Shown here: one piece after another, positions 1-48,354 of the stretch
Position numbering within the stretch: the first letter of the stretch is position 1
Layout of the letters: every line of letters begins with the position of its first letter
NCBI GenBank assembly: GCA_020072655.1
Contig: JAIQGH010000017.1
Location: 1 to 48,354, forward strand
Origin: Terriglobia bacterium
GTDB taxonomy: Bacteria > Acidobacteriota > Terriglobia > UBA7540
Length of the DNA: 48,354 nt
Direction: 5' to 3'
Position numbers and translations under genes: made by a program
The notes under the pieces: generated by a model
What the model was told of the DNA's origin: nothing
What the model saw: the letters and a program-made list of their open reading frames with translations, nothing else
Databases searched by the model: none

Positions 1-436
1 GCAGGGGATAGTTCTGCATATTGCGGGAGCCGATCTGGAGCATATCCGCGTACTCGGCGACGAGATCTACCAACCGCGGGTCCATCACTTCCGTGACCAC
101 GGGGAGGCCCGTTTCGTTCGCGGCCTCGCGCAGGATCTTCAGCCCTTCGAGGCCGAGCCCCTGGAAGTCGTGCGGCGAGGTGCGCGGCTTGAAGGCTCCC
201 CCGCGCAGCATATCGGCCCCGGACCCCTTTACAGCGCGCGCGATTTCCAGCGTCTGCTCGCGGTTCTCGACGGCACACGGGCCGGCGATGACTACCGGCG
301 TGTCTCCGCCAAAGCGCGCCCGGCCCACCGGGACGAGGCGCGTCTGACCCTCACCGTAGCGAGGGTTTGTCCTGCGACTCACCAGAGGGCAAATCCGCGG
401 CAGGTCTTCTACCTCAACTTTCCCAGCGATCTTCAT
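1..436 (-). CDS. aroF: 3-deoxy-7-phosphoheptulonate (DAHP) synthase, 5' part only
   Basis: This is the first enzyme of the shikimate pathway. It condenses phosphoenolpyruvate with erythrose-4-phosphate in the cytoplasm. About 145 N-terminal residues are present and the gene runs off the left edge. Visible family motifs are [13 protein letters not shown] (PEP-binding region), [17 protein letters not shown], and [11 protein letters not shown]. These fit the AroF/KdsA-like type Ibeta class. The ATG at 436-434 follows a G-rich Shine-Dalgarno-like stretch (AGGGGGG), and the product begins [15 protein letters not shown]. It is the most downstream visible gene of the minus-strand block and is separated from the broken RidA-like gene by palindromes and a heptad array, so it may have its own transcript. 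The family call is firm; the exact subclass symbol is less so. Confidence 0.9.
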
Positions 437-461
437 GGTGAACCCCCCCTAGCCGACAACA

Positions 462-538
462 GAAACTGGAAAATCGAAAATCGAAACTTGAAAATCGAAA
501 CTTGAAAACCGAAAATCGAAACTGTAAATTCGAAAGCC
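462..538. repeat. 7-bp tandem array (GAAAATC/GAAACTT words)
   Basis: Eleven consecutive heptads of the form GAAANNN are visible, for example GAAACTG, GAAAATC, GAAACTT and GAAAACC. The stretch is AT-rich and stands out sharply from the GC-rich surroundings. The period is 7, so it cannot be a codon-phased coding repeat. It is one of at least nine heptad arrays in the window. Only one arm is evident here. Confidence 0.85.
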
Positions 539-564
539 GCCGTCCGGGTGCCACCGGTTGTCGC

Positions 565-623
565 GCCCCGATACCGGCCATCGGGGCGAAGAGTCCGAAA
601 CGCCGGCCAGAGACCGGCGCTGC
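565..623. repeat. Two adjacent GC-rich palindromes, REP-like
   Basis: GCCCCGAT and ATCGGGGC pair around a 7-base loop (565-587). GCCGG and CCGGC pair around ccagaga (602-618) and are followed by GCTGC. The second resembles the GTAG/CTAC-headed palindromes elsewhere in the window, with GCAG in place of GTAG on the opposite strand. They lie between the DAHP synthase start and the broken RidA-like gene. Confidence 0.55.
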
Positions 624-629
624 AGGCTC

Positions 630-1093
630 CTAGGTCGCCGCCGGAAGTTGGTCGCCGTTGTTTGGGCCTTTCCCACGGTCCGACTCAAAGATCGCCATCG
701 CTTCGATCTCAACCAGCAGATCGGGCCGGCACAGAATCGCCTGGATCCCCGTGGAAGCGGGTAGCGGGTTCAGGCCCTGCTCGCGGAGGAACTGCGTCCG
801 AATCTCGTTGAAGGCGGCGTAGTCGCGTTCGATATCCCGCAGGTAGCAGGTCGTGCGCACCACATCCTTCCACGTGGCGCCGCATCATCCACGCTGGCGG
901 TTCCGGAGATCAGCAGGATGGTGACTCCCTTGATATCCAGCCGGAGTCCCCGCGAGAACGCCGAGCCATATTTGGGCGCTTCGTTCAAGGCCTCGGGAGC
1001 GCTAATGGCCTTTTTGGGAATTGGCTTGTGCGACTTGGCGTCCTTCGCCGTTGGGCTTCCGGTTGTTTCGATGAACGAGTCCTGCACTGGCAT
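630..1093 (-). pseudogene. RidA (YjgF/YER057c/UK114) family protein, broken by internal deletion and frameshift
   Basis: RidA-family proteins deaminate reactive enamine/imine intermediates or act in related catabolic steps. The 5' part starts at the ATG at 1093, preceded by GGAGG, and reads through LLISGTASVDD. It then goes out of frame near 880-890. The 3' part, in another frame, reads WKDVVRTTCYLRDIERDYAAF and ends RPDLLVEIEAMAIFES, both typical of the family. About 20-25 residues normally found between the GTAS motif and the WKDVVRTTCYL motif are absent, so the break is a deletion and not a one-base slip. The start overlaps the 3' end of the upstream propeller gene by about 90 bases. It is either a true pseudogene or an assembly error, since other genes in this window show similar losses. 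Confidence 0.75.
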
Positions 1094-2183
1094 AGAGTTG
1101 AGCCTCCATTTTAGGTTCACGAATCCCGTGGCTCAGGCCCTTGGCCGTCGCCACCCAGATGTCCGCACCCTGAAAATCCATATTCAGGATGTAGTTGTGC
1201 GCGAGAGAAGTCGGAGTTTCGAGCTTGGTCTTCTTATTATCCGGCCAGGTGATTTCGAGTTCGCCGCGGCCGTCTTGCTTGTTGGGCCGGTACGTTACCC
1301 AGGTTTGAGTCTTGTAGTCCAGAAAGCTCAGCCCCTTGTCCGTGCACGCCCAGACTTCATTGCCGCGCGACTTTGGCGCATTGACAAAGTCCGAGGCGAG
1401 ACCGCTGTCCTTGGTGAGGTAGTTGTGCCAGTTTCGCCCATCGTAGCCGCTCAGGCCAAAGTAGGTGGAAGCCCAGGCCATCTTGGTGTCGGGGTTGTAG
1501 GCGATGTTGCTGACGATGATGTGGACCAGTCCCTGGTTGCGGAAGAGCACCATTTCCATTTCTTCGTCGGGGTCCGTGTAGGGCTTCATGGTATCGGTGG
1601 CGACGTCGTACTCAATCATGCCGCCGCCCCAGACGGCGAAATAGACTTTGCCGATGTTCGGCGCGGGGGCGACGCCATAGCCCCAAGGTTCGTGGAAGGG
1701 TGCGTTGTACTCGCTCCAGTTGCGCCATTCGCCGGTGGAGGTATCCAGACGGCTGATGCCCGCCGTCGTGGCGACCCAGACCCAGTTATCCTGGACGGCG
1801 ACGCCGTAAATGATGTCGTTCAGCAGGCCGCTGGTCAGATTTGTATAGTTCGTAAACTGGCCGCCGGAGAAGCGGCTGAGCCCGCCGAAGGTGCCGATCC
1901 AGAGATCACCGGTTTTCTTGTCCAAGGCGATGCCCATCACGACCCGGTGGACCAGCCCGTCCTCCGGCCTGTAGACCTTCTGGACTTTGCCGTTTTCGAT
2001 CAGCACGAGGCCATCCTCGGTGCCCGCCCAGACGCGATCGCCGACCACGGTGACACAGAAAACCTTCTGGTCCGGCATGCCGTTAGCTGTCGTGAAGTTT
2101 TCCCAGCGCGTGATGAGCGGAGGATTCTCGGCCGCCGCGGCGCTTGCCGCCAGCAGGAGTGCGATGACGAAGGTCTTTTTCAT
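1002..2183 (-). CDS. Secreted beta-propeller protein (two-component regulator propeller type)
   Basis: This 393-residue protein begins with a clear signal peptide (MKKTFVIALLLAASAAAAE), so it is exported. The body is a chain of short repeats of the form VWAGTEDGLV, LWIGTFGGLSRF, VWVATTAGISRLD, VWACTDKGLSFLD and IWVATAKGLS. These are the regulator-propeller (Reg_prop) blades usually found in the sensor part of hybrid histidine kinases. No kinase or membrane segment follows, so it is a free-standing propeller and its ligand is unknown. About 35 C-terminal residues after the last blade are not propeller-like and overlap the start of the RidA-like pseudogene, so the true end may have been altered. 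It follows the YVTN/cytochrome gene after a heptad-repeat spacer. Confidence 0.8.
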   Translation of the reverse strand: MKKTFVIALLLAASAAAAENPPLITRWENFTTANGMPDQKVFCVTVVGDRVWAGTEDGLVLIENGKVQKVYRPEDGLVHRVVMGIALDKKTGDLWIGTFGGLSRFSGGQFTNYTNLTSGLLNDIIYGVAVQDNWVWVATTAGISRLDTSTGEWRNWSEYNAPFHEPWGYGVAPAPNIGKVYFAVWGGGMIEYDVATDTMKPYTDPDEEMEMVLFRNQGLVHIIVSNIAYNPDTKMAWASTYFGLSGYDGRNWHNYLTKDSGLASDFVNAPKSRGNEVWACTDKGLSFLDYKTQTWVTYRPNKQDGRGELEITWPDNKKTKLETPTSLAHNYILNMDFQGADIWVATAKGLSHGIREPKMEAQLYASAGLVHRNNRKPNGEGRQVAQANSQKGH

Positions 2184-2194
2184 CGTGTGCTCTC

Positions 2195-2293
2195 GAAAAT
2201 CGAAATTAGAAATTCGAAAATCGAAATTCGAAACTCGAAAATCACCAGGCCGAAATCAGCAGTTCAAAGTCCAAAATCCAAAATCTAAAATCG
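2195..2293. repeat. 7-bp tandem arrays between two minus-strand genes
   Basis: Seven heptads of the GAAAATC/GAAATTC type run from 2195 to 2243. After a short spacer, four more (GTTCAAA, GTCCAAA, ATCCAAA, ATCTAAA) run to about 2293. Both arrays are A-rich on the same strand, so they are not facing arms. They fill most of the gap between the YVTN/cytochrome gene stop and the propeller gene start. Confidence 0.85.
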
Positions 2294-4255
2294 CTATAGC
2301 GTCTTCAAATACTCGATCAGGTCGTTCAATTGCTCCTTGCGCAGGTCCGACGTCACCCCGTGCGTGTCCTGGTTGTTGAAGACCGTCCAAATCTCTTCGA
2401 GCGTCAGCGCCTCGCCGTTGTGCAGATACGGAGCGCTCTCGTAAACGCGGTCGAGCTGCGGGATGTCGAACATCCCACCCGTGTCGTATTTGTTGGCCGA
2501 GCCCACATCCGCGCTGATGCGGGCGGTGTAATGCATGTCCGCCGGGTGGCAGGTGGCGCACTGATTTTGGATCGGGATGGGCCTGCCGTCGGTCATGTAC
2601 CGGCGGAAGTAGACGCGCCGGCCGCGCTCCTCGGCGTCCGTCAACTCGCCGTCCTTCGGGAGGTGGCGGTTGGGAGGCAGCGGGATTGCCCGGAGGAAGG
2701 CCACCAAGCTCTGCAATTCTTCGGTATTGAAACCTTCCGAGCGGAACAGGAACTTGGCAATGCGCGGGCCGCACTGCGTGATCAGATCCGGATTATGGCC
2801 GTTCCATTTGTAGGGCGCGGTCTCCGCGATGCCGCGCAGCGTGCGGTTGTCGACCCGGTCACGTCCGAGCTGGGGCGTCTCGAGATTCCACGCCAGGCCG
2901 TCAACGTGATCCTCGGGATGGCACGTGGAGCAAGCGAACTGGCCTTGCAGGCAGTAACGCGCGTCGTGGAAAAGTTGCTCGCCGCGGCGCAGCATGGTGA
3001 TCTCCCTTGGCCCGCCAAGGTCAATCGTGCCCGCCACTTTGAGCTGGGCGAGGTCAAGGACCGTCACGCTATCCGCGAGGCGATTGGCGACATAGGCCCA
3101 ACGCCCGTCCGGAGCAATCACGACGCCGCGCGGTTCGTTTCCCGTGGGCATTCGGCGGACAACGAACCTGCGAGCGGCGTCGAGCCGATCCGGCAGGCCT
3201 TCGGGGGGAGCTTGGCGAAGCAGTTGCGTGAGGCGCGCCGTGTCAATGACGGAGACGACGTTCGCGCCCGACGCCGTCACTAGGGCCAGCCGGCCATTCG
3301 GCGTGAACGCCGCGCCCAATCCGTCGGCGAAATAAGCGTCGATATCGTCGAGCAGCACCTGCGCCACGCGCGAAGGTTTCTCGAGCGGCATTCTCCCGGA
3401 GGCAGGCCGGACAATGGCCATGCCATGGGTCACCACCCAGCCCTGCTCGACGCTGATCAGCGGGTCCAGGTTCTTCGGCCGCAGGAATGGAACAATCAGG
3501 TAGCCGCCCTGCGCGGCGGGAGCTTCTGCGATCTGGCGGAGCTCGATCACGCCGGGAATCAGGATTCGCTCCCTCACCACCTGATCCGCGGTGGCGATGA
3601 CCGTCAACTCCGATACCGGCGGCTGATCGTAAGGTCCAAGATACGGCAGCACATTGGCAACGTAGATGTTGCGCCCGTCGCGCGAAGCCGTGATGTAATG
3701 CGGGGAGCGGACCGTCGCCAGCCGCTTCAGTTCTTTCCCTGTGGCGAGATCGATAACCGAGACGCTGTTGGAGATGCCGTTAGCGACGTAGAGGTGCCGG
3801 CCTGTCCGATCCGTCGCCAGGCCCGCCGGGCCCCAGCCGGTTGGGAAGGTGCGCTTGATTTCGAGGGAGCCCGCGTCAATCTCACTGACCGTGTCACTCC
3901 ACTCGTTGGAAACGTAAAGCGTTCTGCCGTCCGGGGAGAGGGCGATTCCCTGGGGTTTCGAGCCGACCTGAACTTGGCCTGCCACGCGGCGGGAACGCGT
4001 GTCCACAACCAGCACGGAGTCACTGCCCTGGCCGACGATGTAGAGCCTTCGGCCATCGGGCGATAGCCGAAGGTCTGCCGGGGTTATGTAGCGGGGCTCC
4101 GAGGAAAACGCCCGAGGCGTCTTTGCCACAGCGACGCTGGGCGCGGAGAAGCGCCAGGCTGATACGAAGGCGAGGGCGAGCAACGCAGTCGTGAGCAGGA
4201 TGCGCCGAATGCGCCCCGCGCCTGCCTGCCTTGTTGGGTGATGCGTCCTCATCAC
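2294..4255 (-). CDS. YVTN beta-propeller protein with C-terminal di-haem cytochrome c domain
   Basis: This 653-residue secreted protein starts with a positively charged stretch and a hydrophobic signal segment (RILLTTALLALAFVSAW). The first two thirds carry repeated SPDGRRLYIVGQGSDSV, SPDGRTLYVSNEWSDTV, and APDGRWAYVANRLADSV motifs, which are YVTN/NHL-type blades. The last third has two haem c motifs, CSTCH and CATCH, with later histidine/methionine-rich segments as in the CcpA/MauG-like peroxidase and SO-type di-haem families. Such proteins normally act outside the cytoplasmic membrane in electron transfer or oxidation. The GTG at 4255 and the following ATG at 4252 overlap the stop of the upstream ASPIC/UnbV gene, indicating translational coupling. 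The substrate cannot be read from sequence. Confidence 0.85.
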   Translation of the reverse strand: MMRTHHPTRQAGAGRIRRILLTTALLALAFVSAWRFSAPSVAVAKTPRAFSSEPRYITPADLRLSPDGRRLYIVGQGSDSVLVVDTRSRRVAGQVQVGSKPQGIALSPDGRTLYVSNEWSDTVSEIDAGSLEIKRTFPTGWGPAGLATDRTGRHLYVANGISNSVSVIDLATGKELKRLATVRSPHYITASRDGRNIYVANVLPYLGPYDQPPVSELTVIATADQVVRERILIPGVIELRQIAEAPAAQGGYLIVPFLRPKNLDPLISVEQGWVVTHGMAIVRPASGRMPLEKPSRVAQVLLDDIDAYFADGLGAAFTPNGRLALVTASGANVVSVIDTARLTQLLRQAPPEGLPDRLDAARRFVVRRMPTGNEPRGVVIAPDGRWAYVANRLADSVTVLDLAQLKVAGTIDLGGPREITMLRRGEQLFHDARYCLQGQFACSTCHPEDHVDGLAWNLETPQLGRDRVDNRTLRGIAETAPYKWNGHNPDLITQCGPRIAKFLFRSEGFNTEELQSLVAFLRAIPLPPNRHLPKDGELTDAEERGRRVYFRRYMTDGRPIPIQNQCATCHPADMHYTARISADVGSANKYDTGGMFDIPQLDRVYESAPYLHNGEALTLEEIWTVFNNQDTHGVTSDLRKEQLNDLIEYLKTL

Positions 4256-5970
4256 TTGCCCTTCGCCGCGCTGGGTGGCGCAGCAGCCGTTTCCGCTGGC
4301 TCCTTCACGGTCAGGATCTGATCCGCCTTGACGTTCTCAAGCGTCTGCACGATGCCACTCGGCCAGCGAATCGTGAGCTTGTCCACTTGCGTGTGCCGCC
4401 CGAGGCCAAAATGCGGACGCGGATCGCCCTGCGAGAGGTACCCGTCTTCCGAGGTCGCGTCCACGGACTGGCGCAGGTCGCCCGCCACGGCTTCGAGGCG
4501 CGCCCCAAAACCATCACGGTTGCTCTGGGTACCCACCAATTTGATCGTCAGCCAATGATTTCGCTCTCCAGCGGGCGGAGGATCGTTGTGCAGCAGGATT
4601 CCTTTGCCGCCCAGGACGATGATGAAAGCGTCGATGTAGCCGTCGTTGTCGTAGTCGGCGAAACAAGCGCCCCGCCCGACCTTCTTGATTTTGAAGTAGC
4701 TGCCCACGTTGGAGGAGATGTCCGTGAACGTTGAGTCATCATTATTGCGCAGCAGCGAGTCTTCCATCGGGACCAGCCAGTGCAGGCCGCCGTTGACGAC
4801 GTAGATGTCCTTCCAGCCGTCGTTGTCGAAGTCAAAGAACCCGTCGCCCCAGGCCACGTATTGGCCGGACACCGAGGCCACGCCCGTTTCGACCGTGGTG
4901 TCGAGCCAAAACCCTTCCTTGCCGGGGTTGTGAAACAAACGGTGGTAGCGCATGTCGGAGACGAACAGGTCCTGCCAGCCGTCATTGTCGTAATCGCCGA
5001 AAATGGGATTCATGGCTGAGGTGGCTTCGCCGTTCGCTCCAAAGGCGGTGTTCACGTCGGCCGCGACGTTCTTGAACGTCCCATCATGGTTGTTGTGGTA
5101 GAGGTAGCTCTCCATGGTGTCGTTGGCGATGTAAACGTCGGGCCAGCCGTCGTTATCGAAGTCGCCGGTCGTCAGGCCCATGGCGCGGCCCGCGGGGTTG
5201 TCGATGCCCGCGGCATGCGACACATCGGCGAACGTGCCATCGCCGTTGTTGTGGAAGAGCCGGTCGGCGGTGCCCTCGTAATCGAGCGGCCCCGGGAAGG
5301 CGTCGGCGGTAAAGTAGAGCATCTTCGCGTTGGGGTCGAACTGCAGATAGTTGCCCACGTAAAGATCGAGCTTCCCATCGCGGTCGTAATCAAACCAGGC
5401 CGCGCCCGTGCCGAAGTGCGGGTTCTCGACGCCTGCCTTGGCCGTCACGTCGGTGAAGGTCCCGTTGCCATTGTTGTGGTAGAGGATTGATGATTGATAG
5501 TTGGTGATGAAAATGTCTTCGTAGCCGTCGTTGTCGTAGTCACCGACGGTGACCCCCATGCCGAAATCCTTACCCGGCACGCCGGCCTGCGCGGTCACAT
5601 CGGTGAAGGTCCCGTCGCCGTTGTTGCGGTAAAGGTGATTCGTGGCATCCACGCCGTCGGGCTTCGAGAATTTGGTGACGCCCTCCATGTAGCGGCCGGA
5701 GAGCACGTAAAGATCGAGCCAACCATCGTTGTTGTAATCGATCCACGCGCATCCTGAGCCGGTTGCTTCCATGATCGAGCTGAGCTTCTTCTCCCCGAAG
5801 GAGTGACGGAAGTTGATCCCGGCTTTATCGGTCACATCCACGAAGGTCGGCATCGCGGCGGGCATCTGCGGCCGCGGGGCGGGGCTCTGGCCGACCAGCT
5901 TCAGACCTGCCGCGAGCAACGTCGCAGCGGCGAGCGCAATCGGAAAAGGTTTCATGCGTTTCGTCATCAT
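4252..5970 (-). CDS. Secreted FG-GAP/VCBS repeat protein with ASPIC/UnbV domain (CRTAC1-like)
   Basis: The product is about 572 residues from the chosen ATG at 5970. A signal peptide follows (MKPFPIALAAATLLAAGLKLVG). The body carries many calcium-binding-type repeats of the form D-x-D-N-D-G-x-x-D (DYNNDGWLDLYV, DYDNDGYEDIFI, DFDNDGWPDVYI, DYDNDGYIDAFI), typical of FG-GAP/VCBS propellers. The C-terminal 80 residues are the ASPIC/UnbV domain (RDGFGARLEAVAG ... LGRHTQVDKLTIRWPSG). These proteins are common in Acidobacteriota and are extracellular, but no catalytic role is established. It starts a few bases after the stop of the TolB-like/cytochrome gene and its stop overlaps the next start, so the three form an operon. 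The longer in-frame start at 6027 lies inside the upstream gene and is unlikely. Confidence 0.85.
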   Translation of the reverse strand: MMTKRMKPFPIALAAATLLAAGLKLVGQSPAPRPQMPAAMPTFVDVTDKAGINFRHSFGEKKLSSIMEATGSGCAWIDYNNDGWLDLYVLSGRYMEGVTKFSKPDGVDATNHLYRNNGDGTFTDVTAQAGVPGKDFGMGVTVGDYDNDGYEDIFITNYQSSILYHNNGNGTFTDVTAKAGVENPHFGTGAAWFDYDRDGKLDLYVGNYLQFDPNAKMLYFTADAFPGPLDYEGTADRLFHNNGDGTFADVSHAAGIDNPAGRAMGLTTGDFDNDGWPDVYIANDTMESYLYHNNHDGTFKNVAADVNTAFGANGEATSAMNPIFGDYDNDGWQDLFVSDMRYHRLFHNPGKEGFWLDTTVETGVASVSGQYVAWGDGFFDFDNDGWKDIYVVNGGLHWLVPMEDSLLRNNDDSTFTDISSNVGSYFKIKKVGRGACFADYDNDGYIDAFIIVLGGKGILLHNDPPPAGERNHWLTIKLVGTQSNRDGFGARLEAVAGDLRQSVDATSEDGYLSQGDPRPHFGLGRHTQVDKLTIRWPSGIVQTLENVKADQILTVKEPAETAAAPPSAAKGK

Positions 5971-5974
5971 CGTC

Positions 5975-7483
5975 TCAATGGGCCGCCACGGTCTGTGTCT
6001 CGACGCCCAGCCGCGTCGGCGTATCAAATCGCCGCAGCGTCAGCGGCCAGCGGTTGGTCGGTGCCACGGATTTGTTTTCGTGGCAGCCGACGCAGCCATG
6101 CTCTTCCCCCGGGCGGGACCAGATCCAGCTTTGTTGTGCGTGGACGACCTTGCCGGAGGCATCGAGCAACTCGAATCGCACAGGGCGGTCAGCCGGCACG
6201 GCGATGAAGAATGAGCCGTCCGTTTCCACGGGCGCTTCTCCCAAGACCTGCTCCTGGCCGGTGGCGTCCTCAAACATCAAGACGCGCACGCGGGCGATGT
6301 TCGCTGTGAATCGTCCGTGTGGTGCGTCGAGGCTGTGATAGCTGTCCAGACAAATGAAGTAGCCTTCCTTGCTGTCGGGCTTGAGTGTGCTCCAGTACCA
6401 GCGCGGCACGCCGTGCGCCGCCACAGGCACCGCTTGGACGCTCGATAGGTTCGGATCCTGGTAAATCAGACCGCCAAACGCCCCGCGCGCGGCGTCGTAA
6501 CTGTAGAGTGAGAATTTTTCCGAGGAGGTTTGCGCTCCTGGGGTCTCGCGCGCCACGAGAAGCTCTTCTCCTTCCAGCCGCGATGGCGAGAAGGCCACCG
6601 TAGCCAGCGGGGTGAGCGTGGAATTGTGCAGAGCACCGGGGCGGATCATCGCCAGCTCGCCGCCCACCGCTTCGCGCTGACGCGTGTTTTTGATGAATAC
6701 CAAGGAGCCGTCATCCAGTTCCGCCGCTTGGGCGCGTACCGCGGTCTGCTGGTGCTCGCAACGGTAGGACGCAAGCCCCGAGCCGTCGTGGCGCAGGGTG
6801 TAGAACCCTGACGACCCCTTCAGTCCCGGGACCAACGGGGAGGCGGCGGAAACAAGGATGCGGCCATCCCTCAGCACCGTTTCAACCTGGAAGTTCCCTG
6901 GACCAAAAGTGATGGGGTGATCTTCCGAACCGTCCAGCTTGGCGACATGGATTTGGGACCTGGGGCTAGCGTCCTTGCCGCCGACAACCGTATAGACGAT
7001 TCCTTCGCGCGCCAAGTACGCCGGCCGCAGGCAGTCCGCTTCGCAGCGGGTGATCTGGCGCTTCGCGCTGCCGTCGGCGTTCATTTCCCAAATCTGCCAA
7101 CGCGTGCCGGGCCGTTCCAGTCCGGCGAAGAGGATCTTCGTGCCGTCAAAAGATACTTGCGGATCGGCAGCGGCGAAGAATTCCGGCGTCAGATTGATGG
7201 CCTCGCGCTTTGCACCCGGCTTCAGAAGCGCGAGCCGGCTTCCTTGCGGGAAGCGCCCTCGTAGGTCGCTAGCAGCAATTGCCGGCGCCTCGACAAAAAC
7301 CAGCGGCGTTTTCCCGGCGGCTGCCCGTGAAAGCGTCCCACCACCCGTTGAATTGATTCTGGACTCTACGCTTCGAGCGTGTCGTGGGGAGGGGCTGCTC
7401 TGGGGTCTCGCTGGGGAGATGATGGTGGCGAGAACGAGCGCAGGACTAACGAGCGAAAGAAGCGTGGGTCTGAGAGGCTTCAT
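5975..7483 (-). CDS. Secreted TolB-like propeller protein with one C-terminal haem c motif (hydrazine synthase alpha-like architecture)
   Basis: The protein is about 502 residues from the ATG at 7483, which directly precedes a signal peptide (MKPLRPTLLSLVSPALVL). The middle has TolB/WD40-like blades such as VSFDGTKILFAG and IWEMNADGSAKRQITRCEADCLRPAYL. Near the C-terminus is a single haem motif, CVGCH, after the conserved QQSWIWSRPGEEHG. This combination is found in proteins annotated as containing the hydrazine synthase alpha-subunit middle domain, widespread in bacteria that do not make hydrazine. No other anammox gene is present, so hydrazine synthesis should not be inferred. It heads the three-gene operon that continues with the ASPIC/UnbV and YVTN/cytochrome genes. 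Confidence 0.75.
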   Translation of the reverse strand: MKPLRPTLLSLVSPALVLATIISPARPQSSPSPRHARSVESRINSTGGGTLSRAAAGKTPLVFVEAPAIAASDLRGRFPQGSRLALLKPGAKREAINLTPEFFAAADPQVSFDGTKILFAGLERPGTRWQIWEMNADGSAKRQITRCEADCLRPAYLAREGIVYTVVGGKDASPRSQIHVAKLDGSEDHPITFGPGNFQVETVLRDGRILVSAASPLVPGLKGSSGFYTLRHDGSGLASYRCEHQQTAVRAQAAELDDGSLVFIKNTRQREAVGGELAMIRPGALHNSTLTPLATVAFSPSRLEGEELLVARETPGAQTSSEKFSLYSYDAARGAFGGLIYQDPNLSSVQAVPVAAHGVPRWYWSTLKPDSKEGYFICLDSYHSLDAPHGRFTANIARVRVLMFEDATGQEQVLGEAPVETDGSFFIAVPADRPVRFELLDASGKVVHAQQSWIWSRPGEEHGCVGCHENKSVAPTNRWPLTLRRFDTPTRLGVETQTVAAH

Positions 7484-7841
7484 CGGCAGCTTTGCGTCCG
7501 ATCGGCCGAACGGGTCGCGAGGAATTCGGGTAACTTCTTTTTGCCTAATCAGTTCAGGGTGCTTTTCCTGTCTGCTCCCTGATCTCTCAGACCCAACACC
7601 CAACGCTCGCGAGGCAGATTATAAACCCGCAGGCTGGCTGTCGATGACAAAAATCACGATTCGTCCTGCCTGCCATCAATCCCCTGCATGATAACCTCTT
7701 ATTCTTGGTGACCTAATGCCTTGGTGGATGCATCTAGCGCGTTTGCACTAGGACAGATTGTTCGTGCGTAAATCACGAGAAAAGGGGATCAGAGAGTCCT
7801 AGCTGATCAGCAGAGGTGGTTCGAAATAGGGAGGCGATTGC
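7484..7841. other. Intergenic region without a gene
   Basis: About 360 bases lie between the start of the propeller/cytochrome gene and the stop of the Crp-like gene, both on the minus strand. Apart from the possible promoter at 7618-7644 I see no open frame with family similarity, no tRNA-like structure and no heptad array. Base composition is lower in GC than the neighbouring genes, consistent with a regulatory spacer. Confidence 0.6.
7618..7644 (-). promoter_or_regulatory. Possible sigma70-type promoter for the secreted cytochrome/propeller operon
   Basis: On the minus strand a perfect TATAAT (7623-7618) lies 15 bases downstream of TCGACA (7644-7639). TTGTCA is also present, but 21 bases away. 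The spacing is not ideal for either. It sits about 135 bases before the ATG at 7483. Confidence 0.35.
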
Positions 7842-8321
7842 TCAGCGCTGCGCTGCGGCTTGGAGCTTGGCAACATCCTGAATGTTCAGGCGCCGGCCAC
7901 GCGCATCAAGCACCTGCTCCCGACGGAGGATGCTCAGGGTGCGGCTCACGGTTTCGGGCGGGTTAGCGCGGAGGAAATTCAGGACCTCATCGCGAGTGGC
8001 GGCGCAAATCTCGCCGTCGCGAAGCGTGACGGCCGTCAGCGGGTAAGTGGCTTCGGTGAGCGCCTCGAGGCCGAACAACTCGCCCGGGAAGAGCACGCGA
8101 GTGATGCGGTCCTTGCCGTTCTCAAGCGCCTTCACGACCTTGACGAGCCCGGAGTGCAACGCGAAGACGTGCTGTGCGCTGCCCCCCTCAAAGAAAAGGA
8201 TCTGGTTGCGGCGGTAACGCGCGGGACGAAAGACGCACCCCAAGCGCGTGATCTGCTCATGCGTCAATCCACGAAAGAGTACGCTTTTCAGGACGGGACA
8301 TTCCGTACAGAGGGGTCCCAT
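7842..8321 (-). CDS. Crp/Fnr-family regulator, internally shortened (cNMP domain joined to the end of the HTH)
   Basis: The start at 8321 follows GGAGG and gives MGPLCTECPVLKSVLF, typical of Crp/Fnr regulators. A cyclic-nucleotide-binding fold follows, with the GGSAQHVFALHSGLVKV and FPGELFGLEAL motifs. After TRDEVLNFLRANP the sequence jumps directly to ETVSRTLSILRREQVLDARGRR, which is the recognition helix and wing of the Crp DNA-binding domain. The long dimerisation helix and first half of the winged helix, about 60 residues, are missing in frame near 7955-7975. The product is about 159 residues, against about 220 for the family. It is unlikely to bind DNA normally. It could be a true in-frame deletion or an assembly error. 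It lies downstream of citrate synthase on the same strand, separated by a strong hairpin. Confidence 0.7.
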   Translation of the reverse strand: MGPLCTECPVLKSVLFRGLTHEQITRLGCVFRPARYRRNQILFFEGGSAQHVFALHSGLVKVVKALENGKDRITRVLFPGELFGLEALTEATYPLTAVTLRDGEICAATRDEVLNFLRANPPETVSRTLSILRREQVLDARGRRLNIQDVAKLQAAAQR

Positions 8322-8339
8322 GCGGTCCTCCTGGCTCTT

Positions 8340-8373
8340 TTTCGGTCGTCGGGCCCCGGCCCGACGACCGAAA
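8340..8373. repeat. Perfect 16-bp stem hairpin between the citrate synthase and crp-like genes
   Basis: TTTCGGTCGTCGGGCC is followed by CC and its exact reverse complement. On the minus strand, the direction of both genes, the stem is followed by A-rich and not T-rich sequence, so it is not a classical rho-independent terminator. It lies 12 bases past the citrate synthase stop and ends just upstream of the crp-like ribosome binding site, and may limit read-through or protect the upstream mRNA end. Confidence 0.75.
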
Positions 8374-8385
8374 GCAAGCGGGTTC

Positions 8386-9678
8386 TCAGGCGGCGCGCTG
8401 GGCCGCGCCGACGGCGGACTTAATCCACTCCGTGCTGACCGACTTCGGACGGGTAATCGGAGTCCCCAGAGCACGGTTGATGATCAACTGCGCGCACATC
8501 CCCAGGGCTCTCGAAACGCCGAAGAGCACCGTGTAGTAATTGAACTCGGTCAGGCCGAAGTGATACAGCAACGAGCCCGAAATGGCGTCCACATTGGGCC
8601 ACGGATCCTTTGCCTTGCCCTGTTCCTTCAGCACGCCGGGAACAATGCGGAAGATGGCATCAACGATCTTGAAGGTAACGTCCGCACCGCAGACGCGCGC
8701 CCCGAACTCGTGGAAAGCCGTGAAGCGTGGATCGGTGATGCGCAGCACGGCATGACCATAACCGGGGATGACGTGGCCCGCCTTCAGGGTGTCCCAGGCG
8801 TATTGGCGGAGCTGCTCGTCAGTGGGCGCGCCATTGTATTTTTCCTGCAACTCGAGGACGAAGCCCAGGCACTCCTGGTTGGCCAGGCCATGCAGCGGGC
8901 CGGCCAAGCCGTCCATGCCCGCCGACACGGCGTAGTAGGGATCCGACAGCGCGGAACCGACGGTGTGGCACGTAAAGGCGCTGACGTTGCCGCCCTCATG
9001 GTCGGAATGCAGGGTCATGTAAAGGCGCATCAGGTTGGCGAACTCGCCGGAGGGGTCCGGAATCCCCAACATTTGCGCGTAATCGGCGCCCCAGTCGAGC
9101 CGGGGATTGGAGGGCAGGGGTTCGCCCTTCTTCGTGACCATCCGGTAGATGCCCGCCGCGACCGCCGGCAGCTTGGCGATCAATTGGAGTGAATCCTCGA
9201 GCGCCGCTTCCCAGTATTCTTCCTTCCGCATTCCTTCGGCGTAACGGCGACGGAACGCTGAATCGCGCTCCATCACCAGGATGGCGGTGCTAAACATCGT
9301 CATGGGATGGGCGTCTTCCGGCATCGCTTTCAACACGGCCCAGACGTAGGCCGGCACCTCGGCACGCTGACGGAGGTTTTGCTGCAGGTCCGCGAGCGCC
9401 TCCGCGTCGGGAAGCTCGCCGGTCAGCAGCAGGTAAAAGATCTCTTCCGGCAGGCGGCTAGCGAGTTTGCCGATAGGATAATTGCGAATCACCAGTCCCG
9501 TGTCAGGATCGACGACCGAGGTGTCGCAGATCATGCCTTTGACGCCTCGCATCCCGCCGAAGGCCTGGGCGACCGTCACTTCCGAAATTACATTGTTTCC
9601 GTGCTCCTTGTTGAGGGCCCGAACTTCTTCCCGGAGTGCCGGGATTTGGCTTGCCAGCTTCTCGCGCAACTTCGCCAT
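8386..9678 (-). CDS. gltA: Citrate synthase, eukaryotic/mitochondrial-type
   Basis: The enzyme condenses acetyl-CoA and oxaloacetate to citrate at the entry to the TCA cycle. The 430 residues include GMICDTSVVDPDTGLVIRNYPI, LTGELPDAEAL, SDHEGGNVSAFTCHTVGSAL, HGLANQECLGF, and GYGHAVLRITDPRF. The catalytic histidines fall in the SDHEGGN/LHGLANQE and GYGHAVLR motifs, and the catalytic aspartate is expected near the VDAISGSLLYHFGL stretch. The motif wording and the long N-terminal helix match the type I enzyme of mitochondria, which several bacterial groups also have, and not the short allosteric E. coli form. AAGGAGG sits seven bases before the ATG. The gene is apparently intact. It has its own candidate promoter (TATAAT at 9718-9713), and the crp-like gene follows downstream. 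Confidence 0.93.
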   Translation of the reverse strand: MAKLREKLASQIPALREEVRALNKEHGNNVISEVTVAQAFGGMRGVKGMICDTSVVDPDTGLVIRNYPIGKLASRLPEEIFYLLLTGELPDAEALADLQQNLRQRAEVPAYVWAVLKAMPEDAHPMTMFSTAILVMERDSAFRRRYAEGMRKEEYWEAALEDSLQLIAKLPAVAAGIYRMVTKKGEPLPSNPRLDWGADYAQMLGIPDPSGEFANLMRLYMTLHSDHEGGNVSAFTCHTVGSALSDPYYAVSAGMDGLAGPLHGLANQECLGFVLELQEKYNGAPTDEQLRQYAWDTLKAGHVIPGYGHAVLRITDPRFTAFHEFGARVCGADVTFKIVDAIFRIVPGVLKEQGKAKDPWPNVDAISGSLLYHFGLTEFNYYTVLFGVSRALGMCAQLIINRALGTPITRPKSVSTEWIKSAVGAAQRAA

Positions 9679-9712
9679 AGTTTGCCTCCTTGATAGGTCA
9701 GATCACAGCTTG

Positions 9713-9751
9713 ATTATACGCCTTGGCATGCCCCGCCCGTGGGACTGCCAA
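9713..9751 (-). promoter_or_regulatory. Candidate citrate synthase promoter with inverted repeat TTGGCA-N17-TGCCAA
   Basis: On the minus strand a perfect TATAAT (9718-9713) lies 35 bases before the ATG. Just upstream, TTGGCA and TGCCAA form an inverted repeat with a 17-base spacer (9723-9751), and a further TGCCAA lies at 9756-9761. No good -35 box at standard spacing is seen, so an activator bound to the inverted repeat is possible. Confidence 0.45.
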
Positions 9752-9795
9752 GTCCTGCCAAACTTGCCGGAAGAGTGTCAGCGTACGGCCAGGGT

Positions 9796-10281
9796 TTAGG
9801 CTGCTTTCGATGCCCAAACTTCCGAAAAACGCCCCTCGTGCGGCTTCACGAGCCCCGCGTAATCGGAGTATTTCATCCGCGCGGCATCCACATGAGTCCC
9901 GGCCGTGAAGACGATCTCCCCTGCTTCGATGATGGCCCGATCCACGCACACGTCGATCCCATAGAGGTTGCCGAAGGGAGGGATCGCGCCCAGATCGCAG
10001 TCCGGGAAGATCTTGACCAGCTCGCCTTCGGGCAGCATTTCGAGCCGCCGCGCCGCGAGCTCTCCCTTCAGTTCCGACAGGATCAACCGATGCGAGGCAG
10101 GCAGTACGGCCATCACCAGTCGTCCATCGGCATCCAGAACCACAACCTTGGCCAACCGTTTTCCTGAAACGTGGAGCGAGTGCGCCACTTCCTGTGCCGT
10201 GAACGCCTGGGGGTGGGGCAGCCATTCGTAAGGGGCTTTCTGGGAGTCCAGATAATCGCGAATACGTCGGGGGATGCTCAT
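9796..10281 (-). CDS. YbaK/ProX-type aminoacyl-tRNA editing domain protein
   Basis: These small cytoplasmic proteins hydrolyse mischarged aminoacyl-tRNAs (for example Cys-tRNAPro or Ala-tRNAPro) in trans. The product is about 161 residues from the ATG at 10281, which is preceded by AGGAGGGAG. Family features are the N-terminal RIRDYLDSQKAPYEWLPHPQAFTAQEVAHSLHVSG, then KVVVLDADGRLVMAVLPAS, with LGAIPPFGNLYG and EIVFTAGTHVDAARMKYSDY near the end. The lysine in GKRLAKVVV fits the conserved lysine of the YbaK fold. The substrate cannot be told from sequence. It is convergent with nothing and stands alone upstream of the citrate synthase promoter. Confidence 0.85.
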   Translation of the reverse strand: MSIPRRIRDYLDSQKAPYEWLPHPQAFTAQEVAHSLHVSGKRLAKVVVLDADGRLVMAVLPASHRLILSELKGELAARRLEMLPEGELVKIFPDCDLGAIPPFGNLYGIDVCVDRAIIEAGEIVFTAGTHVDAARMKYSDYAGLVKPHEGRFSEVWASKAA

Positions 10282-10712
10282 GGCTCCCTCCTGGATACGG
10301 CGAAATACGACTCTCCCGCACACCCCCCTGTCGCAATCGCCCTGCCACACCTAGCGCCTGTCAGATGCAGGTAGCCGGGAGTTTTCTAGTGGCAGCATTG
10401 TGGGCAACCCCAGACGCATCAATGAATTACCTGAAGCCAGTGGATTGAGCACGGCCTTCCGCCAGTTCGCACGGCAGGCCCGCAGGCGAGTAATGCGAGA
10501 TTCAGCGCATGACTTTGGCGCTATTTTTCTCTGTCGTGCGTTAGGTCTGCTCTGCCCCCAGCGCAGTCGCGAGGCAGTGCCGCCACCAGGAGATCGGACT
10601 TTTGCTCGACACATGGGCCAGCCCAATCGGCCAAGTATGCCTGAATTCTGCCGTTTTGTCCTATAATGTTCCGACAACTTTGCGACAGACGCCGTGGGGG
10701 CGAGAAAACGTC
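10282..10712. other. Divergent intergenic region
   Basis: About 430 bases separate the minus-strand YbaK-like gene and the plus-strand DUF2461 gene. A perfect TATAAT lies at 10662-10667 on the plus strand, about 45 bases before the DUF2461 ATG, with no convincing -35 box. AGCGC-(9)-GCGCT followed by ATTTTTCTCT near 10516-10545 looks like a weak terminator on the plus strand but has no gene upstream. No coding region is supported. Confidence 0.5.
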
Positions 10713-11444
10713 ATGGATAATTCCTTCAATGGCTTTACCGCCGATTCGTTCGCCTTCTTTCGAGAGCTCGCACGAAATAACAACAAGGCCTGGTTTGACG
10801 CGAATCGCAGTCGGTACGAGGCGCACGTCCAAGGTGCTTTTCGCGGGCTTCTCGTGGCGCTGGAGCCTTCGTTGCTCCGGCTCAACGGTCATTTCGAAAC
10901 CTCCGGCAGGACCAACGGCAACTTCTCCCGCATCAATCGCGACATCCGCTTCAGCAAGGATAAGACCCCCTACAAGCCGAATTATTACTTGTATGTCTTC
11001 GACCGCCGTCGCAACCGGGGCGCCGACGGGCGGCTTTACGTGGGCCTCAGCGCGGATTGTGTGACGGTGGGATTCTCCATTTACGGCACGTGGGGAAAGG
11101 GGCCCAAGGGGGCCCTGGAAACGGTTTTTCGGCCGCGTTTCACCCGAGAGCGCGCATTGTTCCTCAAAATGCTGGATTCCATCGTCCGACGCAAGCGATA
11201 TGAAACCTATTGGCATCGCCAGGAGAAAGGCGAGTGGACGCTTCACCCAGGACTGCCAAAGAATAACGAGGACTGGCTCAGCCTGCAGGCGTGGATTGTG
11301 CGGAAGGTATTCGAGCCCGGCGCGCGCGGTTTAGGCGCTCCAGCCTTCGCCGGACAAGTGGAGAGAGTCTTCGCGGAGCTGTATCCGCTCTACGTGTTTA
11401 CATCCGTCGCGAGCGGAAGGTGGAAAAATGCGCTTCAAAGGTAG
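10713..11444 (+). CDS. DUF2461 family protein
   Basis: The family is widespread and of unknown function. The 243 residues show its typical pattern: FTADSFAFFRELARNNNKAWFDANR at the start, FSRINRDIRFSKDKTPYKPNYYLYVF in the middle, and a C-terminal part with WLSLQAWIVRKVFEPG. The ATG at 10713 was chosen because homologous sequence starts there. The longer in-frame start at 10602 covers the promoter region (TATAAT at 10662-10667) and has no family similarity. The last 33 codons (AFAGQVERVFAELYPLYVF onward) are repeated about 658 bases downstream, beyond a toxin-antitoxin pair, so the current 3' end may have been supplied by an insertion or duplication. Confidence 0.8.
   Translation: MDNSFNGFTADSFAFFRELARNNNKAWFDANRSRYEAHVQGAFRGLLVALEPSLLRLNGHFETSGRTNGNFSRINRDIRFSKDKTPYKPNYYLYVFDRRRNRGADGRLYVGLSADCVTVGFSIYGTWGKGPKGALETVFRPRFTRERALFLKMLDSIVRRKRYETYWHRQEKGEWTLHPGLPKNNEDWLSLQAWIVRKVFEPGARGLGAPAFAGQVERVFAELYPLYVFTSVASGRWKNALQR
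11343..11410 (+). repeat. Direct repeat, copy 1 (3' end of the DUF2461 gene)
   Basis: These 68 bases, starting GCCTTCGCCGGACAAGTGG, recur at 12001-12068 with three or four mismatches. Similarity then fades but the encoded ends remain alike (SGRWKNALQR-stop against GPRWKALLRR-stop). The copies bracket the toxin-antitoxin pair. Confidence 0.9.
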
Positions 11445-11485
11445 CTGGCTTATGTCGGCCCGGTTGTTCAGGCTTCGCCCTAAGC

Positions 11486-11498
11486 GTGATATGATCAC
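11486..11498 (+). promoter_or_regulatory. Inverted repeat over the -10 box of the toxin-antitoxin operon
   Basis: GTGAT and ATCAC form a perfect inverted repeat with a 3-base centre. A -10-like TATGAT (11490-11495) lies inside it, and the antitoxin ATG follows at 11502 without a Shine-Dalgarno sequence. This is the arrangement expected for an autoregulated TA operon with a very short mRNA leader. Confidence 0.6.
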
Positions 11499-11501
11499 CT
11501 C

Positions 11502-11708
11502 ATGGGAAACACCGCAACGAAATTCATCGTGACTGCCCAGGGACAAAGAGAAGCCGTGTTGCTGGATCTGGCCTCCTACCGACGTCTGCTTCGCAGGCTC
11601 GAAGACCTTGAAGACGCCTTGACGCTCGACCGCGCCGAAGATTCCTCAAGGAAGTTGCTTTCCTACCAGCGGGTCCGCAAGCGACTGAAGCGTGCCGGGA
11701 AGTTGTGA
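11502..11708 (+). CDS. Antitoxin of a RelBE/ParDE-type system (Phd/YefM-like)
   Basis: This small protein has 68 residues. The N-terminal half (KFIVTAQGQREAVLLDLASYRRLLRRLEDLEDAL) matches the DNA-binding part of Phd/YefM/RelB-type antitoxins, in which a conserved segment ending LxxYxxLL contacts operator DNA. The charged, probably disordered C-terminus would wrap the toxin. Its stop overlaps the GTG start of the toxin by four bases (GTGA), so translation is coupled. An inverted repeat overlaps its -10 region, consistent with autoregulation. The pair sits between two copies of the DUF2461 3' end. Confidence 0.75.
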   Translation: MGNTATKFIVTAQGQREAVLLDLASYRRLLRRLEDLEDALTLDRAEDSSRKLLSYQRVRKRLKRAGKL

Positions 11709-11965
11709 CCTATCGAGTCCTCATCGATCCGCGGGCGGTCCGGGAGCTTGAAGCCCTTCCCAAGTCCGTGGTGACGAGAATAGATGCTGCCATTCTTTCC
11801 TTAGCTACAAACCCCAGACCTGCCGGCACCAAAAGACTCAAAGGAAAGCTCAAAGAGGGCTGGCGAGTGCGGGTCGGAGACTACCGAATACTCTATCGGA
11901 TCGACGAGGAGAAGGGCGAGGTTCGCATATTCAGCATTGGCCATCGACGAGAAATCTATCGTTGA
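11705..11965 (+). CDS. RelE/ParE family toxin
   Basis: The 86-residue product starts at GTG 11705 inside the antitoxin stop. It has the full RelE/ParE fold pattern: an opening strand (YRVLIDPRAVREL), a helix with LPKSVVTRIDAAILSLATNPRP, the central LKGKLKEGWRVRVGDYRILYRID and the closing VRIFSIGHRREIYR. The arginines and tyrosine of the GWRVRVGDYRILY segment and the terminal GHRREIY are the residues that act in mRNA cleavage in RelE-like toxins. Whether this member cleaves ribosome-bound mRNA or inhibits gyrase (ParE type) cannot be decided; the sequence looks more RelE-like. Confidence 0.88.
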   Translation: MTYRVLIDPRAVRELEALPKSVVTRIDAAILSLATNPRPAGTKRLKGKLKEGWRVRVGDYRILYRIDEEKGEVRIFSIGHRREIYR

Positions 11966-12000
11966 AACCCCTCGCTTGGCGCGGGTGGTTCAGTCGGCTG

Positions 12001-12102
12001 GCCTTCGCCGGACAAGTGGAGAGAGTCTTCGCGGAGCTCTATCCGCTCTACGTGTTTACGTCCGTTGCAGGTCCTCGCTGGAAGGCTTTGCTTCGTCGCT
12101 AG
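12001..12102 (+). pseudogene. Second copy of the DUF2461 gene 3' end, detached
   Basis: The stretch encodes AFAGQVERVFAELYPLYVF followed by TSVAGPRWKALLRR and a TAG at 12100-12102, matching the end of the intact DUF2461 gene. No start codon or upstream body of the gene is attached; the toxin gene lies immediately before it. It is the original end displaced by an insertion, or the remnant of a tandem paralogue. Confidence 0.8.
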
Positions 12103-12180
12103 CCCCGGGTCCCTGACCCCCAACAACTGACAGGTGCCTCCTGCCCGCAACAAATTCTTCCCGCAAGTGTTATATAGGAT

Positions 12181-12777
12181 GTGGCGACGATGGCCATCGA
12201 TCGTGACTTGGAGTTGATGCTGCGGGTCCGCCAAGGGGACGCGGAGTCGTTCGACCTGTTGCTCAATCGCCACCGCGGGCCCTTGGTGAGCTTTTTTTCG
12301 CGCATGGTGCGTGACCAGGCTTTGGCCGAAGACCTCGCCCAGGAAGTTTTTTTGCGCGTCTACCAAGCGCGGCACCGTTATCAGCCGGAGGCCAGGTTCA
12401 CGACGTGGCTCTATCGGATTGCGACGAACCTGGCGTTGAACGCCCTCCGCGACCGGAAGGGTATCCGAGCGGCGGTGGAGGGGGAAGCCGAAGCCTCCCA
12501 GGCCGAATCGAAGGTCGAGCGACTGCCTGATTCCCAGCCTACCGCGGAGCAAGGGATGATGCTGACCGAACGGGAGAAGACGATTCGCCAGGCTGTCCAA
12601 TCTTTGCCGGAGAATCAGCGCGCGGCGGTGATTCTCCACAAGTATCAGGATGTGGGCTATCGCCAGATCGCAAAGATCCTGGGGGTGTCAGAGGGTGCGG
12701 TGAAGTCGCTGCTCTTTCGCGCCCATGAGAACCTCCGCATACGTCTTGAGCCTCTGCTCAGAGGAGGCCAGCTATGA
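12181..12777 (+). CDS. ECF-type RNA polymerase sigma factor
   Basis: The 198 residues carry sigma region 2 (FDLLLNRHRGPLVSFFSRMVRDQALAEDLAQEVFLRVYQA ... FTTWLYRIATNLALNALRDR) and region 4 (QSLPENQRAAVILHKYQDVGYRQIAKILGVSEGAVKSLLFRAHENLR). The linker lacks region 3, as in ECF sigma factors, which direct RNA polymerase to stress or envelope regulons. The GTG at 12181 or the ATG at 12190 could be the start; both are in frame. The last codons overlap the start of the anti-sigma gene by four bases (ATGA), and a DUF3106-like gene overlaps the other end, so the three form one operon. Confidence 0.93.
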   Translation: MATMAIDRDLELMLRVRQGDAESFDLLLNRHRGPLVSFFSRMVRDQALAEDLAQEVFLRVYQARHRYQPEARFTTWLYRIATNLALNALRDRKGIRAAVEGEAEASQAESKVERLPDSQPTAEQGMMLTEREKTIRQAVQSLPENQRAAVILHKYQDVGYRQIAKILGVSEGAVKSLLFRAHENLRIRLEPLLRGGQL

Positions 12778-13388
12778 ACTGCATGGATCGTGGACAACTT
12801 TTTTCCCTCGCCCACCACATGCTCGATGCGGGGGAAGAGACCGCTGCTCGCGCCCACGTGGCCGAGTGCACTCGTTGCCGTCAGGTGCTCGAGGAATTCG
12901 AGCGGCTGGACGCCGTGCTCGGGGAATGGAAACCCGTCGAGCCTTCGCCCTGGTTCGACGTCCGGCTGCGCGCTGCCCTGGCGGTGGAAGGGGAAGGCGG
13001 ATGGCGTGGCAAATTGGCCGCAATGCAGTGGGCTCGCTGGCTGGTGCCCGCGGCGGTTGTGGCAGCACTGGTGTTCGCGGTAGTGGTGATGCGGCAGCCT
13101 TCTCCGCCGCCTCAGCCGGTGGCGCGGCAAACAACGCCGCGCTCCCAACGGATCGTTCCCGCGCCGCCAGCGAGCCAACCGGAAGCCGGACGTGGGTCCG
13201 CTCCGGCCACACTCGCCCAAAAACCATCGGCCCCGATTGAAGGCATTGGGGCGGGTTCGGCGGCTCTCCGCGAGAAGGATGAGACCACGGGTGAGGATGA
13301 CCTGAAGGCACTTGAAGATTACGATATGCTGGCTAATTTCGATGTCCTCTCCGAATTGCCCTCCAGGGAGAAGCGAGTTGCGAACTGA
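12774..13388 (+). CDS. Zinc-finger anti-sigma factor, membrane-anchored
   Basis: This 204-residue protein has an N-terminal zinc-binding anti-sigma motif, HVAECTRCRQ (H-x3-C-x2-C), preceded by a helix with a further histidine pair (SLAHHMLDAG). A single membrane segment at about residues 88-108 (LVPAAVVAALVFAVVVM) is followed by a proline/alanine-rich region and an acidic tail outside the membrane. This is the usual layout of anti-sigma factors that hold an ECF sigma factor until a signal releases it. Its ATG overlaps the sigma factor stop (ATGA), strong evidence for a cognate pair. The signal is unknown. Confidence 0.85.
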   Translation: MNCMDRGQLFSLAHHMLDAGEETAARAHVAECTRCRQVLEEFERLDAVLGEWKPVEPSPWFDVRLRAALAVEGEGGWRGKLAAMQWARWLVPAAVVAALVFAVVVMRQPSPPPQPVARQTTPRSQRIVPAPPASQPEAGRGSAPATLAQKPSAPIEGIGAGSAALREKDETTGEDDLKALEDYDMLANFDVLSELPSREKRVAN

Positions 13389-14031
13389 ACGCAGTGGAAA
13401 AATCCGGCTTCTTCTTGTGGCTGCCATAGCGCTTCTCGGCGCGCTGGCCCTCGTCGGAAGTGGGTACGGACAGGGACCGTACGGCCCCGGCGGTGGGCGA
13501 GGCGGCCGCGGACAAGGACGGGGGCAGGGCATGGGTCCCATGGGGCCGTGGCGGCAGGGCCAAGGCATGCGAGGTCGCGGGCTGGGATGGCTCAGGATGC
13601 TGCGCGAGATGTCGTCGGCCGAGCAGGAGCGTTTCCTCGCGAGCAGCCCGCGCTTCCAGCGTATGCCGCCCATGCGTCAGCAGATGATCCGCGAGCGCTT
13701 GAAGGCATGGAATGCCCTCACGCCACAACAGAAGGGACGCATCCGCGCCCGCGAAGAAATCTTCCTCAGCCTCTCACCCGCCCAGCGGCAGGAGGCACGC
13801 CAACTCTTTCCTCGCTGGCGTCAGCTCGCGCCGGAACGCCGTCAGGCGTTGTTGCAGGCGTTCCGCCAGATGCGCGACTTGCCGCCTGCAGAGCGCCAGA
13901 AGTTTCTCACCAGCCCGGAAGTCGAAAAGCGCTTCTCGCCCGAGGAGCGCCAACTGCTGAGCGGTTTGGGCCAGCTCTTGCCTCAGGACCGCGGAGCGGC
14001 CGAGCCCGGGGCAAGGGGGCCCGAGGAGTGA
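13378..14031 (+). CDS. Secreted or membrane-attached DUF3106-like protein
   Basis: From a TTG start at 13378, preceded by GGGAGAAG and overlapping the anti-sigma stop, the product is about 217 residues. It starts with a signal-like hydrophobic segment (IRLLLVAAIALLGALALVG), then a glycine/arginine-rich stretch of GxGR repeats. Several copies of a DUF3106-type unit follow, such as MSSAEQERFLASSPRFQRMP, LTPQQKGRIRAREEIF, LSPAQRQEARQLFPRW and LPPAERQKFLTSPEVEKRF. Genes of this kind often follow ECF sigma/anti-sigma pairs, and the family's function is unknown. The longer in-frame start at 13312 lies wholly inside the anti-sigma gene. The product may be a periplasmic partner of the anti-sigma factor, but this is an inference from position only. 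Confidence 0.75.
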   Translation: MRTERSGKIRLLLVAAIALLGALALVGSGYGQGPYGPGGGRGGRGQGRGQGMGPMGPWRQGQGMRGRGLGWLRMLREMSSAEQERFLASSPRFQRMPPMRQQMIRERLKAWNALTPQQKGRIRAREEIFLSLSPAQRQEARQLFPRWRQLAPERRQALLQAFRQMRDLPPAERQKFLTSPEVEKRFSPEERQLLSGLGQLLPQDRGAAEPGARGPEE

Positions 14032-14074
14032 GGCGGAGCAGGAAGGCAGAAGGCACGCCGCAATCCTGCACGAC

Positions 14075-14848
14075 CTACGAGATTTTCTGCGTCACAACGA
14101 GCAGGTCATTTGATTTTGCGGGATCGAACGGTGTCCTGGCGTAGTCGCCCCAGCACGTAAAGCCTGCGAACCCCCCCTGCGAAAGCAGCTCGAGCAGCCG
14201 ATCGCGGAAGAGCGGAATCTGCCGGGAGCTTCTGATGTGCGACGACCACGCGCCGCCCGGCTTCGGCCGCGCCAGAAACAGGGCGTGGAAGTTGATGAAC
14301 TCAGTTTCGTACTCGGCGAATTTGACCAGCAAGACTTCCTCGTCCGCCGTCTCGCCGGAGAGCACCGGAAAGAATTGGCTTTTCTCCCGCCAGCGCAGGT
14401 CGTAATTCAGATTCTGCGTAAGAAAAATTGCACCGGGCCGCAGCGCCTTTGCCACGCCACCCAATGCCACCAGCAGTTGACCCGGCGCGGAAATCCCGGG
14501 GAGGGCATTGCCCAGGCAGAAGGCCGCGTCGAACCCCGTGCCCGGTTCACCGGCGCATTCCATGCTTGAAAGGACAAGCCGCGCTTTGCCTCCCGCCACG
14601 GCGATGGCCTGGGCCGCTGCCGCGATCTTGCCGCGCGCGATAGCGAGTGCGTCCTCGTCGATATCGAAGCCGAGCACATCAAAACCCCGCTGGGCCAGCG
14701 CCACGACATGTCCGCCCGTGCCGCAGGCGGGAAAAAGGATTCGATGCCCCGCGTGACGCGCGGTCTCCTCCAGCAACGGCAACTCTCGCGCCAAGCGCTT
14801 TTCCCACGGAATGACAGCATCAAAGTAGGCGGCGCGTCCCCCGGCCAT
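14075..14848 (-). CDS. SAM-dependent methyltransferase (class I)
   Basis: The product has about 257 residues from the ATG at 14848, which follows AAAAGGAG. The SAM-binding motif I is ILFPACGTGGHVVALAQRGFDVLGFDIDEDAL, with the acidic residue at the end of strand 2 (GFDID), followed by FDAAFCLGNALPG as motif II. The C-terminal half is a beta-rich segment seen in small-molecule methyltransferases. The substrate is not predictable. It is divergent from the HtrA-like protease gene, with about 140 bases between the two starts, and convergent with the sigma factor operon. Confidence 0.82.
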   Translation of the reverse strand: MAGGRAAYFDAVIPWEKRLARELPLLEETARHAGHRILFPACGTGGHVVALAQRGFDVLGFDIDEDALAIARGKIAAAAQAIAVAGGKARLVLSSMECAGEPGTGFDAAFCLGNALPGISAPGQLLVALGGVAKALRPGAIFLTQNLNYDLRWREKSQFFPVLSGETADEEVLLVKFAEYETEFINFHALFLARPKPGGAWSSHIRSSRQIPLFRDRLLELLSQGGFAGFTCWGDYARTPFDPAKSNDLLVVTQKIS

Positions 14849-14991
14849 CGTGTGCTCCTTTTGAGGTTGCACACCCATGCTATCTGGCGGGCGCGTTTAT
14901 CGCAACGAGGGGATGTCCGAAACGAGAAGGCGGCGCGCCGAATCCAATAGCCATGGGGCGTCGGGGGCTCGTATCGAGGGAGGGAAACAGC

Positions 14992-16035
14992 ATGCGGAGT
15001 CTTTTGGAGTTCGTGTCTGCCGAAGGGCAGGAAACGCTCAGCCGTGAAGGTTCGTTTGCACCGGGAGCCGAGGATGACCAGGCTCTGGACGCATACTCGC
15101 GTGCGGTGATCAACGCCGCGGAGAAAGCCAGCTCATCGGTTGTGAACGTTGAGGTGGCGCATGAGGTCAGGGGTCGCCGCGCGGCGGACCCGCGACTTCC
15201 GCGCGAGGCGCGCGGGCACGGGTCGGGGTTCATCTTCACCCCCGATGGCTTCGTGCTCACCAATAGCCATGTCGTGCATGACGCGGACACGATTCACATA
15301 ACCCTCGCCGACGGCCGTCGCATGCGAGCGGATCTCGTGGGGAGCGACCCGGGGACAGACCTGGCTGTTGTCAGGATTGAGGCGCCGAACTTGGTGCCGC
15401 TCGGGATGGGCGACTCGCAGGCGCTGCGGGTGGGTCAACTTGTGGTCGCGATCGGTAATCCGTATGGATTTCAATGCACCGTTACGGCAGGGGTGGTCAG
15501 CGCGCTGGGGCGCTCGCTGCGTGCGCGCACGGGGCGCCTGATTGACAACGTGATTCAGACGGACGCGGCGCTCAATCCCGGAAATTCCGGCGGACCGCTC
15601 GTCAACGCCCGTGGCGAGGTTGTGGGCGTGAACACCGCTGTGATTCTTCCCGCGCAGGGGATTTGCTTCGCGATCGCTATTAACACGGCGAAATTTGTCG
15701 CCGCGCAACTCATCAAGGAAGGCCGGGTGCGGCGAAGCTACATCGGCGTGGCGGGCCAAGATGTGCCCTTCCCGAGGCACGTCGCCCGCCGATTCGGCCT
15801 TCCGGAAGCGAGTGGAGTTCTGGTGTCTTCGGTCGAAGACCAAAGCCCGGCGGCTCGGGCGGGCGTTAACGCGGGAGATGTCATCGTGGGCTTTGGAGGC
15901 CAAGCGATAGCCGGAATCGACGACTTGCACCGCTTGCTGACCGAGCAACGTGTTGGGGTGAAATCGGAAGTTGAAATCCTCCGGCACGAAGAGAAGGTTC
16001 GATTGGAGATCGTTCCGGAGGAGGCTCGGCTGTAG
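14992..16035 (+). CDS. HtrA/DegP-like serine protease with PDZ domain, no visible signal peptide
   Basis: The protein has about 347 residues from the ATG at 14992, preceded by GAGGGAGGG. It has the complete S1C catalytic triad: His about residue 93 (TNSHVVHD), Asp about 123 (DPGTDLAVV) and Ser about 199 (NPGNSGGPL). A PDZ domain follows from about residue 250 (RRSYIGVAGQDVP ... ASGVLVSSVEDQSPAARAGVNAGDVIVGFGG). DegP-type proteases normally degrade misfolded proteins in the periplasm. Here the N-terminus (MRSLLEFVSAEGQETLSREG) is not a signal peptide or membrane anchor, and the nearest in-frame alternative (14953) does not add one. The product may be cytoplasmic or use another export route. 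Confidence 0.88.
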   Translation: MRSLLEFVSAEGQETLSREGSFAPGAEDDQALDAYSRAVINAAEKASSSVVNVEVAHEVRGRRAADPRLPREARGHGSGFIFTPDGFVLTNSHVVHDADTIHITLADGRRMRADLVGSDPGTDLAVVRIEAPNLVPLGMGDSQALRVGQLVVAIGNPYGFQCTVTAGVVSALGRSLRARTGRLIDNVIQTDAALNPGNSGGPLVNARGEVVGVNTAVILPAQGICFAIAINTAKFVAAQLIKEGRVRRSYIGVAGQDVPFPRHVARRFGLPEASGVLVSSVEDQSPAARAGVNAGDVIVGFGGQAIAGIDDLHRLLTEQRVGVKSEVEILRHEEKVRLEIVPEEARL

Positions 16036-16468
16036 TCGCTCCGCGTCCCGGCACGGTTCGCGGCGTCCCAACTATTGGGTCACATTCTTGGGAAGGCTGT
16101 GCTTATTCAACCTGCGAAGCTCTCGGCTTGAGCGGCAAGCGGATTGAGTTTGAAACAGCACCCGTCCGGGGCAGGATGAGAGATGCCCCGCGCGGCCCGC
16201 AACAATCCCGGGCAAGCGGCAGTCCCGCGCTGCAATGTCGCCCTCGGCGCGCATTTTCCCAACGCCCTTCCGCGCGCAAGACCTTGTGGACATGTAACTT
16301 AGGGGGCAGCCTTCACCATTTTGCTGGTAGCACCTTCGAGCTAACTTGCTGATACCTTCGGGCTCTTGGCGAATTGTTGCCAGGGCGGCAATCTCCTTTC
16401 GCCAACGATGGAAGGGTTGGCAGCTCCCGAGCGGATCCGGGACGAGAGGTATAGCGGGCTAAATTCCG
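16036..16468. other. Intergenic region without a gene
   Basis: About 430 bases separate the protease stop from the cyclase ATG. There is a short direct repeat (ACCTTCGAGCT and ACCTTCGGGCT near 16329-16358). No family-like open frame, tRNA, heptad array or REP-like palindrome is apparent. No convincing promoter was found; TATAGC near 16450 is weak. Confidence 0.5.
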
Positions 16469-17668
16469 ATGGCCACGCTGGCAACAACGTACAACGCGCG
16501 TCGCTTTCCCGCCGGCCAACTGATCTGGGACAGTCCAGCGGAAGTCCACGAGCTGGAGGCGCCGGAGCGCCCCGTCGCGCCCGTGAAGCCACGGGCCGCC
16601 CATCGGTCCGAATTTCGCTTTCCTACCATCAAGCTTCGTCCAATCTTGTTTGCGCCCGTCAACGCGCTTCATCGAACGCTTCAGTGCAGCCTTCTGGCGG
16701 CGATCGGTCTTTCCCTGGGGCTCTTCGGCCTGCAGTTTCCGCACTCTGCGGAGTGGGACCGGGCCTGGCTGATCGTGCAGCTTCGTGAATTTGCCGACCC
16801 GCTTCTCGCGAGCCTTGCCGCCTGGGCTAGGGTGCAATGGCCCAGCCCTGCTTCGGTGAGCTATCTTCCGCTCGGACTGGCGCTGGCCGTCTGGTTCGCG
16901 CGGCGTTGCTCGCGCGCGATCTTTCTTCCTATTCTCGCCGTGCTCCGCGAGCCGGAACCTGCCGAAGAAGAGCCGAGGAGATCAACCTTCGTGGAGGAAC
17001 TCCAGCCCCTCGCCGTCGATTCCGAGCAATCGCGCGAGTGTCTGTTGAAACGCTACCGCGAGATTGATGGTGCGCTGCGAGCGGTGAAGCGCCAGCGGTG
17101 TGCTTTCCTTTCCATCGACGTGGCCGGGTCCACCGAGATGAAGCAGCGCGAGGAGGAATTGAAGGTTGGCATCACCTTCCGCGCCTACATGAACATGCTG
17201 GAGGAGATCTTCCTCGAGCACAACGCCTGGAAGCAGGCGTGGACCCCTGACGGCGTGATGGTTTGCTTCCACCAGCTCGACTCCGCCGTGGCTGCGGCGC
17301 AGACGGTTCTGGTGCGGCTCCGGACGTTCAATCGGACGGAAAACCTCCTCAAAACTCGCATTTCCGTCCGCTGCGGGGTGAACGCGGGCAGGGTTCCCAT
17401 TTTTGACGACAGCAAGCTCGAGAAGATCGCCCACCGCGTCATCGACATCACGGGCCATATGCAGAAGTGCGCCCAGACCGACACCCTGTGGCTCAGCACT
17501 GAGGTCTACAAGCAGCTTAAGGATAAATCCGGCTTCACCTCCGCCGGGAAACAGGTGGATGGCTACAAAGTCTACCAATGGTCGCCGCGTCTGACACTTT
17601 CTGAACAGACCAGCTCGGCGCTCGGCCGGCAGGAGAAATTGGGCAACTCCGATCCCACCTGGTGCTGA
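16469..17668 (+). CDS. Membrane-anchored class III adenylate/guanylate cyclase-like protein
   Basis: The 399-residue protein has a cytoplasmic N-terminal stretch and two hydrophobic segments at about residues 71-91 and 128-150 (LLAAIGLSLGLFGL and YLPLGLALAVWFA). The catalytic domain begins near residue 209 with CAFLSIDVAGSTEMK, which carries the first metal-binding aspartate. WTPDGVMVCF provides the second conserved region with its aspartate. ISVRCGVNAGRVP and IDITGHMQKCAQTDTLWLS follow as the remaining class III cyclase blocks. It would make cAMP or cGMP at the membrane; the substrate residues were not resolved by eye. A shortened Crp/Fnr-like receptor is encoded about 8 kb away, but no direct link is shown. 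No good ribosome binding site precedes the ATG. Confidence 0.82.
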   Translation: MATLATTYNARRFPAGQLIWDSPAEVHELEAPERPVAPVKPRAAHRSEFRFPTIKLRPILFAPVNALHRTLQCSLLAAIGLSLGLFGLQFPHSAEWDRAWLIVQLREFADPLLASLAAWARVQWPSPASVSYLPLGLALAVWFARRCSRAIFLPILAVLREPEPAEEEPRRSTFVEELQPLAVDSEQSRECLLKRYREIDGALRAVKRQRCAFLSIDVAGSTEMKQREEELKVGITFRAYMNMLEEIFLEHNAWKQAWTPDGVMVCFHQLDSAVAAAQTVLVRLRTFNRTENLLKTRISVRCGVNAGRVPIFDDSKLEKIAHRVIDITGHMQKCAQTDTLWLSTEVYKQLKDKSGFTSAGKQVDGYKVYQWSPRLTLSEQTSSALGRQEKLGNSDPTWC

Positions 17669-17973
17669 AGCGGGCAACGCTAACCCCGGCCTTTCTCGCG
17701 AAAACCCAAACCGAAAAATTGCAGCCCCTCCCGGCGCTTCTCGCCGGCGACCCTGCGCGGCTCATGAGCCTTGACTCCGGCACCTAATAAAGGTGTAATA
17801 AAAAGCTCAGGGTGTGAGTTCCTCGAACAGAAGGACATCAAGAACACGATCCCGCGTGCGGGTCGAACCGTGGCGGCTTCGTATTTGAACCTCCGGTCCG
17901 CGCTCGAATCCGCATCAGCGAGGACAATAGTCGAGCAGACGAACCGAATCACTAGCGATCAAAGGAGGCGGAC
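17669..17973. other. Intergenic region with promoter and long 5' leader of the 17974 gene
   Basis: The 305 bases contain the promoter at 17771-17799 and then a leader of roughly 165 bases. A small hairpin CCCGC-gt-GCGGG lies near 17853-17864. No coding region or recognisable riboswitch was seen. Confidence 0.5.
17771..17799 (+). promoter_or_regulatory. Sigma70-type promoter
   Basis: TTGACT (17771-17776) and TGTAAT (17794-17799) are separated by 17 bases. The spacer contains an inverted repeat, CACCT-aataa-AGGTG (17781-17795), partly covering the -10 box, which could serve as an operator. The downstream gene starts at 17974. Confidence 0.6.
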
Positions 17974-18279
17974 ATGCGCATGCTTTTTCAAGTCAAGATC
18001 CCGCACGAGACATTTAACGCCGCGGTGAGGGACGGCACCGCCGGAAAGAGAATGCAACGCATTCTCGACGAGTTGAAGCCCGAGGCGGTTTACTTCACCG
18101 AGTATGAAGGCCGCCGGGGGGCGATGATGATCATTAACCTGAAGGACCCATCGGAGGTTCCGAGGTTCGCGGAGCCCTGGTTCCTCCAGTTCAATGCAGA
18201 CTGTGAGTTTCACATTGTGATGAGCCCGGAAGACCTGGCCAAGGCCGGCTTGGAAGCCCTCGGCAAGAAGTGGTCTTGA
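17974..18279 (+). CDS. Small conserved protein of unknown function
   Basis: The 101-residue soluble protein starts at an ATG preceded by AAAGGAGG, a very strong ribosome binding site. The sequence MRMLFQVKIPHETFNAAVRD, the ELKPEAVYFTEYEGRRGAMMIINLKDPSEVP middle, and the FHIVMSPEDLAKAGLEAL end suggest a small alpha/beta fold of the dimeric ferredoxin-like (Dabb/YCII-like) kind. I know similar proteins in soil bacteria only as hypotheticals. It lies upstream of the NmrA-like gene on the same strand with a 190-base gap. Confidence 0.7.
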   Translation: MRMLFQVKIPHETFNAAVRDGTAGKRMQRILDELKPEAVYFTEYEGRRGAMMIINLKDPSEVPRFAEPWFLQFNADCEFHIVMSPEDLAKAGLEALGKKWS

Positions 18280-18469
18280 CACGCGGTGCTGGCTGACCCG
18301 GCGCGCAGGGCGAAATCGTACAGCGGTTGCTTCAAGCTCTTGTGACAGCCCGGCAAGACTGTGGGTGTCACCGCGACCCCGCAGAAGAACTGTGGGCAAT
18401 CTGCGGGTCCACGAAACCTGCGGGCACAGAACTTGCAATCCATCTTTCCAATTCAACGAGGAGAAGCAC

Positions 18470-19420
18470 ATGGCGGAAGAGAAGATCATTGCGGTAGTGG
18501 GAGCGACGGGGGCGCAGGGCGGGGGACTGGTTCGCGCCATTTTGAACGACCCGAGCGGGGGTTTCCGCGCGCGGGCCGTGACGAGAAACGTCAATTCGGA
18601 CAAGGCGAACGCGTTGGCCAAATCAGGCGCCGAGGTGGTCGCCGCCGACGTGGGAGATGAGAAGAGTCTTGAGACGGCGTTCCGGGGCGCGCACGGAGCC
18701 TACTGCGTCACCTTCTTCTGGGAGCACTTTTCGCCTGAAAAGGAGATGGCCCACGCCACGGCTATGGCCAGAGCCGCGAAGCAGGCTGGCCTCCGGCACG
18801 TCATCTGGTCCACGCTCGAAGACACGCGCGAGTGGGTGCCGCTCAGCGACAACCGCATGCCCACGCTCATGGGCAAGTACAAGGTGCCGCACTTCGACGC
18901 CAAGGGTGAGGCCGACCACGTCTTCACCGGGCTCGGATTGCCGGTGACGCTGCTCCTCACTTCCTTCTACTGGGATAACTTCATTTACTTCGGCATGGGT
19001 CCAAAGAAAGGCCCCGACGGCAGGCTGGCATTGACCCTCCCCATGGGCGACAAGAAGCTCCCGGGCATCGCCGCCGAAGACATCGGCAAGTGCGCCTACG
19101 GCATTTTCAAGCGCGGTCCAGAATTCATCGGCAAGAAGGTCGCCATCGCCGGCGAGCACCTGACCGGCGCGCAGATGGCCGGCGCATTGACGAAGGCTAT
19201 GGGTCAAGAGGTGCGTTACAACGCCGTGCCGCCCGAGGTTTACCGCGGTTTCGGTTTCCCCGGCGCCGAGGACCTGGGCAACATGTTCCAGTTCAAACAT
19301 GACTTCAACGACTACTTCTGCGGCGCGCGCAATCCCGACTTTGCACGCTCGCTGAATCCTGCGCTCGAAACTTTCGACCAGTGGCTCGCCGAGAACAAGA
19401 GCCGGATTCCCGTGGATTAG
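18470..19420 (+). CDS. NmrA/HSCARG-like NAD(P)-binding protein
   Basis: The product is about 316 residues. The ATG at 18470 follows CGAGGAG. The N-terminal Rossmann motif is IIAVVGATGAQGGGLVRAIL (GxxGxxG), followed by RAVTRNVNSDKANAL, the segment that selects NADP(H). HVIWSTLED and YKVPHFDAKGEADHVF are typical of NmrA-like atypical short-chain dehydrogenases, several of which sense the NADP(H) redox state and are not enzymes. The C-terminal part (PALETFDQWLAEN) is also family-like. In this subfamily the usual catalytic Tyr-x3-Lys is replaced, so catalysis is uncertain. A stem of nine pairs follows the stop. Confidence 0.85.
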   Translation: MAEEKIIAVVGATGAQGGGLVRAILNDPSGGFRARAVTRNVNSDKANALAKSGAEVVAADVGDEKSLETAFRGAHGAYCVTFFWEHFSPEKEMAHATAMARAAKQAGLRHVIWSTLEDTREWVPLSDNRMPTLMGKYKVPHFDAKGEADHVFTGLGLPVTLLLTSFYWDNFIYFGMGPKKGPDGRLALTLPMGDKKLPGIAAEDIGKCAYGIFKRGPEFIGKKVAIAGEHLTGAQMAGALTKAMGQEVRYNAVPPEVYRGFGFPGAEDLGNMFQFKHDFNDYFCGARNPDFARSLNPALETFDQWLAENKSRIPVD

Positions 19421-19422
19421 CA

Positions 19423-19456
19423 GAGAATCCCTGCTTGCTGATGCCGGGGGATTCTC
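19423..19456 (+). terminator. Stem-loop after the NmrA-like gene, terminator candidate
   Basis: GAGAATCCC and GGGATTCTC pair perfectly around a 16-base loop, starting two bases past the stop codon. No T-run follows, so if it terminates it is not by the classical rho-independent mechanism. Confidence 0.5.
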
Positions 19457-19490
19457 GCGCTGCCGAATTTCCATGCCCTCGTGAGGGGGA

Positions 19491-21296
19491 ATGTTCAAGC
19501 TTCTAGCCTTGCCGCCCGCATTCCTCCTGCTCCTTGCCTTTCAAGGTGCTGAGTTGCCGCAGCCTGCGGATGGAGCTCGTATCTTCCAGGGCAACTGCGC
19601 TTCCTGCCATCGTGCCGAGCGGGACTCGCCCGCGCCTCTGCCCGAACAGCTTCGTCGCATGTCCCGCGAGTCAATCCTCCGGAGTCTCGAAACCGGCAAG
19701 ATGAAGGAGCAGGGCACGCATCTCACTGCCGCCGAGCGCGCTGCGGTGGCTGAATATCTTGGCGCTCCGAGCGGCGGCGCGGCGGGGGCGGTCTCGGCCC
19801 CTTGCGCGCCCAAACCTTTCTCGACCGCTAGCGACCCCAGTTGGACGGGCTGGGGAGTGGACCCCTCGAACAGCCGTTTCCAACCTGCCGCCTCGGCGCG
19901 ACTGGGACGCGAAGAGGTTCCCCGGCTGCAGCTCAAGTGGGCGTTCGGTTACCCCGGCGCGTCGGCAACCTTTGGCCAGCCGACGGTGGCGGGGGGCCGC
20001 CTCTTCGTGGGCAGTGAGGACGGTACCGTCTACTCGCTCGATGCTCGCACCGGATGCGTCTATTGGACATTCAAAGCTCCTGTCACCGTCAAGACGGCTG
20101 TCTCCATCGACGGCGGAGGGCACATCGCCTATTTCGGCGATACCGTGGGGACGGTTTATGCGGTCGACGCCGAGAAGGGCTCGCTCCTCTGGAAATTCCG
20201 CGTTGAGGAACATTCCGCGGCCCGCATCACGGGCTCGCCCCTGCTCATTCATGGGCGTCTCTACGTTCCCGTTTCCTCGGGCGAGGAAGGGGCGGCCGTG
20301 GATCCGAAATATCCCTGCTGCACGTTTCGAGGGTCCGTGGTGGCGCTGGACGCTCGCACGGGCGCGCGGATCTGGAAGTCTTACACCATCCCGCAGAGTC
20401 CAAAGCCCACCGGCCGCCGCAACTCCGCCGGCACGGAGCTTTGGGGTCCGGCGGGCGCCGCGGTATGGTCGCCTCCCACGGCCGACCTCAAGGCACGGGC
20501 CATCTACGTCGCCACGGGCAACAGCTATTCCGAGCCGGACACTCCCTACGCCGACGCGGTCATCGCTTTCGACATGGGCTCCGGGAAGATGCCTTGGTGG
20601 CATCAGTTCACCGCAAACGATCTCTGGAACATCTCCTGCGTGGCCCCGGACCGGGCGAATTGCCCCGAAAGGCCGGGCCGGGACCTTGATTTCGGCTCGC
20701 CGCCTATCCTGCGATCCCTGCCCGATGGGCGACGCATCCTGATTGTGGGACAGAAATCGGGGGTCGTTCACGCGCTTGATCCTGACCACCGGGGCAAGGT
20801 TCTATGGGAGAAGCGGATTGGTGTGGGAGGGCCGCTGGGGGGAATTCAGTGGGGAGGAGCGGTGGGGGAAAATAACGCCGTGTACTATGCCCGCTCGGAC
20901 TGGGATGAAGCCGGGCCCGACGTGGGAGGCGGCCTGTTCGCCCTTCGGATAGCTAGCGGAGAGAGAATCTGGTTCGCCCCTCCTGCCAAGCCGGCCTGCG
21001 CGGACCAACCGGGGTGCAGTGCAGCACAGATGGCGCCCGTCACGGCGATACCCGGGGTGGTGTTTTCTGGGTCGCTGGATGGCCACTTGCGCGGCTACGA
21101 CACGCGGGATGGCCGAGTGATCTGGGACTTTGACGCGCTGCGCGAATTTGCCACCGTCAACGGCGCCCCGGCGAAGGGAGGCTCGTTTAATGCCTCCGGG
21201 CCCGCCATCGTGGACGGCATGCTCTACGCCAACTCCGGCTACACGAACGCCATCAGCGGCAATGTCCTGCTCGCGTTCTCGGTGGATGGAAAGTAA
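19491..21296 (+). CDS. PQQ-dependent dehydrogenase with N-terminal haem c (polyvinyl alcohol dehydrogenase-like)
   Basis: The 601-residue exported protein has a signal peptide (FKLLALPPAFLLLLAFQG), a short cytochrome c domain with CASCH at about residues 36-40, and then a quinoprotein beta-propeller. The blades carry SEDGTVYSLDARTG, DTVGTVYAVDAEKGSLLWKF and GSVVALDARTGARIWK, the tryptophan-docking repeats of PQQ enzymes. A YPCC motif sits near residue 275 and may supply the vicinal disulphide or a structural pair. The order haem-then-propeller is that of polyvinyl alcohol dehydrogenase-like quinohaemoproteins, which oxidise alcohols in the periplasm and pass electrons to cytochrome c. The real substrate is not predictable. 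GAGGGGG directly precedes the ATG. Confidence 0.87.
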   Translation: MFKLLALPPAFLLLLAFQGAELPQPADGARIFQGNCASCHRAERDSPAPLPEQLRRMSRESILRSLETGKMKEQGTHLTAAERAAVAEYLGAPSGGAAGAVSAPCAPKPFSTASDPSWTGWGVDPSNSRFQPAASARLGREEVPRLQLKWAFGYPGASATFGQPTVAGGRLFVGSEDGTVYSLDARTGCVYWTFKAPVTVKTAVSIDGGGHIAYFGDTVGTVYAVDAEKGSLLWKFRVEEHSAARITGSPLLIHGRLYVPVSSGEEGAAVDPKYPCCTFRGSVVALDARTGARIWKSYTIPQSPKPTGRRNSAGTELWGPAGAAVWSPPTADLKARAIYVATGNSYSEPDTPYADAVIAFDMGSGKMPWWHQFTANDLWNISCVAPDRANCPERPGRDLDFGSPPILRSLPDGRRILIVGQKSGVVHALDPDHRGKVLWEKRIGVGGPLGGIQWGGAVGENNAVYYARSDWDEAGPDVGGGLFALRIASGERIWFAPPAKPACADQPGCSAAQMAPVTAIPGVVFSGSLDGHLRGYDTRDGRVIWDFDALREFATVNGAPAKGGSFNASGPAIVDGMLYANSGYTNAISGNVLLAFSVDGK

Positions 21297-21322
21297 AAGC
21301 TGCTGTATTGTTAAGAAATAGC

Positions 21323-21565
21323 ATGGCCAGAGGTTGGGAAAGCAAGTCGGTGGAGGCGCAAATGGACTCAGCCCAGTCCGACCTCGCGACCCCTGCGAGA
21401 CACGTCAGTCCTGAGGAGGCTGAGGTCCTTCGCAAGATGAAGACTCAGCTTCTCGCTCGTGCCCGCCTGCTCGATCAGATTCGGAGCTGTGAGCACCCAC
21501 GGTATCGCGAAATGATGGAGAAGGCGCTCGCCGATCTGGAGAAGTCACTCGCGCAACTTCACTGA
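21323..21565 (+). CDS. Small conserved protein starting MARGWESKSV, unknown function
   Basis: The product has 80 residues from the ATG at 21323. The N-terminal MARGWESKSVEAQMD pattern and the following helical region (PEEAEVLRKMKTQLLARARLLDQIRSCEHPRYREMMEKALADLEKSL) suggest a short two-helix coiled coil. I recall similar small proteins from Acidobacteriota near cell-division or housekeeping genes, but cannot confirm that here. The upstream in-frame ATG at 21308 would add only five residues. It is followed by a palindrome-rich spacer before the dcw promoter. Confidence 0.65.
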   Translation: MARGWESKSVEAQMDSAQSDLATPARHVSPEEAEVLRKMKTQLLARARLLDQIRSCEHPRYREMMEKALADLEKSLAQLH

Positions 21566-21872
21566 GGCGACTGCGCACGCCATGATCGCCACGGCCCCGA
21601 AGTAGTGCATCGGGGCGCCGTCGGCTTCTGATCGTTCCAAGATAGAGTCAACAGCCCCGAGGAGCCTTATCGGGCTCCTGGCTGTGCGCACGTTCCTACT
21701 GGAGCCCGGTTGGCGAGGCCAGGGCAGGGAACATTCCCGGGTGCGTCGGGGGGCGCCGAGCCCCGTTTGTCAAAAATGTCCACAAAGGGTAGTGGTCGAT
21801 TGTGGAAAACACCCCAAGCGGCGGCATGGCACTTTCGTGCCCCTAACCCGTTAAAATAATTGAAAAAAGCTC
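21566..21872. other. Palindrome-rich spacer upstream of the dcw promoter
   Basis: The stretch holds GCCCCGA-(9)-TCGGGGC at 21594-21616, and a nested stem at about 21652-21686 (CAGCC ... GGCTG outside, GGAGCC ... GGCTCC inside). Either could stop transcription from the preceding small gene. At 21851-21870 the sequence is A/T-rich (ttaaaataattgaaaaaagc), like an UP element for the following promoter. No coding region is supported. Confidence 0.6.
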
Positions 21873-21901
21873 TTGACACAGGTCAAACACCGGCCTATAG
21901 T
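21873..21901 (+). promoter_or_regulatory. Main promoter of the dcw (division/cell wall) cluster
   Basis: A perfect TTGACA (21873-21878) and TATAGT (21896-21901) are separated by exactly 17 bases, with an A/T-rich UP-like stretch just upstream. Transcription should start near 21908, immediately before the MraZ-box repeats, about 88 bases before the mraZ ATG. Confidence 0.85.
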
Positions 21902-21910
21902 CCGTGGATA

Positions 21911-21950
21911 AAAGTGGCTGAAAGTAGCCAAAAGTAGTAGCAAGTGTGAT
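21911..21950 (+). promoter_or_regulatory. MraZ boxes: four 10-bp direct repeats
   Basis: Four consecutive decamers read AAAGTGGCTG, AAAGTAGCCA, AAAGTAGTAG and CAAGTGTGAT. MraZ is known to bind arrays of short direct repeats (AAAGTG-like in Mollicutes, TGGGN-like in E. coli) at 10-bp spacing in front of mraZ. Here the array sits just downstream of the -10 box, placed to repress the whole cluster. Confidence 0.85.
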
Positions 21951-21995
21951 TCTCACGAAATTTAGGGTCGCTGGAAGGGTTGCTCGGGGTTCCTA

Positions 21996-22436
21996 ATGCT
22001 GCGCGGCAACAACCCAGCTTCGGTGGACGGCAAGGGCAGGCTCAAGATCCCGGCGGCTTTCAAGACCTACCTGGACGAGAACTACGGTCCCGACTACTAC
22101 GTAACTAGCCTCGACGGACAGTTCGTGCGCGTTTATCCCTTTGCCGAGTGGCGAAGTATCGAAGAAAAACTGGCCGCCCTGCCTTCCATGAACAAAGCCA
22201 AAAAGAAGTTCCTCGACCGTACAAACTACTGGGGGCAGATGGCCAAGATGGATGCGCAGGGCCGCATCCTGATTCCCGCGTTGCTGCGCGAGTCGGCGGG
22301 AATGCGCGGCGAGGTCGCAGTGCTCGGCTACCTCAACTACCTCGACGTGTGGAACAACGAGCGCTATCGCGAGCACCTGGAGCGCGAGCCCTTCACCGAT
22401 GAAGATATCGAGGGTCTGAGCAACCTTGGAATCTGA
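21996..22436 (+). CDS. mraZ: Transcriptional regulator MraZ
   Basis: This 146-residue DNA-binding protein has two tandem SpoVT/AbrB-like (MraZ) domains. The first holds NPASVDGKGRLKIPAAFKTYL, the second AKMDAQGRILIPALLRESAG. Both keep the D-x-[KQ]-GR-[IL]-x-[IL]-P core. MraZ forms oligomeric rings that bind direct repeats in its own promoter and repress the dcw cluster; four matching repeats lie at 21911-21950. It is the first gene of the cluster. The stop is followed within two bases by a GATTTTG heptad array and then rsmH. Confidence 0.95.
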   Translation: MLRGNNPASVDGKGRLKIPAAFKTYLDENYGPDYYVTSLDGQFVRVYPFAEWRSIEEKLAALPSMNKAKKKFLDRTNYWGQMAKMDAQGRILIPALLRESAGMRGEVAVLGYLNYLDVWNNERYREHLEREPFTDEDIEGLSNLGI

Positions 22437-22437
22437 T

Positions 22438-22567
22438 GATTTTGGATTTGCGATTTTGGATTTTGGATTGGTGGAAAGCGATTTCAGGTCTGGGAATTGG
22501 AGACAGTGAGCGATGACAGTGAATTCGGAAAACCCGAATCTCGAGTCCCCAACCCCGCATCCCGACA
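22438..22567 (+). repeat. Heptad arrays around the mraZ-rsmH junction and rsmH 5' end
   Basis: Five heptads of GATTTTG type lie at 22438-22472. A second array at 22533-22567 reads CCCGAAT, CTCGAGT, CCCCAAC, CCCGCAT, CCCGACA and lies inside the rsmH reading frame, where it encodes the non-conserved N-terminal extension. The second array is more diverged than the first, and the two are not obviously complementary. Confidence 0.65.
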
Positions 22568-23462
22568 GACGCACGTTCCCGTCATGCTACGGGAGGCCCT
22601 TGAGTTCCTCAATGTTGCCCCTGACGGCGTCTATATTGATGCGACGCTGGGCGCTGGCGGTCATGCGGCAGCGATTCTCAGCGTCTTACAGCGGGGGCGG
22701 GGAAAGTTGCTGGGTATCGACCGCGACCCGGCGGCGCTCGAATGGGCTCGACAGCGGCTCGCACGTTTCGGAGAGAGCGTGATGCTCCGGGAAGGCAACT
22801 TCGCCGAAATCGACCAGCTGCACGCCGCGAGCGGTCTAGGGCCCGCTGACGGCCTGCTCGCCGACCTCGGCCTGAGCTCGATGCAGCTCGAAGACGCTTC
22901 CCGGGGATTCAGTTTCGAGCGGCCCGGCCCGCTCGATATGCGGATGGATCCCCACACGCGCACGACAGCCTCCGAGATTGTCAATCGCACTCCCGAGCGG
23001 GAGTTAGCCGACCTGATCTTCAAGCTTGGTGAGGAACGTTTCTCGCGCCGCATCGCGCGAGGGATGGTAAAGGCCCGTCCGATTCGATCAACCACCGAAC
23101 TGGCGCAGGTGGTGACGCGAGCTATCCCCTCCCGGACGGGCCTTTACCATGTTCATCCGGCCACGCGCACGTTTCTGGCGCTGCGCATGGTGGTCAACCA
23201 GGAGCTGGAAAGCCTGGAGACCTTCCTCGCCCAGGCGCTCGGCGTCCTCGCTCCGGGCGGCCGGCTGGTGATTCTCAGCTTTCATTCACTCGAAGACCGG
23301 CTGGTGAAGCGCGCCTTTCAGGCGTGGAAGCGTGAGGGCCAGGCCGAAATCCTCACGAAGAAAGTGGTCCGCCCCGGTGAGGCGGAAATCCAAGCGAATC
23401 CGCGGTCGCGCAGCGCCAAGCTGCGAGCCGCAGAAAAGCAGGGGCTAGGTGCTAGGCACTAG
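22506..23462 (+). CDS. rsmH: 16S rRNA (cytosine(1402)-N4)-methyltransferase RsmH
   Basis: The enzyme (formerly MraW) methylates N4 of C1402 in the 16S rRNA P-site using SAM. Conserved blocks are HVPVMLREALEFL, GVYIDATLGAGGHAAAIL (SAM motif), LGIDRDPAALEWARQRL, GLLADLGLSSMQLEDASRGFSF, LDMRMD, TFLALRMVVNQELESLE and LVILSFHSLEDRLVKRAF. It is 318 residues from GTG 22506, preceded by TTGGAG; TTG 22497 is an alternative. The first 20 or so residues before HVPVM are not conserved and are encoded by heptad repeat DNA. The last six codons (GLGARH) and stop are also in a heptad array. The catalytic core appears intact. Confidence 0.93.
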   Translation: MSDDSEFGKPESRVPNPASRQTHVPVMLREALEFLNVAPDGVYIDATLGAGGHAAAILSVLQRGRGKLLGIDRDPAALEWARQRLARFGESVMLREGNFAEIDQLHAASGLGPADGLLADLGLSSMQLEDASRGFSFERPGPLDMRMDPHTRTTASEIVNRTPERELADLIFKLGEERFSRRIARGMVKARPIRSTTELAQVVTRAIPSRTGLYHVHPATRTFLALRMVVNQELESLETFLAQALGVLAPGGRLVILSFHSLEDRLVKRAFQAWKREGQAEILTKKVVRPGEAEIQANPRSRSAKLRAAEKQGLGARH

Positions 23463-23510
23463 GGGCTAGGAAAGGACAGCCCCCAGCACCCAGTTCCCAG
23501 CACCCAGAGC
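23444..23510. repeat. Facing heptad arms between rsmH and ftsL
   Basis: Heptads GCTAGGT, GCTAGGC, ACTAGGG, GCTAGGA run from 23444 to 23471. They are faced by GCCCCCA, GCACCCA, GTTCCCA, GCACCCA at 23479-23506. The arms pair imperfectly, with many G-U pairs, to form a hairpin in the mRNA. The first arm contains the rsmH stop codon and the second ends three bases before the ftsL start. Confidence 0.8.
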
Positions 23511-23511
23511 A

Positions 23512-24009
23512 ATGGCAACCGCAGCAGTCGCACTTCCCAGAACGAGACGGCGCCCGCGGCGCCCGACGGATCGAGTCGGGGCGCGGGCCAGTTTCATTGA
23601 CATTCAGTACGTGAAGCGCATCGACAACTCCCGCTTGCGGCGGGAGGTGGACCGGGAGAAGCGCCGTGAATGTTACTGTCTGCTGGGGCTGGGCATTCTG
23701 GTTTTTCTATTTGGTCTCCTTTTCGCGTGGCAGAGTTTCCAGTTTGTGCGGGACGGCTATCAGGTTGAAGAGATCAAGGCGCAGCGCGATGCGCTGGAGG
23801 AGTGGAACCGCCAGCTCCGTCTGGAGCAGGCCTCGCTGGCTGATCCGCAGCGGATCGACAAGCTGGCGCGGCGGGAGCTGGGGCTCGCTTCACCCCAGCC
23901 GCAACAAGTGATCCGCGTCGGCGGCGCGACGAGCGCACCGGGCGAGACAGGTGTGCCGGAATTTGCGCGCAACCTCCCCGCCGCGGGGGAGCTTCCTCGC
24001 GAGCCTTAG
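23512..24009 (+). CDS. ftsL: Cell division protein FtsL
   Basis: This 165-residue bitopic membrane protein has an arginine-rich cytoplasmic N-terminus, one membrane segment at about residues 57-77 (LLGLGILVFLFGLLFAWQSFQF), and a periplasmic coiled coil (YQVEEIKAQRDALEEWNRQLRLEQASLADPQRIDKLARRELGL). That coiled coil and the LADPQRIDKLAR end, like the FtsB/FtsL DivIC family, support the assignment. FtsL links FtsQ/FtsB with the FtsWI synthase at the septum. The proline-rich C-terminal 35 residues are not conserved. The stop is directly followed by the ftsI ATG, without a gap. Confidence 0.85.
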   Translation: MATAAVALPRTRRRPRRPTDRVGARASFIDIQYVKRIDNSRLRREVDREKRRECYCLLGLGILVFLFGLLFAWQSFQFVRDGYQVEEIKAQRDALEEWNRQLRLEQASLADPQRIDKLARRELGLASPQPQQVIRVGGATSAPGETGVPEFARNLPAAGELPREP

Positions 24010-26076
24010 ATGTCCCTACGGAAGATGTCAGCACGGCCGGCCACGAGCCGCGGTTCGTTAACGCTTAGCCGCGGCTTGCTGCTCGGGGGCCTACTGGCCC
24101 TGTGGATGCTGGCTCTGGTTGCCCGCCTTTACCATCTCCAGATCATCCAGTACGTGGATCTGCTGGCCCGCGCCGAGCGGCAACAGCAACGCACCGTGGA
24201 GATTGCCCCCAAGCGCGGCACGATCTATGACCGTCAACTGCAGCCCCTGGCCATGAGCCTGGCCGTGGATTCGGTTTTTGCGGTGCCCTCCGAGATTCCC
24301 AACCCGGAGATGGTGGCTGACTTGCTAGCCCCTGCTCTTGGTCTCGGGAAGGGTGATCTGCTCGGCCGCTTCAAAACCTTCAAGTCTTTTTGCTGGGTCA
24401 AGCGCAAAGTCTCCGCAGGAGAAAGCGCCCGAGTCCGCGACCTGAACTTGCAGGGTATCTACTTCCAAAAAGAAATGAAGCGGTTCTACCCCAAGGGCGA
24501 GTTGGCCGCGCAGGTGATGGGCTACGTCGGCCTCGATGACCACGGTCTCGGCGGGCTGGAATACCGGATGAACGATACGATCCGGGGCACACCGGGACGG
24601 GTTTTGATCGCCGCGGACGCGCGGCGACAGTCCTTCCGTTCCACCGAACGGCCTGGACAGCCGGGGAAGAACGTGGTCCTCACTCTGGACGAGAACATTC
24701 AATATATCGCCGAGAAAGCTCTGGCCGATGCCGTCGTCAAATGGCGGATGGCGAGCGGCGCCGTCGTGGTCCAGAACCCGCAGACGGGCGAAATCCTCGC
24801 CATGGCCGGCTATCCGACGTTCGACCCGAATGATTTCGGCAAGAGCGCTCCCGAGGCGCGCATCAATCGCGCGGTCTCCTGGGTGTTTGAGCCAGGCTCG
24901 ACCTTCAAGCTGGTGACGGTTTCCGCCGCCCTGGAAGAACACCTGGCCTCTCCCGGCGAGGTCATCAATTGCCAGAACGGCAGCATCGTGCTCGCCGGGC
25001 ACACCATCCATGACCATGAACCGTACGGCGGCCTGACGGTCCGGCAAGTGGTGGCGAAGTCGAGCGATGTGGGGGCCATCAAGCTGGGATTGCGCTTGGG
25101 CGAGGAGCGGCTCTACCGATACATCCGCGGCTTCGGTTTCGGCTCCCCGGGGGGGATCGAGCTGCCCGGCGAGGAGCGCGGCTTGTTGCAGCCTCCGGCG
25201 CATTGGTCCGGCATCTCGATTGGCGAGATCTCCATGGGCCAGGAAGTGGGCGTGACGGCGCTGCAACTGGTCAGCGCCTACTCCGCGATCGCGAACGGAG
25301 GAGTGCTTCACCCACCGCGCGTGGTAGGCGATGTTTTCCTGGGGGACTCGCACGAGCGGGCCGCCCCGGCGATGGGCCGTCGCCTGGTCAGTCGGGAGAC
25401 GGCGGAAGAGATGAAGGAGATTCTCGCGGAGGTTGTCGAAGAAGGAACCGGCATCACGGCTCGGTTGGCCGGCTATTCCGCGGCGGGGAAGACCGGTACT
25501 GCCCAGAAGATAGACTCATCAGGCACTTATTCCAAGGCTTATTATGTCTCCTCTTTCGTGGGTTTCGCCCCTGTTCGAAATCCGGCGGTAACCATTCTGG
25601 TGGTTATCGATTCACCGGTTGGGGGGTACTACGGGCGAGAAGTGGCAGCTCCAGTGTTCAGATCCATCGCAGAGCAGACTCTGGGATATCTCAATGTGCC
25701 GCAAGACAATCCTTCCTTATGGCCGCAAGTTGCTTCCTCCACCCCCGCTGGGCCTCCTCGCCAGAAACGCGGAGGCCGGGCGGGTTTCCCTTCTCAGATG
25801 TCTGAGCCGCCCGGAGCTGCCCTCTCGCCCGTCCGTACAGTATCCTTTGCGCCTCGCCTCCTGCCCGAGAGGGGCGGAACGCTGATTCTGGATAACGGGC
25901 CCATGGTGACCGTCCCGGATTTCTCCGGGAGGGCCTTGCGTCAGGTCGCCGAGGAGTGCCAGGCCTTGGGATTGGACCTCAACATCCGCGGCTCCGGTGT
26001 GGCGGTTGAGCAGATGCCGCCGGCGCGCGCCTTGGTCCCGGCTGGCTCGCACATCCTGGTGAGGTTCGCAAGGTAA
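24010..26076 (+). CDS. ftsI: Penicillin-binding protein FtsI (PBP3-like transpeptidase) with one PASTA domain
   Basis: This septal peptidoglycan transpeptidase has 688 residues. An N-terminal membrane anchor lies near residues 22-40 (LLLGGLLALWMLALVARLY), followed by the dimerisation domain (PKRGTIYDRQLQPLA). The transpeptidase domain has Ser297 in EPGSTFK (SxxK), SSD at about 351-353 where many relatives have SxN, and KTGTA at about 494-498. The C-terminal 60 residues (MVTVPDFSGRALRQVAEECQALGL) are a PASTA domain after a proline-rich linker, as in PBP2x-like division transpeptidases. The asparagine-to-aspartate change in the second motif deserves comparison with relatives. It is followed by murE after a candidate promoter element. 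Confidence 0.94.
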   Translation: MSLRKMSARPATSRGSLTLSRGLLLGGLLALWMLALVARLYHLQIIQYVDLLARAERQQQRTVEIAPKRGTIYDRQLQPLAMSLAVDSVFAVPSEIPNPEMVADLLAPALGLGKGDLLGRFKTFKSFCWVKRKVSAGESARVRDLNLQGIYFQKEMKRFYPKGELAAQVMGYVGLDDHGLGGLEYRMNDTIRGTPGRVLIAADARRQSFRSTERPGQPGKNVVLTLDENIQYIAEKALADAVVKWRMASGAVVVQNPQTGEILAMAGYPTFDPNDFGKSAPEARINRAVSWVFEPGSTFKLVTVSAALEEHLASPGEVINCQNGSIVLAGHTIHDHEPYGGLTVRQVVAKSSDVGAIKLGLRLGEERLYRYIRGFGFGSPGGIELPGEERGLLQPPAHWSGISIGEISMGQEVGVTALQLVSAYSAIANGGVLHPPRVVGDVFLGDSHERAAPAMGRRLVSRETAEEMKEILAEVVEEGTGITARLAGYSAAGKTGTAQKIDSSGTYSKAYYVSSFVGFAPVRNPAVTILVVIDSPVGGYYGREVAAPVFRSIAEQTLGYLNVPQDNPSLWPQVASSTPAGPPRQKRGGRAGFPSQMSEPPGAALSPVRTVSFAPRLLPERGGTLILDNGPMVTVPDFSGRALRQVAEECQALGLDLNIRGSGVAVEQMPPARALVPAGSHILVRFAR

Positions 26077-26089
26077 GATTGATCGGCAG

Positions 26090-26095
26090 TATAAT
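26090..26095 (+). promoter_or_regulatory. Perfect TATAAT just before murE, possible internal promoter
   Basis: TATAAT ends 11 bases before the murE ATG, which has only a weak Shine-Dalgarno sequence. No good -35 hexamer lies at 16-18 bases. If used, the mRNA would have a leader of about five bases. Confidence 0.4.
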
Positions 26096-26106
26096 GCGAG
26101 TGAACG

Positions 26107-27624
26107 ATGAAGTTAGGCGAACTCCTCCGGGGAGTGCCGGCCCCGATGAAGGGCAACGGGGCGGCCGGTGCGGATCCTGCCCTGGAGATAACCTCGCTGG
26201 CTTACGACTCCCGCCGCGCTGAGCCGGGCACGCTTTTCTTTGCCATCCAGGGTGAAAAGGCCGACGGCCATGCTTTCATTGCCTCGGCGCTGGAGCGGGG
26301 CGCCGTCGCCATCGCCAGCGAACGTCCCGCGCCGGCAGAACTCGCGGCACGATGGGTTCAAGTGGCGGCGATCCGTCGCGCGCTCTCCGCAGCCGCGCGC
26401 GCCTTCTATGGGGAGCCGGATTCGCGGCTTCAGCTTATCGGCATCACCGGAACCAACGGCAAGACCACCACGGCTTTTCTGATCGAAAGCATCCTTCGCG
26501 CCGCGGGGATTCCGGCCGGCCTTTTCGGGACCATCGAATATCGGCTGGGCGAGAAAGTGCTACCCGCTGTCAACACCACACCGGAATCGTTGGATCTGCT
26601 TTCCTATTTTGCGGATTTGGTTCGTTTGGGCGCCAAAGCTGCCGTCCTGGAAGCGTCTTCCCATGCGCTCGCCCAGGAGCGCCTGTGGGGGTTCCCGTTT
26701 TCAGCGGCGGTATTCACGAACCTCACGCGCGATCATCTCGACTTTCACAAAGATTTTGAGCACTACTTCGCGGCCAAGCGCCGGCTCTTTGAGGGATTGG
26801 GCACGCCGCCCCCCCCGCTGGCGGTCATTAACGCCAACGACCCATGGGGCGCGCGGCTCCTCGATATTCCCAGCACACGGCGTATTACTTATGGCTTGAA
26901 TGGCGAGGCCCAAGTCCGGCCCAAGCACTTCACGCAGAATCTCACAGGCCTCCGGGCCAGCGTGCTGACGCCGGAAGGAAAGCTCGATATCCAATCGCCC
27001 TTGGTCGGGCGGGCGAATCTGGCGAACATCTTGGCCGCGGTGGCGACGGGTATCGGACTGGGCCTCCCCCTGGAGAGCATCCAGCAAGGCGTCGCCGATC
27101 TCCACGCCGTCGCGGGACGCTTCGAGCGGATCGACGAGGGGCAGCCGTTTCTCGTCGTCGTCGACTACGCCCACACCGACGACGCCTTGCGCAATGTGCT
27201 CAACACCGCGCGGGAGCTGACCCGTGGCCGGCTCATTGTGGTCTTTGGCTGCGGGGGCGATCGCGACCGGACCAAGCGGCCGTTGATGGGCGAGGCGGCG
27301 GGCACGCTGGCGGACTTCGTGGTGCTGACTTCTGATAACCCGCGCAGCGAGGATCCCGTCGCCATCATGAACGATGCGTTAGTGGGCCTGCAGAAGACAG
27401 GCAAGCCTTACGTGGCGCGGGCCGACCGCCAGGTGGCGATCCGTGAGGCATTGACTGAGGCCCGGCAAGGGGATGTCGTGGTCCTGGCGGGCAAGGGCCA
27501 CGAGACCTATCAGGTCCTAAAGGGTCTGACGATTCCCTTCGACGACCGCGAGGTGGCGCGCCAGGTCTTGCGGCAACTGGGGTACAGTTCTGAAACCGCG
27601 AGGAATGACCACGGGAAGCCGTAG
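26107..27624 (+). CDS. murE: UDP-N-acetylmuramoyl-tripeptide synthetase MurE, meso-diaminopimelate-adding type
   Basis: The 505-residue cytoplasmic ligase adds the third amino acid to UDP-MurNAc-L-Ala-D-Glu. Domain 1 has SLAYDSRRAEPGTLFFAIQG. The ATP-binding loop GITGTNGKTTTAFL centres on Lys119. NTTPESLDLL and EASSHAL are substrate-binding motifs, and TNLTRDHLDFHKDFEHYFAAKRRLF holds the carbamylated lysine region. DNPR at residues 410-413 is the motif that selects meso-diaminopimelate over lysine, so the peptidoglycan should be of the DAP type. The C-terminus (VVLAGKGHETYQVL) is typical. It is followed by murF after 71 bases. Confidence 0.96.
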   Translation: MKLGELLRGVPAPMKGNGAAGADPALEITSLAYDSRRAEPGTLFFAIQGEKADGHAFIASALERGAVAIASERPAPAELAARWVQVAAIRRALSAAARAFYGEPDSRLQLIGITGTNGKTTTAFLIESILRAAGIPAGLFGTIEYRLGEKVLPAVNTTPESLDLLSYFADLVRLGAKAAVLEASSHALAQERLWGFPFSAAVFTNLTRDHLDFHKDFEHYFAAKRRLFEGLGTPPPPLAVINANDPWGARLLDIPSTRRITYGLNGEAQVRPKHFTQNLTGLRASVLTPEGKLDIQSPLVGRANLANILAAVATGIGLGLPLESIQQGVADLHAVAGRFERIDEGQPFLVVVDYAHTDDALRNVLNTARELTRGRLIVVFGCGGDRDRTKRPLMGEAAGTLADFVVLTSDNPRSEDPVAIMNDALVGLQKTGKPYVARADRQVAIREALTEARQGDVVVLAGKGHETYQVLKGLTIPFDDREVARQVLRQLGYSSETARNDHGKP

Positions 27625-27695
27625 GAATGCTGGGTCTCGCGAGAGTTGAGCGGTTCGGAGCGCCGTGTCGAGTGCTCCGCTGGTCGGGATGAGAC

Positions 27696-29120
27696 ATGCA
27701 ATTAGCGTTGGGCGAAGTGGCGACTGTTCTAGGCTCCTCGTGCGGGTTTGCCGAACGGTTGGCGCGAGGATATGCGATTGATTCGCGCACGCTCGCCCCG
27801 GGCGAGCTTTTCTTCGCCATCCGCGGTCCCCACTTCGACGGCCATCAATTCGTCGAAGATGTCCTCGGGCGGGGTGCCGTCGGAGCCGTCGTCGAGCAAG
27901 CCTTTTACGAGCAGAGCCCTGAGACGCTCCGGCCTGCGCTCATCGCCGTTGACGACACCCCGGGAGCGCTCCAGGGACTTGCCCGCGCGGTCCGCCGAAG
28001 ATGGGACAGGCGGCTCGTCGCCATCACCGGCAGTACGGGAAAATCGACCACGAAGGAAATGACCGCGGCCATTCTGGCGGAGCGCTACTCGGTCCTGAAG
28101 TCAGAGGGGAATCTCAACAATCATTATGGCCTGCCGCTGACATTGCTTGGGCTTGAACCCGGCCATGATGTGGCCGTTGTCGAGCTTGCCATGTCCGCGC
28201 CGGGGGAAATCGCTCGGCTCACTCGCATTGCCGAGCCACAAGTGGGAGCGGTCACCAATGTTGCCCCGGTTCACCTGCAGTTCTTCGAATCTGTGGACGG
28301 CATCGCTCGCGCCAAGCGCGAATTGCTGGAGAATATGCCCGCGGGCTCGACCGCCGTCCTGAACTTTGATGACCCGCGCGCGCGCACTTTCGCTGAGGGT
28401 TTCAAGGGCCGGGTGGTGACCTTCGGGTTTGACCCACACGCCGATTGGAGTGTCGCTGAGGTTGGCGGAGACGCAGTGGAAGGAAGCCGCTTTCGGGTCC
28501 GCGGCGGGGTCCAGGATGCGGAGTTTCGGTTGGGCCTGCCTGGTCGCCACAATATCCAGAATGCCCTCGCCGCCATTGCCATCGCCAGCCTGTTCGACGT
28601 CTCCCCGGCCGAGGCAGGGAAGGCCCTTGCGCACTTCCGTCCACTCCCGCAGCGCAGTGAAATTCTTACACTGCCGGAGGGAATTGTGCTCATCAACGAC
28701 TGCTACAATTCGAACCCTCTGGCGATGGAGACGATGCTCGAGACGCTCGCGCCGTGGCCGGGGGCGCGGCGGCGGATCGTGGTCGCCGGCGAAATGCTGG
28801 AGTTGGGACCGACGTCGCCTGACTTGCACCGTCAAGTAGGCCGGAAATGCGTCGAGTGCCACGTCGACCGCCTTTTCGCCGTGCAGGGCGACGCGCGGCT
28901 CTTCCTCGAAGGGGCGCGCGAGGCCGGCTTCCCTGAGCAACACTGCCGGTTTTTCTCCACCGCGGAGGAGGCCGGGGAATTCTGCCGGAAGGCGCTTGAG
29001 CCTGGTGATGTGGTGCTGATAAAGGGTTCGCGGGCCGTGCATTTGGAGAAGGTAACGCAATTGCTGAAATCCGTGGGCGCCGGCGTCCCCGCTGCTCGCG
29101 ACGCCGAGTCCAGAAGCTGA
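27696..29120 (+). CDS. murF: UDP-N-acetylmuramoyl-tripeptide:D-Ala-D-Ala ligase MurF
   Basis: The 474-residue enzyme attaches D-alanyl-D-alanine to the UDP-MurNAc tripeptide, the last cytoplasmic step of the precursor stem peptide. The N-terminal domain has [28 protein letters not shown]. The P-loop is [21 protein letters not shown], then [18 protein letters not shown] and [16 protein letters not shown]. The central and C-terminal domains have [41 protein letters not shown] and [14 protein letters not shown]. All blocks are in order. The gap to mraY is only 10 bases. Confidence 0.96.
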
Positions 29121-29130
29121 GCGACTCACA

Positions 29131-30261
29131 ATGTTCTATCTCCTCTGGCAGCTCTTTCACGACCAGGTTCGGCTCCTCAACCTTTTCCGCTACATCACCT
29201 TCCGCACGGCGTACGCGACCATGACGGCACTCTTCCTGGCGCTGGTCCTGGGTCCCTGGCTCATCCGCCGATTGAAGGAATTCCAGATCGGTCAATACAT
29301 CCGCGAGGACGGGCCGCAGTCCCATCAATCCAAGGCAGGGACGCCGACCATGGGCGGCGTGCTCATTGTTCTTTGCGTCGTCGTGCCCACGCTGCTCTGG
29401 GCGGACCTGCGGAACATCTTCGTCTGGATGGTGCTCGCGGTAATGCTGGCCTTTGCCGGCATCGGCTTCTGGGATGATTACCAGAAGGTGCGAAGACGTC
29501 AGAATCTCGGACTGACCGCCCGCAGCAAGATCCTGCTCCAAATCCTCGTCAGCTTCATTTTCGGAGTGGCCCTGATCTTCCTCTCGGCGCGGGGGCTCTA
29601 CTCCACGAACCTGACTTTCCCGTTTTTCAAGCGCTTCCGGCCGGACTTGCTAATTCCTTCTCTCCTGACCAATGTGTGGACCTACCCGTTCGCCTTTCTG
29701 CCTTTTCTGCTGTTTGTAATTCTCGTGCTGGTGGGGTCGTCGAATGCCGTCAACCTCACCGACGGATTGGACGGCCTGGCGATCGGCTGCGTCCTCATCT
29801 CGGCCTCGGCGTTGACGGTGCTGACCTACGTCGCCGGGCACGCCGTGCTGGCCGACTACCTCGACCTGGAGCATCTGCCGCGCGTCGCCGAGTTGACCGT
29901 CTTTTGCGGGGCCATGGTCGGCGCCAGCCTGGGATTCCTTTGGTATAACTCCCACCCGGCGGACATCTTCATGGGAGATGTCGGGTCGCTCGCGCTGGGG
30001 GGCGCCATCGCCACAGTGGCCGTCATCATCAAGCAGGAAATGCTTTTGCCGTTTATCGGCGGCATTTTCGTCGTGGAAGCGCTTTCGGTCATTCTCCAGG
30101 TGGGGTCTTACAAGTTGCGAAGAAAGCGCATTTTCAAGATGGCTCCTCTCCATCACCATTTCGAGCTGGCGGGATGGAGGGAATCGAAGATCATCGCGCG
30201 CTTTTGGATCGCCGCCCTGGTCTTCGCGCTCTTTGCGCTGACGACGCTGAAGTTGAGGTGA
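29131..30261 (+). CDS. mraY: Phospho-N-acetylmuramoyl-pentapeptide transferase MraY
   Basis: This integral membrane enzyme of 376 residues transfers phospho-MurNAc-pentapeptide to undecaprenyl phosphate to give lipid I. About ten hydrophobic segments can be seen. Conserved loops are [21 protein letters not shown], then [13 protein letters not shown] (metal and phosphate binding), [27 protein letters not shown] and the histidine cluster [13 protein letters not shown] near residue 335. The length is close to the usual 360. The coding end is followed at once by a long heptad-repeat hairpin and an internal promoter, so murD onward may be partly independent. Confidence 0.96.
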
Positions 30262-30264
30262 AAT

Positions 30265-30426
30265 GTCCTTTGTCCTTAGTCCCTTGTCCTTGGTCCCTTG
30301 TCATCTGCGAGAGGTGGGACTCGACGGTCCGGCACCGGGAGCGGGAACAATGAGTAGCTCGGAGGCCATTACGACAGGGCCAATGACGAAGGACAAAGGA
30401 CAAGGGACCAAGGACAACGGACCAAG
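30265..30426. repeat. Facing heptad arms forming a long hairpin between mraY and murD
   Basis: The first arm (30265-30306) has heptads GTCCTTT, GTCCTTA, GTCCCTT, GTCCTTG, GTCCCTT, GTCATCT. The second (30385-30426) has GACGAAG, GACAAAG, GACAAGG, GACCAAG, GACAACG, GACCAAG. Read as reverse complements, the arms match at about 35 of 40 positions, with a loop of about 80 bases. No gene lies in the loop. Confidence 0.9.
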
Positions 30427-30434
30427 GGCGTCCT

Positions 30435-30463
30435 TTGACAAATGGAATTTCTGCGCATAAAAT
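30435..30463 (+). promoter_or_regulatory. Internal sigma70-type promoter for the rhh-murD segment
   Basis: A perfect TTGACA (30435-30440) and TAAAAT (30458-30463) are spaced by 17 bases. The next ATG is at 30479, only 15 bases after the -10 box, so the leader would be about eight bases. It lies directly after the heptad hairpin. Confidence 0.75.
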
Positions 30464-30478
30464 ACGCACTAATGGCCC

Positions 30479-30661
30479 ATGGCTAGGCCCAAGTCATTCC
30501 GCAATCCCACGCGCGTCAGCCTGACGCTGAATCGCGAGACGCTGGTCGTGGCGCGCCGGCGCGCTCGGCTCGTGCGGCGGTCGCTCTCGGAAATGGTTTC
30601 GGAAATTCTCGACGCCTATTTCCGCCGCAATGGACAGCCGCGCGCGAGGAGGCGGCCATGA
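30479..30661 (+). CDS. Small basic ribbon-helix-helix-like protein inside the dcw cluster
   Basis: This 60-residue, strongly basic protein (MARPKSFRNPTRVSLTLNRETLVVARRRARLVRRSLSEMVSEILDAYFRR) has the pattern of a ribbon-helix-helix DNA-binding domain. A short strand (RVSLTLN) is followed by two helices, the second starting SLSEMVSEIL. Its stop overlaps the murD ATG (ATGA), so it is co-translated with murD. It has its own promoter 15 bases upstream and no Shine-Dalgarno sequence. It is not one of the standard dcw genes. It may be an autoregulator of the murD-onward segment or an orphan antitoxin-like protein; no toxin is adjacent. The fold is inferred from sequence pattern only. Confidence 0.65.
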   Translation: MARPKSFRNPTRVSLTLNRETLVVARRRARLVRRSLSEMVSEILDAYFRRNGQPRARRRP

Positions 30662-32280
30662 CCGATGTGCGAGGCAAGCGCATCCTGGTCGTGGGCCTGG
30701 CCCGCACGGGCCGCGCCACCGCGAAGTGCCTGCAGCGCCACGGGGCGGAAGTGACGGTCACCGATTCCCGCCCGCCGTATGACCTGCGCGCGGATGTCGC
30801 CGAACTGCTGGCCCTCAAGATCGGCATGGAGCTCGGCCTGCACCGCGAAGCCACCTTCCTCGCCCAGGACCTGATTGTCGTCAGCCCGGGCGTTCTGCCG
30901 GAACTGCCGCAGCTTCAGGCGGCAAGGGCCAAGGGAATTCGCGTCGTTTCGGAAGTCGAGGTGGCAAGCTGGTTCCTGGAAGCCGACCTCCTGGGGGTCA
31001 CGGGCTCGAACGGCAAGACAACCACGACGGCGCTGCTGGGGAAGATGCTCGAGGCGTCCGGGTTCCAGACCTTTGTGGGCGGCAACATCGGCTTGCCGCT
31101 GATCGCCGCGGTCGACCAGGTCCCCAAAGATGCGAAGGTCGTGACCGAACTGAGCAGCTTTCAACTCGAAACCATCGAGACTTTCCGCCCGCGCGTGGCC
31201 GTGCTCCTGAACCTCACGCCCAACCATCTGGATCGCCACCCGACGCTCGAAGCTTATGTCGCGGCGAAGGCGCAGATTCTCCGCCATCAGACGCCGGATG
31301 ATTTCGCCGTGCTTAACGCCGATGACCCGGCGGTGATGAACTTGGCCCGAGAGACTGTCGCGCGGAAGATTCTCTTCAGCCGCACGAGGGACCTTCCCGA
31401 CGGCGTGTTCGTCGCTGACGGCCAAATCATCTTTCGCACCGGGAACCTGGAGCGGCCGCTCCTCGCCACGCGCGACATCGCGTTGCGGGGGGATTTCAAC
31501 GTTGAAAACGTCTTGGCGGCCGCCGCGGCCGCGTGCGTGGTGGGCGCGGACTTCGAAGCTATCGCGCGCGCCGTGCGGGAATTCCGGGCCGTCGAGCATC
31601 GGCTGGAGTTCGTGCGGGAAATGCGCGGCGTCGAGTTCTTCAATGACTCCAAGGCCACCAGCGTCGATGCCGCGGCCAAGGCGCTCACGGCATTCACGCG
31701 CGGCGTGCACGTGATTCTTGGCGGCAAGGACAAAGGCGCGCCTTACGCGCCGTTGCGGCCGCAGCTCAAGGAGCGCGCTCGCGCGGTCTATCTGATCGGC
31801 GCTGCGGCGAAGCGCATCGAGCGCGAGCTGATGGGCGCTATCGAGCTGATCCCCTGCGGGGACCTCGAAACGGCGATGCGCCGGGCCTTCGCTCGGGCCA
31901 TGGCGGGGGACACAGTTCTGCTTTCGCCTGCCTGCTCGAGCTTCGACCAGTTCCAGGACTACGAGCACCGCGGGCGCGTGTTCAAGGAAATTGTCGAAAA
32001 GTTGGCGGTGGAAGTGGAAGCCGCCGAAGGTGCGCGCCGGCTCGAGGAGGGCGCTCGCATCCTGGCACCCGCGGTCGCCGCGACGGTTGCCCCGGAGGCC
32101 CCCGCTTTGCCGGAGAGCGTAGCGCCGGGCGGAACTTGTCCCAACGACGTCGGGAGCCCGGCACCTGCCCCGATGAGTCGGGGCGCTACTAGTCCGGCGG
32201 ATGCAGCGCAGGAAGCCGTCCCGGCACGGGAGGCGCCGCCGCCAGTCGAGATTCAGCACCCCGAACGCGTTTACGTTTAG
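30658..32280 (+). CDS. murD: UDP-N-acetylmuramoylalanine-D-glutamate ligase MurD, with unusual C-terminal extension
   Basis: MurD adds D-glutamate to UDP-MurNAc-L-Ala. Conserved blocks are KRILVVGLARTGRATAKCL, VVSPGVLPELP, LLGVTGSNGKTTTTALLGKML, FVGGNIGLPLI, VTELSSFQLETIETFRPRVAVLLNLTPNHLDRHPT, FNVENVLAAAAAA, FFNDSKATSVDAAAKAL and LLSPACSSFDQFQDYEHRGRVFKEIV. The catalytic part ends near residue 460. Another 80 residues of alanine/proline/glutamate-rich tail follow up to a TAG at 32278-32280. The tail includes a GTAG-type palindrome (32167-32189). The frame stays open beyond the TAG for 96 codons of similar composition. The core enzyme should be active; the tail is atypical. Confidence 0.93.
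   Translation: MTDVRGKRILVVGLARTGRATAKCLQRHGAEVTVTDSRPPYDLRADVAELLALKIGMELGLHREATFLAQDLIVVSPGVLPELPQLQAARAKGIRVVSEVEVASWFLEADLLGVTGSNGKTTTTALLGKMLEASGFQTFVGGNIGLPLIAAVDQVPKDAKVVTELSSFQLETIETFRPRVAVLLNLTPNHLDRHPTLEAYVAAKAQILRHQTPDDFAVLNADDPAVMNLARETVARKILFSRTRDLPDGVFVADGQIIFRTGNLERPLLATRDIALRGDFNVENVLAAAAAACVVGADFEAIARAVREFRAVEHRLEFVREMRGVEFFNDSKATSVDAAAKALTAFTRGVHVILGGKDKGAPYAPLRPQLKERARAVYLIGAAAKRIERELMGAIELIPCGDLETAMRRAFARAMAGDTVLLSPACSSFDQFQDYEHRGRVFKEIVEKLAVEVEAAEGARRLEEGARILAPAVAATVAPEAPALPESVAPGGTCPNDVGSPAPAPMSRGATSPADAAQEAVPAREAPPPVEIQHPERVYV
32167..32189 (-). repeat. REP-like palindrome with GTAG head inside the murD 3' extension
   Basis: On the minus strand it reads GTAGC, GCCCCGA, a 4-base loop and TCGGGGC. 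The same plan (GTAG or GTAGC followed by a GC-rich hairpin) is seen at 41719, 41856, 42981 and 43044, and is the hallmark of REP elements mobilised by RAYT transposases. In the murD frame it encodes PMSRGAT. Confidence 0.7.
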
Positions 32281-32568
32281 GAAGTGGGCGCGGAAGAGAC
32301 TGTCTATGCTGACGCGGATGTGCTTGCGGAACCTCCTGCGGACCGCGATGTCGAAGCGGTGACCCTCGAAGCTCTGCCCGCGAGCGAGCCGGTCGAGGAC
32401 GAAGCTCTGCCGTTTGAAGTGCGCGACGGGGCACGCTCACGGTCGTCAGTCTCGGAGGGAGAAGCAGCGGCCACGGGAGACGCCAAGGAAGACTCGCCAG
32501 CAGAGAAACCTTCCCAGGAGCCGGGGCGTGACGCCGGGAAGCGGCAGGCACGGCTCCCCGGGCTGTAA
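32281..32568 (+). other. In-frame open continuation of murD after an amber codon
   Basis: The murD frame continues past the TAG at 32278-32280 for 96 codons to a stop just before ftsW. The composition (EVGAEETVYADADVLAEPPADRD and onward, rich in Glu, Asp, Ala, Pro) matches the murD tail upstream, which ends HPERVYV. It may be a former part of a longer MurD tail cut off by a nonsense mutation, a read-through extension, or a separate small gene starting at GTG 32284, although AGGAA lies too close to that GTG to act as a normal ribosome binding site. No known domain is visible. Confidence 0.5.
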
Positions 32569-32571
32569 AGC

Positions 32572-33663
32572 ATGGCCCGAAGACTCGAATCCGACCGCAT
32601 CTTGTTCGGCACCGCCGTGATCCTGGTGCTGTTCGGCGCGCTGATGGTGTTCAGCGCTTCGGCAGTGCTGGCGTCGGAGCGATTCGGCAACAGCTACCAC
32701 TTCCTGATCCGCCAGGTCATCTGGGCGGCGGTGGGTCTGGGCCTGATGTTTGTCGCGATGCATTTCGAGTACCGCCGCCTGGCTAGTCCGAGCGTGATTT
32801 TTCCGGCGATGGGGCTGCAATTCGTCCTGCTCGTCGTCGTGCTCTTTGCCGACCGCACTCATAACGCGCACCGGTGGCTGCACCTCGGTGCCGCGAGCTT
32901 CCAGCCTTCCGAGCTTTCCAAGATCGTGCTGGTCGTGTTTCTCGCCTATTTCCTTTCTCTCCGCCAAGGTGACGTGAATGATTGGAAGCAAACGCTGTTA
33001 CCGATCGGAATGGTTTCCGGCGCGAGCGTGGCCCTGGTCGTGATGGAGCCGGACCTGGGGACCTCGCTGGCGCTCGCGCTGATTGTCGCTGCCATGCTCT
33101 TTGCGGCGGGGCTGCGGCTTGCCTACTTTGCGTTCGGGGCGCTCGCCGCGCTTCCCGTCCTGTACCTTCTGATCTTTCATGTGGGTTACCGGCAGCGGCG
33201 CGTGATGGCGTTTCTCGATCCTTACTCGGACCCGCTTGGCAAGGGATTCCAGATCATCCAATCGTTTATTGCCGTGGGCACGGGCGGGATTGACGGCGTG
33301 GGCTTGATGGACGGGAAGCAGAAACTCTTCTATCTTCCCGAGCCCCACACCGATTTCATTTTTGCCGTGATCGGCGAGGAACTGGGCTTTATCGGCGCGC
33401 TTTTTGTGCTGGGCCTTTTCGGGGTGGTATTGTGGCGCGGGCTGCGGGCTGCGGCGCATTCGAACGACGAGTTCGGACGACTGTTGGCGATCGGGCTGAC
33501 CGTCATGCTGGTGGGTCAGGCCCTGGTCAACATCAGCGTAGTGCTGGGGCTGATGCCTACCAAAGGGATTCCGCTGCCTCTGATAAGCTATGGCGGCTCG
33601 TCGTTGGTCATGAGTCTTCTTGCCGTAGGGATCTTGCTGAACATCTCTCAGCAATCGAGCTGA
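32572..33663 (+). CDS. ftsW: Septal peptidoglycan glycosyltransferase FtsW
   Basis: The 363-residue SEDS-family protein polymerises lipid II at the septum together with FtsI. About ten membrane segments are visible. SEDS motifs are HRWLHLGAASFQPSELSKI, VVMEPDLGTSLALAL (the catalytic aspartate is in EPDLGTS), YQRHR-like YRQRRVMAFLDP, GGIDGVGLMDGKQKLFYLPEPHTDFIFAVIGEELGFIGAL, and the C-terminal MPTKGIPLPLISYGGSSLVMSLLAVGILLNIS. The length is at the short end for the family, without extra N- or C-terminal tails. Its ATG is just after the open murD continuation, and murG follows after 24 bases. Confidence 0.96.
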   Translation: MARRLESDRILFGTAVILVLFGALMVFSASAVLASERFGNSYHFLIRQVIWAAVGLGLMFVAMHFEYRRLASPSVIFPAMGLQFVLLVVVLFADRTHNAHRWLHLGAASFQPSELSKIVLVVFLAYFLSLRQGDVNDWKQTLLPIGMVSGASVALVVMEPDLGTSLALALIVAAMLFAAGLRLAYFAFGALAALPVLYLLIFHVGYRQRRVMAFLDPYSDPLGKGFQIIQSFIAVGTGGIDGVGLMDGKQKLFYLPEPHTDFIFAVIGEELGFIGALFVLGLFGVVLWRGLRAAAHSNDEFGRLLAIGLTVMLVGQALVNISVVLGLMPTKGIPLPLISYGGSSLVMSLLAVGILLNISQQSS

Positions 33664-33687
33664 GGGAATAAGGCGGAAGTTGAATCG

Positions 33688-34878
33688 ATGGACAGGGAAG
33701 GGCCGGTCGGAGCGGATGTGGAGACGGGGCTGGAGCGCGAGGGGGCGCTGGTCCATCATCGGCCGGCAGCCGAGCCGATTCGAATCCTGATGGTGGCCGG
33801 CGGAACGGGCGGGCACATCTTCCCCGCGCTGGCCGTGGCCGAGGAGTTGCGCGCGCGAGCGGCGGCGCGTGAAACCGTGGAATCCCCCTGCCAGATCGAG
33901 TTTCTGGGCACGGGGCGCGGCTTGGAGGCGCGGTTGATTCCGCGTGCTGGCTTCCCGCTGCGCACGGTCAGCGCAGCGGGATTGAAGGGCATCGGTGGCT
34001 GGCGCCGGCTACGCAACTTCCTGGTGCTGCCGCGCAGCGCCGTGGAGACCGCCTTAATCCTTCGTGAAGATCAGCCGAGCGTGGTCGTGGGCATCGGAGG
34101 TTATGTGGCGGGGCCGGCGATGCTCGAAGCGGCGCTCAAGGATATCCCCACGCTTTTGATCGAGCCCAACGCGGTGCCCGGCTTCACGAATCGGGTGCTG
34201 GCGCCCGTGGTGAGGAAGGCTGCGGTGGGGTTTGAGGAAGCGGCCGTCTACTACGGCTCCAAGGCAGTGGTGACGGGGCACCCTGTCCGTCGAGGGTTCT
34301 TTGCTGTGCCGCGGCGAGAGCACATTCCACCCTTCACGATTCTGGTTTTGGGGGGAAGCCAAGGCTCGCGCGCGATCAATGATTGCGTCGTGAATAGTCT
34401 GGCAGTGCTCGCGAAATGGGCGGGGCCGCCGAGATTCATCCATCAAACTGGTGAACGGGACTATAATGCCGTGCGGCAGGCCTATCAGGAACGAGGGTTT
34501 CCCGCAGAGGTCGTGGCCTTCATCGAGGACGTTCCCGGGGCGCTGGCGCGCGCCGACTTGGTGATCTCTCGCGCCGGGGCCAGTGCGGTGGCCGAGCTCG
34601 CCGCGGCAGGGCGCGCGGCCGTGCTCATCCCCTTTCCGGACGCTGCGGACCAGCATCAGCTTGGCAACGCGCGTGTCCTCGCCCGAGCGGGGGCAGCCCG
34701 TATCATCGAGCAGCATGAGTTGACTCCCGAGAGGCTGATTGCGGAGGTCGGCGACTTGCTCGGCGCCCCTTCGCGGCTCAATGAAATGGCGGCGGCTGCA
34801 AGGCCCCTGGCTCGACCTGACGCCGCCCAGCGCATCGCAGACTTGGTGGAGTGTTTGGCACGAAGAAGCGAATTTTGA
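33688..34878 (+). CDS. murG: Lipid II-forming N-acetylglucosaminyltransferase MurG
   Basis: This GT28 enzyme of 396 residues adds GlcNAc from UDP-GlcNAc to lipid I at the inner face of the membrane. The N-terminal domain begins at about residue 32 with ILMVAGGTGGHIFPALAVAEEL. Further motifs are VGIGGYVAGPAMLEA, LLIEPNAVPGFTNRVL, VVTGHPVRRGFF, ILVLGGSQGSRAIND, FIHQTGERDYNAVRQAY and LVISRAGASAVAELAAAGRAAVLIPFPDAADQHQLGNARVL. The first 30 residues are not conserved. A later start was considered, but no later in-frame ATG precedes the GGTGGH block with a good ribosome binding site. The gene is intact. A GAATTCT heptad array separates it from murC. Confidence 0.95.
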   Translation: MDREGPVGADVETGLEREGALVHHRPAAEPIRILMVAGGTGGHIFPALAVAEELRARAAARETVESPCQIEFLGTGRGLEARLIPRAGFPLRTVSAAGLKGIGGWRRLRNFLVLPRSAVETALILREDQPSVVVGIGGYVAGPAMLEAALKDIPTLLIEPNAVPGFTNRVLAPVVRKAAVGFEEAAVYYGSKAVVTGHPVRRGFFAVPRREHIPPFTILVLGGSQGSRAINDCVVNSLAVLAKWAGPPRFIHQTGERDYNAVRQAYQERGFPAEVVAFIEDVPGALARADLVISRAGASAVAELAAAGRAAVLIPFPDAADQHQLGNARVLARAGAARIIEQHELTPERLIAEVGDLLGAPSRLNEMAAAARPLARPDAAQRIADLVECLARRSEF

Positions 34879-34906
34879 AGGATGAATGGCGACTGCTCAG
34901 TTGTGA

Positions 34907-34945
34907 GTTCTTCTGAATTCTGAATTCTGGATTCTGAATTCTGAC
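34907..34945. repeat. Heptad array between murG and murC
   Basis: Heptads GAATTCT, GAATTCT, GGATTCT, GAATTCT follow a GTTCTTCT start and end in GACG, six bases before the murC ATG. Each unit includes the self-complementary GAATTC, so the array can pair with itself. It occupies most of the 72-base gap. Confidence 0.85.
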
Positions 34946-34950
34946 GTTTT

Positions 34951-36387
34951 ATGCTTGGCAAAATTCGCAAAGTACACTTCGTTGGCATCGGTGGCATTGG
35001 GATGAGTGGCATCGCGGAGGTGCTGCTCAATCTGGGCTACGCGGTCTCCGGTTCCGACCTCAAGCACACGCCGGTCACGGAGCGTTTGGCGGCGCTGGGC
35101 GCGCGGGTCTCGGAAGGACACGCGGCGGAAAACGCGCGCGGGGCGCAAGTGGTCGTGACTTCGACCGCCGTGGCTGCGGACAATCCTGAGGTCCTGGAGG
35201 CTCAGCGCTTACAAATTCCAGTCATCCCGCGCGCCGAGATGCTGGCAGAGCTGATGCGGTTGAAGTTCAACGTGGCGGTGGCGGGTGCGCACGGCAAGAC
35301 CACGGTCACTTCCATGGTCGCGGTGATGCTGGCCGAGGCGGGGCTCGACCCGACGGCGGTGATCGGCGGCCGCCTGGACGCCTTCGGCTCCAGCGCGCGG
35401 CTCGGCAAGGGTGAGCTCATGGTGGTTGAGGCCGACGAGAGCGACCGGTCGTTCCTCTATCTGCTGCCGAGCATTGCCATCGTCACCAACATCGACCGCG
35501 AGCACCTCGACCACTATCGGAATATCAATGAAATCTCTGAAGCCTTCCTGGCTTTCGTCAATAAGGTCCCGTTTTATGGGGCCGTCATCGCTTGCACGGA
35601 CCCGCCGTGGGGAGAGCGTTTTCTCGAAATCCTGCCGCGCATCCGGCGGCGCGTGGTGACCTACGGGCTTGGAGTCGACGCCGACTGCCTGGCTTCCGCC
35701 ATCGAGCTCACCCCTCGCGGTTCCGCGTTCGACGTTGCCTTCCGGGGGAAATCCCTCGGCCGGTTCAAGCTCCATGTCACCGGCCGGCACAATGTGCAAA
35801 ACGCGCTGGCCGCCGCCGCCGTGGGTATCGAACTGGAACTCAGCGCCGACAAAATTCGTATTGGGCTGGAGCATTTCCGCGGCGTCGACCGCCGCTTCCA
35901 GGTGAAGGGAGAGGGGAACGGCATCGCCGTGGTGGACGATTACGGCCATCATCCGGCCGAAATCCGGGCCGTGATGGAAGCCGCGCGGCTGCGGGGCGCG
36001 CGGCGGATTCTGGCGATTTTCCAGCCCCATCGCTACACGCGCACCAAGTTCCTGATGGATGATTTCGCCCAATGCTTCGATGGTTGCGAGCGGGTTTACG
36101 TGCTGGACATTTATCCGGCCAGCGAGCCGCCGATTCCCGGCATCACCTCGGAGCGGCTGGTCGAGCGCATGCGCGAGCTGGGGCTCGACCGCGCCCGCTA
36201 CGCGCCCTCGGAAAAGGCGGTGATCGAAGAAGTGCGAGCGGACATGAGGCCGGGCGATTTGATTATCACCGTGGGCGCGGGGAGCGTGTGGAAAGTCGGT
36301 GAGGCGCAGGGTGAAGCGGTCAAACGGCTGAGCGCGGAGGAGGCGGGCCATTCGCGCGCCCCCGCAGGCGACGCGGAGCGCCCGTAG
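34951..36387 (+). CDS. murC: UDP-N-acetylmuramate-L-alanine ligase MurC
   Basis: The 478-residue enzyme attaches the first amino acid, L-alanine, to UDP-MurNAc. The N-terminal motif is [30 protein letters not shown], followed by [14 protein letters not shown]. The ATP loop is [22 protein letters not shown], then [34 protein letters not shown]. The C-terminal parts include [77 protein letters not shown] and [15 protein letters not shown]. All ligase blocks are present. murB follows after 23 bases. Confidence 0.96.
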
Positions 36388-36410
36388 ATTGTGGAGGCAG
36401 AGGAATAGGG

Positions 36411-37325
36411 ATGTCGCTGTTAGCTCGTGAGCCCGGGATGGCTGAGAAGATGGCGGCCTGGGGCGCCGAGTGGCTCCCTGCGGAGCCGCTCAGCCGGCAT
36501 ACGTCGCTGGGTGTGGGCGGGCCGGCGGACATGGTGCGATTGCGTGACCTGCGCCGCCTTCCCGAACTCATCGCCGACTTGCGCTGCCGCGGCGTCAACT
36601 GGCGCTTGCTGGGCGGGGGGACCAACTTGCTTGTGGCCGATGAAGGACTCAACGTTGTCGTCCTGCATCTCGTCCGCGAGCCGGACGGCCTGAAGTTTGA
36701 CGGCCCGCGCGTCGAGGTTCCTACCGCCGCGAACCTCGGCACCACCGTCATGGAGTGCGCCAAGCGCTATCTGGGCGGCATGGAAGGCTTGATCGGCGTT
36801 CCGGGCACGGTGGGCGGCGCGCTCACTATGAACGCTGGCGCCTATGGCACGCAAATTGGCGACGTCGTCCGCGCCGTTTCGGTTCTTCGCGGCTCCTCCG
36901 GTGGGGTGGAAGTTCTCCGCATGGAAGACGTGCGGTTCCAATATCGTCACTCCAGTTTCGCCGCGGACGATATTCTGCTCTCAGTGTCGCTGGAGTTGCC
37001 CGAGAGGCCTTACGCGGAGATTCTCGAGAAGATCAAGCAGTGCAACCAAAAACGTCGCGCTTCGCAGCCCATCAATGAGAAGAGCGCCGGATGTATTTTC
37101 AAGAATCCTCCCGGCCACTCGACGGGAAAGATGATTGACGAGTTGGGCTTGAAGGGCACGCGCGTGGGCGGGGCAGTGGTCTCCGAGCGGCACGGCAATT
37201 TCATCGTCAACCGCCAGGGAGCCACCGCCTCCGACATTTTCAAGCTGATGGATTTGATTCGCGACCGGGTGCGCGGAGCCTACGGCGTCGAATTGGAAGA
37301 AGAGGTGATTGTCTGGAGGGACTAG
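36411..37325 (+). CDS. murB: UDP-N-acetylenolpyruvoylglucosamine reductase MurB
   Basis: The 304-residue flavoenzyme reduces UDP-GlcNAc-enolpyruvate to UDP-MurNAc with NADPH. The FAD-binding blocks are SLGVGGPADMVRLRDL, LLGGGTNLLVADEGLNVVVLHL and GLIGVPGTVGGALTMNAGAYGTQIGDVV. The substrate domain has FQYRHSSF, and PINEKSAGCIFKNPPG. In that motif the proton donor is Cys228, where E. coli MurB has serine; cysteine occurs in many type II enzymes. IDELGLKGTRVGGAVVSERHGNFIVN is near the end. The shorter length fits type II MurB. The ATG follows GAGGAATAGGG. ddl, which often follows murB, is absent; ftsQ comes next. Confidence 0.95.
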   Translation: MSLLAREPGMAEKMAAWGAEWLPAEPLSRHTSLGVGGPADMVRLRDLRRLPELIADLRCRGVNWRLLGGGTNLLVADEGLNVVVLHLVREPDGLKFDGPRVEVPTAANLGTTVMECAKRYLGGMEGLIGVPGTVGGALTMNAGAYGTQIGDVVRAVSVLRGSSGGVEVLRMEDVRFQYRHSSFAADDILLSVSLELPERPYAEILEKIKQCNQKRRASQPINEKSAGCIFKNPPGHSTGKMIDELGLKGTRVGGAVVSERHGNFIVNRQGATASDIFKLMDLIRDRVRGAYGVELEEEVIVWRD

Positions 37326-37329
37326 TTGA

Positions 37330-37410
37330 CAGTCGAAGGTCGAAAGCCGAAAGCGAGCACGATTGTGCTTCTGCTCTGGACTGTTTACCTTCGACTGCCG
37401 ACTTTTGACT
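37330..37410. repeat. Heptad arms and hairpin between murB and ftsQ
   Basis: The first arm has heptads GTCGAAG, GTCGAAA, GCCGAAA. CAGTCGAAGGT (37330-37340) pairs perfectly with ACCTTCGACTG (37387-37397). A small inner hairpin, AGCAC-gatt-GTGCT (37356-37369), sits in the loop. The second arm ends just before the ftsQ ATG. Confidence 0.8.
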
Positions 37411-37416
37411 AAGGGA

Positions 37417-38358
37417 ATGGCCAGCGGAGAACCCGACGACATTGCGCTGCCGACGGAACTGGATGCCGATGAGGAATCCCCCTATCGGCGTCGCCAGCGG
37501 CCCGTGTCGGCGCGGGGCAGCCGGGCGGGAGGATTTCGGTTCTTCCTGAAGTGGGGCCTGGTCGCGGCCGTGGTTTTGTCGGCGATGGGCTATGCCGGAT
37601 ACTCGGTGGCGGTGTTCATGCTCAGCTCGCCGAGGTTCCTGCTGACGACCTCAAATGATGTGATCGTGACGGGCAACAACTATGTTTCCGTTGAGGAAGT
37701 CACCAGCATGCTGGGCTTGGCGCGATCGGTGAAGCCGGCTTATGGGCTCAACATCTTGCGCCTTCCGCTCGAGGAGAAGAAGAAGCAAGTGGAGTCGATT
37801 GCTTGGGTGCGCTCGGCGACGCTGACGCGGGTATATCCGAACCGCCTGGCCGTGCGCCTGGTGGAACGCACCCCGATCGCTTTCGTGAACATCGACGGAC
37901 GGCTGAAGCTGGTGGACGGCGACGGCGTCGTGCTCGACAAGCCCGAGCGGTCGTCCTTCGATTTCCCTGTGCTCACGGGGCTCGGCTCCGCCAACGGTCA
38001 GGCGGAGCGGGTGGCGCGGCTGGCCCTTTACGAGGCGTTCCTGCGCGAGATCGCCAGTGAAATCTCCGGCTCGGGCTGGATCGTTTCGGAGGTGGACCTG
38101 AGCGACGGCGACGACCTCAAGGCCATGCTGGTCGAAGGGCGCGAAACTTTGCAGGTGCACTTCGGCCACGAAAGCTTCGAGGAGCGTTTCCACAATTTCC
38201 TGACATTGCTTCCCGCGGTCCGCCACAATCATGGCAGAATTGACTCCATCGACCTGCGCTTCCGGAATCAGATCGTCGTGAACCCGCAGCCCGCCGATGA
38301 GACGAGCACGGGAGGCGGGACGAATCATTCCCTCGGCTCGACGGCGCAGGAGAATTAG
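37417..38358 (+). CDS. ftsQ: Cell division protein FtsQ
   Basis: FtsQ connects early and late division proteins. The product is about 313 residues from ATG 37417. There is an acidic and arginine-rich cytoplasmic N-terminus, then one membrane segment at about residues 46-68 (FFLKWGLVAAVVLSAMGYAGYSVAVFML). The POTRA domain follows (NDVIVTGNNYVSVEEVTSMLGL ... GLNILRLPLEEKKKQVESIAWVRSATLTRVYPNRLAVRLVERTPIAFVN). The FtsQ domain after it contains RLKLVDGDGVVLDKP and IDSIDLRFRNQIVVNP. The ATG is preceded by AAGGG. The longer start at 37363 lies in the repeat hairpin and is unlikely. ftsA starts eight bases after the stop. Confidence 0.92.
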   Translation: MASGEPDDIALPTELDADEESPYRRRQRPVSARGSRAGGFRFFLKWGLVAAVVLSAMGYAGYSVAVFMLSSPRFLLTTSNDVIVTGNNYVSVEEVTSMLGLARSVKPAYGLNILRLPLEEKKKQVESIAWVRSATLTRVYPNRLAVRLVERTPIAFVNIDGRLKLVDGDGVVLDKPERSSFDFPVLTGLGSANGQAERVARLALYEAFLREIASEISGSGWIVSEVDLSDGDDLKAMLVEGRETLQVHFGHESFEERFHNFLTLLPAVRHNHGRIDSIDLRFRNQIVVNPQPADETSTGGGTNHSLGSTAQEN

Positions 38359-38365
38359 GACAGCC

Positions 38366-39409
38366 TTGGCGCGCAAGGATCAATACATTTTCGGGCTGGA
38401 TCTCGGCACCACCAAGACCTGCGCGCTCGCCTGCCAGCGCAACAACGAGGGGAAGCTGGAAGTGGCGGGCCTGGGCGTGGCGGAATCGCGCGGCTGGCGC
38501 AAGGGGGTGATCGTCAACCTCAACTCGGCCATGCTGGCCATTAAGAAGGCGGTCGAAGCCGCCGAGGCCGAATCCAAGGCGTCCTTTGAATGGGCCTACC
38601 TGGGGGTGGGAGGAACGCACATCCGAGGCGTGAACTCGCGCGGCGCGCTCAGCCTCGGCGCCCACACCCGCGAGGTCACGTTTGAAGACAAGATCAAGGC
38701 CTTCCAGATCGCCAAGGGTATTACGCTGCCTCCCGACCGCGAACTGATCGACGCCCTGCGGCAGGAGTATTTGCTCGACTCGCAGAATGGCATTCGCGAC
38801 CCGCTGGGGATGACGGGGAAGACCCTGGAGGTGAATGTTCACCTGGTCACCGCCGCCCGGACGGCCTGGCAGAGCATCGTGACGGCGGCGAATAGTGCCG
38901 GAATCAAGGTCCCCGACAGCGGGACCATCTTCGAGCCGCTGGCCTCGGCCTGGGCCTGCGTGAGCGAAGACGAGCGCGAGCTGGGCGTGGCGCTGCTGGA
39001 TATCGGCGGAGGATCGTCCGAGCTGATCGTTTTCCACGAAGGGGCGGTGCGGTATTCCTCGGTGCTGGCCATCGCCGGCGAGCACTTCACGAACGAGCTC
39101 GTGGAACTCCTGCAGCAAGACCTCGCGCGCTTCGGCATGGACAAGCAACTCGGCGCGGGGCTCGTCCTCACCGGCGGTGGGGCCAAGCTGGGCGGCCTCC
39201 TGCCCTTGACCGAGCAGGCGCTCGGCATGCCGGTGCGGCTGGGACGGCCCTCGGGTCTTGAGAAAATGGGCAGTATTCTTTCCGACCCTGTCTACGCAAC
39301 CGTCGTGGGCTTGGTCACGTATGGATATCGTCTGCGGCTTCTTCAGGAGTCAAACGAGAAAGGTTGGTGGGGCAGACTCTGGGGTGGCCTGCGAGGCAAG
39401 AACAGCTAG
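38366..39409 (+). CDS. ftsA: Cell division protein FtsA, lacking an internal block of about 60 residues
   Basis: FtsA is the actin-like membrane tether of FtsZ. The TTG at 38366 gives LARKDQYIFGLDLGTTKTCALAC (phosphate 1). Then come the 1C subdomain (AYLGVGGTHIRGVNSRGAL), ALLDIGGGSSELIVFHEGAVRYSSVLAIAGEHFTN (phosphate 2), and GAGLVLTGGGAKLGGLLPLTEQAL (adenosine motif). After GEHFTN the family normally has about 60 residues (a DIAxGLxTPxxxAExIKxxxGC stretch to PRxxEL). Here ELVELLQQDLARFG follows at once, so that block is missing in frame near 39085-39105. The length is 347 instead of about 400-420. The C-terminal end GWWGRLWGGLRG is the expected amphipathic membrane helix. An intact FtsA is expected in a cluster like this, so an assembly error is possible. 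Confidence 0.85.
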   Translation: MARKDQYIFGLDLGTTKTCALACQRNNEGKLEVAGLGVAESRGWRKGVIVNLNSAMLAIKKAVEAAEAESKASFEWAYLGVGGTHIRGVNSRGALSLGAHTREVTFEDKIKAFQIAKGITLPPDRELIDALRQEYLLDSQNGIRDPLGMTGKTLEVNVHLVTAARTAWQSIVTAANSAGIKVPDSGTIFEPLASAWACVSEDERELGVALLDIGGGSSELIVFHEGAVRYSSVLAIAGEHFTNELVELLQQDLARFGMDKQLGAGLVLTGGGAKLGGLLPLTEQALGMPVRLGRPSGLEKMGSILSDPVYATVVGLVTYGYRLRLLQESNEKGWWGRLWGGLRGKNS

Positions 39410-39518
39410 GTGCCAGGTTCTGGGTGCTGGGGACTGGGTAGTAGGCCCGAAGGCGATTTGAGACCTGTAAAACCTAGCGCCTAGAACCAAGGACCTAGAA
39501 CCTAGAACCTAGCACCCG
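39406..39518. repeat. Facing heptad arms between ftsA and ftsZ
   Basis: The first arm, which includes the ftsA stop codon, reads CTAGGTG, CCAGGTT, CTGGGTG, CTGGGGA, CTGGGTA (39406-39447). The second reads CCTAGCG, CCTAGAA, CCAAGGA, CCTAGAA, CCTAGAA, CCTAGCA (39473-39518). They are reverse-complement related in heptad phase with transitions. The ribosome binding site GGGGGAG of ftsZ follows. Confidence 0.88.
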
Positions 39519-39537
39519 TTCTTCAGAGGGGGAGAGC

Positions 39538-40716
39538 ATGGCAGCCGATGAAGTCAATGAGAGCTTGCGGGTGGATTTCTCCGAGGAGTTGCGCCACGGC
39601 GCCAAGATCAAGGTGATCGGCGTGGGAGGAGGCGGCGGCAACGCGGTCAACCGCATGATCTCCGCCAAGCTGGAAGGCGTGGAGTTCATGGTGGCCAATA
39701 CCGATGTGCAGGCCCTCCGCGCCTCGCAGGCGCCGGTGAAGATCCAGCTCGGGGCGAAGCTGACCAAAGGATTGGGGGCGGGCGCGAACCCTGACATCGG
39801 CCGCCGCGCCGCGTTGGAGGACACGGAAAAGCTCATCGACGCCATGGAAGGGGCGGACATGGTGTTTGTCACGGCGGGCTTGGGCGGGGGCACCGGCACG
39901 GGAGGCGCGCCCATTGTGGCGAGCCTCGCCCGTGAACTGGGTTCGCTCACGGTCGCCGTTGTGACCAAACCGTTCGCTTTCGAAGGCCGACGGCGGATGC
40001 AGCAGGCGGAGCAAGGATTGGCGGAGCTGAGCGAAGCCGTGGATACCGTGATCTGCATCCCCAACGAGCGCCTGATGCAGTACGTGGACAAGGGCACGAG
40101 CTTCTTCGAGGCCTTCCGCATCGCCGATGATATTCTCCGCCAGGGCGTGCAGGGCATTTCCGACATCATCACCATCACGGGCATCATCAACCGCGACTTC
40201 GCCGACATCAAAACGATTATGGAGGGCATGGGTTACGCGGTGATGGGCACGGCGGAGGGCACCGGCGAGAATCGCGCCGTCGATGCCGTCACTCGTGCCA
40301 TCGCCAGCCCCTTGCTCGAGGACGCCACGATTAACGGCGCGCAGGGCATCCTGCTCAACATTACCGGGTCGAGCAAGCTCACCATGTACGAGGTCCACGA
40401 GGCCTCGACCATCGTTCAGAAAGCGGCGGCAGAAAACGCCAACATCATCTTCGGCGCGGTCCACAACGAGGCGATGAAGGACGCCGTGCGCGTGACCGTG
40501 ATCGCCACGGGCATCAAGGCCGAGAAGATTGGCCTCAAGACGCGGGGCGTGGTTTCGCCCGCCCTCCGCTCGGCCCAGCAGAGCGTCAAGAACGTTCTGC
40601 TCAGGAAGGAGAGGTTGCCGATTGAGGCTCCTGTGCCGCGCGTCACCGCGGAAATTCCCGAGGACGATTTGGACGTCCCGGCCTTCATTCGCCGCCGCAA
40701 GCCGGAAGTGAAGTAG
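39538..40716 (+). CDS. ftsZ: Cell division GTPase FtsZ
   Basis: FtsZ is the tubulin-like protein that forms the division ring. The 392 residues include [18 protein letters not shown] (first G loop), [18 protein letters not shown] (tubulin signature, about residues 113-125), [36 protein letters not shown] (T7 synergy loop), and [21 protein letters not shown] short linker leads to the C-terminal peptide [15 protein letters not shown], which is the binding site for FtsA and other partners. GGGGGAGAGC precedes the ATG. It is the last dcw gene and is followed by a GTAG-headed hairpin that may end transcription. Confidence 0.97.
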
Positions 40717-40721
40717 CTCGG

Positions 40722-40744
40722 GTAGGGGAGGGCTTCGCCTTCCC
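40722..40744 (+). terminator. GTAG-headed hairpin after ftsZ, possible end of the dcw transcript
   Basis: GTAG is followed by GGGAGGGC-ttc-GCCTTCCC, an eight-pair stem with one G-T wobble and a three-base loop. GCGTTATT follows, which is only weakly T-rich. Its GTAG head makes it also a member of the REP-like palindrome family in this window. Confidence 0.5.
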
Positions 40745-40878
40745 GCGTTATTACAGGTTCTCGCCTTCCGTTCGCCTTCTCGGCTGTAGTCCAGCCTCCG
40801 TGTTCCTTCTCGCTTAACGTCGCATCATGAGATGAGTTTCTGGCGGAACTTGCTGCGCAGGACAAAGGGGGAAAGGCT

Positions 40879-41658
40879 TCACTCTGTAGGCGCGGGAGGT
40901 GGGGCCATCGGCTGAAGGCGCAAGTTGGCGCAGACTTGCCGCAACACTCTCTCGGTGTCGGCGTCGAGCGGGGCGAACTTGAGGCCGACGCATTTTTGCT
41001 TGTTGTTCCAGACGATGTCACCATGCAAGCGCAACGGCTTGCCCTCCCATTCAGTCTCCAACTCCCATCTCAGACCCGCCGCGGGAAGACCCGTGCCTTC
41101 GACGCAGCCGCCCAGAACCGAGAGAGTGATGAGCTTGACGCGCAATGTTGTCCCCGTGGCAGGATCCAAGAGGCGGGCGCGCAAATCGCTGACATAACGC
41201 GGCACCCGACGGCGCTCGCGCTTGGCCGCCGGTTCCGCAGCGGCGGCTTGCGGCAGTGGGGCGGTCGGCGCCGGCACCGGTTGTCGCGCGGTCAAGGACT
41301 CCGCGAGGGACTTGTCGGTTTCTCTCTCGAGAGGAGAGGAGAGGGAGGCAATTCGCAGAGTGTTGCAGAGGTCGTTCAAACGCTTTCGGATGTCTTTGTC
41401 CAGGGAGAGAAACTTCACCCCCGCTCTTCCTTGCGCATCCCTGGAAACCACGAGGCCTTCGACGCCCATCGCGGCGCCGTGCCAGTCAATGTACAACTCG
41501 CATTTCTCGCCGAGCCCCGGAACCTCCGCGCCCTCGAGGGCGCAGCCCAGCGTGCTGATCACCTGCACGACCACTTTGGTCCCGACCATTTCTCCGGCCG
41601 GGTGCAGCATGCCCGGCATCCCAAACTGATAGCGGGGAGCTTGGCGGCGTTCACGCAT
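40879..41658 (-). CDS. Tandem PilZ domain protein
   Basis: This 259-residue soluble protein has two PilZ-like domains joined by an alanine/proline-rich linker. Domain 1 begins RERRQAPRYQF and domain 2, at about residue 146, begins RERRRVPRYVSDLRARLLDPATG. Both keep the basic RxxxR element that binds cyclic di-GMP. The second motif, normally [D/N]-x-S-x-x-G, appears as VISTLGCALEG and ITLSVLGGCVEG, that is, without the Asp/Asn, so nucleotide binding is uncertain in both. It is convergent with ftsZ. The start has no clear Shine-Dalgarno sequence. It may be a c-di-GMP effector or a degenerate PilZ protein with another ligand. Confidence 0.82.
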   Translation of the reverse strand: MRERRQAPRYQFGMPGMLHPAGEMVGTKVVVQVISTLGCALEGAEVPGLGEKCELYIDWHGAAMGVEGLVVSRDAQGRAGVKFLSLDKDIRKRLNDLCNTLRIASLSSPLERETDKSLAESLTARQPVPAPTAPLPQAAAAEPAAKRERRRVPRYVSDLRARLLDPATGTTLRVKLITLSVLGGCVEGTGLPAAGLRWELETEWEGKPLRLHGDIVWNNKQKCVGLKFAPLDADTERVLRQVCANLRLQPMAPPPAPTE

Positions 41659-41718
41659 CAGGCGCGAGTGTAGCCCTCGGGCCGCCGAAACGCAAGCGGA
41701 CAGCGCGGCTTTGATCTT

Positions 41719-41739
41719 GTAGCGCCGGGCGTCCCCGGC
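41719..41739 (+). repeat. REP-like palindrome with GTAG head
   Basis: GTAGC is followed by GCCGGG, a 4-base loop and CCCGGC. It shares the plan of the other GTAG palindromes in this window. Confidence 0.65.
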
Positions 41740-41855
41740 CCGTTCCCGAGGCGAGCGCCGTTCCTTGCCGGTCGTCTCGACATCGCTCAGCGGAATAGCA
41801 CGCAGCTAGCATAAACGTGGCGAGCCGGGGCGGGCAGGCCGGCACACCGCCCGAT

Positions 41856-41878
41856 GCCGACCTGAAGGTCGGCGCTAC
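41856..41878 (-). repeat. REP-like palindrome with GTAG head
   Basis: On the minus strand GTAGC precedes GCCGACC-ttca-GGTCGGC, a perfect seven-pair stem with a 4-base loop. It faces the copy at 41719, so the two form a head-out pair about 120 bases apart. Confidence 0.7.
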
Positions 41879-42018
41879 TTCCCCCGTGCCGTTGCATGTG
41901 GAGGCGGCCCGGTGGTATGTTGCAGGTTGTTCGGGGAAACTAAAACCAAAGCCCAGAGGACATCCGCTCGCCAAGAACCGCGAACGGAAATCCTGGGTAA
42001 ACCAGAGGAGGCACCTGC

Positions 42019-42958
42019 ATGAAGATTCAAGCGTATGCTGCGCACGGTCCGGGTAGGGCCCTCGAGCCCTTCGAGTACGAACCGCAGCCGCCGGAACTCG
42101 AACCCCAGCAGGTGGAGATCGCTATCTCCCATTGCGGGATCTGCCACAGCGACCACCGCGACGCGGCTTGGCTCCGCCGTCAAGAACTTCCGGGAAGGCC
42201 AGCGCGTCGGAGTGGGCTGGGAGGCGGGCTCCTGCGGTGAGTGCGATTATTGCCTGCATGGTGAGGAAAATGTCTGCCTGAGCGCGAGAGGTACCTGCAC
42301 GCACGGCTACGGCGGTTATGCCAGCGCGATCCGGGTCGACCGCCGTTTCGTGTTTTCCATTCCCGAGAGCTTGGATTCCGAGCGCGCCGCTCCACTGCTG
42401 TGCGGCGGCGTCACGGTCTATTCGCCGCTCGCGCAGCACGTGCGGCCCGCTATGCGAGTCGGCGTCATCGGGCTGGGAGGTCTCGGGCACCTGGCGGTCC
42501 AGTTTGCGCACGCCTTCGGGTGCGAGGTCACGGTTTTCTCGACTTCGCCAGGTAAGGAGACCGAGGCTCGCCGCTTCGGGGCGCACCACTTCATCAATAC
42601 CCGCGATGCCGGGGCGATGGAGAAAGTCGCGAACACGTTCCACTTCATCCTTTCGACCGTGTCGGGCGACGTGAATTGGGGGGATTACCTGAAGGCGCTC
42701 CGACCAAAGGGCAGGCTCGGCATGGTCGGCGCCCCCGCGAGCGATATCCGCCTGCCGGCTTTTCCGCTGATCATCGGCCATCGCGCGGTGAGCGGGAGCC
42801 CCATCGGCAGCCCGTCCGAGATCCGTGAGATGCTGGAGTTCTCCGCCCGCAACGGCGTTCAGCCGATAACGGAACGTTTTCCCATGGCGCAAGTGAACGC
42901 GGCCCTAGATCGCCTCCGGTCCAACCAGGCCCGCTATCGCATTGTGTTGGTGAACTGA
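42019..42958 (+). pseudogene. Zinc-dependent alcohol dehydrogenase (YahK/CAD-like), broken by internal deletion and frameshift
   Basis: The family reduces aldehydes with NADPH. The ATG at 42019 follows GAGGAGG and gives MKIQAYAAHGPGRALEPFEYE and then the catalytic zinc motif CGICHSD. The frame shifts near 42148-42175. The rest, in another frame, reads RLGSAVKNFREGQRVGVGWEAG, the structural zinc motif CGECDYCLHGEENVC, the NADP-binding VGVIGLGGLGHLAVQFAHAFGCEVTVFSTS, and continues to the normal end RYRIVLVN. About 25 residues between HSD and the VG-x-x-V segment, including the PxxPGHE zinc-ligand motif, are absent. It is therefore a deletion with a frameshift and the gene cannot give a working enzyme as it stands. 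An assembly error is possible. Confidence 0.8.
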
Positions 42959-42980
42959 CCTCTGTTTGTTTGTGTCCTGG

Positions 42981-43066
42981 GGGCGCATCGTGATGCGCCC
43001 TACTTTAGCGGCAGCGTCCTCGCCGCTGCGTTGCCGCCTACCCGGCGATGGGGACATCGCCGCTAC
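42981..43066 (-). repeat. Cluster of REP-like palindromes upstream of hpnC
   Basis: GGGCGCATC-gt-GATGCGCCC followed by TAC (42981-43003) and GGCGATG-ggga-CATCGCC followed by GCTAC (43044-43066) are both GTAG-headed on the minus strand. Between them AGCGGC ... GCCGCT (about 43007-43028) forms a third stem with a GCAG-type head. The end of the cluster overlaps a candidate -35 box for hpnC. Confidence 0.75.
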
Positions 43067-43092
43067 AACCTTCCACGTTCCGAGCCTATAAT
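43064..43092 (+). promoter_or_regulatory. Candidate promoter of the hopanoid (hpnCDE) genes
   Basis: TACAAC (43064-43069) and a perfect TATAAT (43087-43092) are spaced by 17 bases. The -35 box overlaps the CTAC end of a REP-like palindrome. The first ATG (43091) overlaps the -10 box, so the real start is more likely the ATG at 43106 with a very short leader. Confidence 0.5.
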
Positions 43093-43105
43093 GGCGGGGC
43101 GCACA

Positions 43106-43981
43106 ATGGCCGGAACGGACAATCGCACAATTCGTGCAGCGTATGCCGAGTGCCGACGCTTGGCGAAGCGGCACTATGAGAATTTTCCGACCGCGTCGCT
43201 GCTCGTCCCGCGCGACAAGCGCGACGCGTTGGCGGCAATCTACGCGTTTGCGCGCTATGCCGATGACCTGGCCGACGAACCGTGCGTCGAGGGCCGCCTG
43301 GAGCAGCTTGCCGAATGGCGGCAGAAGCTCGACGAATGCTACCAGGGCAAGACCGAGCACCCGGTCTTCATAGCGCTCGGTGACGCGGCGGCGCGATACC
43401 GGCTCTCACGGGAGCACTTTCAAAACCTGCTCCGGGCTTTCGAGCACGATGTGCTGGTGAATCGGCACAAGGATTTCGCGTCGCTCCTGGCCTATTGTAC
43501 TTGCTCGGCAAACCCTGTCGGGCGGCTGGTGCTGGAGCTCTTTGGCCACCGCGAGGCTGAGCTCATGGAGCTTTCCGATTGCGTCTGCACAGCTCTGCAA
43601 CTGACCAATTTTTGGCAGGATGTGGCTGTGGAGCTGGGCCGCGATCGAATCTATCTGCCGCTCGACGACCTGCAAAGGTTTGGCTACTCTTTTGACGACC
43701 TGCGCGCGCACCGGAGTAACGAGGCTTGGTCACGGTTGATGGCGATGGAGATTAGCCGCGCGCGCGAACTGTTCGAGAAAGGCAGGCCGCTCGCGGAGCG
43801 CGTCGTGCCGGAGCTGCGTCGCCAGCTTCGCTTGACTTGGCTGGGTGGGACCACGATTCTCGCCAGGATCGAGTCCGTTGGGTATGATGTGTTCCGTCGC
43901 CGGCCGACGCTCAGCCGGTGGGATTTTGCGCGGCTGTATTTGAGGGCGTGCCGTCCGCTGCACTGTCATGCTGAGCGGTAG
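43106..43981 (+). CDS. hpnC: Squalene synthase HpnC (hydroxysqualene synthase)
   Basis: HpnC acts in the three-enzyme bacterial route from farnesyl diphosphate to squalene, converting presqualene diphosphate to hydroxysqualene. The product is about 291 residues from ATG 43106. The all-alpha trans-prenyltransferase fold has the first aspartate-rich motif YADDLADE and the second region NFWQDVAVELGRDRIYLPLDDLQRFGY. Other family blocks are RHYENFPTASLLVPRDKRDALAAIYAFARYAD and YCTCSANPVGRLVLELFG. ATG 43091 is an alternative start. The last codons (LHCHAER) and stop are encoded inside a dispersed repeat related to TGTCATCCTGAGCG, so the natural C-terminus may have been changed by it. hpnD follows after 110 bases. 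Confidence 0.92.
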   Translation: MAGTDNRTIRAAYAECRRLAKRHYENFPTASLLVPRDKRDALAAIYAFARYADDLADEPCVEGRLEQLAEWRQKLDECYQGKTEHPVFIALGDAAARYRLSREHFQNLLRAFEHDVLVNRHKDFASLLAYCTCSANPVGRLVLELFGHREAELMELSDCVCTALQLTNFWQDVAVELGRDRIYLPLDDLQRFGYSFDDLRAHRSNEAWSRLMAMEISRARELFEKGRPLAERVVPELRRQLRLTWLGGTTILARIESVGYDVFRRRPTLSRWDFARLYLRACRPLHCHAER

Positions 43982-44045
43982 CGAAGCATCTCGGCAGTTT
44001 AGGAATGACAAATACTGCGGATCCTTCGCTGCGCTCAGGATGACA
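43964..44045. repeat. Inverted pair of the dispersed TGTCATSCTGAGCG repeat between hpnC and hpnD
   Basis: The first arm (43964-43992) starts TGTCATGCTGAGCGGTAGCG. The second (44019-44045) starts GGATCCTTCGCTGCGCTCAG and ends GATGACA, the reverse complement with a few changes. I recall this sequence type (CTTCGCTGCGCTCAGGATGACA) as a common intergenic repeat in many soil bacterial genomes. The first arm includes the hpnC stop codon. Confidence 0.75.
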
Positions 44046-44091
44046 TGGTTCGAGGTTCCGCGAATTAAGGCTGCATCAACGTAATTGAGAA

Positions 44092-44937
44092 ATGGGCATT
44101 CGCGAACACCATCACCGCCTCACGACGGCGCGCTCCACGAATTTCTATTATTCCTTCGTATTCCTGCCGGCCGAAAAACGGCGCGCTATCGAGGCAGTGT
44201 ACGCATTTGCGCGGCGCGGCGACGATATCACCGACGGCAGCTTGACGGCGGCCGAGGCCGCGGCGGAAATCGCTCGCTACCGCGCCGCGCTGGACGGCTG
44301 TTTTGCGAGACGGGCCGACAGTCCCGAACTCCAGGCACTGGCCGAATCTATTCAGCGCTTCAAGATCCCCCGCCAGCCGTTTGAGGACTTGATTCTCGGC
44401 CTGGAGATGGACTTGCAGGGGACCCAATACAAAACCTTCGATGAGCTTGCGCTTTACTGCTATCGCGTGGCGGCGACGATTGGTTTGATCGCGATTGAGA
44501 TTTTCGGCTATTGCAACCCCAGCGCGCGCGATTACGCCGTGAACCTCGGCATGGCGTTGCAGCTCGTGAATATCCTGCGCGACCTGGAAAGCGACGGCCG
44601 GCGGGGCCGGCTTTATCTTCCCGGCGAGGATCTGGAACGGTTCGGCGTCCGGCCGGGCGAAATCCTGGCAGGCCGTTACAGCGACCCGTTCATCGAACTC
44701 ATGCAGTTCGAGTGCGACCGCGCGCGCCGATACTTCGGTCTGACGCGGCAGTCGCTCGCGCCGGAGGACCGCCGCGCGATGGTGGCCGCGGAAATCATGG
44801 CGGCTATCTATTGGCGGCTGCTCCAGCGCATCCAGGAGAGACGCTACAATGTCTTTGGCCAGCGCGTGCGGCTCGCGCGCCCGCACAAGTTCTGGATCGC
44901 ACTCTCCGTGTATCTGGGGTTTGAGTGGCGGAGGTAG
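44092..44937 (+). CDS. hpnD: Presqualene diphosphate synthase HpnD
   Basis: HpnD joins two farnesyl diphosphates to presqualene diphosphate, the first step of the HpnCDE squalene route. The 281 residues carry the HHRLTTARSTNFYYSFVFLPAEKRRAIEAVYAFAR entry, the aspartate-rich motif RRGDDITDG, then YCYRVAATIGLIAIEIFGY and the second aspartate region LQLVNILRDLESDGRRGRLYLPGEDLERFGV. The order and spacing match the family. The start has only a weak Shine-Dalgarno sequence. The stop codon is directly followed by a long hairpin of heptad repeats, then hpnE. Confidence 0.93.
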   Translation: MGIREHHHRLTTARSTNFYYSFVFLPAEKRRAIEAVYAFARRGDDITDGSLTAAEAAAEIARYRAALDGCFARRADSPELQALAESIQRFKIPRQPFEDLILGLEMDLQGTQYKTFDELALYCYRVAATIGLIAIEIFGYCNPSARDYAVNLGMALQLVNILRDLESDGRRGRLYLPGEDLERFGVRPGEILAGRYSDPFIELMQFECDRARRYFGLTRQSLAPEDRRAMVAAEIMAAIYWRLLQRIQERRYNVFGQRVRLARPHKFWIALSVYLGFEWRR

Positions 44938-45095
44938 GATTTTGGATTTCAGATTTTGGATTTTGGATTAGCTGCCGACGGCTTGCCCTCCGTGCAACGG
45001 CCGGGCGTACGAAGTCACGTTGCAGGCAGCTCTTTGAAACCGTGCTATCCACGTGCCTTCGCAATCCAAAATTCAAAATCTAAAATCCAAAATGG
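44937..45095. repeat. Long heptad hairpin with nested stems between hpnD and hpnE
   Basis: The arms at 44937-44971 (GGATTTT, GGATTTC, AGATTTT, GGATTTT, GGATTAG) and 45063-45095 (AATCCAAA and so on) pair over about 31 positions with few mismatches. Inside, AGCTGCC (44968 onward) pairs with GGCAGCT, and TGCAACG with CGTTGCA. The result would be one long stem with nested inner stems. The right arm runs into the hpnE ATG. Confidence 0.85.
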
Positions 45096-46417
45096 ATGAA
45101 GTGCTGATCATTGGGGGCGGTTTCGCAGGTCTCGCGGCGGGCGTGGCGCTGGCGAAGGCGGGCCGGCGCGTGCGCCTGCTCGAACAGAAACCGCACCTGG
45201 GCGGGCGCGCGCGTTCCTTTCTCGACCCACAGTCCGGATTTCTTGTGGACAACGGTCAGCACATCTTCATGGGCTGCTACCACGCGGCCCTGCGGTTTCT
45301 CGAGGAGATCGGCACACTCGACCGGATCGCGCTTCAACCCCGCTTGCGCGTTCACTTTCTCGAACCGCCGGGCCGCCTGTCGACTCTTCAGTGTCCCAAC
45401 CTGCCTTCGCCCTGGCACGTGCTGGCGGGAGTGCTGCGCTCGGACAGTTTCGGCTGGCGGGAGAAGCGCGACGTTCTGCGCCTGGGCCGGGCAGTGAAGA
45501 GCGCCGCAAGCTCGACAGATGGCCTCGAGGGCCTTACGGTCGAGGATTGGCTCGACCGGCTGGGCCAGTCGGACCGAATCAAGCGCGGCTTCTGGGATCT
45601 GCTGGCGATTGCCGCGCTCAATGAAGATTCCCGGCGCGCAGCCGCGGCGATGTTTGCGCACGTGTTGCGTCTGGCGCTGTTTTCCTCGCCCGCGGATTCG
45701 CGTCTGGGCATCCCGCGCAGAGGCCTCAGTGAATGTTACACAGGCGCGGCGCAGGCTTATATCACCGCGCGCGGCGGCCAGGTGGAGTTGAACCGCAGCG
45801 TCGCGGGGTTTATCCTCGCCGAGGGTGTTTGCCGGGGCGTACGACTGGCGGACGAAACTGCGATCGAAGCGGAAACGGTCGTGAGCGCCGTGCCGTGGCA
45901 CGAACTGCCGCGACTGCTTCCGGCAGATCTCTTGCGCTCCGAACCTGTGTTCACGAACATCCTCGCGTTGCGCCCCGCGCCGATCATATCTATCAACCTG
46001 TGGTTCGACAGGCCGATCACCGACCTGGATTTCATCGGGCTGCGTGGGACAACGATTCAGTGGCTCTTCAACCGCGGCGGGATTCCCGGCGCCGGCGAGC
46101 ATGCTGTAGCGCTGGTGCTGAGCGGCGCGCACGCGTACATCAATCGCTCGAAGGAAGAACTGCTGGCGATATCTCTCGAAGACTTGCGCAAGCTGTTTCC
46201 CACGGCGCGCGAGGCGAGGTTGGCACATTCGCTCATCATCAAGGAGCGCTTCGCGACCTTCTCGCCCTGCGTCGGAGCAGACGCGCTGCGGCCGCCCGCC
46301 CGCAGCCCGGCCCGCGGGTTATACTTGGCGGGTGACTGGACGGCCACCGGCTTGCCGGCGACGATCGAAGGCGCCGTGCGGAGCGGGTACGCCGCGGCAC
46401 AGGAAGTCTTGAAGTAG
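45092..46417 (+). CDS. hpnE: Hydroxysqualene dehydroxylase HpnE (FAD-dependent, squalene-forming)
   Basis: HpnE reduces hydroxysqualene to squalene, the precursor of hopanoids. The product has 441 residues from ATG 45092. The FAD-binding motif is VLIIGGGFAGLAAGVALAKAGRRVRLLEQKPHLGGRARSF. Other amine-oxidase-like blocks are FLVDNGQHIFMGCYHAALRFL, FWDLLAIAALNEDSRRAAAAMF and, near the end, RGLYLAGDWTATGLPATIEGAVRSGYAAA. The start codon lies inside the right arm of the heptad hairpin, so the leader and first codons may be base paired. The upstream in-frame GTG/ATG at 45053 would translate repeat DNA (MPSQSKIQNLKSK) and is less likely. No squalene-hopene cyclase gene is in this window. Confidence 0.93.
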   Translation: MDEVLIIGGGFAGLAAGVALAKAGRRVRLLEQKPHLGGRARSFLDPQSGFLVDNGQHIFMGCYHAALRFLEEIGTLDRIALQPRLRVHFLEPPGRLSTLQCPNLPSPWHVLAGVLRSDSFGWREKRDVLRLGRAVKSAASSTDGLEGLTVEDWLDRLGQSDRIKRGFWDLLAIAALNEDSRRAAAAMFAHVLRLALFSSPADSRLGIPRRGLSECYTGAAQAYITARGGQVELNRSVAGFILAEGVCRGVRLADETAIEAETVVSAVPWHELPRLLPADLLRSEPVFTNILALRPAPIISINLWFDRPITDLDFIGLRGTTIQWLFNRGGIPGAGEHAVALVLSGAHAYINRSKEELLAISLEDLRKLFPTAREARLAHSLIIKERFATFSPCVGADALRPPARSPARGLYLAGDWTATGLPATIEGAVRSGYAAAQEVLK

Positions 46418-46448
46418 GGGAGCCCCGATGCACTCCATCGGGACTCCC
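46414..46448 (+). repeat. GTAG-headed palindrome after hpnE
   Basis: GTAG includes the hpnE stop codon and is followed by GGGAGCCCCGATG-cactc-CATCGGGACTCCC, a 13-position stem with one mismatch. It may end the hpn transcript and also belongs to the REP-like family. Confidence 0.7.
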
Positions 46449-46604
46449 GCGGGCCCCGTTCCACGCCTTTCTCCGCAAACTCGCCCCCCAAAGGCGGGAC
46501 GGGAGCTGGAGCGGCGCGGGAGCCCGGACGGCTCCCTTACGTGGCGGTGATGAACCGTCGCTGCAACGAGGAGCCAGCGCGCACACCATCGCAGGGAGGT
46601 CTTC

Positions 46605-48071
46605 GTGCTATCAACGACACACCGAATTGCCTTGCTCGCCGTCGCGATAGGTGTCGCGGCGGGAATCGCTGCCCTCGAGCCGCGCCAAGTTGTCGCGAAC
46701 GCCTCTTCTGGGGCCAAGGCTGCGACAACTGAGCCCCGCTTGAAGCGAGCTTATCGGTTCGATCGGGCCGGCTGGGTTTACGTGCATCTGGAAGGTGCGC
46801 CGGGCGAGATCGGCTATCAACACGGCTACTTGCTGGCGCCCGAGATTGCCGCCGCCTTCGAGGCGGTCAAACTCAGCAACACGCACGCCACGAAGCGCGA
46901 CTGGTCCTTCTTCCGCAAAGCCTCGCGCGAGATGCTTTGGCCGAAGATTGACCGTGAGTATCAGGAAGAGCTCCAGGGCATCGCCGACGGCTTGAAAGCG
47001 CGCGGCGTGGCGATGGATGTGGACGACGTGGTCGCCCTCAACGCTTTCTGCGAGCTGCCGGATTATTACGTTCCCTGGCTCAACGCCCGCGAGAAGGTCG
47101 CCAACGCGCCGCGGCTCGCCGCGCCGGGCAATTGCAGCGCCTTCGTCGCCACGGGGAGCTACACGAAAGGCGGCCAGATCGTCATGGCGCACAACGCGTG
47201 GATAGGGTTTCTGACGGGCGAGCACTGGCGCATCGTCTTCGACATCGTGCCCAAGACCGGCTACCGGCTGTTCATGGACGGCTACCCAGGCATCATCGCC
47301 AGCAACGACGATTTTGGCATGAACTCTGCCGGCCTGATGGTGACCGAAACCACCATCAGCCAGTTCGAAGGCTGGGACCCGAATGGCAAGCCGGAATTCG
47401 TGCGCGCCCGTAAGGCGATGCAGTACGCGAGCTCGATCGACGATTATGTGCGCATCATGCTCGATGGCAATAACGGCGGCCTAGCCAACGACTGGCTGCT
47501 CGGTGACCGCAAGACCGGCGAGATCGCCCAATTTGAGCTGGGCCTGAAGCACTACGGCTTGTGGCGCACCAAGGACGGCTACTTTGTGGGCTCCAATTTC
47601 GCCCGCGATCCGCAGGTGCTCGCCGAGGAGACCAAGTTCGACCCGTCGAATGCCGAGACCTCTCCCAACGCCCGACGCGCGCGCTGGGAGACGCTCATGA
47701 AGAAGAACAAGGGTAGGATTGACGTGACCCTCGCCGAGAAATTCCTCGGCGACCACTACGACAGCTATCTGAAGAAGGAGCAGGCGAACGAGCGTGCGCT
47801 CTGCGGGCACGCGGAAGATTCCGCGCGCGGCGAGCCCATTTGGGAATGGGGGCCGTATTACCCCGGCGGCGCGGTGCAGGGCAAAGCTATGGATAGCCGC
47901 ATGGCCCAGGCGCTGAGTTTCCGCGCCCGCTACGGCCATCCCTGTGGGGCAGATTTCCTCACTGAACCGTTCCTCAAGGCGCATCCTGAATACTCTTGGC
48001 AGGCGCCAGTGCTCCGCGACATGAAGGCCGGCCCGTGGACCCTCTTTCGCGCTGGCGAGCGGCCTCGCTAG
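46605..48071 (+). CDS. Secreted C45/phospholipase B-like Ntn-hydrolase protein
   Basis: This 488-residue exported protein starts at GTG 46605, preceded by GGGAGG, with a signal peptide (RIALLAVAIGVAAGIAAL). The family is related to acyl-CoA:6-aminopenicillanate acyltransferase (C45) and phospholipase B-like proteins, in which a cysteine freed at the N-terminus of a cleaved chain is the nucleophile. Cys177 in APGNCSAFVATGSYTKGGQIVMAHN is the likely nucleophile. Other typical blocks are GEIGYQHGYLLAPEI, DDVVALNAFCELPDYY, MDGYPGIIASNDDFGMNSAGLMVTETTIS and NDWLLGDRKTGEIAQFELG. The substrate is unknown. It stands alone after the hpn genes; a link to lipid metabolism is possible but not shown. Confidence 0.78.
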   Translation: MLSTTHRIALLAVAIGVAAGIAALEPRQVVANASSGAKAATTEPRLKRAYRFDRAGWVYVHLEGAPGEIGYQHGYLLAPEIAAAFEAVKLSNTHATKRDWSFFRKASREMLWPKIDREYQEELQGIADGLKARGVAMDVDDVVALNAFCELPDYYVPWLNAREKVANAPRLAAPGNCSAFVATGSYTKGGQIVMAHNAWIGFLTGEHWRIVFDIVPKTGYRLFMDGYPGIIASNDDFGMNSAGLMVTETTISQFEGWDPNGKPEFVRARKAMQYASSIDDYVRIMLDGNNGGLANDWLLGDRKTGEIAQFELGLKHYGLWRTKDGYFVGSNFARDPQVLAEETKFDPSNAETSPNARRARWETLMKKNKGRIDVTLAEKFLGDHYDSYLKKEQANERALCGHAEDSARGEPIWEWGPYYPGGAVQGKAMDSRMAQALSFRARYGHPCGADFLTEPFLKAHPEYSWQAPVLRDMKAGPWTLFRAGERPR

Positions 48072-48309
48072 GCGGGTGCGAGCCTTGAGCCCTGTGGCTT
48101 TGCGGCTCTTCGTGACGGCACGAGCCTCATAAGACCCAGTGTATGTGTTACTTGCGTGCTCGTCCGCCGATTGCAGATCGTCGCCGCTGCGGATCCCGGA
48201 CCGGACCGGACCGGTTGCTTTCAGGGCCCATAAACAGCATGCGGCCAACACCCAGCTGTGGCTGACAAATTGCCTTGCCAGGCGAGGGGTAAGGGGATTT
48301 TCCCACACT

Positions 48310-48326
48310 ACAAATTGACAATTTGT
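48310..48326. promoter_or_regulatory. 17-bp perfect palindrome upstream of the next gene
   Basis: ACAAATTG-a-CAATTTGT is a perfect inverted repeat in otherwise GC-rich DNA. It ends three bases before an AGGAGGG ribosome binding site and 17 bases before the ATG at 48344, a position typical of a repressor operator. The preceding 240 intergenic bases hold no gene but contain four CCGGA-type 5-bp repeats at 48196-48215. Confidence 0.6.
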
Positions 48327-48343
48327 CCAGGAGGGTTGCGCCT

Positions 48344-48354
48344 ATGCCGGATAG
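48344..48354 (+). CDS. Start of a gene cut by the window edge
   Basis: ATG is preceded by AGGAGGG at ideal spacing. Only the first three codons (Met-Pro-Asp) are inside the window, so the product cannot be named. Confidence 0.5.

Follow-up and report, generated by a model that had tools for sequence, protein, structure and literature searches.

Few gene orders in bacteria are as well conserved as that of the division and cell wall (dcw) cluster, which is present in full in the window, the whole stretch of 48,354 nt that was analysed. It opens with mraZ (21996..22436, + strand), which is followed by rsmH, ftsL, an ftsI-like PBP gene, murE, murF and mraY (ending at 30261). Between mraY and murD lies a small open reading frame (30479..30661, + strand) for a 60-residue protein resembling the ribbon-helix-helix (RHH) proteins. 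Directly downstream are murD (30658..32280, + strand) and then ftsW, murG, murC, murB, ftsQ, ftsA and ftsZ (32572..40716, + strand), identified gene by gene and probably co-transcribed. The identities of mraY and murD were established by NCBIfam matches above the cut-off. The RHH-like gene and murD overlap by 4 nt, the stop codon TGA of the former (30659-30661) running into the ATG of the latter (30658), and the murD ribosome-binding sequence GAGGAGG (30646..30652, + strand) is contained within the small gene. An initial annotation of this DNA had placed a long stem, an internal promoter and the small frame in the mraY-murD gap, with the stop of the frame overlapping the murD start; each of these features was found where it had been placed, and the 60-residue RHH-like gene with its overlap was confirmed.

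The same annotation suggested looking for the gene beside murD in other Acidobacteriota. The window belongs to a family of soil Acidobacteria, subdivision 13, in which 22 of 39 genomes have the gene; it is essentially absent from the class and phylum samples outside that family. A six-frame search of 61 genomes detected the gene in 21, all of them among the 37 family members in that set (the window's own genome included) and none among the 24 others. When 399 genomes of the class were searched with a profile, there were 22 strong matches, every one within the 39 family genomes. Two weaker matches outside the family, in G057 and G147 (E ~9e-8), were set aside; their flanks hold neither mraY nor murD, and the palindrome described below is absent. 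In a phylum sample of 396 genomes the window's own genome gave the sole match. Six pattern matches on viral contigs yielded no confirmed RHH relative, and a plasmid search found no relative of the gene.

Placement of the gene is equally constant. In all 21 loci examined murD follows directly, and in 20 of them mraY directly precedes (the contig of L030 stops short of mraY). The 22nd locus, L104 of G061, also has murD directly after the gene. Judged by eye, the murD start codon overlaps or touches the RHH stop at all 22 junctions, and a Shine-Dalgarno-like sequence for murD occurs at the end of the RHH gene in 16 of the 22 genomes. The small frame, on whose conservation the earlier proposal depended, is maintained in 22 genomes and is under purifying selection, with a median pN/pS of 0.31 (105 pairs among 15 sequences, drawn from those of the 21 that have 60 codons). 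By codon, the ratio is 0.06 for codons 1-18 (N-terminal arm and strand), 0.32 for codons 19-51 and 0.83 for codons 52-60.

RHH repressors consist of one strand followed by two helices, with the dimer sharing a two-stranded sheet; they are recognized by alternating polar and basic residues in the strand and by a conserved turn between the helices. The 21 sequences appear to carry both marks. In the putative strand (about residues 12-17) R12 and T16 are invariant and S14 nearly so, and in the inter-helix turn S35, L36 and S37 are invariant. Other residues common to all 21 sequences are M1, R3-P4-K5-S6, R8, P10, L15 and L17 (flanking T16), A25 and R27, and in the second half S41, L44 and N51. AlphaFold2, run on the monomer, predicted helices at 19-31 and 36-50 with a mean pLDDT of 66.6; residues 9-13 fell below 50, so that the strand is uncertain, as might be expected if the protein folds only as a dimer. 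Foldseek returned ten matches, among them CdbA and, as the best, Arc, CopASO, CopG and ParG, all with E >1 and Z <=4.6; all ten are known as RHH proteins, in part from their titles. In a profile search of the PDB, CopG aligned over profile positions 12-48 (E 0.018). That search also returned homeobox chains (E 0.011-0.044), whose alignment was confined to some 21 residues in the second helix and which were taken as chance matches, and a single-sequence PDB search with the small protein gave nothing of note.

Pfam DUF6364 (PF19891), a family to which no function is assigned, is matched by 20 of the 21 members at E <=0.1 (best 5.6e-7); the window protein itself, at 18 bits, stays under the curated cut-off of 27.3. 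RHH_1 is matched by six of the 21 at E <=0.1 (best 0.0011). NCBIfam has no match for the small protein, and the MraZ domain PF02381 has none in the window protein and none listed for the 21 members. Support for an RHH protein, drawn from sequence profiles and a structure model, is thus good but not conclusive. Like the CopG/Arc-type repressors (RHH_1; CopG 1b01/1ea4, Arc 1myl), the window protein is small, basic and probably strand-helix-helix, and its gene shares with theirs a palindromic operator candidate over its own promoter. It differs from them in that its sequence and fold matches are weak only, in being chromosomal, fixed in a cell-division cluster and provided with one site per genome, and in that the searches of plasmids and viral contigs turned up no relative.

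A few members resemble RHH families of antitoxins weakly in Pfam (CcdA in 4, Antitox_RHH in 1 and FitA-like in 1 of the 21), which raises the question of whether the gene is an orphan antitoxin, left from a toxin-antitoxin pair that was captured in the operon, with its autoregulation inherited. Many antitoxins have indeed been described as RHH autorepressors. In every locus, however, the next gene is murD, with mraY on the other flank in 20 of the 21 examined, and there is no partner toxin gene; a protein of 60 residues has little space in which a tail that binds a toxin could fit, and its final nine codons are under hardly any constraint; and in none of the class, phylum, viral and plasmid searches did a close relative next to a toxin gene turn up outside the family. 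Such an explanation is considered improbable. As an account of origin it is compatible with the reading favoured below, a solo autorepressor.

The promoter upstream of the RHH gene has a -35 hexamer TTGACA (30435..30440, + strand) and a -10 hexamer TAAAAT (30458..30463, + strand) separated by 17 nt. This sequence (30435-30463) agrees with the sigma-70 consensus at 11 of 12 positions and is the single sigma-70-like match in 27000-34000, although shuffled sequence yields 0.8 such matches on average, and the single match is not significant by itself. Its conservation exceeds chance: TTGAC followed by a -10 box was found in all 22 genomes having the RHH gene, with a spacer from TTGACN to TAAAAT that measures 17 in 20 of them and 18 in the other two. 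ATAAAAT is invariant in the 22, in part due to the rows being anchored there. Transcription is predicted to start near 30470, about 8 nt upstream of the RHH start codon. Promoter and RHH gene are a real conserved module of the family.

The initial annotation missed a palindrome, TGCGCAT-AAA-ATACGCA (17 bp, 30452..30468, unstranded), which contains the -10 hexamer and was recognized from a genome scan and a conservation profile. On either side of it a TT (30448-30449) and an AA (30471-30472) are also conserved and widen its symmetry to about 25 bp. When the upstream regions of the 22 genomes were aligned, TTGAC and then TTtnTGCGYATAAAATRCGCAntAA were conserved and little else, with 0 to 0.7 bits at each position before the -35. 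Since the rows had been lined up on the central CGYATAAAATRCGC, part of the core's information content comes from the anchoring itself; conservation of TTGAC and of the outer TT and AA is independent of the anchor, and conservation of the core is seen independently in the whole-genome scan. The consensus, TGCGYAT-AAA-ATRCGCA, encloses the -10 box of a TTGAC-17/18-TAAAAT promoter.

With at most one mismatch allowed over whole genomes, this palindrome occurs in 22 of the 39 family genomes, at exactly one site in each. The 22 are the same genomes that carry the RHH gene, and none of the 17 gene-less genomes has the site; the reversed control pattern, scanned in the same way over the 39, had no matches. 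When the 3-nt spacer was left free and mismatches were disallowed, every match in the 39 genomes was the promoter palindrome itself. When one mismatch was added to the free spacer, extra sites appeared in many genomes, including gene-less ones (five in G021), and the reversed-pattern controls gave up to three in some genomes.

The RHH start codon lies 6-10 nt beyond the palindrome in 16 of the 22 genomes (the distance for L104 was taken from its sequence), and the transcript would therefore be nearly leaderless. In six loci (L033, L036, L037, L038, L040 and L041) the distance is 64-120 nt. The predicted start (~30470) lies beyond the palindrome, which would therefore function in the DNA rather than as a hairpin in RNA. 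In gaps without the RHH gene, whose lengths for this comparison were set by eye, other promoters are mostly weak-scoring, the best being 9/12 in L050.

On an MraY+MurD tree the gene seems to have been present in the ancestor of the family, with at least four separate losses. One covers a subclade of six genomes in genus g3 (support 100), and another G021 (support 98 with G005). G010 and G029 have each lost the gene beside the intact G023 (support 100). Losses are also seen in G002, G015, G016, G024 and G011, whose position in the tree is poorly resolved (support 25-39). Neither gene nor palindrome is present in 17 of the 39 genomes, and the mraY-murD gaps of 14 of these were read (G032, G033 and G062 were left out). 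In the outgroup the gaps that were read are mostly short (0 to ~130 nt) and have no RHH match; in one outgroup locus, L063, murD is missing beside mraY. Traces of the module persist in two lineages: G010 retains a shrunken RHH reading frame with a degenerate promoter-palindrome, and G029 a garbled frame with the promoter gone. Joint loss through one deletion carries little weight as evidence of a functional tie, and both elements decayed in place in G010 only. Distances between RHH proteins track those between MraY+MurD (r 0.46, reached by none of 5000 permutations; 19 of 21 rows were used, as MraY or MurD was partial in the other two), as expected under vertical descent. At two loci where the RHH gene was lost, L054 and L055 (the gaps of G019 and G031), there is another long hairpin (TGTAGCGGCGGTCTGCGACC...), which resembles a dispersed palindromic repeat.

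Gene, promoter and palindrome are conserved, gene and palindrome co-occur strictly, there is a single site per genome, and the gene overlaps murD. On this basis the RHH protein is most likely a solo autorepressor whose single target is the promoter that serves the RHH gene, murD and probably the genes as far as ftsZ. The sigma-70-type promoter (30435-30463) would drive a transcript from the RHH gene and murD, probably through to ftsZ. Two RHH dimers would occupy the two halves of TGCGYAT-AAA-ATRCGCA, using the strand R12-S14-T16 together with the invariant arm RPKS at the N terminus to contact DNA. The bound dimers would cover the -10 box and block RNA polymerase, and this feedback would hold the distal half of the cluster, including the RHH gene, at a set level; the genes from mraZ to mraY would respond to the mraZ promoter instead. 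With one palindrome site per genome, the protein would therefore be a dedicated homeostat and not a global regulator. DNA binding, the direction of regulation and any signal are deduced from sequence, and the protein may activate in place of repressing. Two separate transcripts are a prediction, and there may be read-through from mraY. The initial annotation had raised the possibility of an autoregulator, and the operator candidate over the -10 box, co-occurring with the gene, supports it.

Palindromes over -10 boxes serve many repressors, and the pairing of RHH protein and palindrome is a matter of deduction, so the site could belong to another regulator, with the RHH protein acting elsewhere or being a passenger. 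Against this, palindrome and gene are together in 22 and both missing in 17 of the 39 genomes, and the co-occurrence holds over the at least four separate losses. Another regulator should also have more sites, yet there is no further exact one in the 39 genomes. That the palindrome serves a different protein is accordingly regarded as unlikely.

To our knowledge, MraZ is the sole repressor known as a built-in part of the dcw cluster. MraZ is AbrB-like and not homologous to the RHH protein. Both are encoded in the window's genome, and the RHH protein would work as MraZ does, as an autoregulator inside its own cluster. Replacement of MraZ by the RHH gene was ruled out, since MraZ occurs in 35 of the 39 family genomes. 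Directly after the -10 of the mraZ promoter are three AAAGTRG repeats with 10-bp spacing (AAAGTGG-N3-AAAGTAG-N3-AAAGTAG, 21911..21937, + strand), for which a pattern scan gave two overlapping matches where 0.02 were expected. They resemble the direct repeats AAAGTG[T/G] reported to bind MraZ in Mollicutes (PMC8475190). By a strict MraZ-like box pattern, such boxes were found at 12 of 30 family mraZ loci and may therefore not be general. The mraZ gene heads the cluster and has direct repeats of the AAAGTG type (PMC8475190), whereas the RHH gene lies in mid-cluster and has a palindrome.

The cluster of the window thus appears, from its sequence, to carry two promoters and two non-homologous built-in repressors. 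It is somewhat more probable than otherwise that the family ancestrally has two dedicated dcw repressors, with MraZ acting at the front promoter and an RHH protein of one target at an internal promoter, so that MurD-to-FtsZ levels would be set apart from MraZ-to-MraY levels; the RHH arm would be a pure homeostat that was lost as a promoter-operator-gene unit in several lineages. In the open-access literature searched, no paper connected the dcw cluster with an RHH protein. Autorepression by RHH proteins is itself known; what is new, as far as searched, is that it is fixed within the dcw cluster as a second control point independent of MraZ. An additional built-in repressor, unrelated to MraZ and acting at one operator, would make for a clean natural experiment. 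Comparison of close relatives with and without the module could show why precursor synthesis has to be kept in balance with FtsZ, and the module-less relatives could show the consequences once such control is dropped.

The remaining feature of the gap is a heptad-repeat hairpin (30265..30422, unstranded), characterized by stem search, folding and comparison with relatives. Its arms, 30265-30304 and 30383-30422, are 40 nt long and 88% complementary, with 78 nt between them, and are made of five to six heptads GTCCYTN. The region folds to -94.3 kcal/mol (z -4.9 relative to 200 shuffled sequences, none of which folded as well). An Rfam match to one microRNA family (E 0.25, far below cut-off) was taken as a chance match to the stem. 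The initial annotation treated hairpin, promoter and gene as one regulatory insertion dividing the cluster, and the hairpin might then insulate the upstream transcript. In the window a strong stem does separate mraY from the promoter, and heptad arms occur in six other family gaps. Nonetheless, the stem has no trailing T-run and no terminator is predicted there; seven module-bearing genomes have gaps of 54-60 nt without such a stem; L052 and L053 lack the module yet hold heptad stems in the same gap; and the unit sequences vary between genomes. A single insertion that includes the hairpin is therefore highly unlikely. Promoter and RHH gene, conserved family-wide, are the part of that proposal that stands, and the hairpin, unconserved and with similar arrays in other gaps, is the part that does not.

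The hairpin was ruled out as part of the module, being unconserved even within the genus: L028, from the sole other genome of the same genus, has a different sequence at the site. Among relatives, the stem in the mraY-murD gap is missing in many or made of other heptads. On comparison of sequences it is a separate, lineage-wide type of intergenic repeat. A three-heptad pattern has 18 matches in the whole genome against three for the reversed-pattern control, six of them in the window and 12 on five other contigs, where several sit in hairpins. The gaps of L029, L028, L038, L040, L052 and L053 have heptad arms of quite different units, and such arms occur also where the RHH gene was lost. Across the window, period-7 tandem arrays occupy gaps or the edges of genes (469-535, 2192-2292, 23440-23507, 30264-30428, 34911-34944, 39471-39516 and 44937-45093), with a unit that changes from place to place. 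Two of these arrays form further long stems (39409-39516 and 44939-45093), and in all three long stems (30265/30422, 39409/39516 and 44939/45093) the arms match each other despite the differing units. The nearest described counterpart found is the set of TAACTGA heptamer arrays reported for Beggiatoaceae (PMC4679880).

Follow-up and report, generated by a model that had tools for sequence, protein, structure and literature searches.

A 60-residue block missing from FtsA in a draft Terriglobia genome is probably a local assembly error

Subdomain IIB of the actin fold contributes to the nucleotide cleft. In the cell division protein FtsA, the same subdomain (2B) carries the site for the C-terminal peptide of FtsZ, near R286 (PMC9098913; also PMC8998562, PMC5727935), and FtsA filaments are built through IIA-IIB contacts (PMC7613929). 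Draft genomes add a difficulty of their own, as local spots of unsupported or incorrect consensus have been documented for scaffolding metagenome assemblers (PMC7111523). Here, ftsA was analyzed in a window of 48,354 nucleotides, the whole stretch of DNA under study, from a Terriglobia bacterium. The gene (38366..39409, forward strand) has a TTG start, 347 codons and a stop at 39407-39409, and lies in the dcw cluster between ftsQ (37363..38358, forward strand) and ftsZ (39538..40716, forward strand). This position and a C-terminal amphipathic tail are shared with described FtsA proteins (TIGR01174). The original prediction held that this FtsA lacks about 60 residues between its phosphate-2 and adenosine motifs, beside complete ftsQ and ftsZ genes. 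Both neighbors are indeed intact, and the size and position of the loss were correct: exactly 60 codons (180 nt) are absent at 39094..39095, between AAC (N243, 39092-39094) and GAG (E244, 39095-39097), and the protein runs directly from VLAIAGEHFTN243 to E244LVELLQQDL.

Alignment with the FtsAs of the same-genus genome G001 (Terriglobia bacterium SRVP_28, ftsA record JAIQGB010000260.1; loci L031/L035), of G008 and G018, and of approximately 20 other members of the family revealed a single internal gap of exactly 60 residues (180 nt), in frame, with the protein co-linear with its relatives and intact on both sides. The reading frame is open and continuous across the junction, whose placement is ambiguous by a few bases owing to a GA common to both flanks. 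All other parts of FtsA (TIGR01174; PF14450 FtsA, PF02491 SHS2_FTSA) are the same in order and sequence. The phosphate-1 (DLGTTK), phosphate-2 (DIGGGSSEL) and adenosine (LTGGGAKLGG) motifs are present, as is the SHS2/1C domain that characterizes FtsA among actins (PF02491, residues 83-162, E 1.1e-22). The C-terminal amphipathic tail, KGWWGRLWGGLRGK, is likewise retained, and its helix, KGWWGRLWGGLRGKNS, aligns to the relatives and is predicted to target the membrane. The TIGR01174 score of 273.3 bits exceeds the cut-off of 175.85, yet the match is split into two stretches, whereas an intact relative scores 358.3 bits in one. The actin-like core is incomplete here, subdomain IIB being interrupted by the 60-residue gap. 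AlphaFold2 models built from only four input sequences gave a mean pLDDT of 45 for this protein and 59 for an intact FtsA, both too low for the models to be usable.

Aligned to structures 7q6d (E. coli), 7q6g and 7q6f, the missing block corresponds to residues ~242-302 of E. coli FtsA, beginning with the helix that follows phosphate-2 and ending shortly past EPR, and covers most of subdomain IIB. The window protein differs from described FtsA in having neither the R286 region nor the site for the FtsZ tail. Assigning the lost region to the nucleotide-binding subdomain, as had been done from the sequence, was incomplete, as the region also bears the FtsZ C-terminal-peptide site (PMC9098913). 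The accompanying statement that all adjacent mur genes are complete was not quite accurate, since murD (30487-32280) ends at a nonsense codon (32278-32280) within its extended C-terminal tail, which is rich in Pro, Glu and Ala. At this position Tyr is found in G008 and G018, and beyond the stop the window frame stays open to about 32567 with similarity to both (EVGAEETVYADADVL...ALPFEVR...RLPGL). MurD proteins of this group (window 30679-32567, L036, L037) have a C-terminal extension of ~200 residues with the short conserved motifs VYxYE and ALPFEVR.

The block is a well-conserved part of FtsA in the family. All 24 aligned family sequences carry it, with at most one gap residue in any relative, and it is also present in the FtsA of G001, the sole same-genus genome compared. 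Columns conserved at 90% or more make up 32 of its 60 positions; elsewhere in the protein the corresponding figure is 119 of 341. FtsA was found in 59 of 61 genomes searched and in 387 of 399 genomes of the class. In the scan of 399 genomes, among the matches listed, a single uninterrupted match to the window FtsA occurred only in the window's own genome, while intact relatives split into two pieces at residues ~250/~239, around the block. The few single-partial-match genomes that were inspected look cut by contig ends or by broken frames. Absence of the block throughout the clade, which the original prediction had named as one result that would overturn it, was checked and rejected because the relatives carry the block. 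We also searched the 4.36-Mb assembly for the block and for a second ftsA; neither was found, ftsA is single copy, and relocation of the block or its supply by another ftsA was rejected. As far as sampled, the loss is thus peculiar to this assembly and does not characterize the clade.

Comparable losses occur in other genes of the same assembly. Approximately 0.95 Mb of it was compared with approximately 0.56 Mb of G001, giving 74 matched genes; the many DNA-level gaps that fell between genes or at gene ends were left out of the count. Clean internal losses on this assembly's side affected 4 of the 74 genes, ftsA included (95% CI 1.5-13%), ranging from 68 to 183 nt in unrelated, conserved genes. 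An ornithine carbamoyltransferase (locus L106, 18655-19425 on its own contig C37, minus strand) has lost 183 nt (61 residues) in frame, including the carbamoyl-phosphate motif SLRTRV; outside the gap it retains 94% amino-acid identity, and no other copy was found in the assembly, only a 30%-identical relative. A 2-oxoacid:ferredoxin oxidoreductase alpha/beta fusion (L101, 2847-5033 on its own contig C32, minus strand), the sole copy, has an in-frame loss of 150 nt, which removes 50 residues close to its C-terminus that five other genomes retain; both enzymes were named by sequence motifs and not by a family scan. The fourth gene, a zinc alcohol dehydrogenase (42023-42958), sits in the same window 3 kb downstream of ftsA and lacks 68 nt relative to G001 at 42154..42155 (forward strand), with the frame shifted after HSD. 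Three of the four losses are thus in frame, and at least three of four would be expected by chance with a probability of about 0.11. Fewer were seen on the G001 side: a gap of 26 residues and a 211-nt difference whose direction is uncertain. Given four losses in 74 genes, one of them frame-breaking, it is unlikely that all four are adaptive. Such clean losses in unrelated conserved genes suggest an assembly defect over a newly evolved division protein.

The junctions themselves narrow the possible sources of error. They are blunt, with 0-3 nt common to the flanks, in keeping with mis-joins; no long repeats were found at the loss junctions, and repeat-mediated collapse at ftsA was rejected on this ground. 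Against an assembly error, however, speaks that de Bruijn assemblers join sequences through a shared k-mer, which the ftsA junction does not offer; an error would have to have arisen in scaffolding or gap closing, or from chimeric molecules. The assembly comprises 209 contigs totaling 4.36 Mb, with quality figures of 96% completeness and 1% contamination. Its N-filled joins of 10 and 48 nt and its contigs down to ~4 kb indicate that it was scaffolded. The pattern resembles the errors documented in scaffolded metagenome-assembled genomes, which are likewise local spots or joins, several per genome, leaving genes incomplete or shifted (PMC7111523), the difference being that here they are recognized by comparison with relatives and not by read mapping.

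Divergence also changes at the junctions. Nucleotide identity to G001 drops at the ftsA junction from 0.85 to about 0.72 (85.6% over the 5' part, 38366..39094, and about 73% over the 3' part, 39095..39409), and within the 5' part the SRVP_28 protein is 88-90% identical to the window FtsA. At codons for identical residues, synonymous differences number 46 of 81 in the 3' part and 68 of 216 in the 5' part (Fisher p 9e-5), a contrast not usually seen when other, comparably distant relatives are paired. At the ornithine carbamoyltransferase junction, identity rises from about 0.82 to 0.93, and the ~70 bases past it are identical to G001. Acquisition of the 3' part from a distant ftsA by horizontal transfer was rejected as the main cause, as this part still clusters with G001 (support 0.915), albeit with a long branch; ftsA may nevertheless be a mosaic of strains on a more local scale. 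The steps in identity at both genes could arise from the joining of pieces from different strains. Taken together, the identity steps, the synonymous contrast and the losses look like the products of mis-joined pieces, possibly from different strains.

From the clean loss, the block in relatives and the similar losses elsewhere, all of which are observed, we infer that assembly and not mutation was the cause: the 180-nt loss in ftsA is probably a sequence error, a local mis-join in a scaffolded draft assembly. Such a mis-join during draft genome assembly would have dropped the 180 nt, perhaps where pieces of two related strains were joined across an unassembled stretch, and the organism itself most probably has an ftsA that retains the IIB coding sequence. 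The original prediction had regarded sequence error as a serious alternative to a remarkable natural loss; the similar losses on other contigs now make error the likelier of the two, and the other clean losses in the assembly do not favor a natural loss in the organism. Besides the missing shared k-mer, two observations count against a mis-join: the 180 nt absent from ftsA preserve the frame exactly, two of the other three losses also keeping theirs, and amino-acid change in ftsA is raised, which would not be predicted from an assembly error by itself. Against G001, this lineage has 26 amino-acid changes in ftsA versus 9 (p 0.006; 21 versus 8 with another outgroup), with comparable synonymous changes (36 versus 43), and ftsQ (37363-38358) shows 53 versus 27 in G008 (p 0.005) with equal synonymous changes; these rate statistics are modest and come from a handful of tests. 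No such acceleration is seen on this lineage in ftsZ (10 versus 15) or in most mur genes. The family-invariant FtsA positions changed on this branch include A70S, S164A and G237A.

The in-frame losses and the fast change of ftsA and ftsQ keep a real, perhaps recent, deletion as the chief rival to the mis-join, albeit an unlikely one. The sampled strain would then carry the in-frame deletion as a fixed or minority allele, with FtsA dead or working poorly, either in a lineage that is losing genes or in sampled cells with recent harmful deletions. The roughly threefold rise in ftsA amino-acid changes on this branch, some at family-invariant positions, agrees with this, as do the losses in other genes, the nonsense codon in the murD tail and the junctions of short microhomology, which are compatible with genuine deletions. 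However, synonymous changes dominate ftsA on this branch relative to the available sites, and pairwise dN/dS is far below 1, indicating that selection has acted on the gene through almost its entire history; moreover, the remainder of the ftsA frame is open, ornithine carbamoyltransferase shows strong conservation on either side of its gap, and the gutting of 4 of 74 conserved genes is implausible for a healthy free-living soil bacterium. In addition, ftsA is expected to be essential in this organism. Neither SepF nor ZipA was found in this genome or in 20 relatives in searches whose positive controls worked, and either protein as a substitute anchor was rejected accordingly. The FtsZ of the window retains its conserved C-terminal peptide, the FtsA-binding tail. 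With a single FtsA, no SepF or ZipA and this tail retained, genuinely losing IIB would be expected to have crippling effects.

Ranked least likely of these three, and indeed very unlikely, is an evolved, functional FtsA without IIB, which would keep its anchor and its 1C and 2A subdomains, bind FtsZ through another surface or anchor, and have relaxed or lost nucleotide binding. The exact in-frame loss would fit, together with the retained amphipathic tail, 1C domain, and phosphate and adenosine motifs, and the faster evolution of ftsA and ftsQ, but not of ftsZ or most mur genes, could reflect compensation. Nevertheless, no other genome in the class sample shows the loss among the matches listed, unrelated genes have the same kind of loss, and an alternative anchor of known kind was not found. 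With IIB absent and neither another FtsA nor SepF or ZipA present, a healthy cell would need an unknown way of holding its Z-ring, and a working FtsA without subdomain IIB is hard to credit. We accordingly give little credence to a bacterium whose FtsA works without IIB and whose FtsZ is anchored without the FtsA-FtsZ tail contact, SepF or ZipA. That another locus supplies the block, to be joined in later through a split gene or an intron-like or trans arrangement, has a negligible chance; the exactness of the junction is all that speaks for it, while the 4.36-Mb assembly holds no trace of the block and one open frame spans the junction.

If the loss were real, the FtsZ-binding wall of FtsA would be dispensable and an unknown Z-ring anchor would be indicated. 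Should it instead be a mis-join, the likelier case, caution is called for, because the clean and often in-frame losses that this assembly has in core genes pass ordinary quality checks and may be mistaken for evolution.
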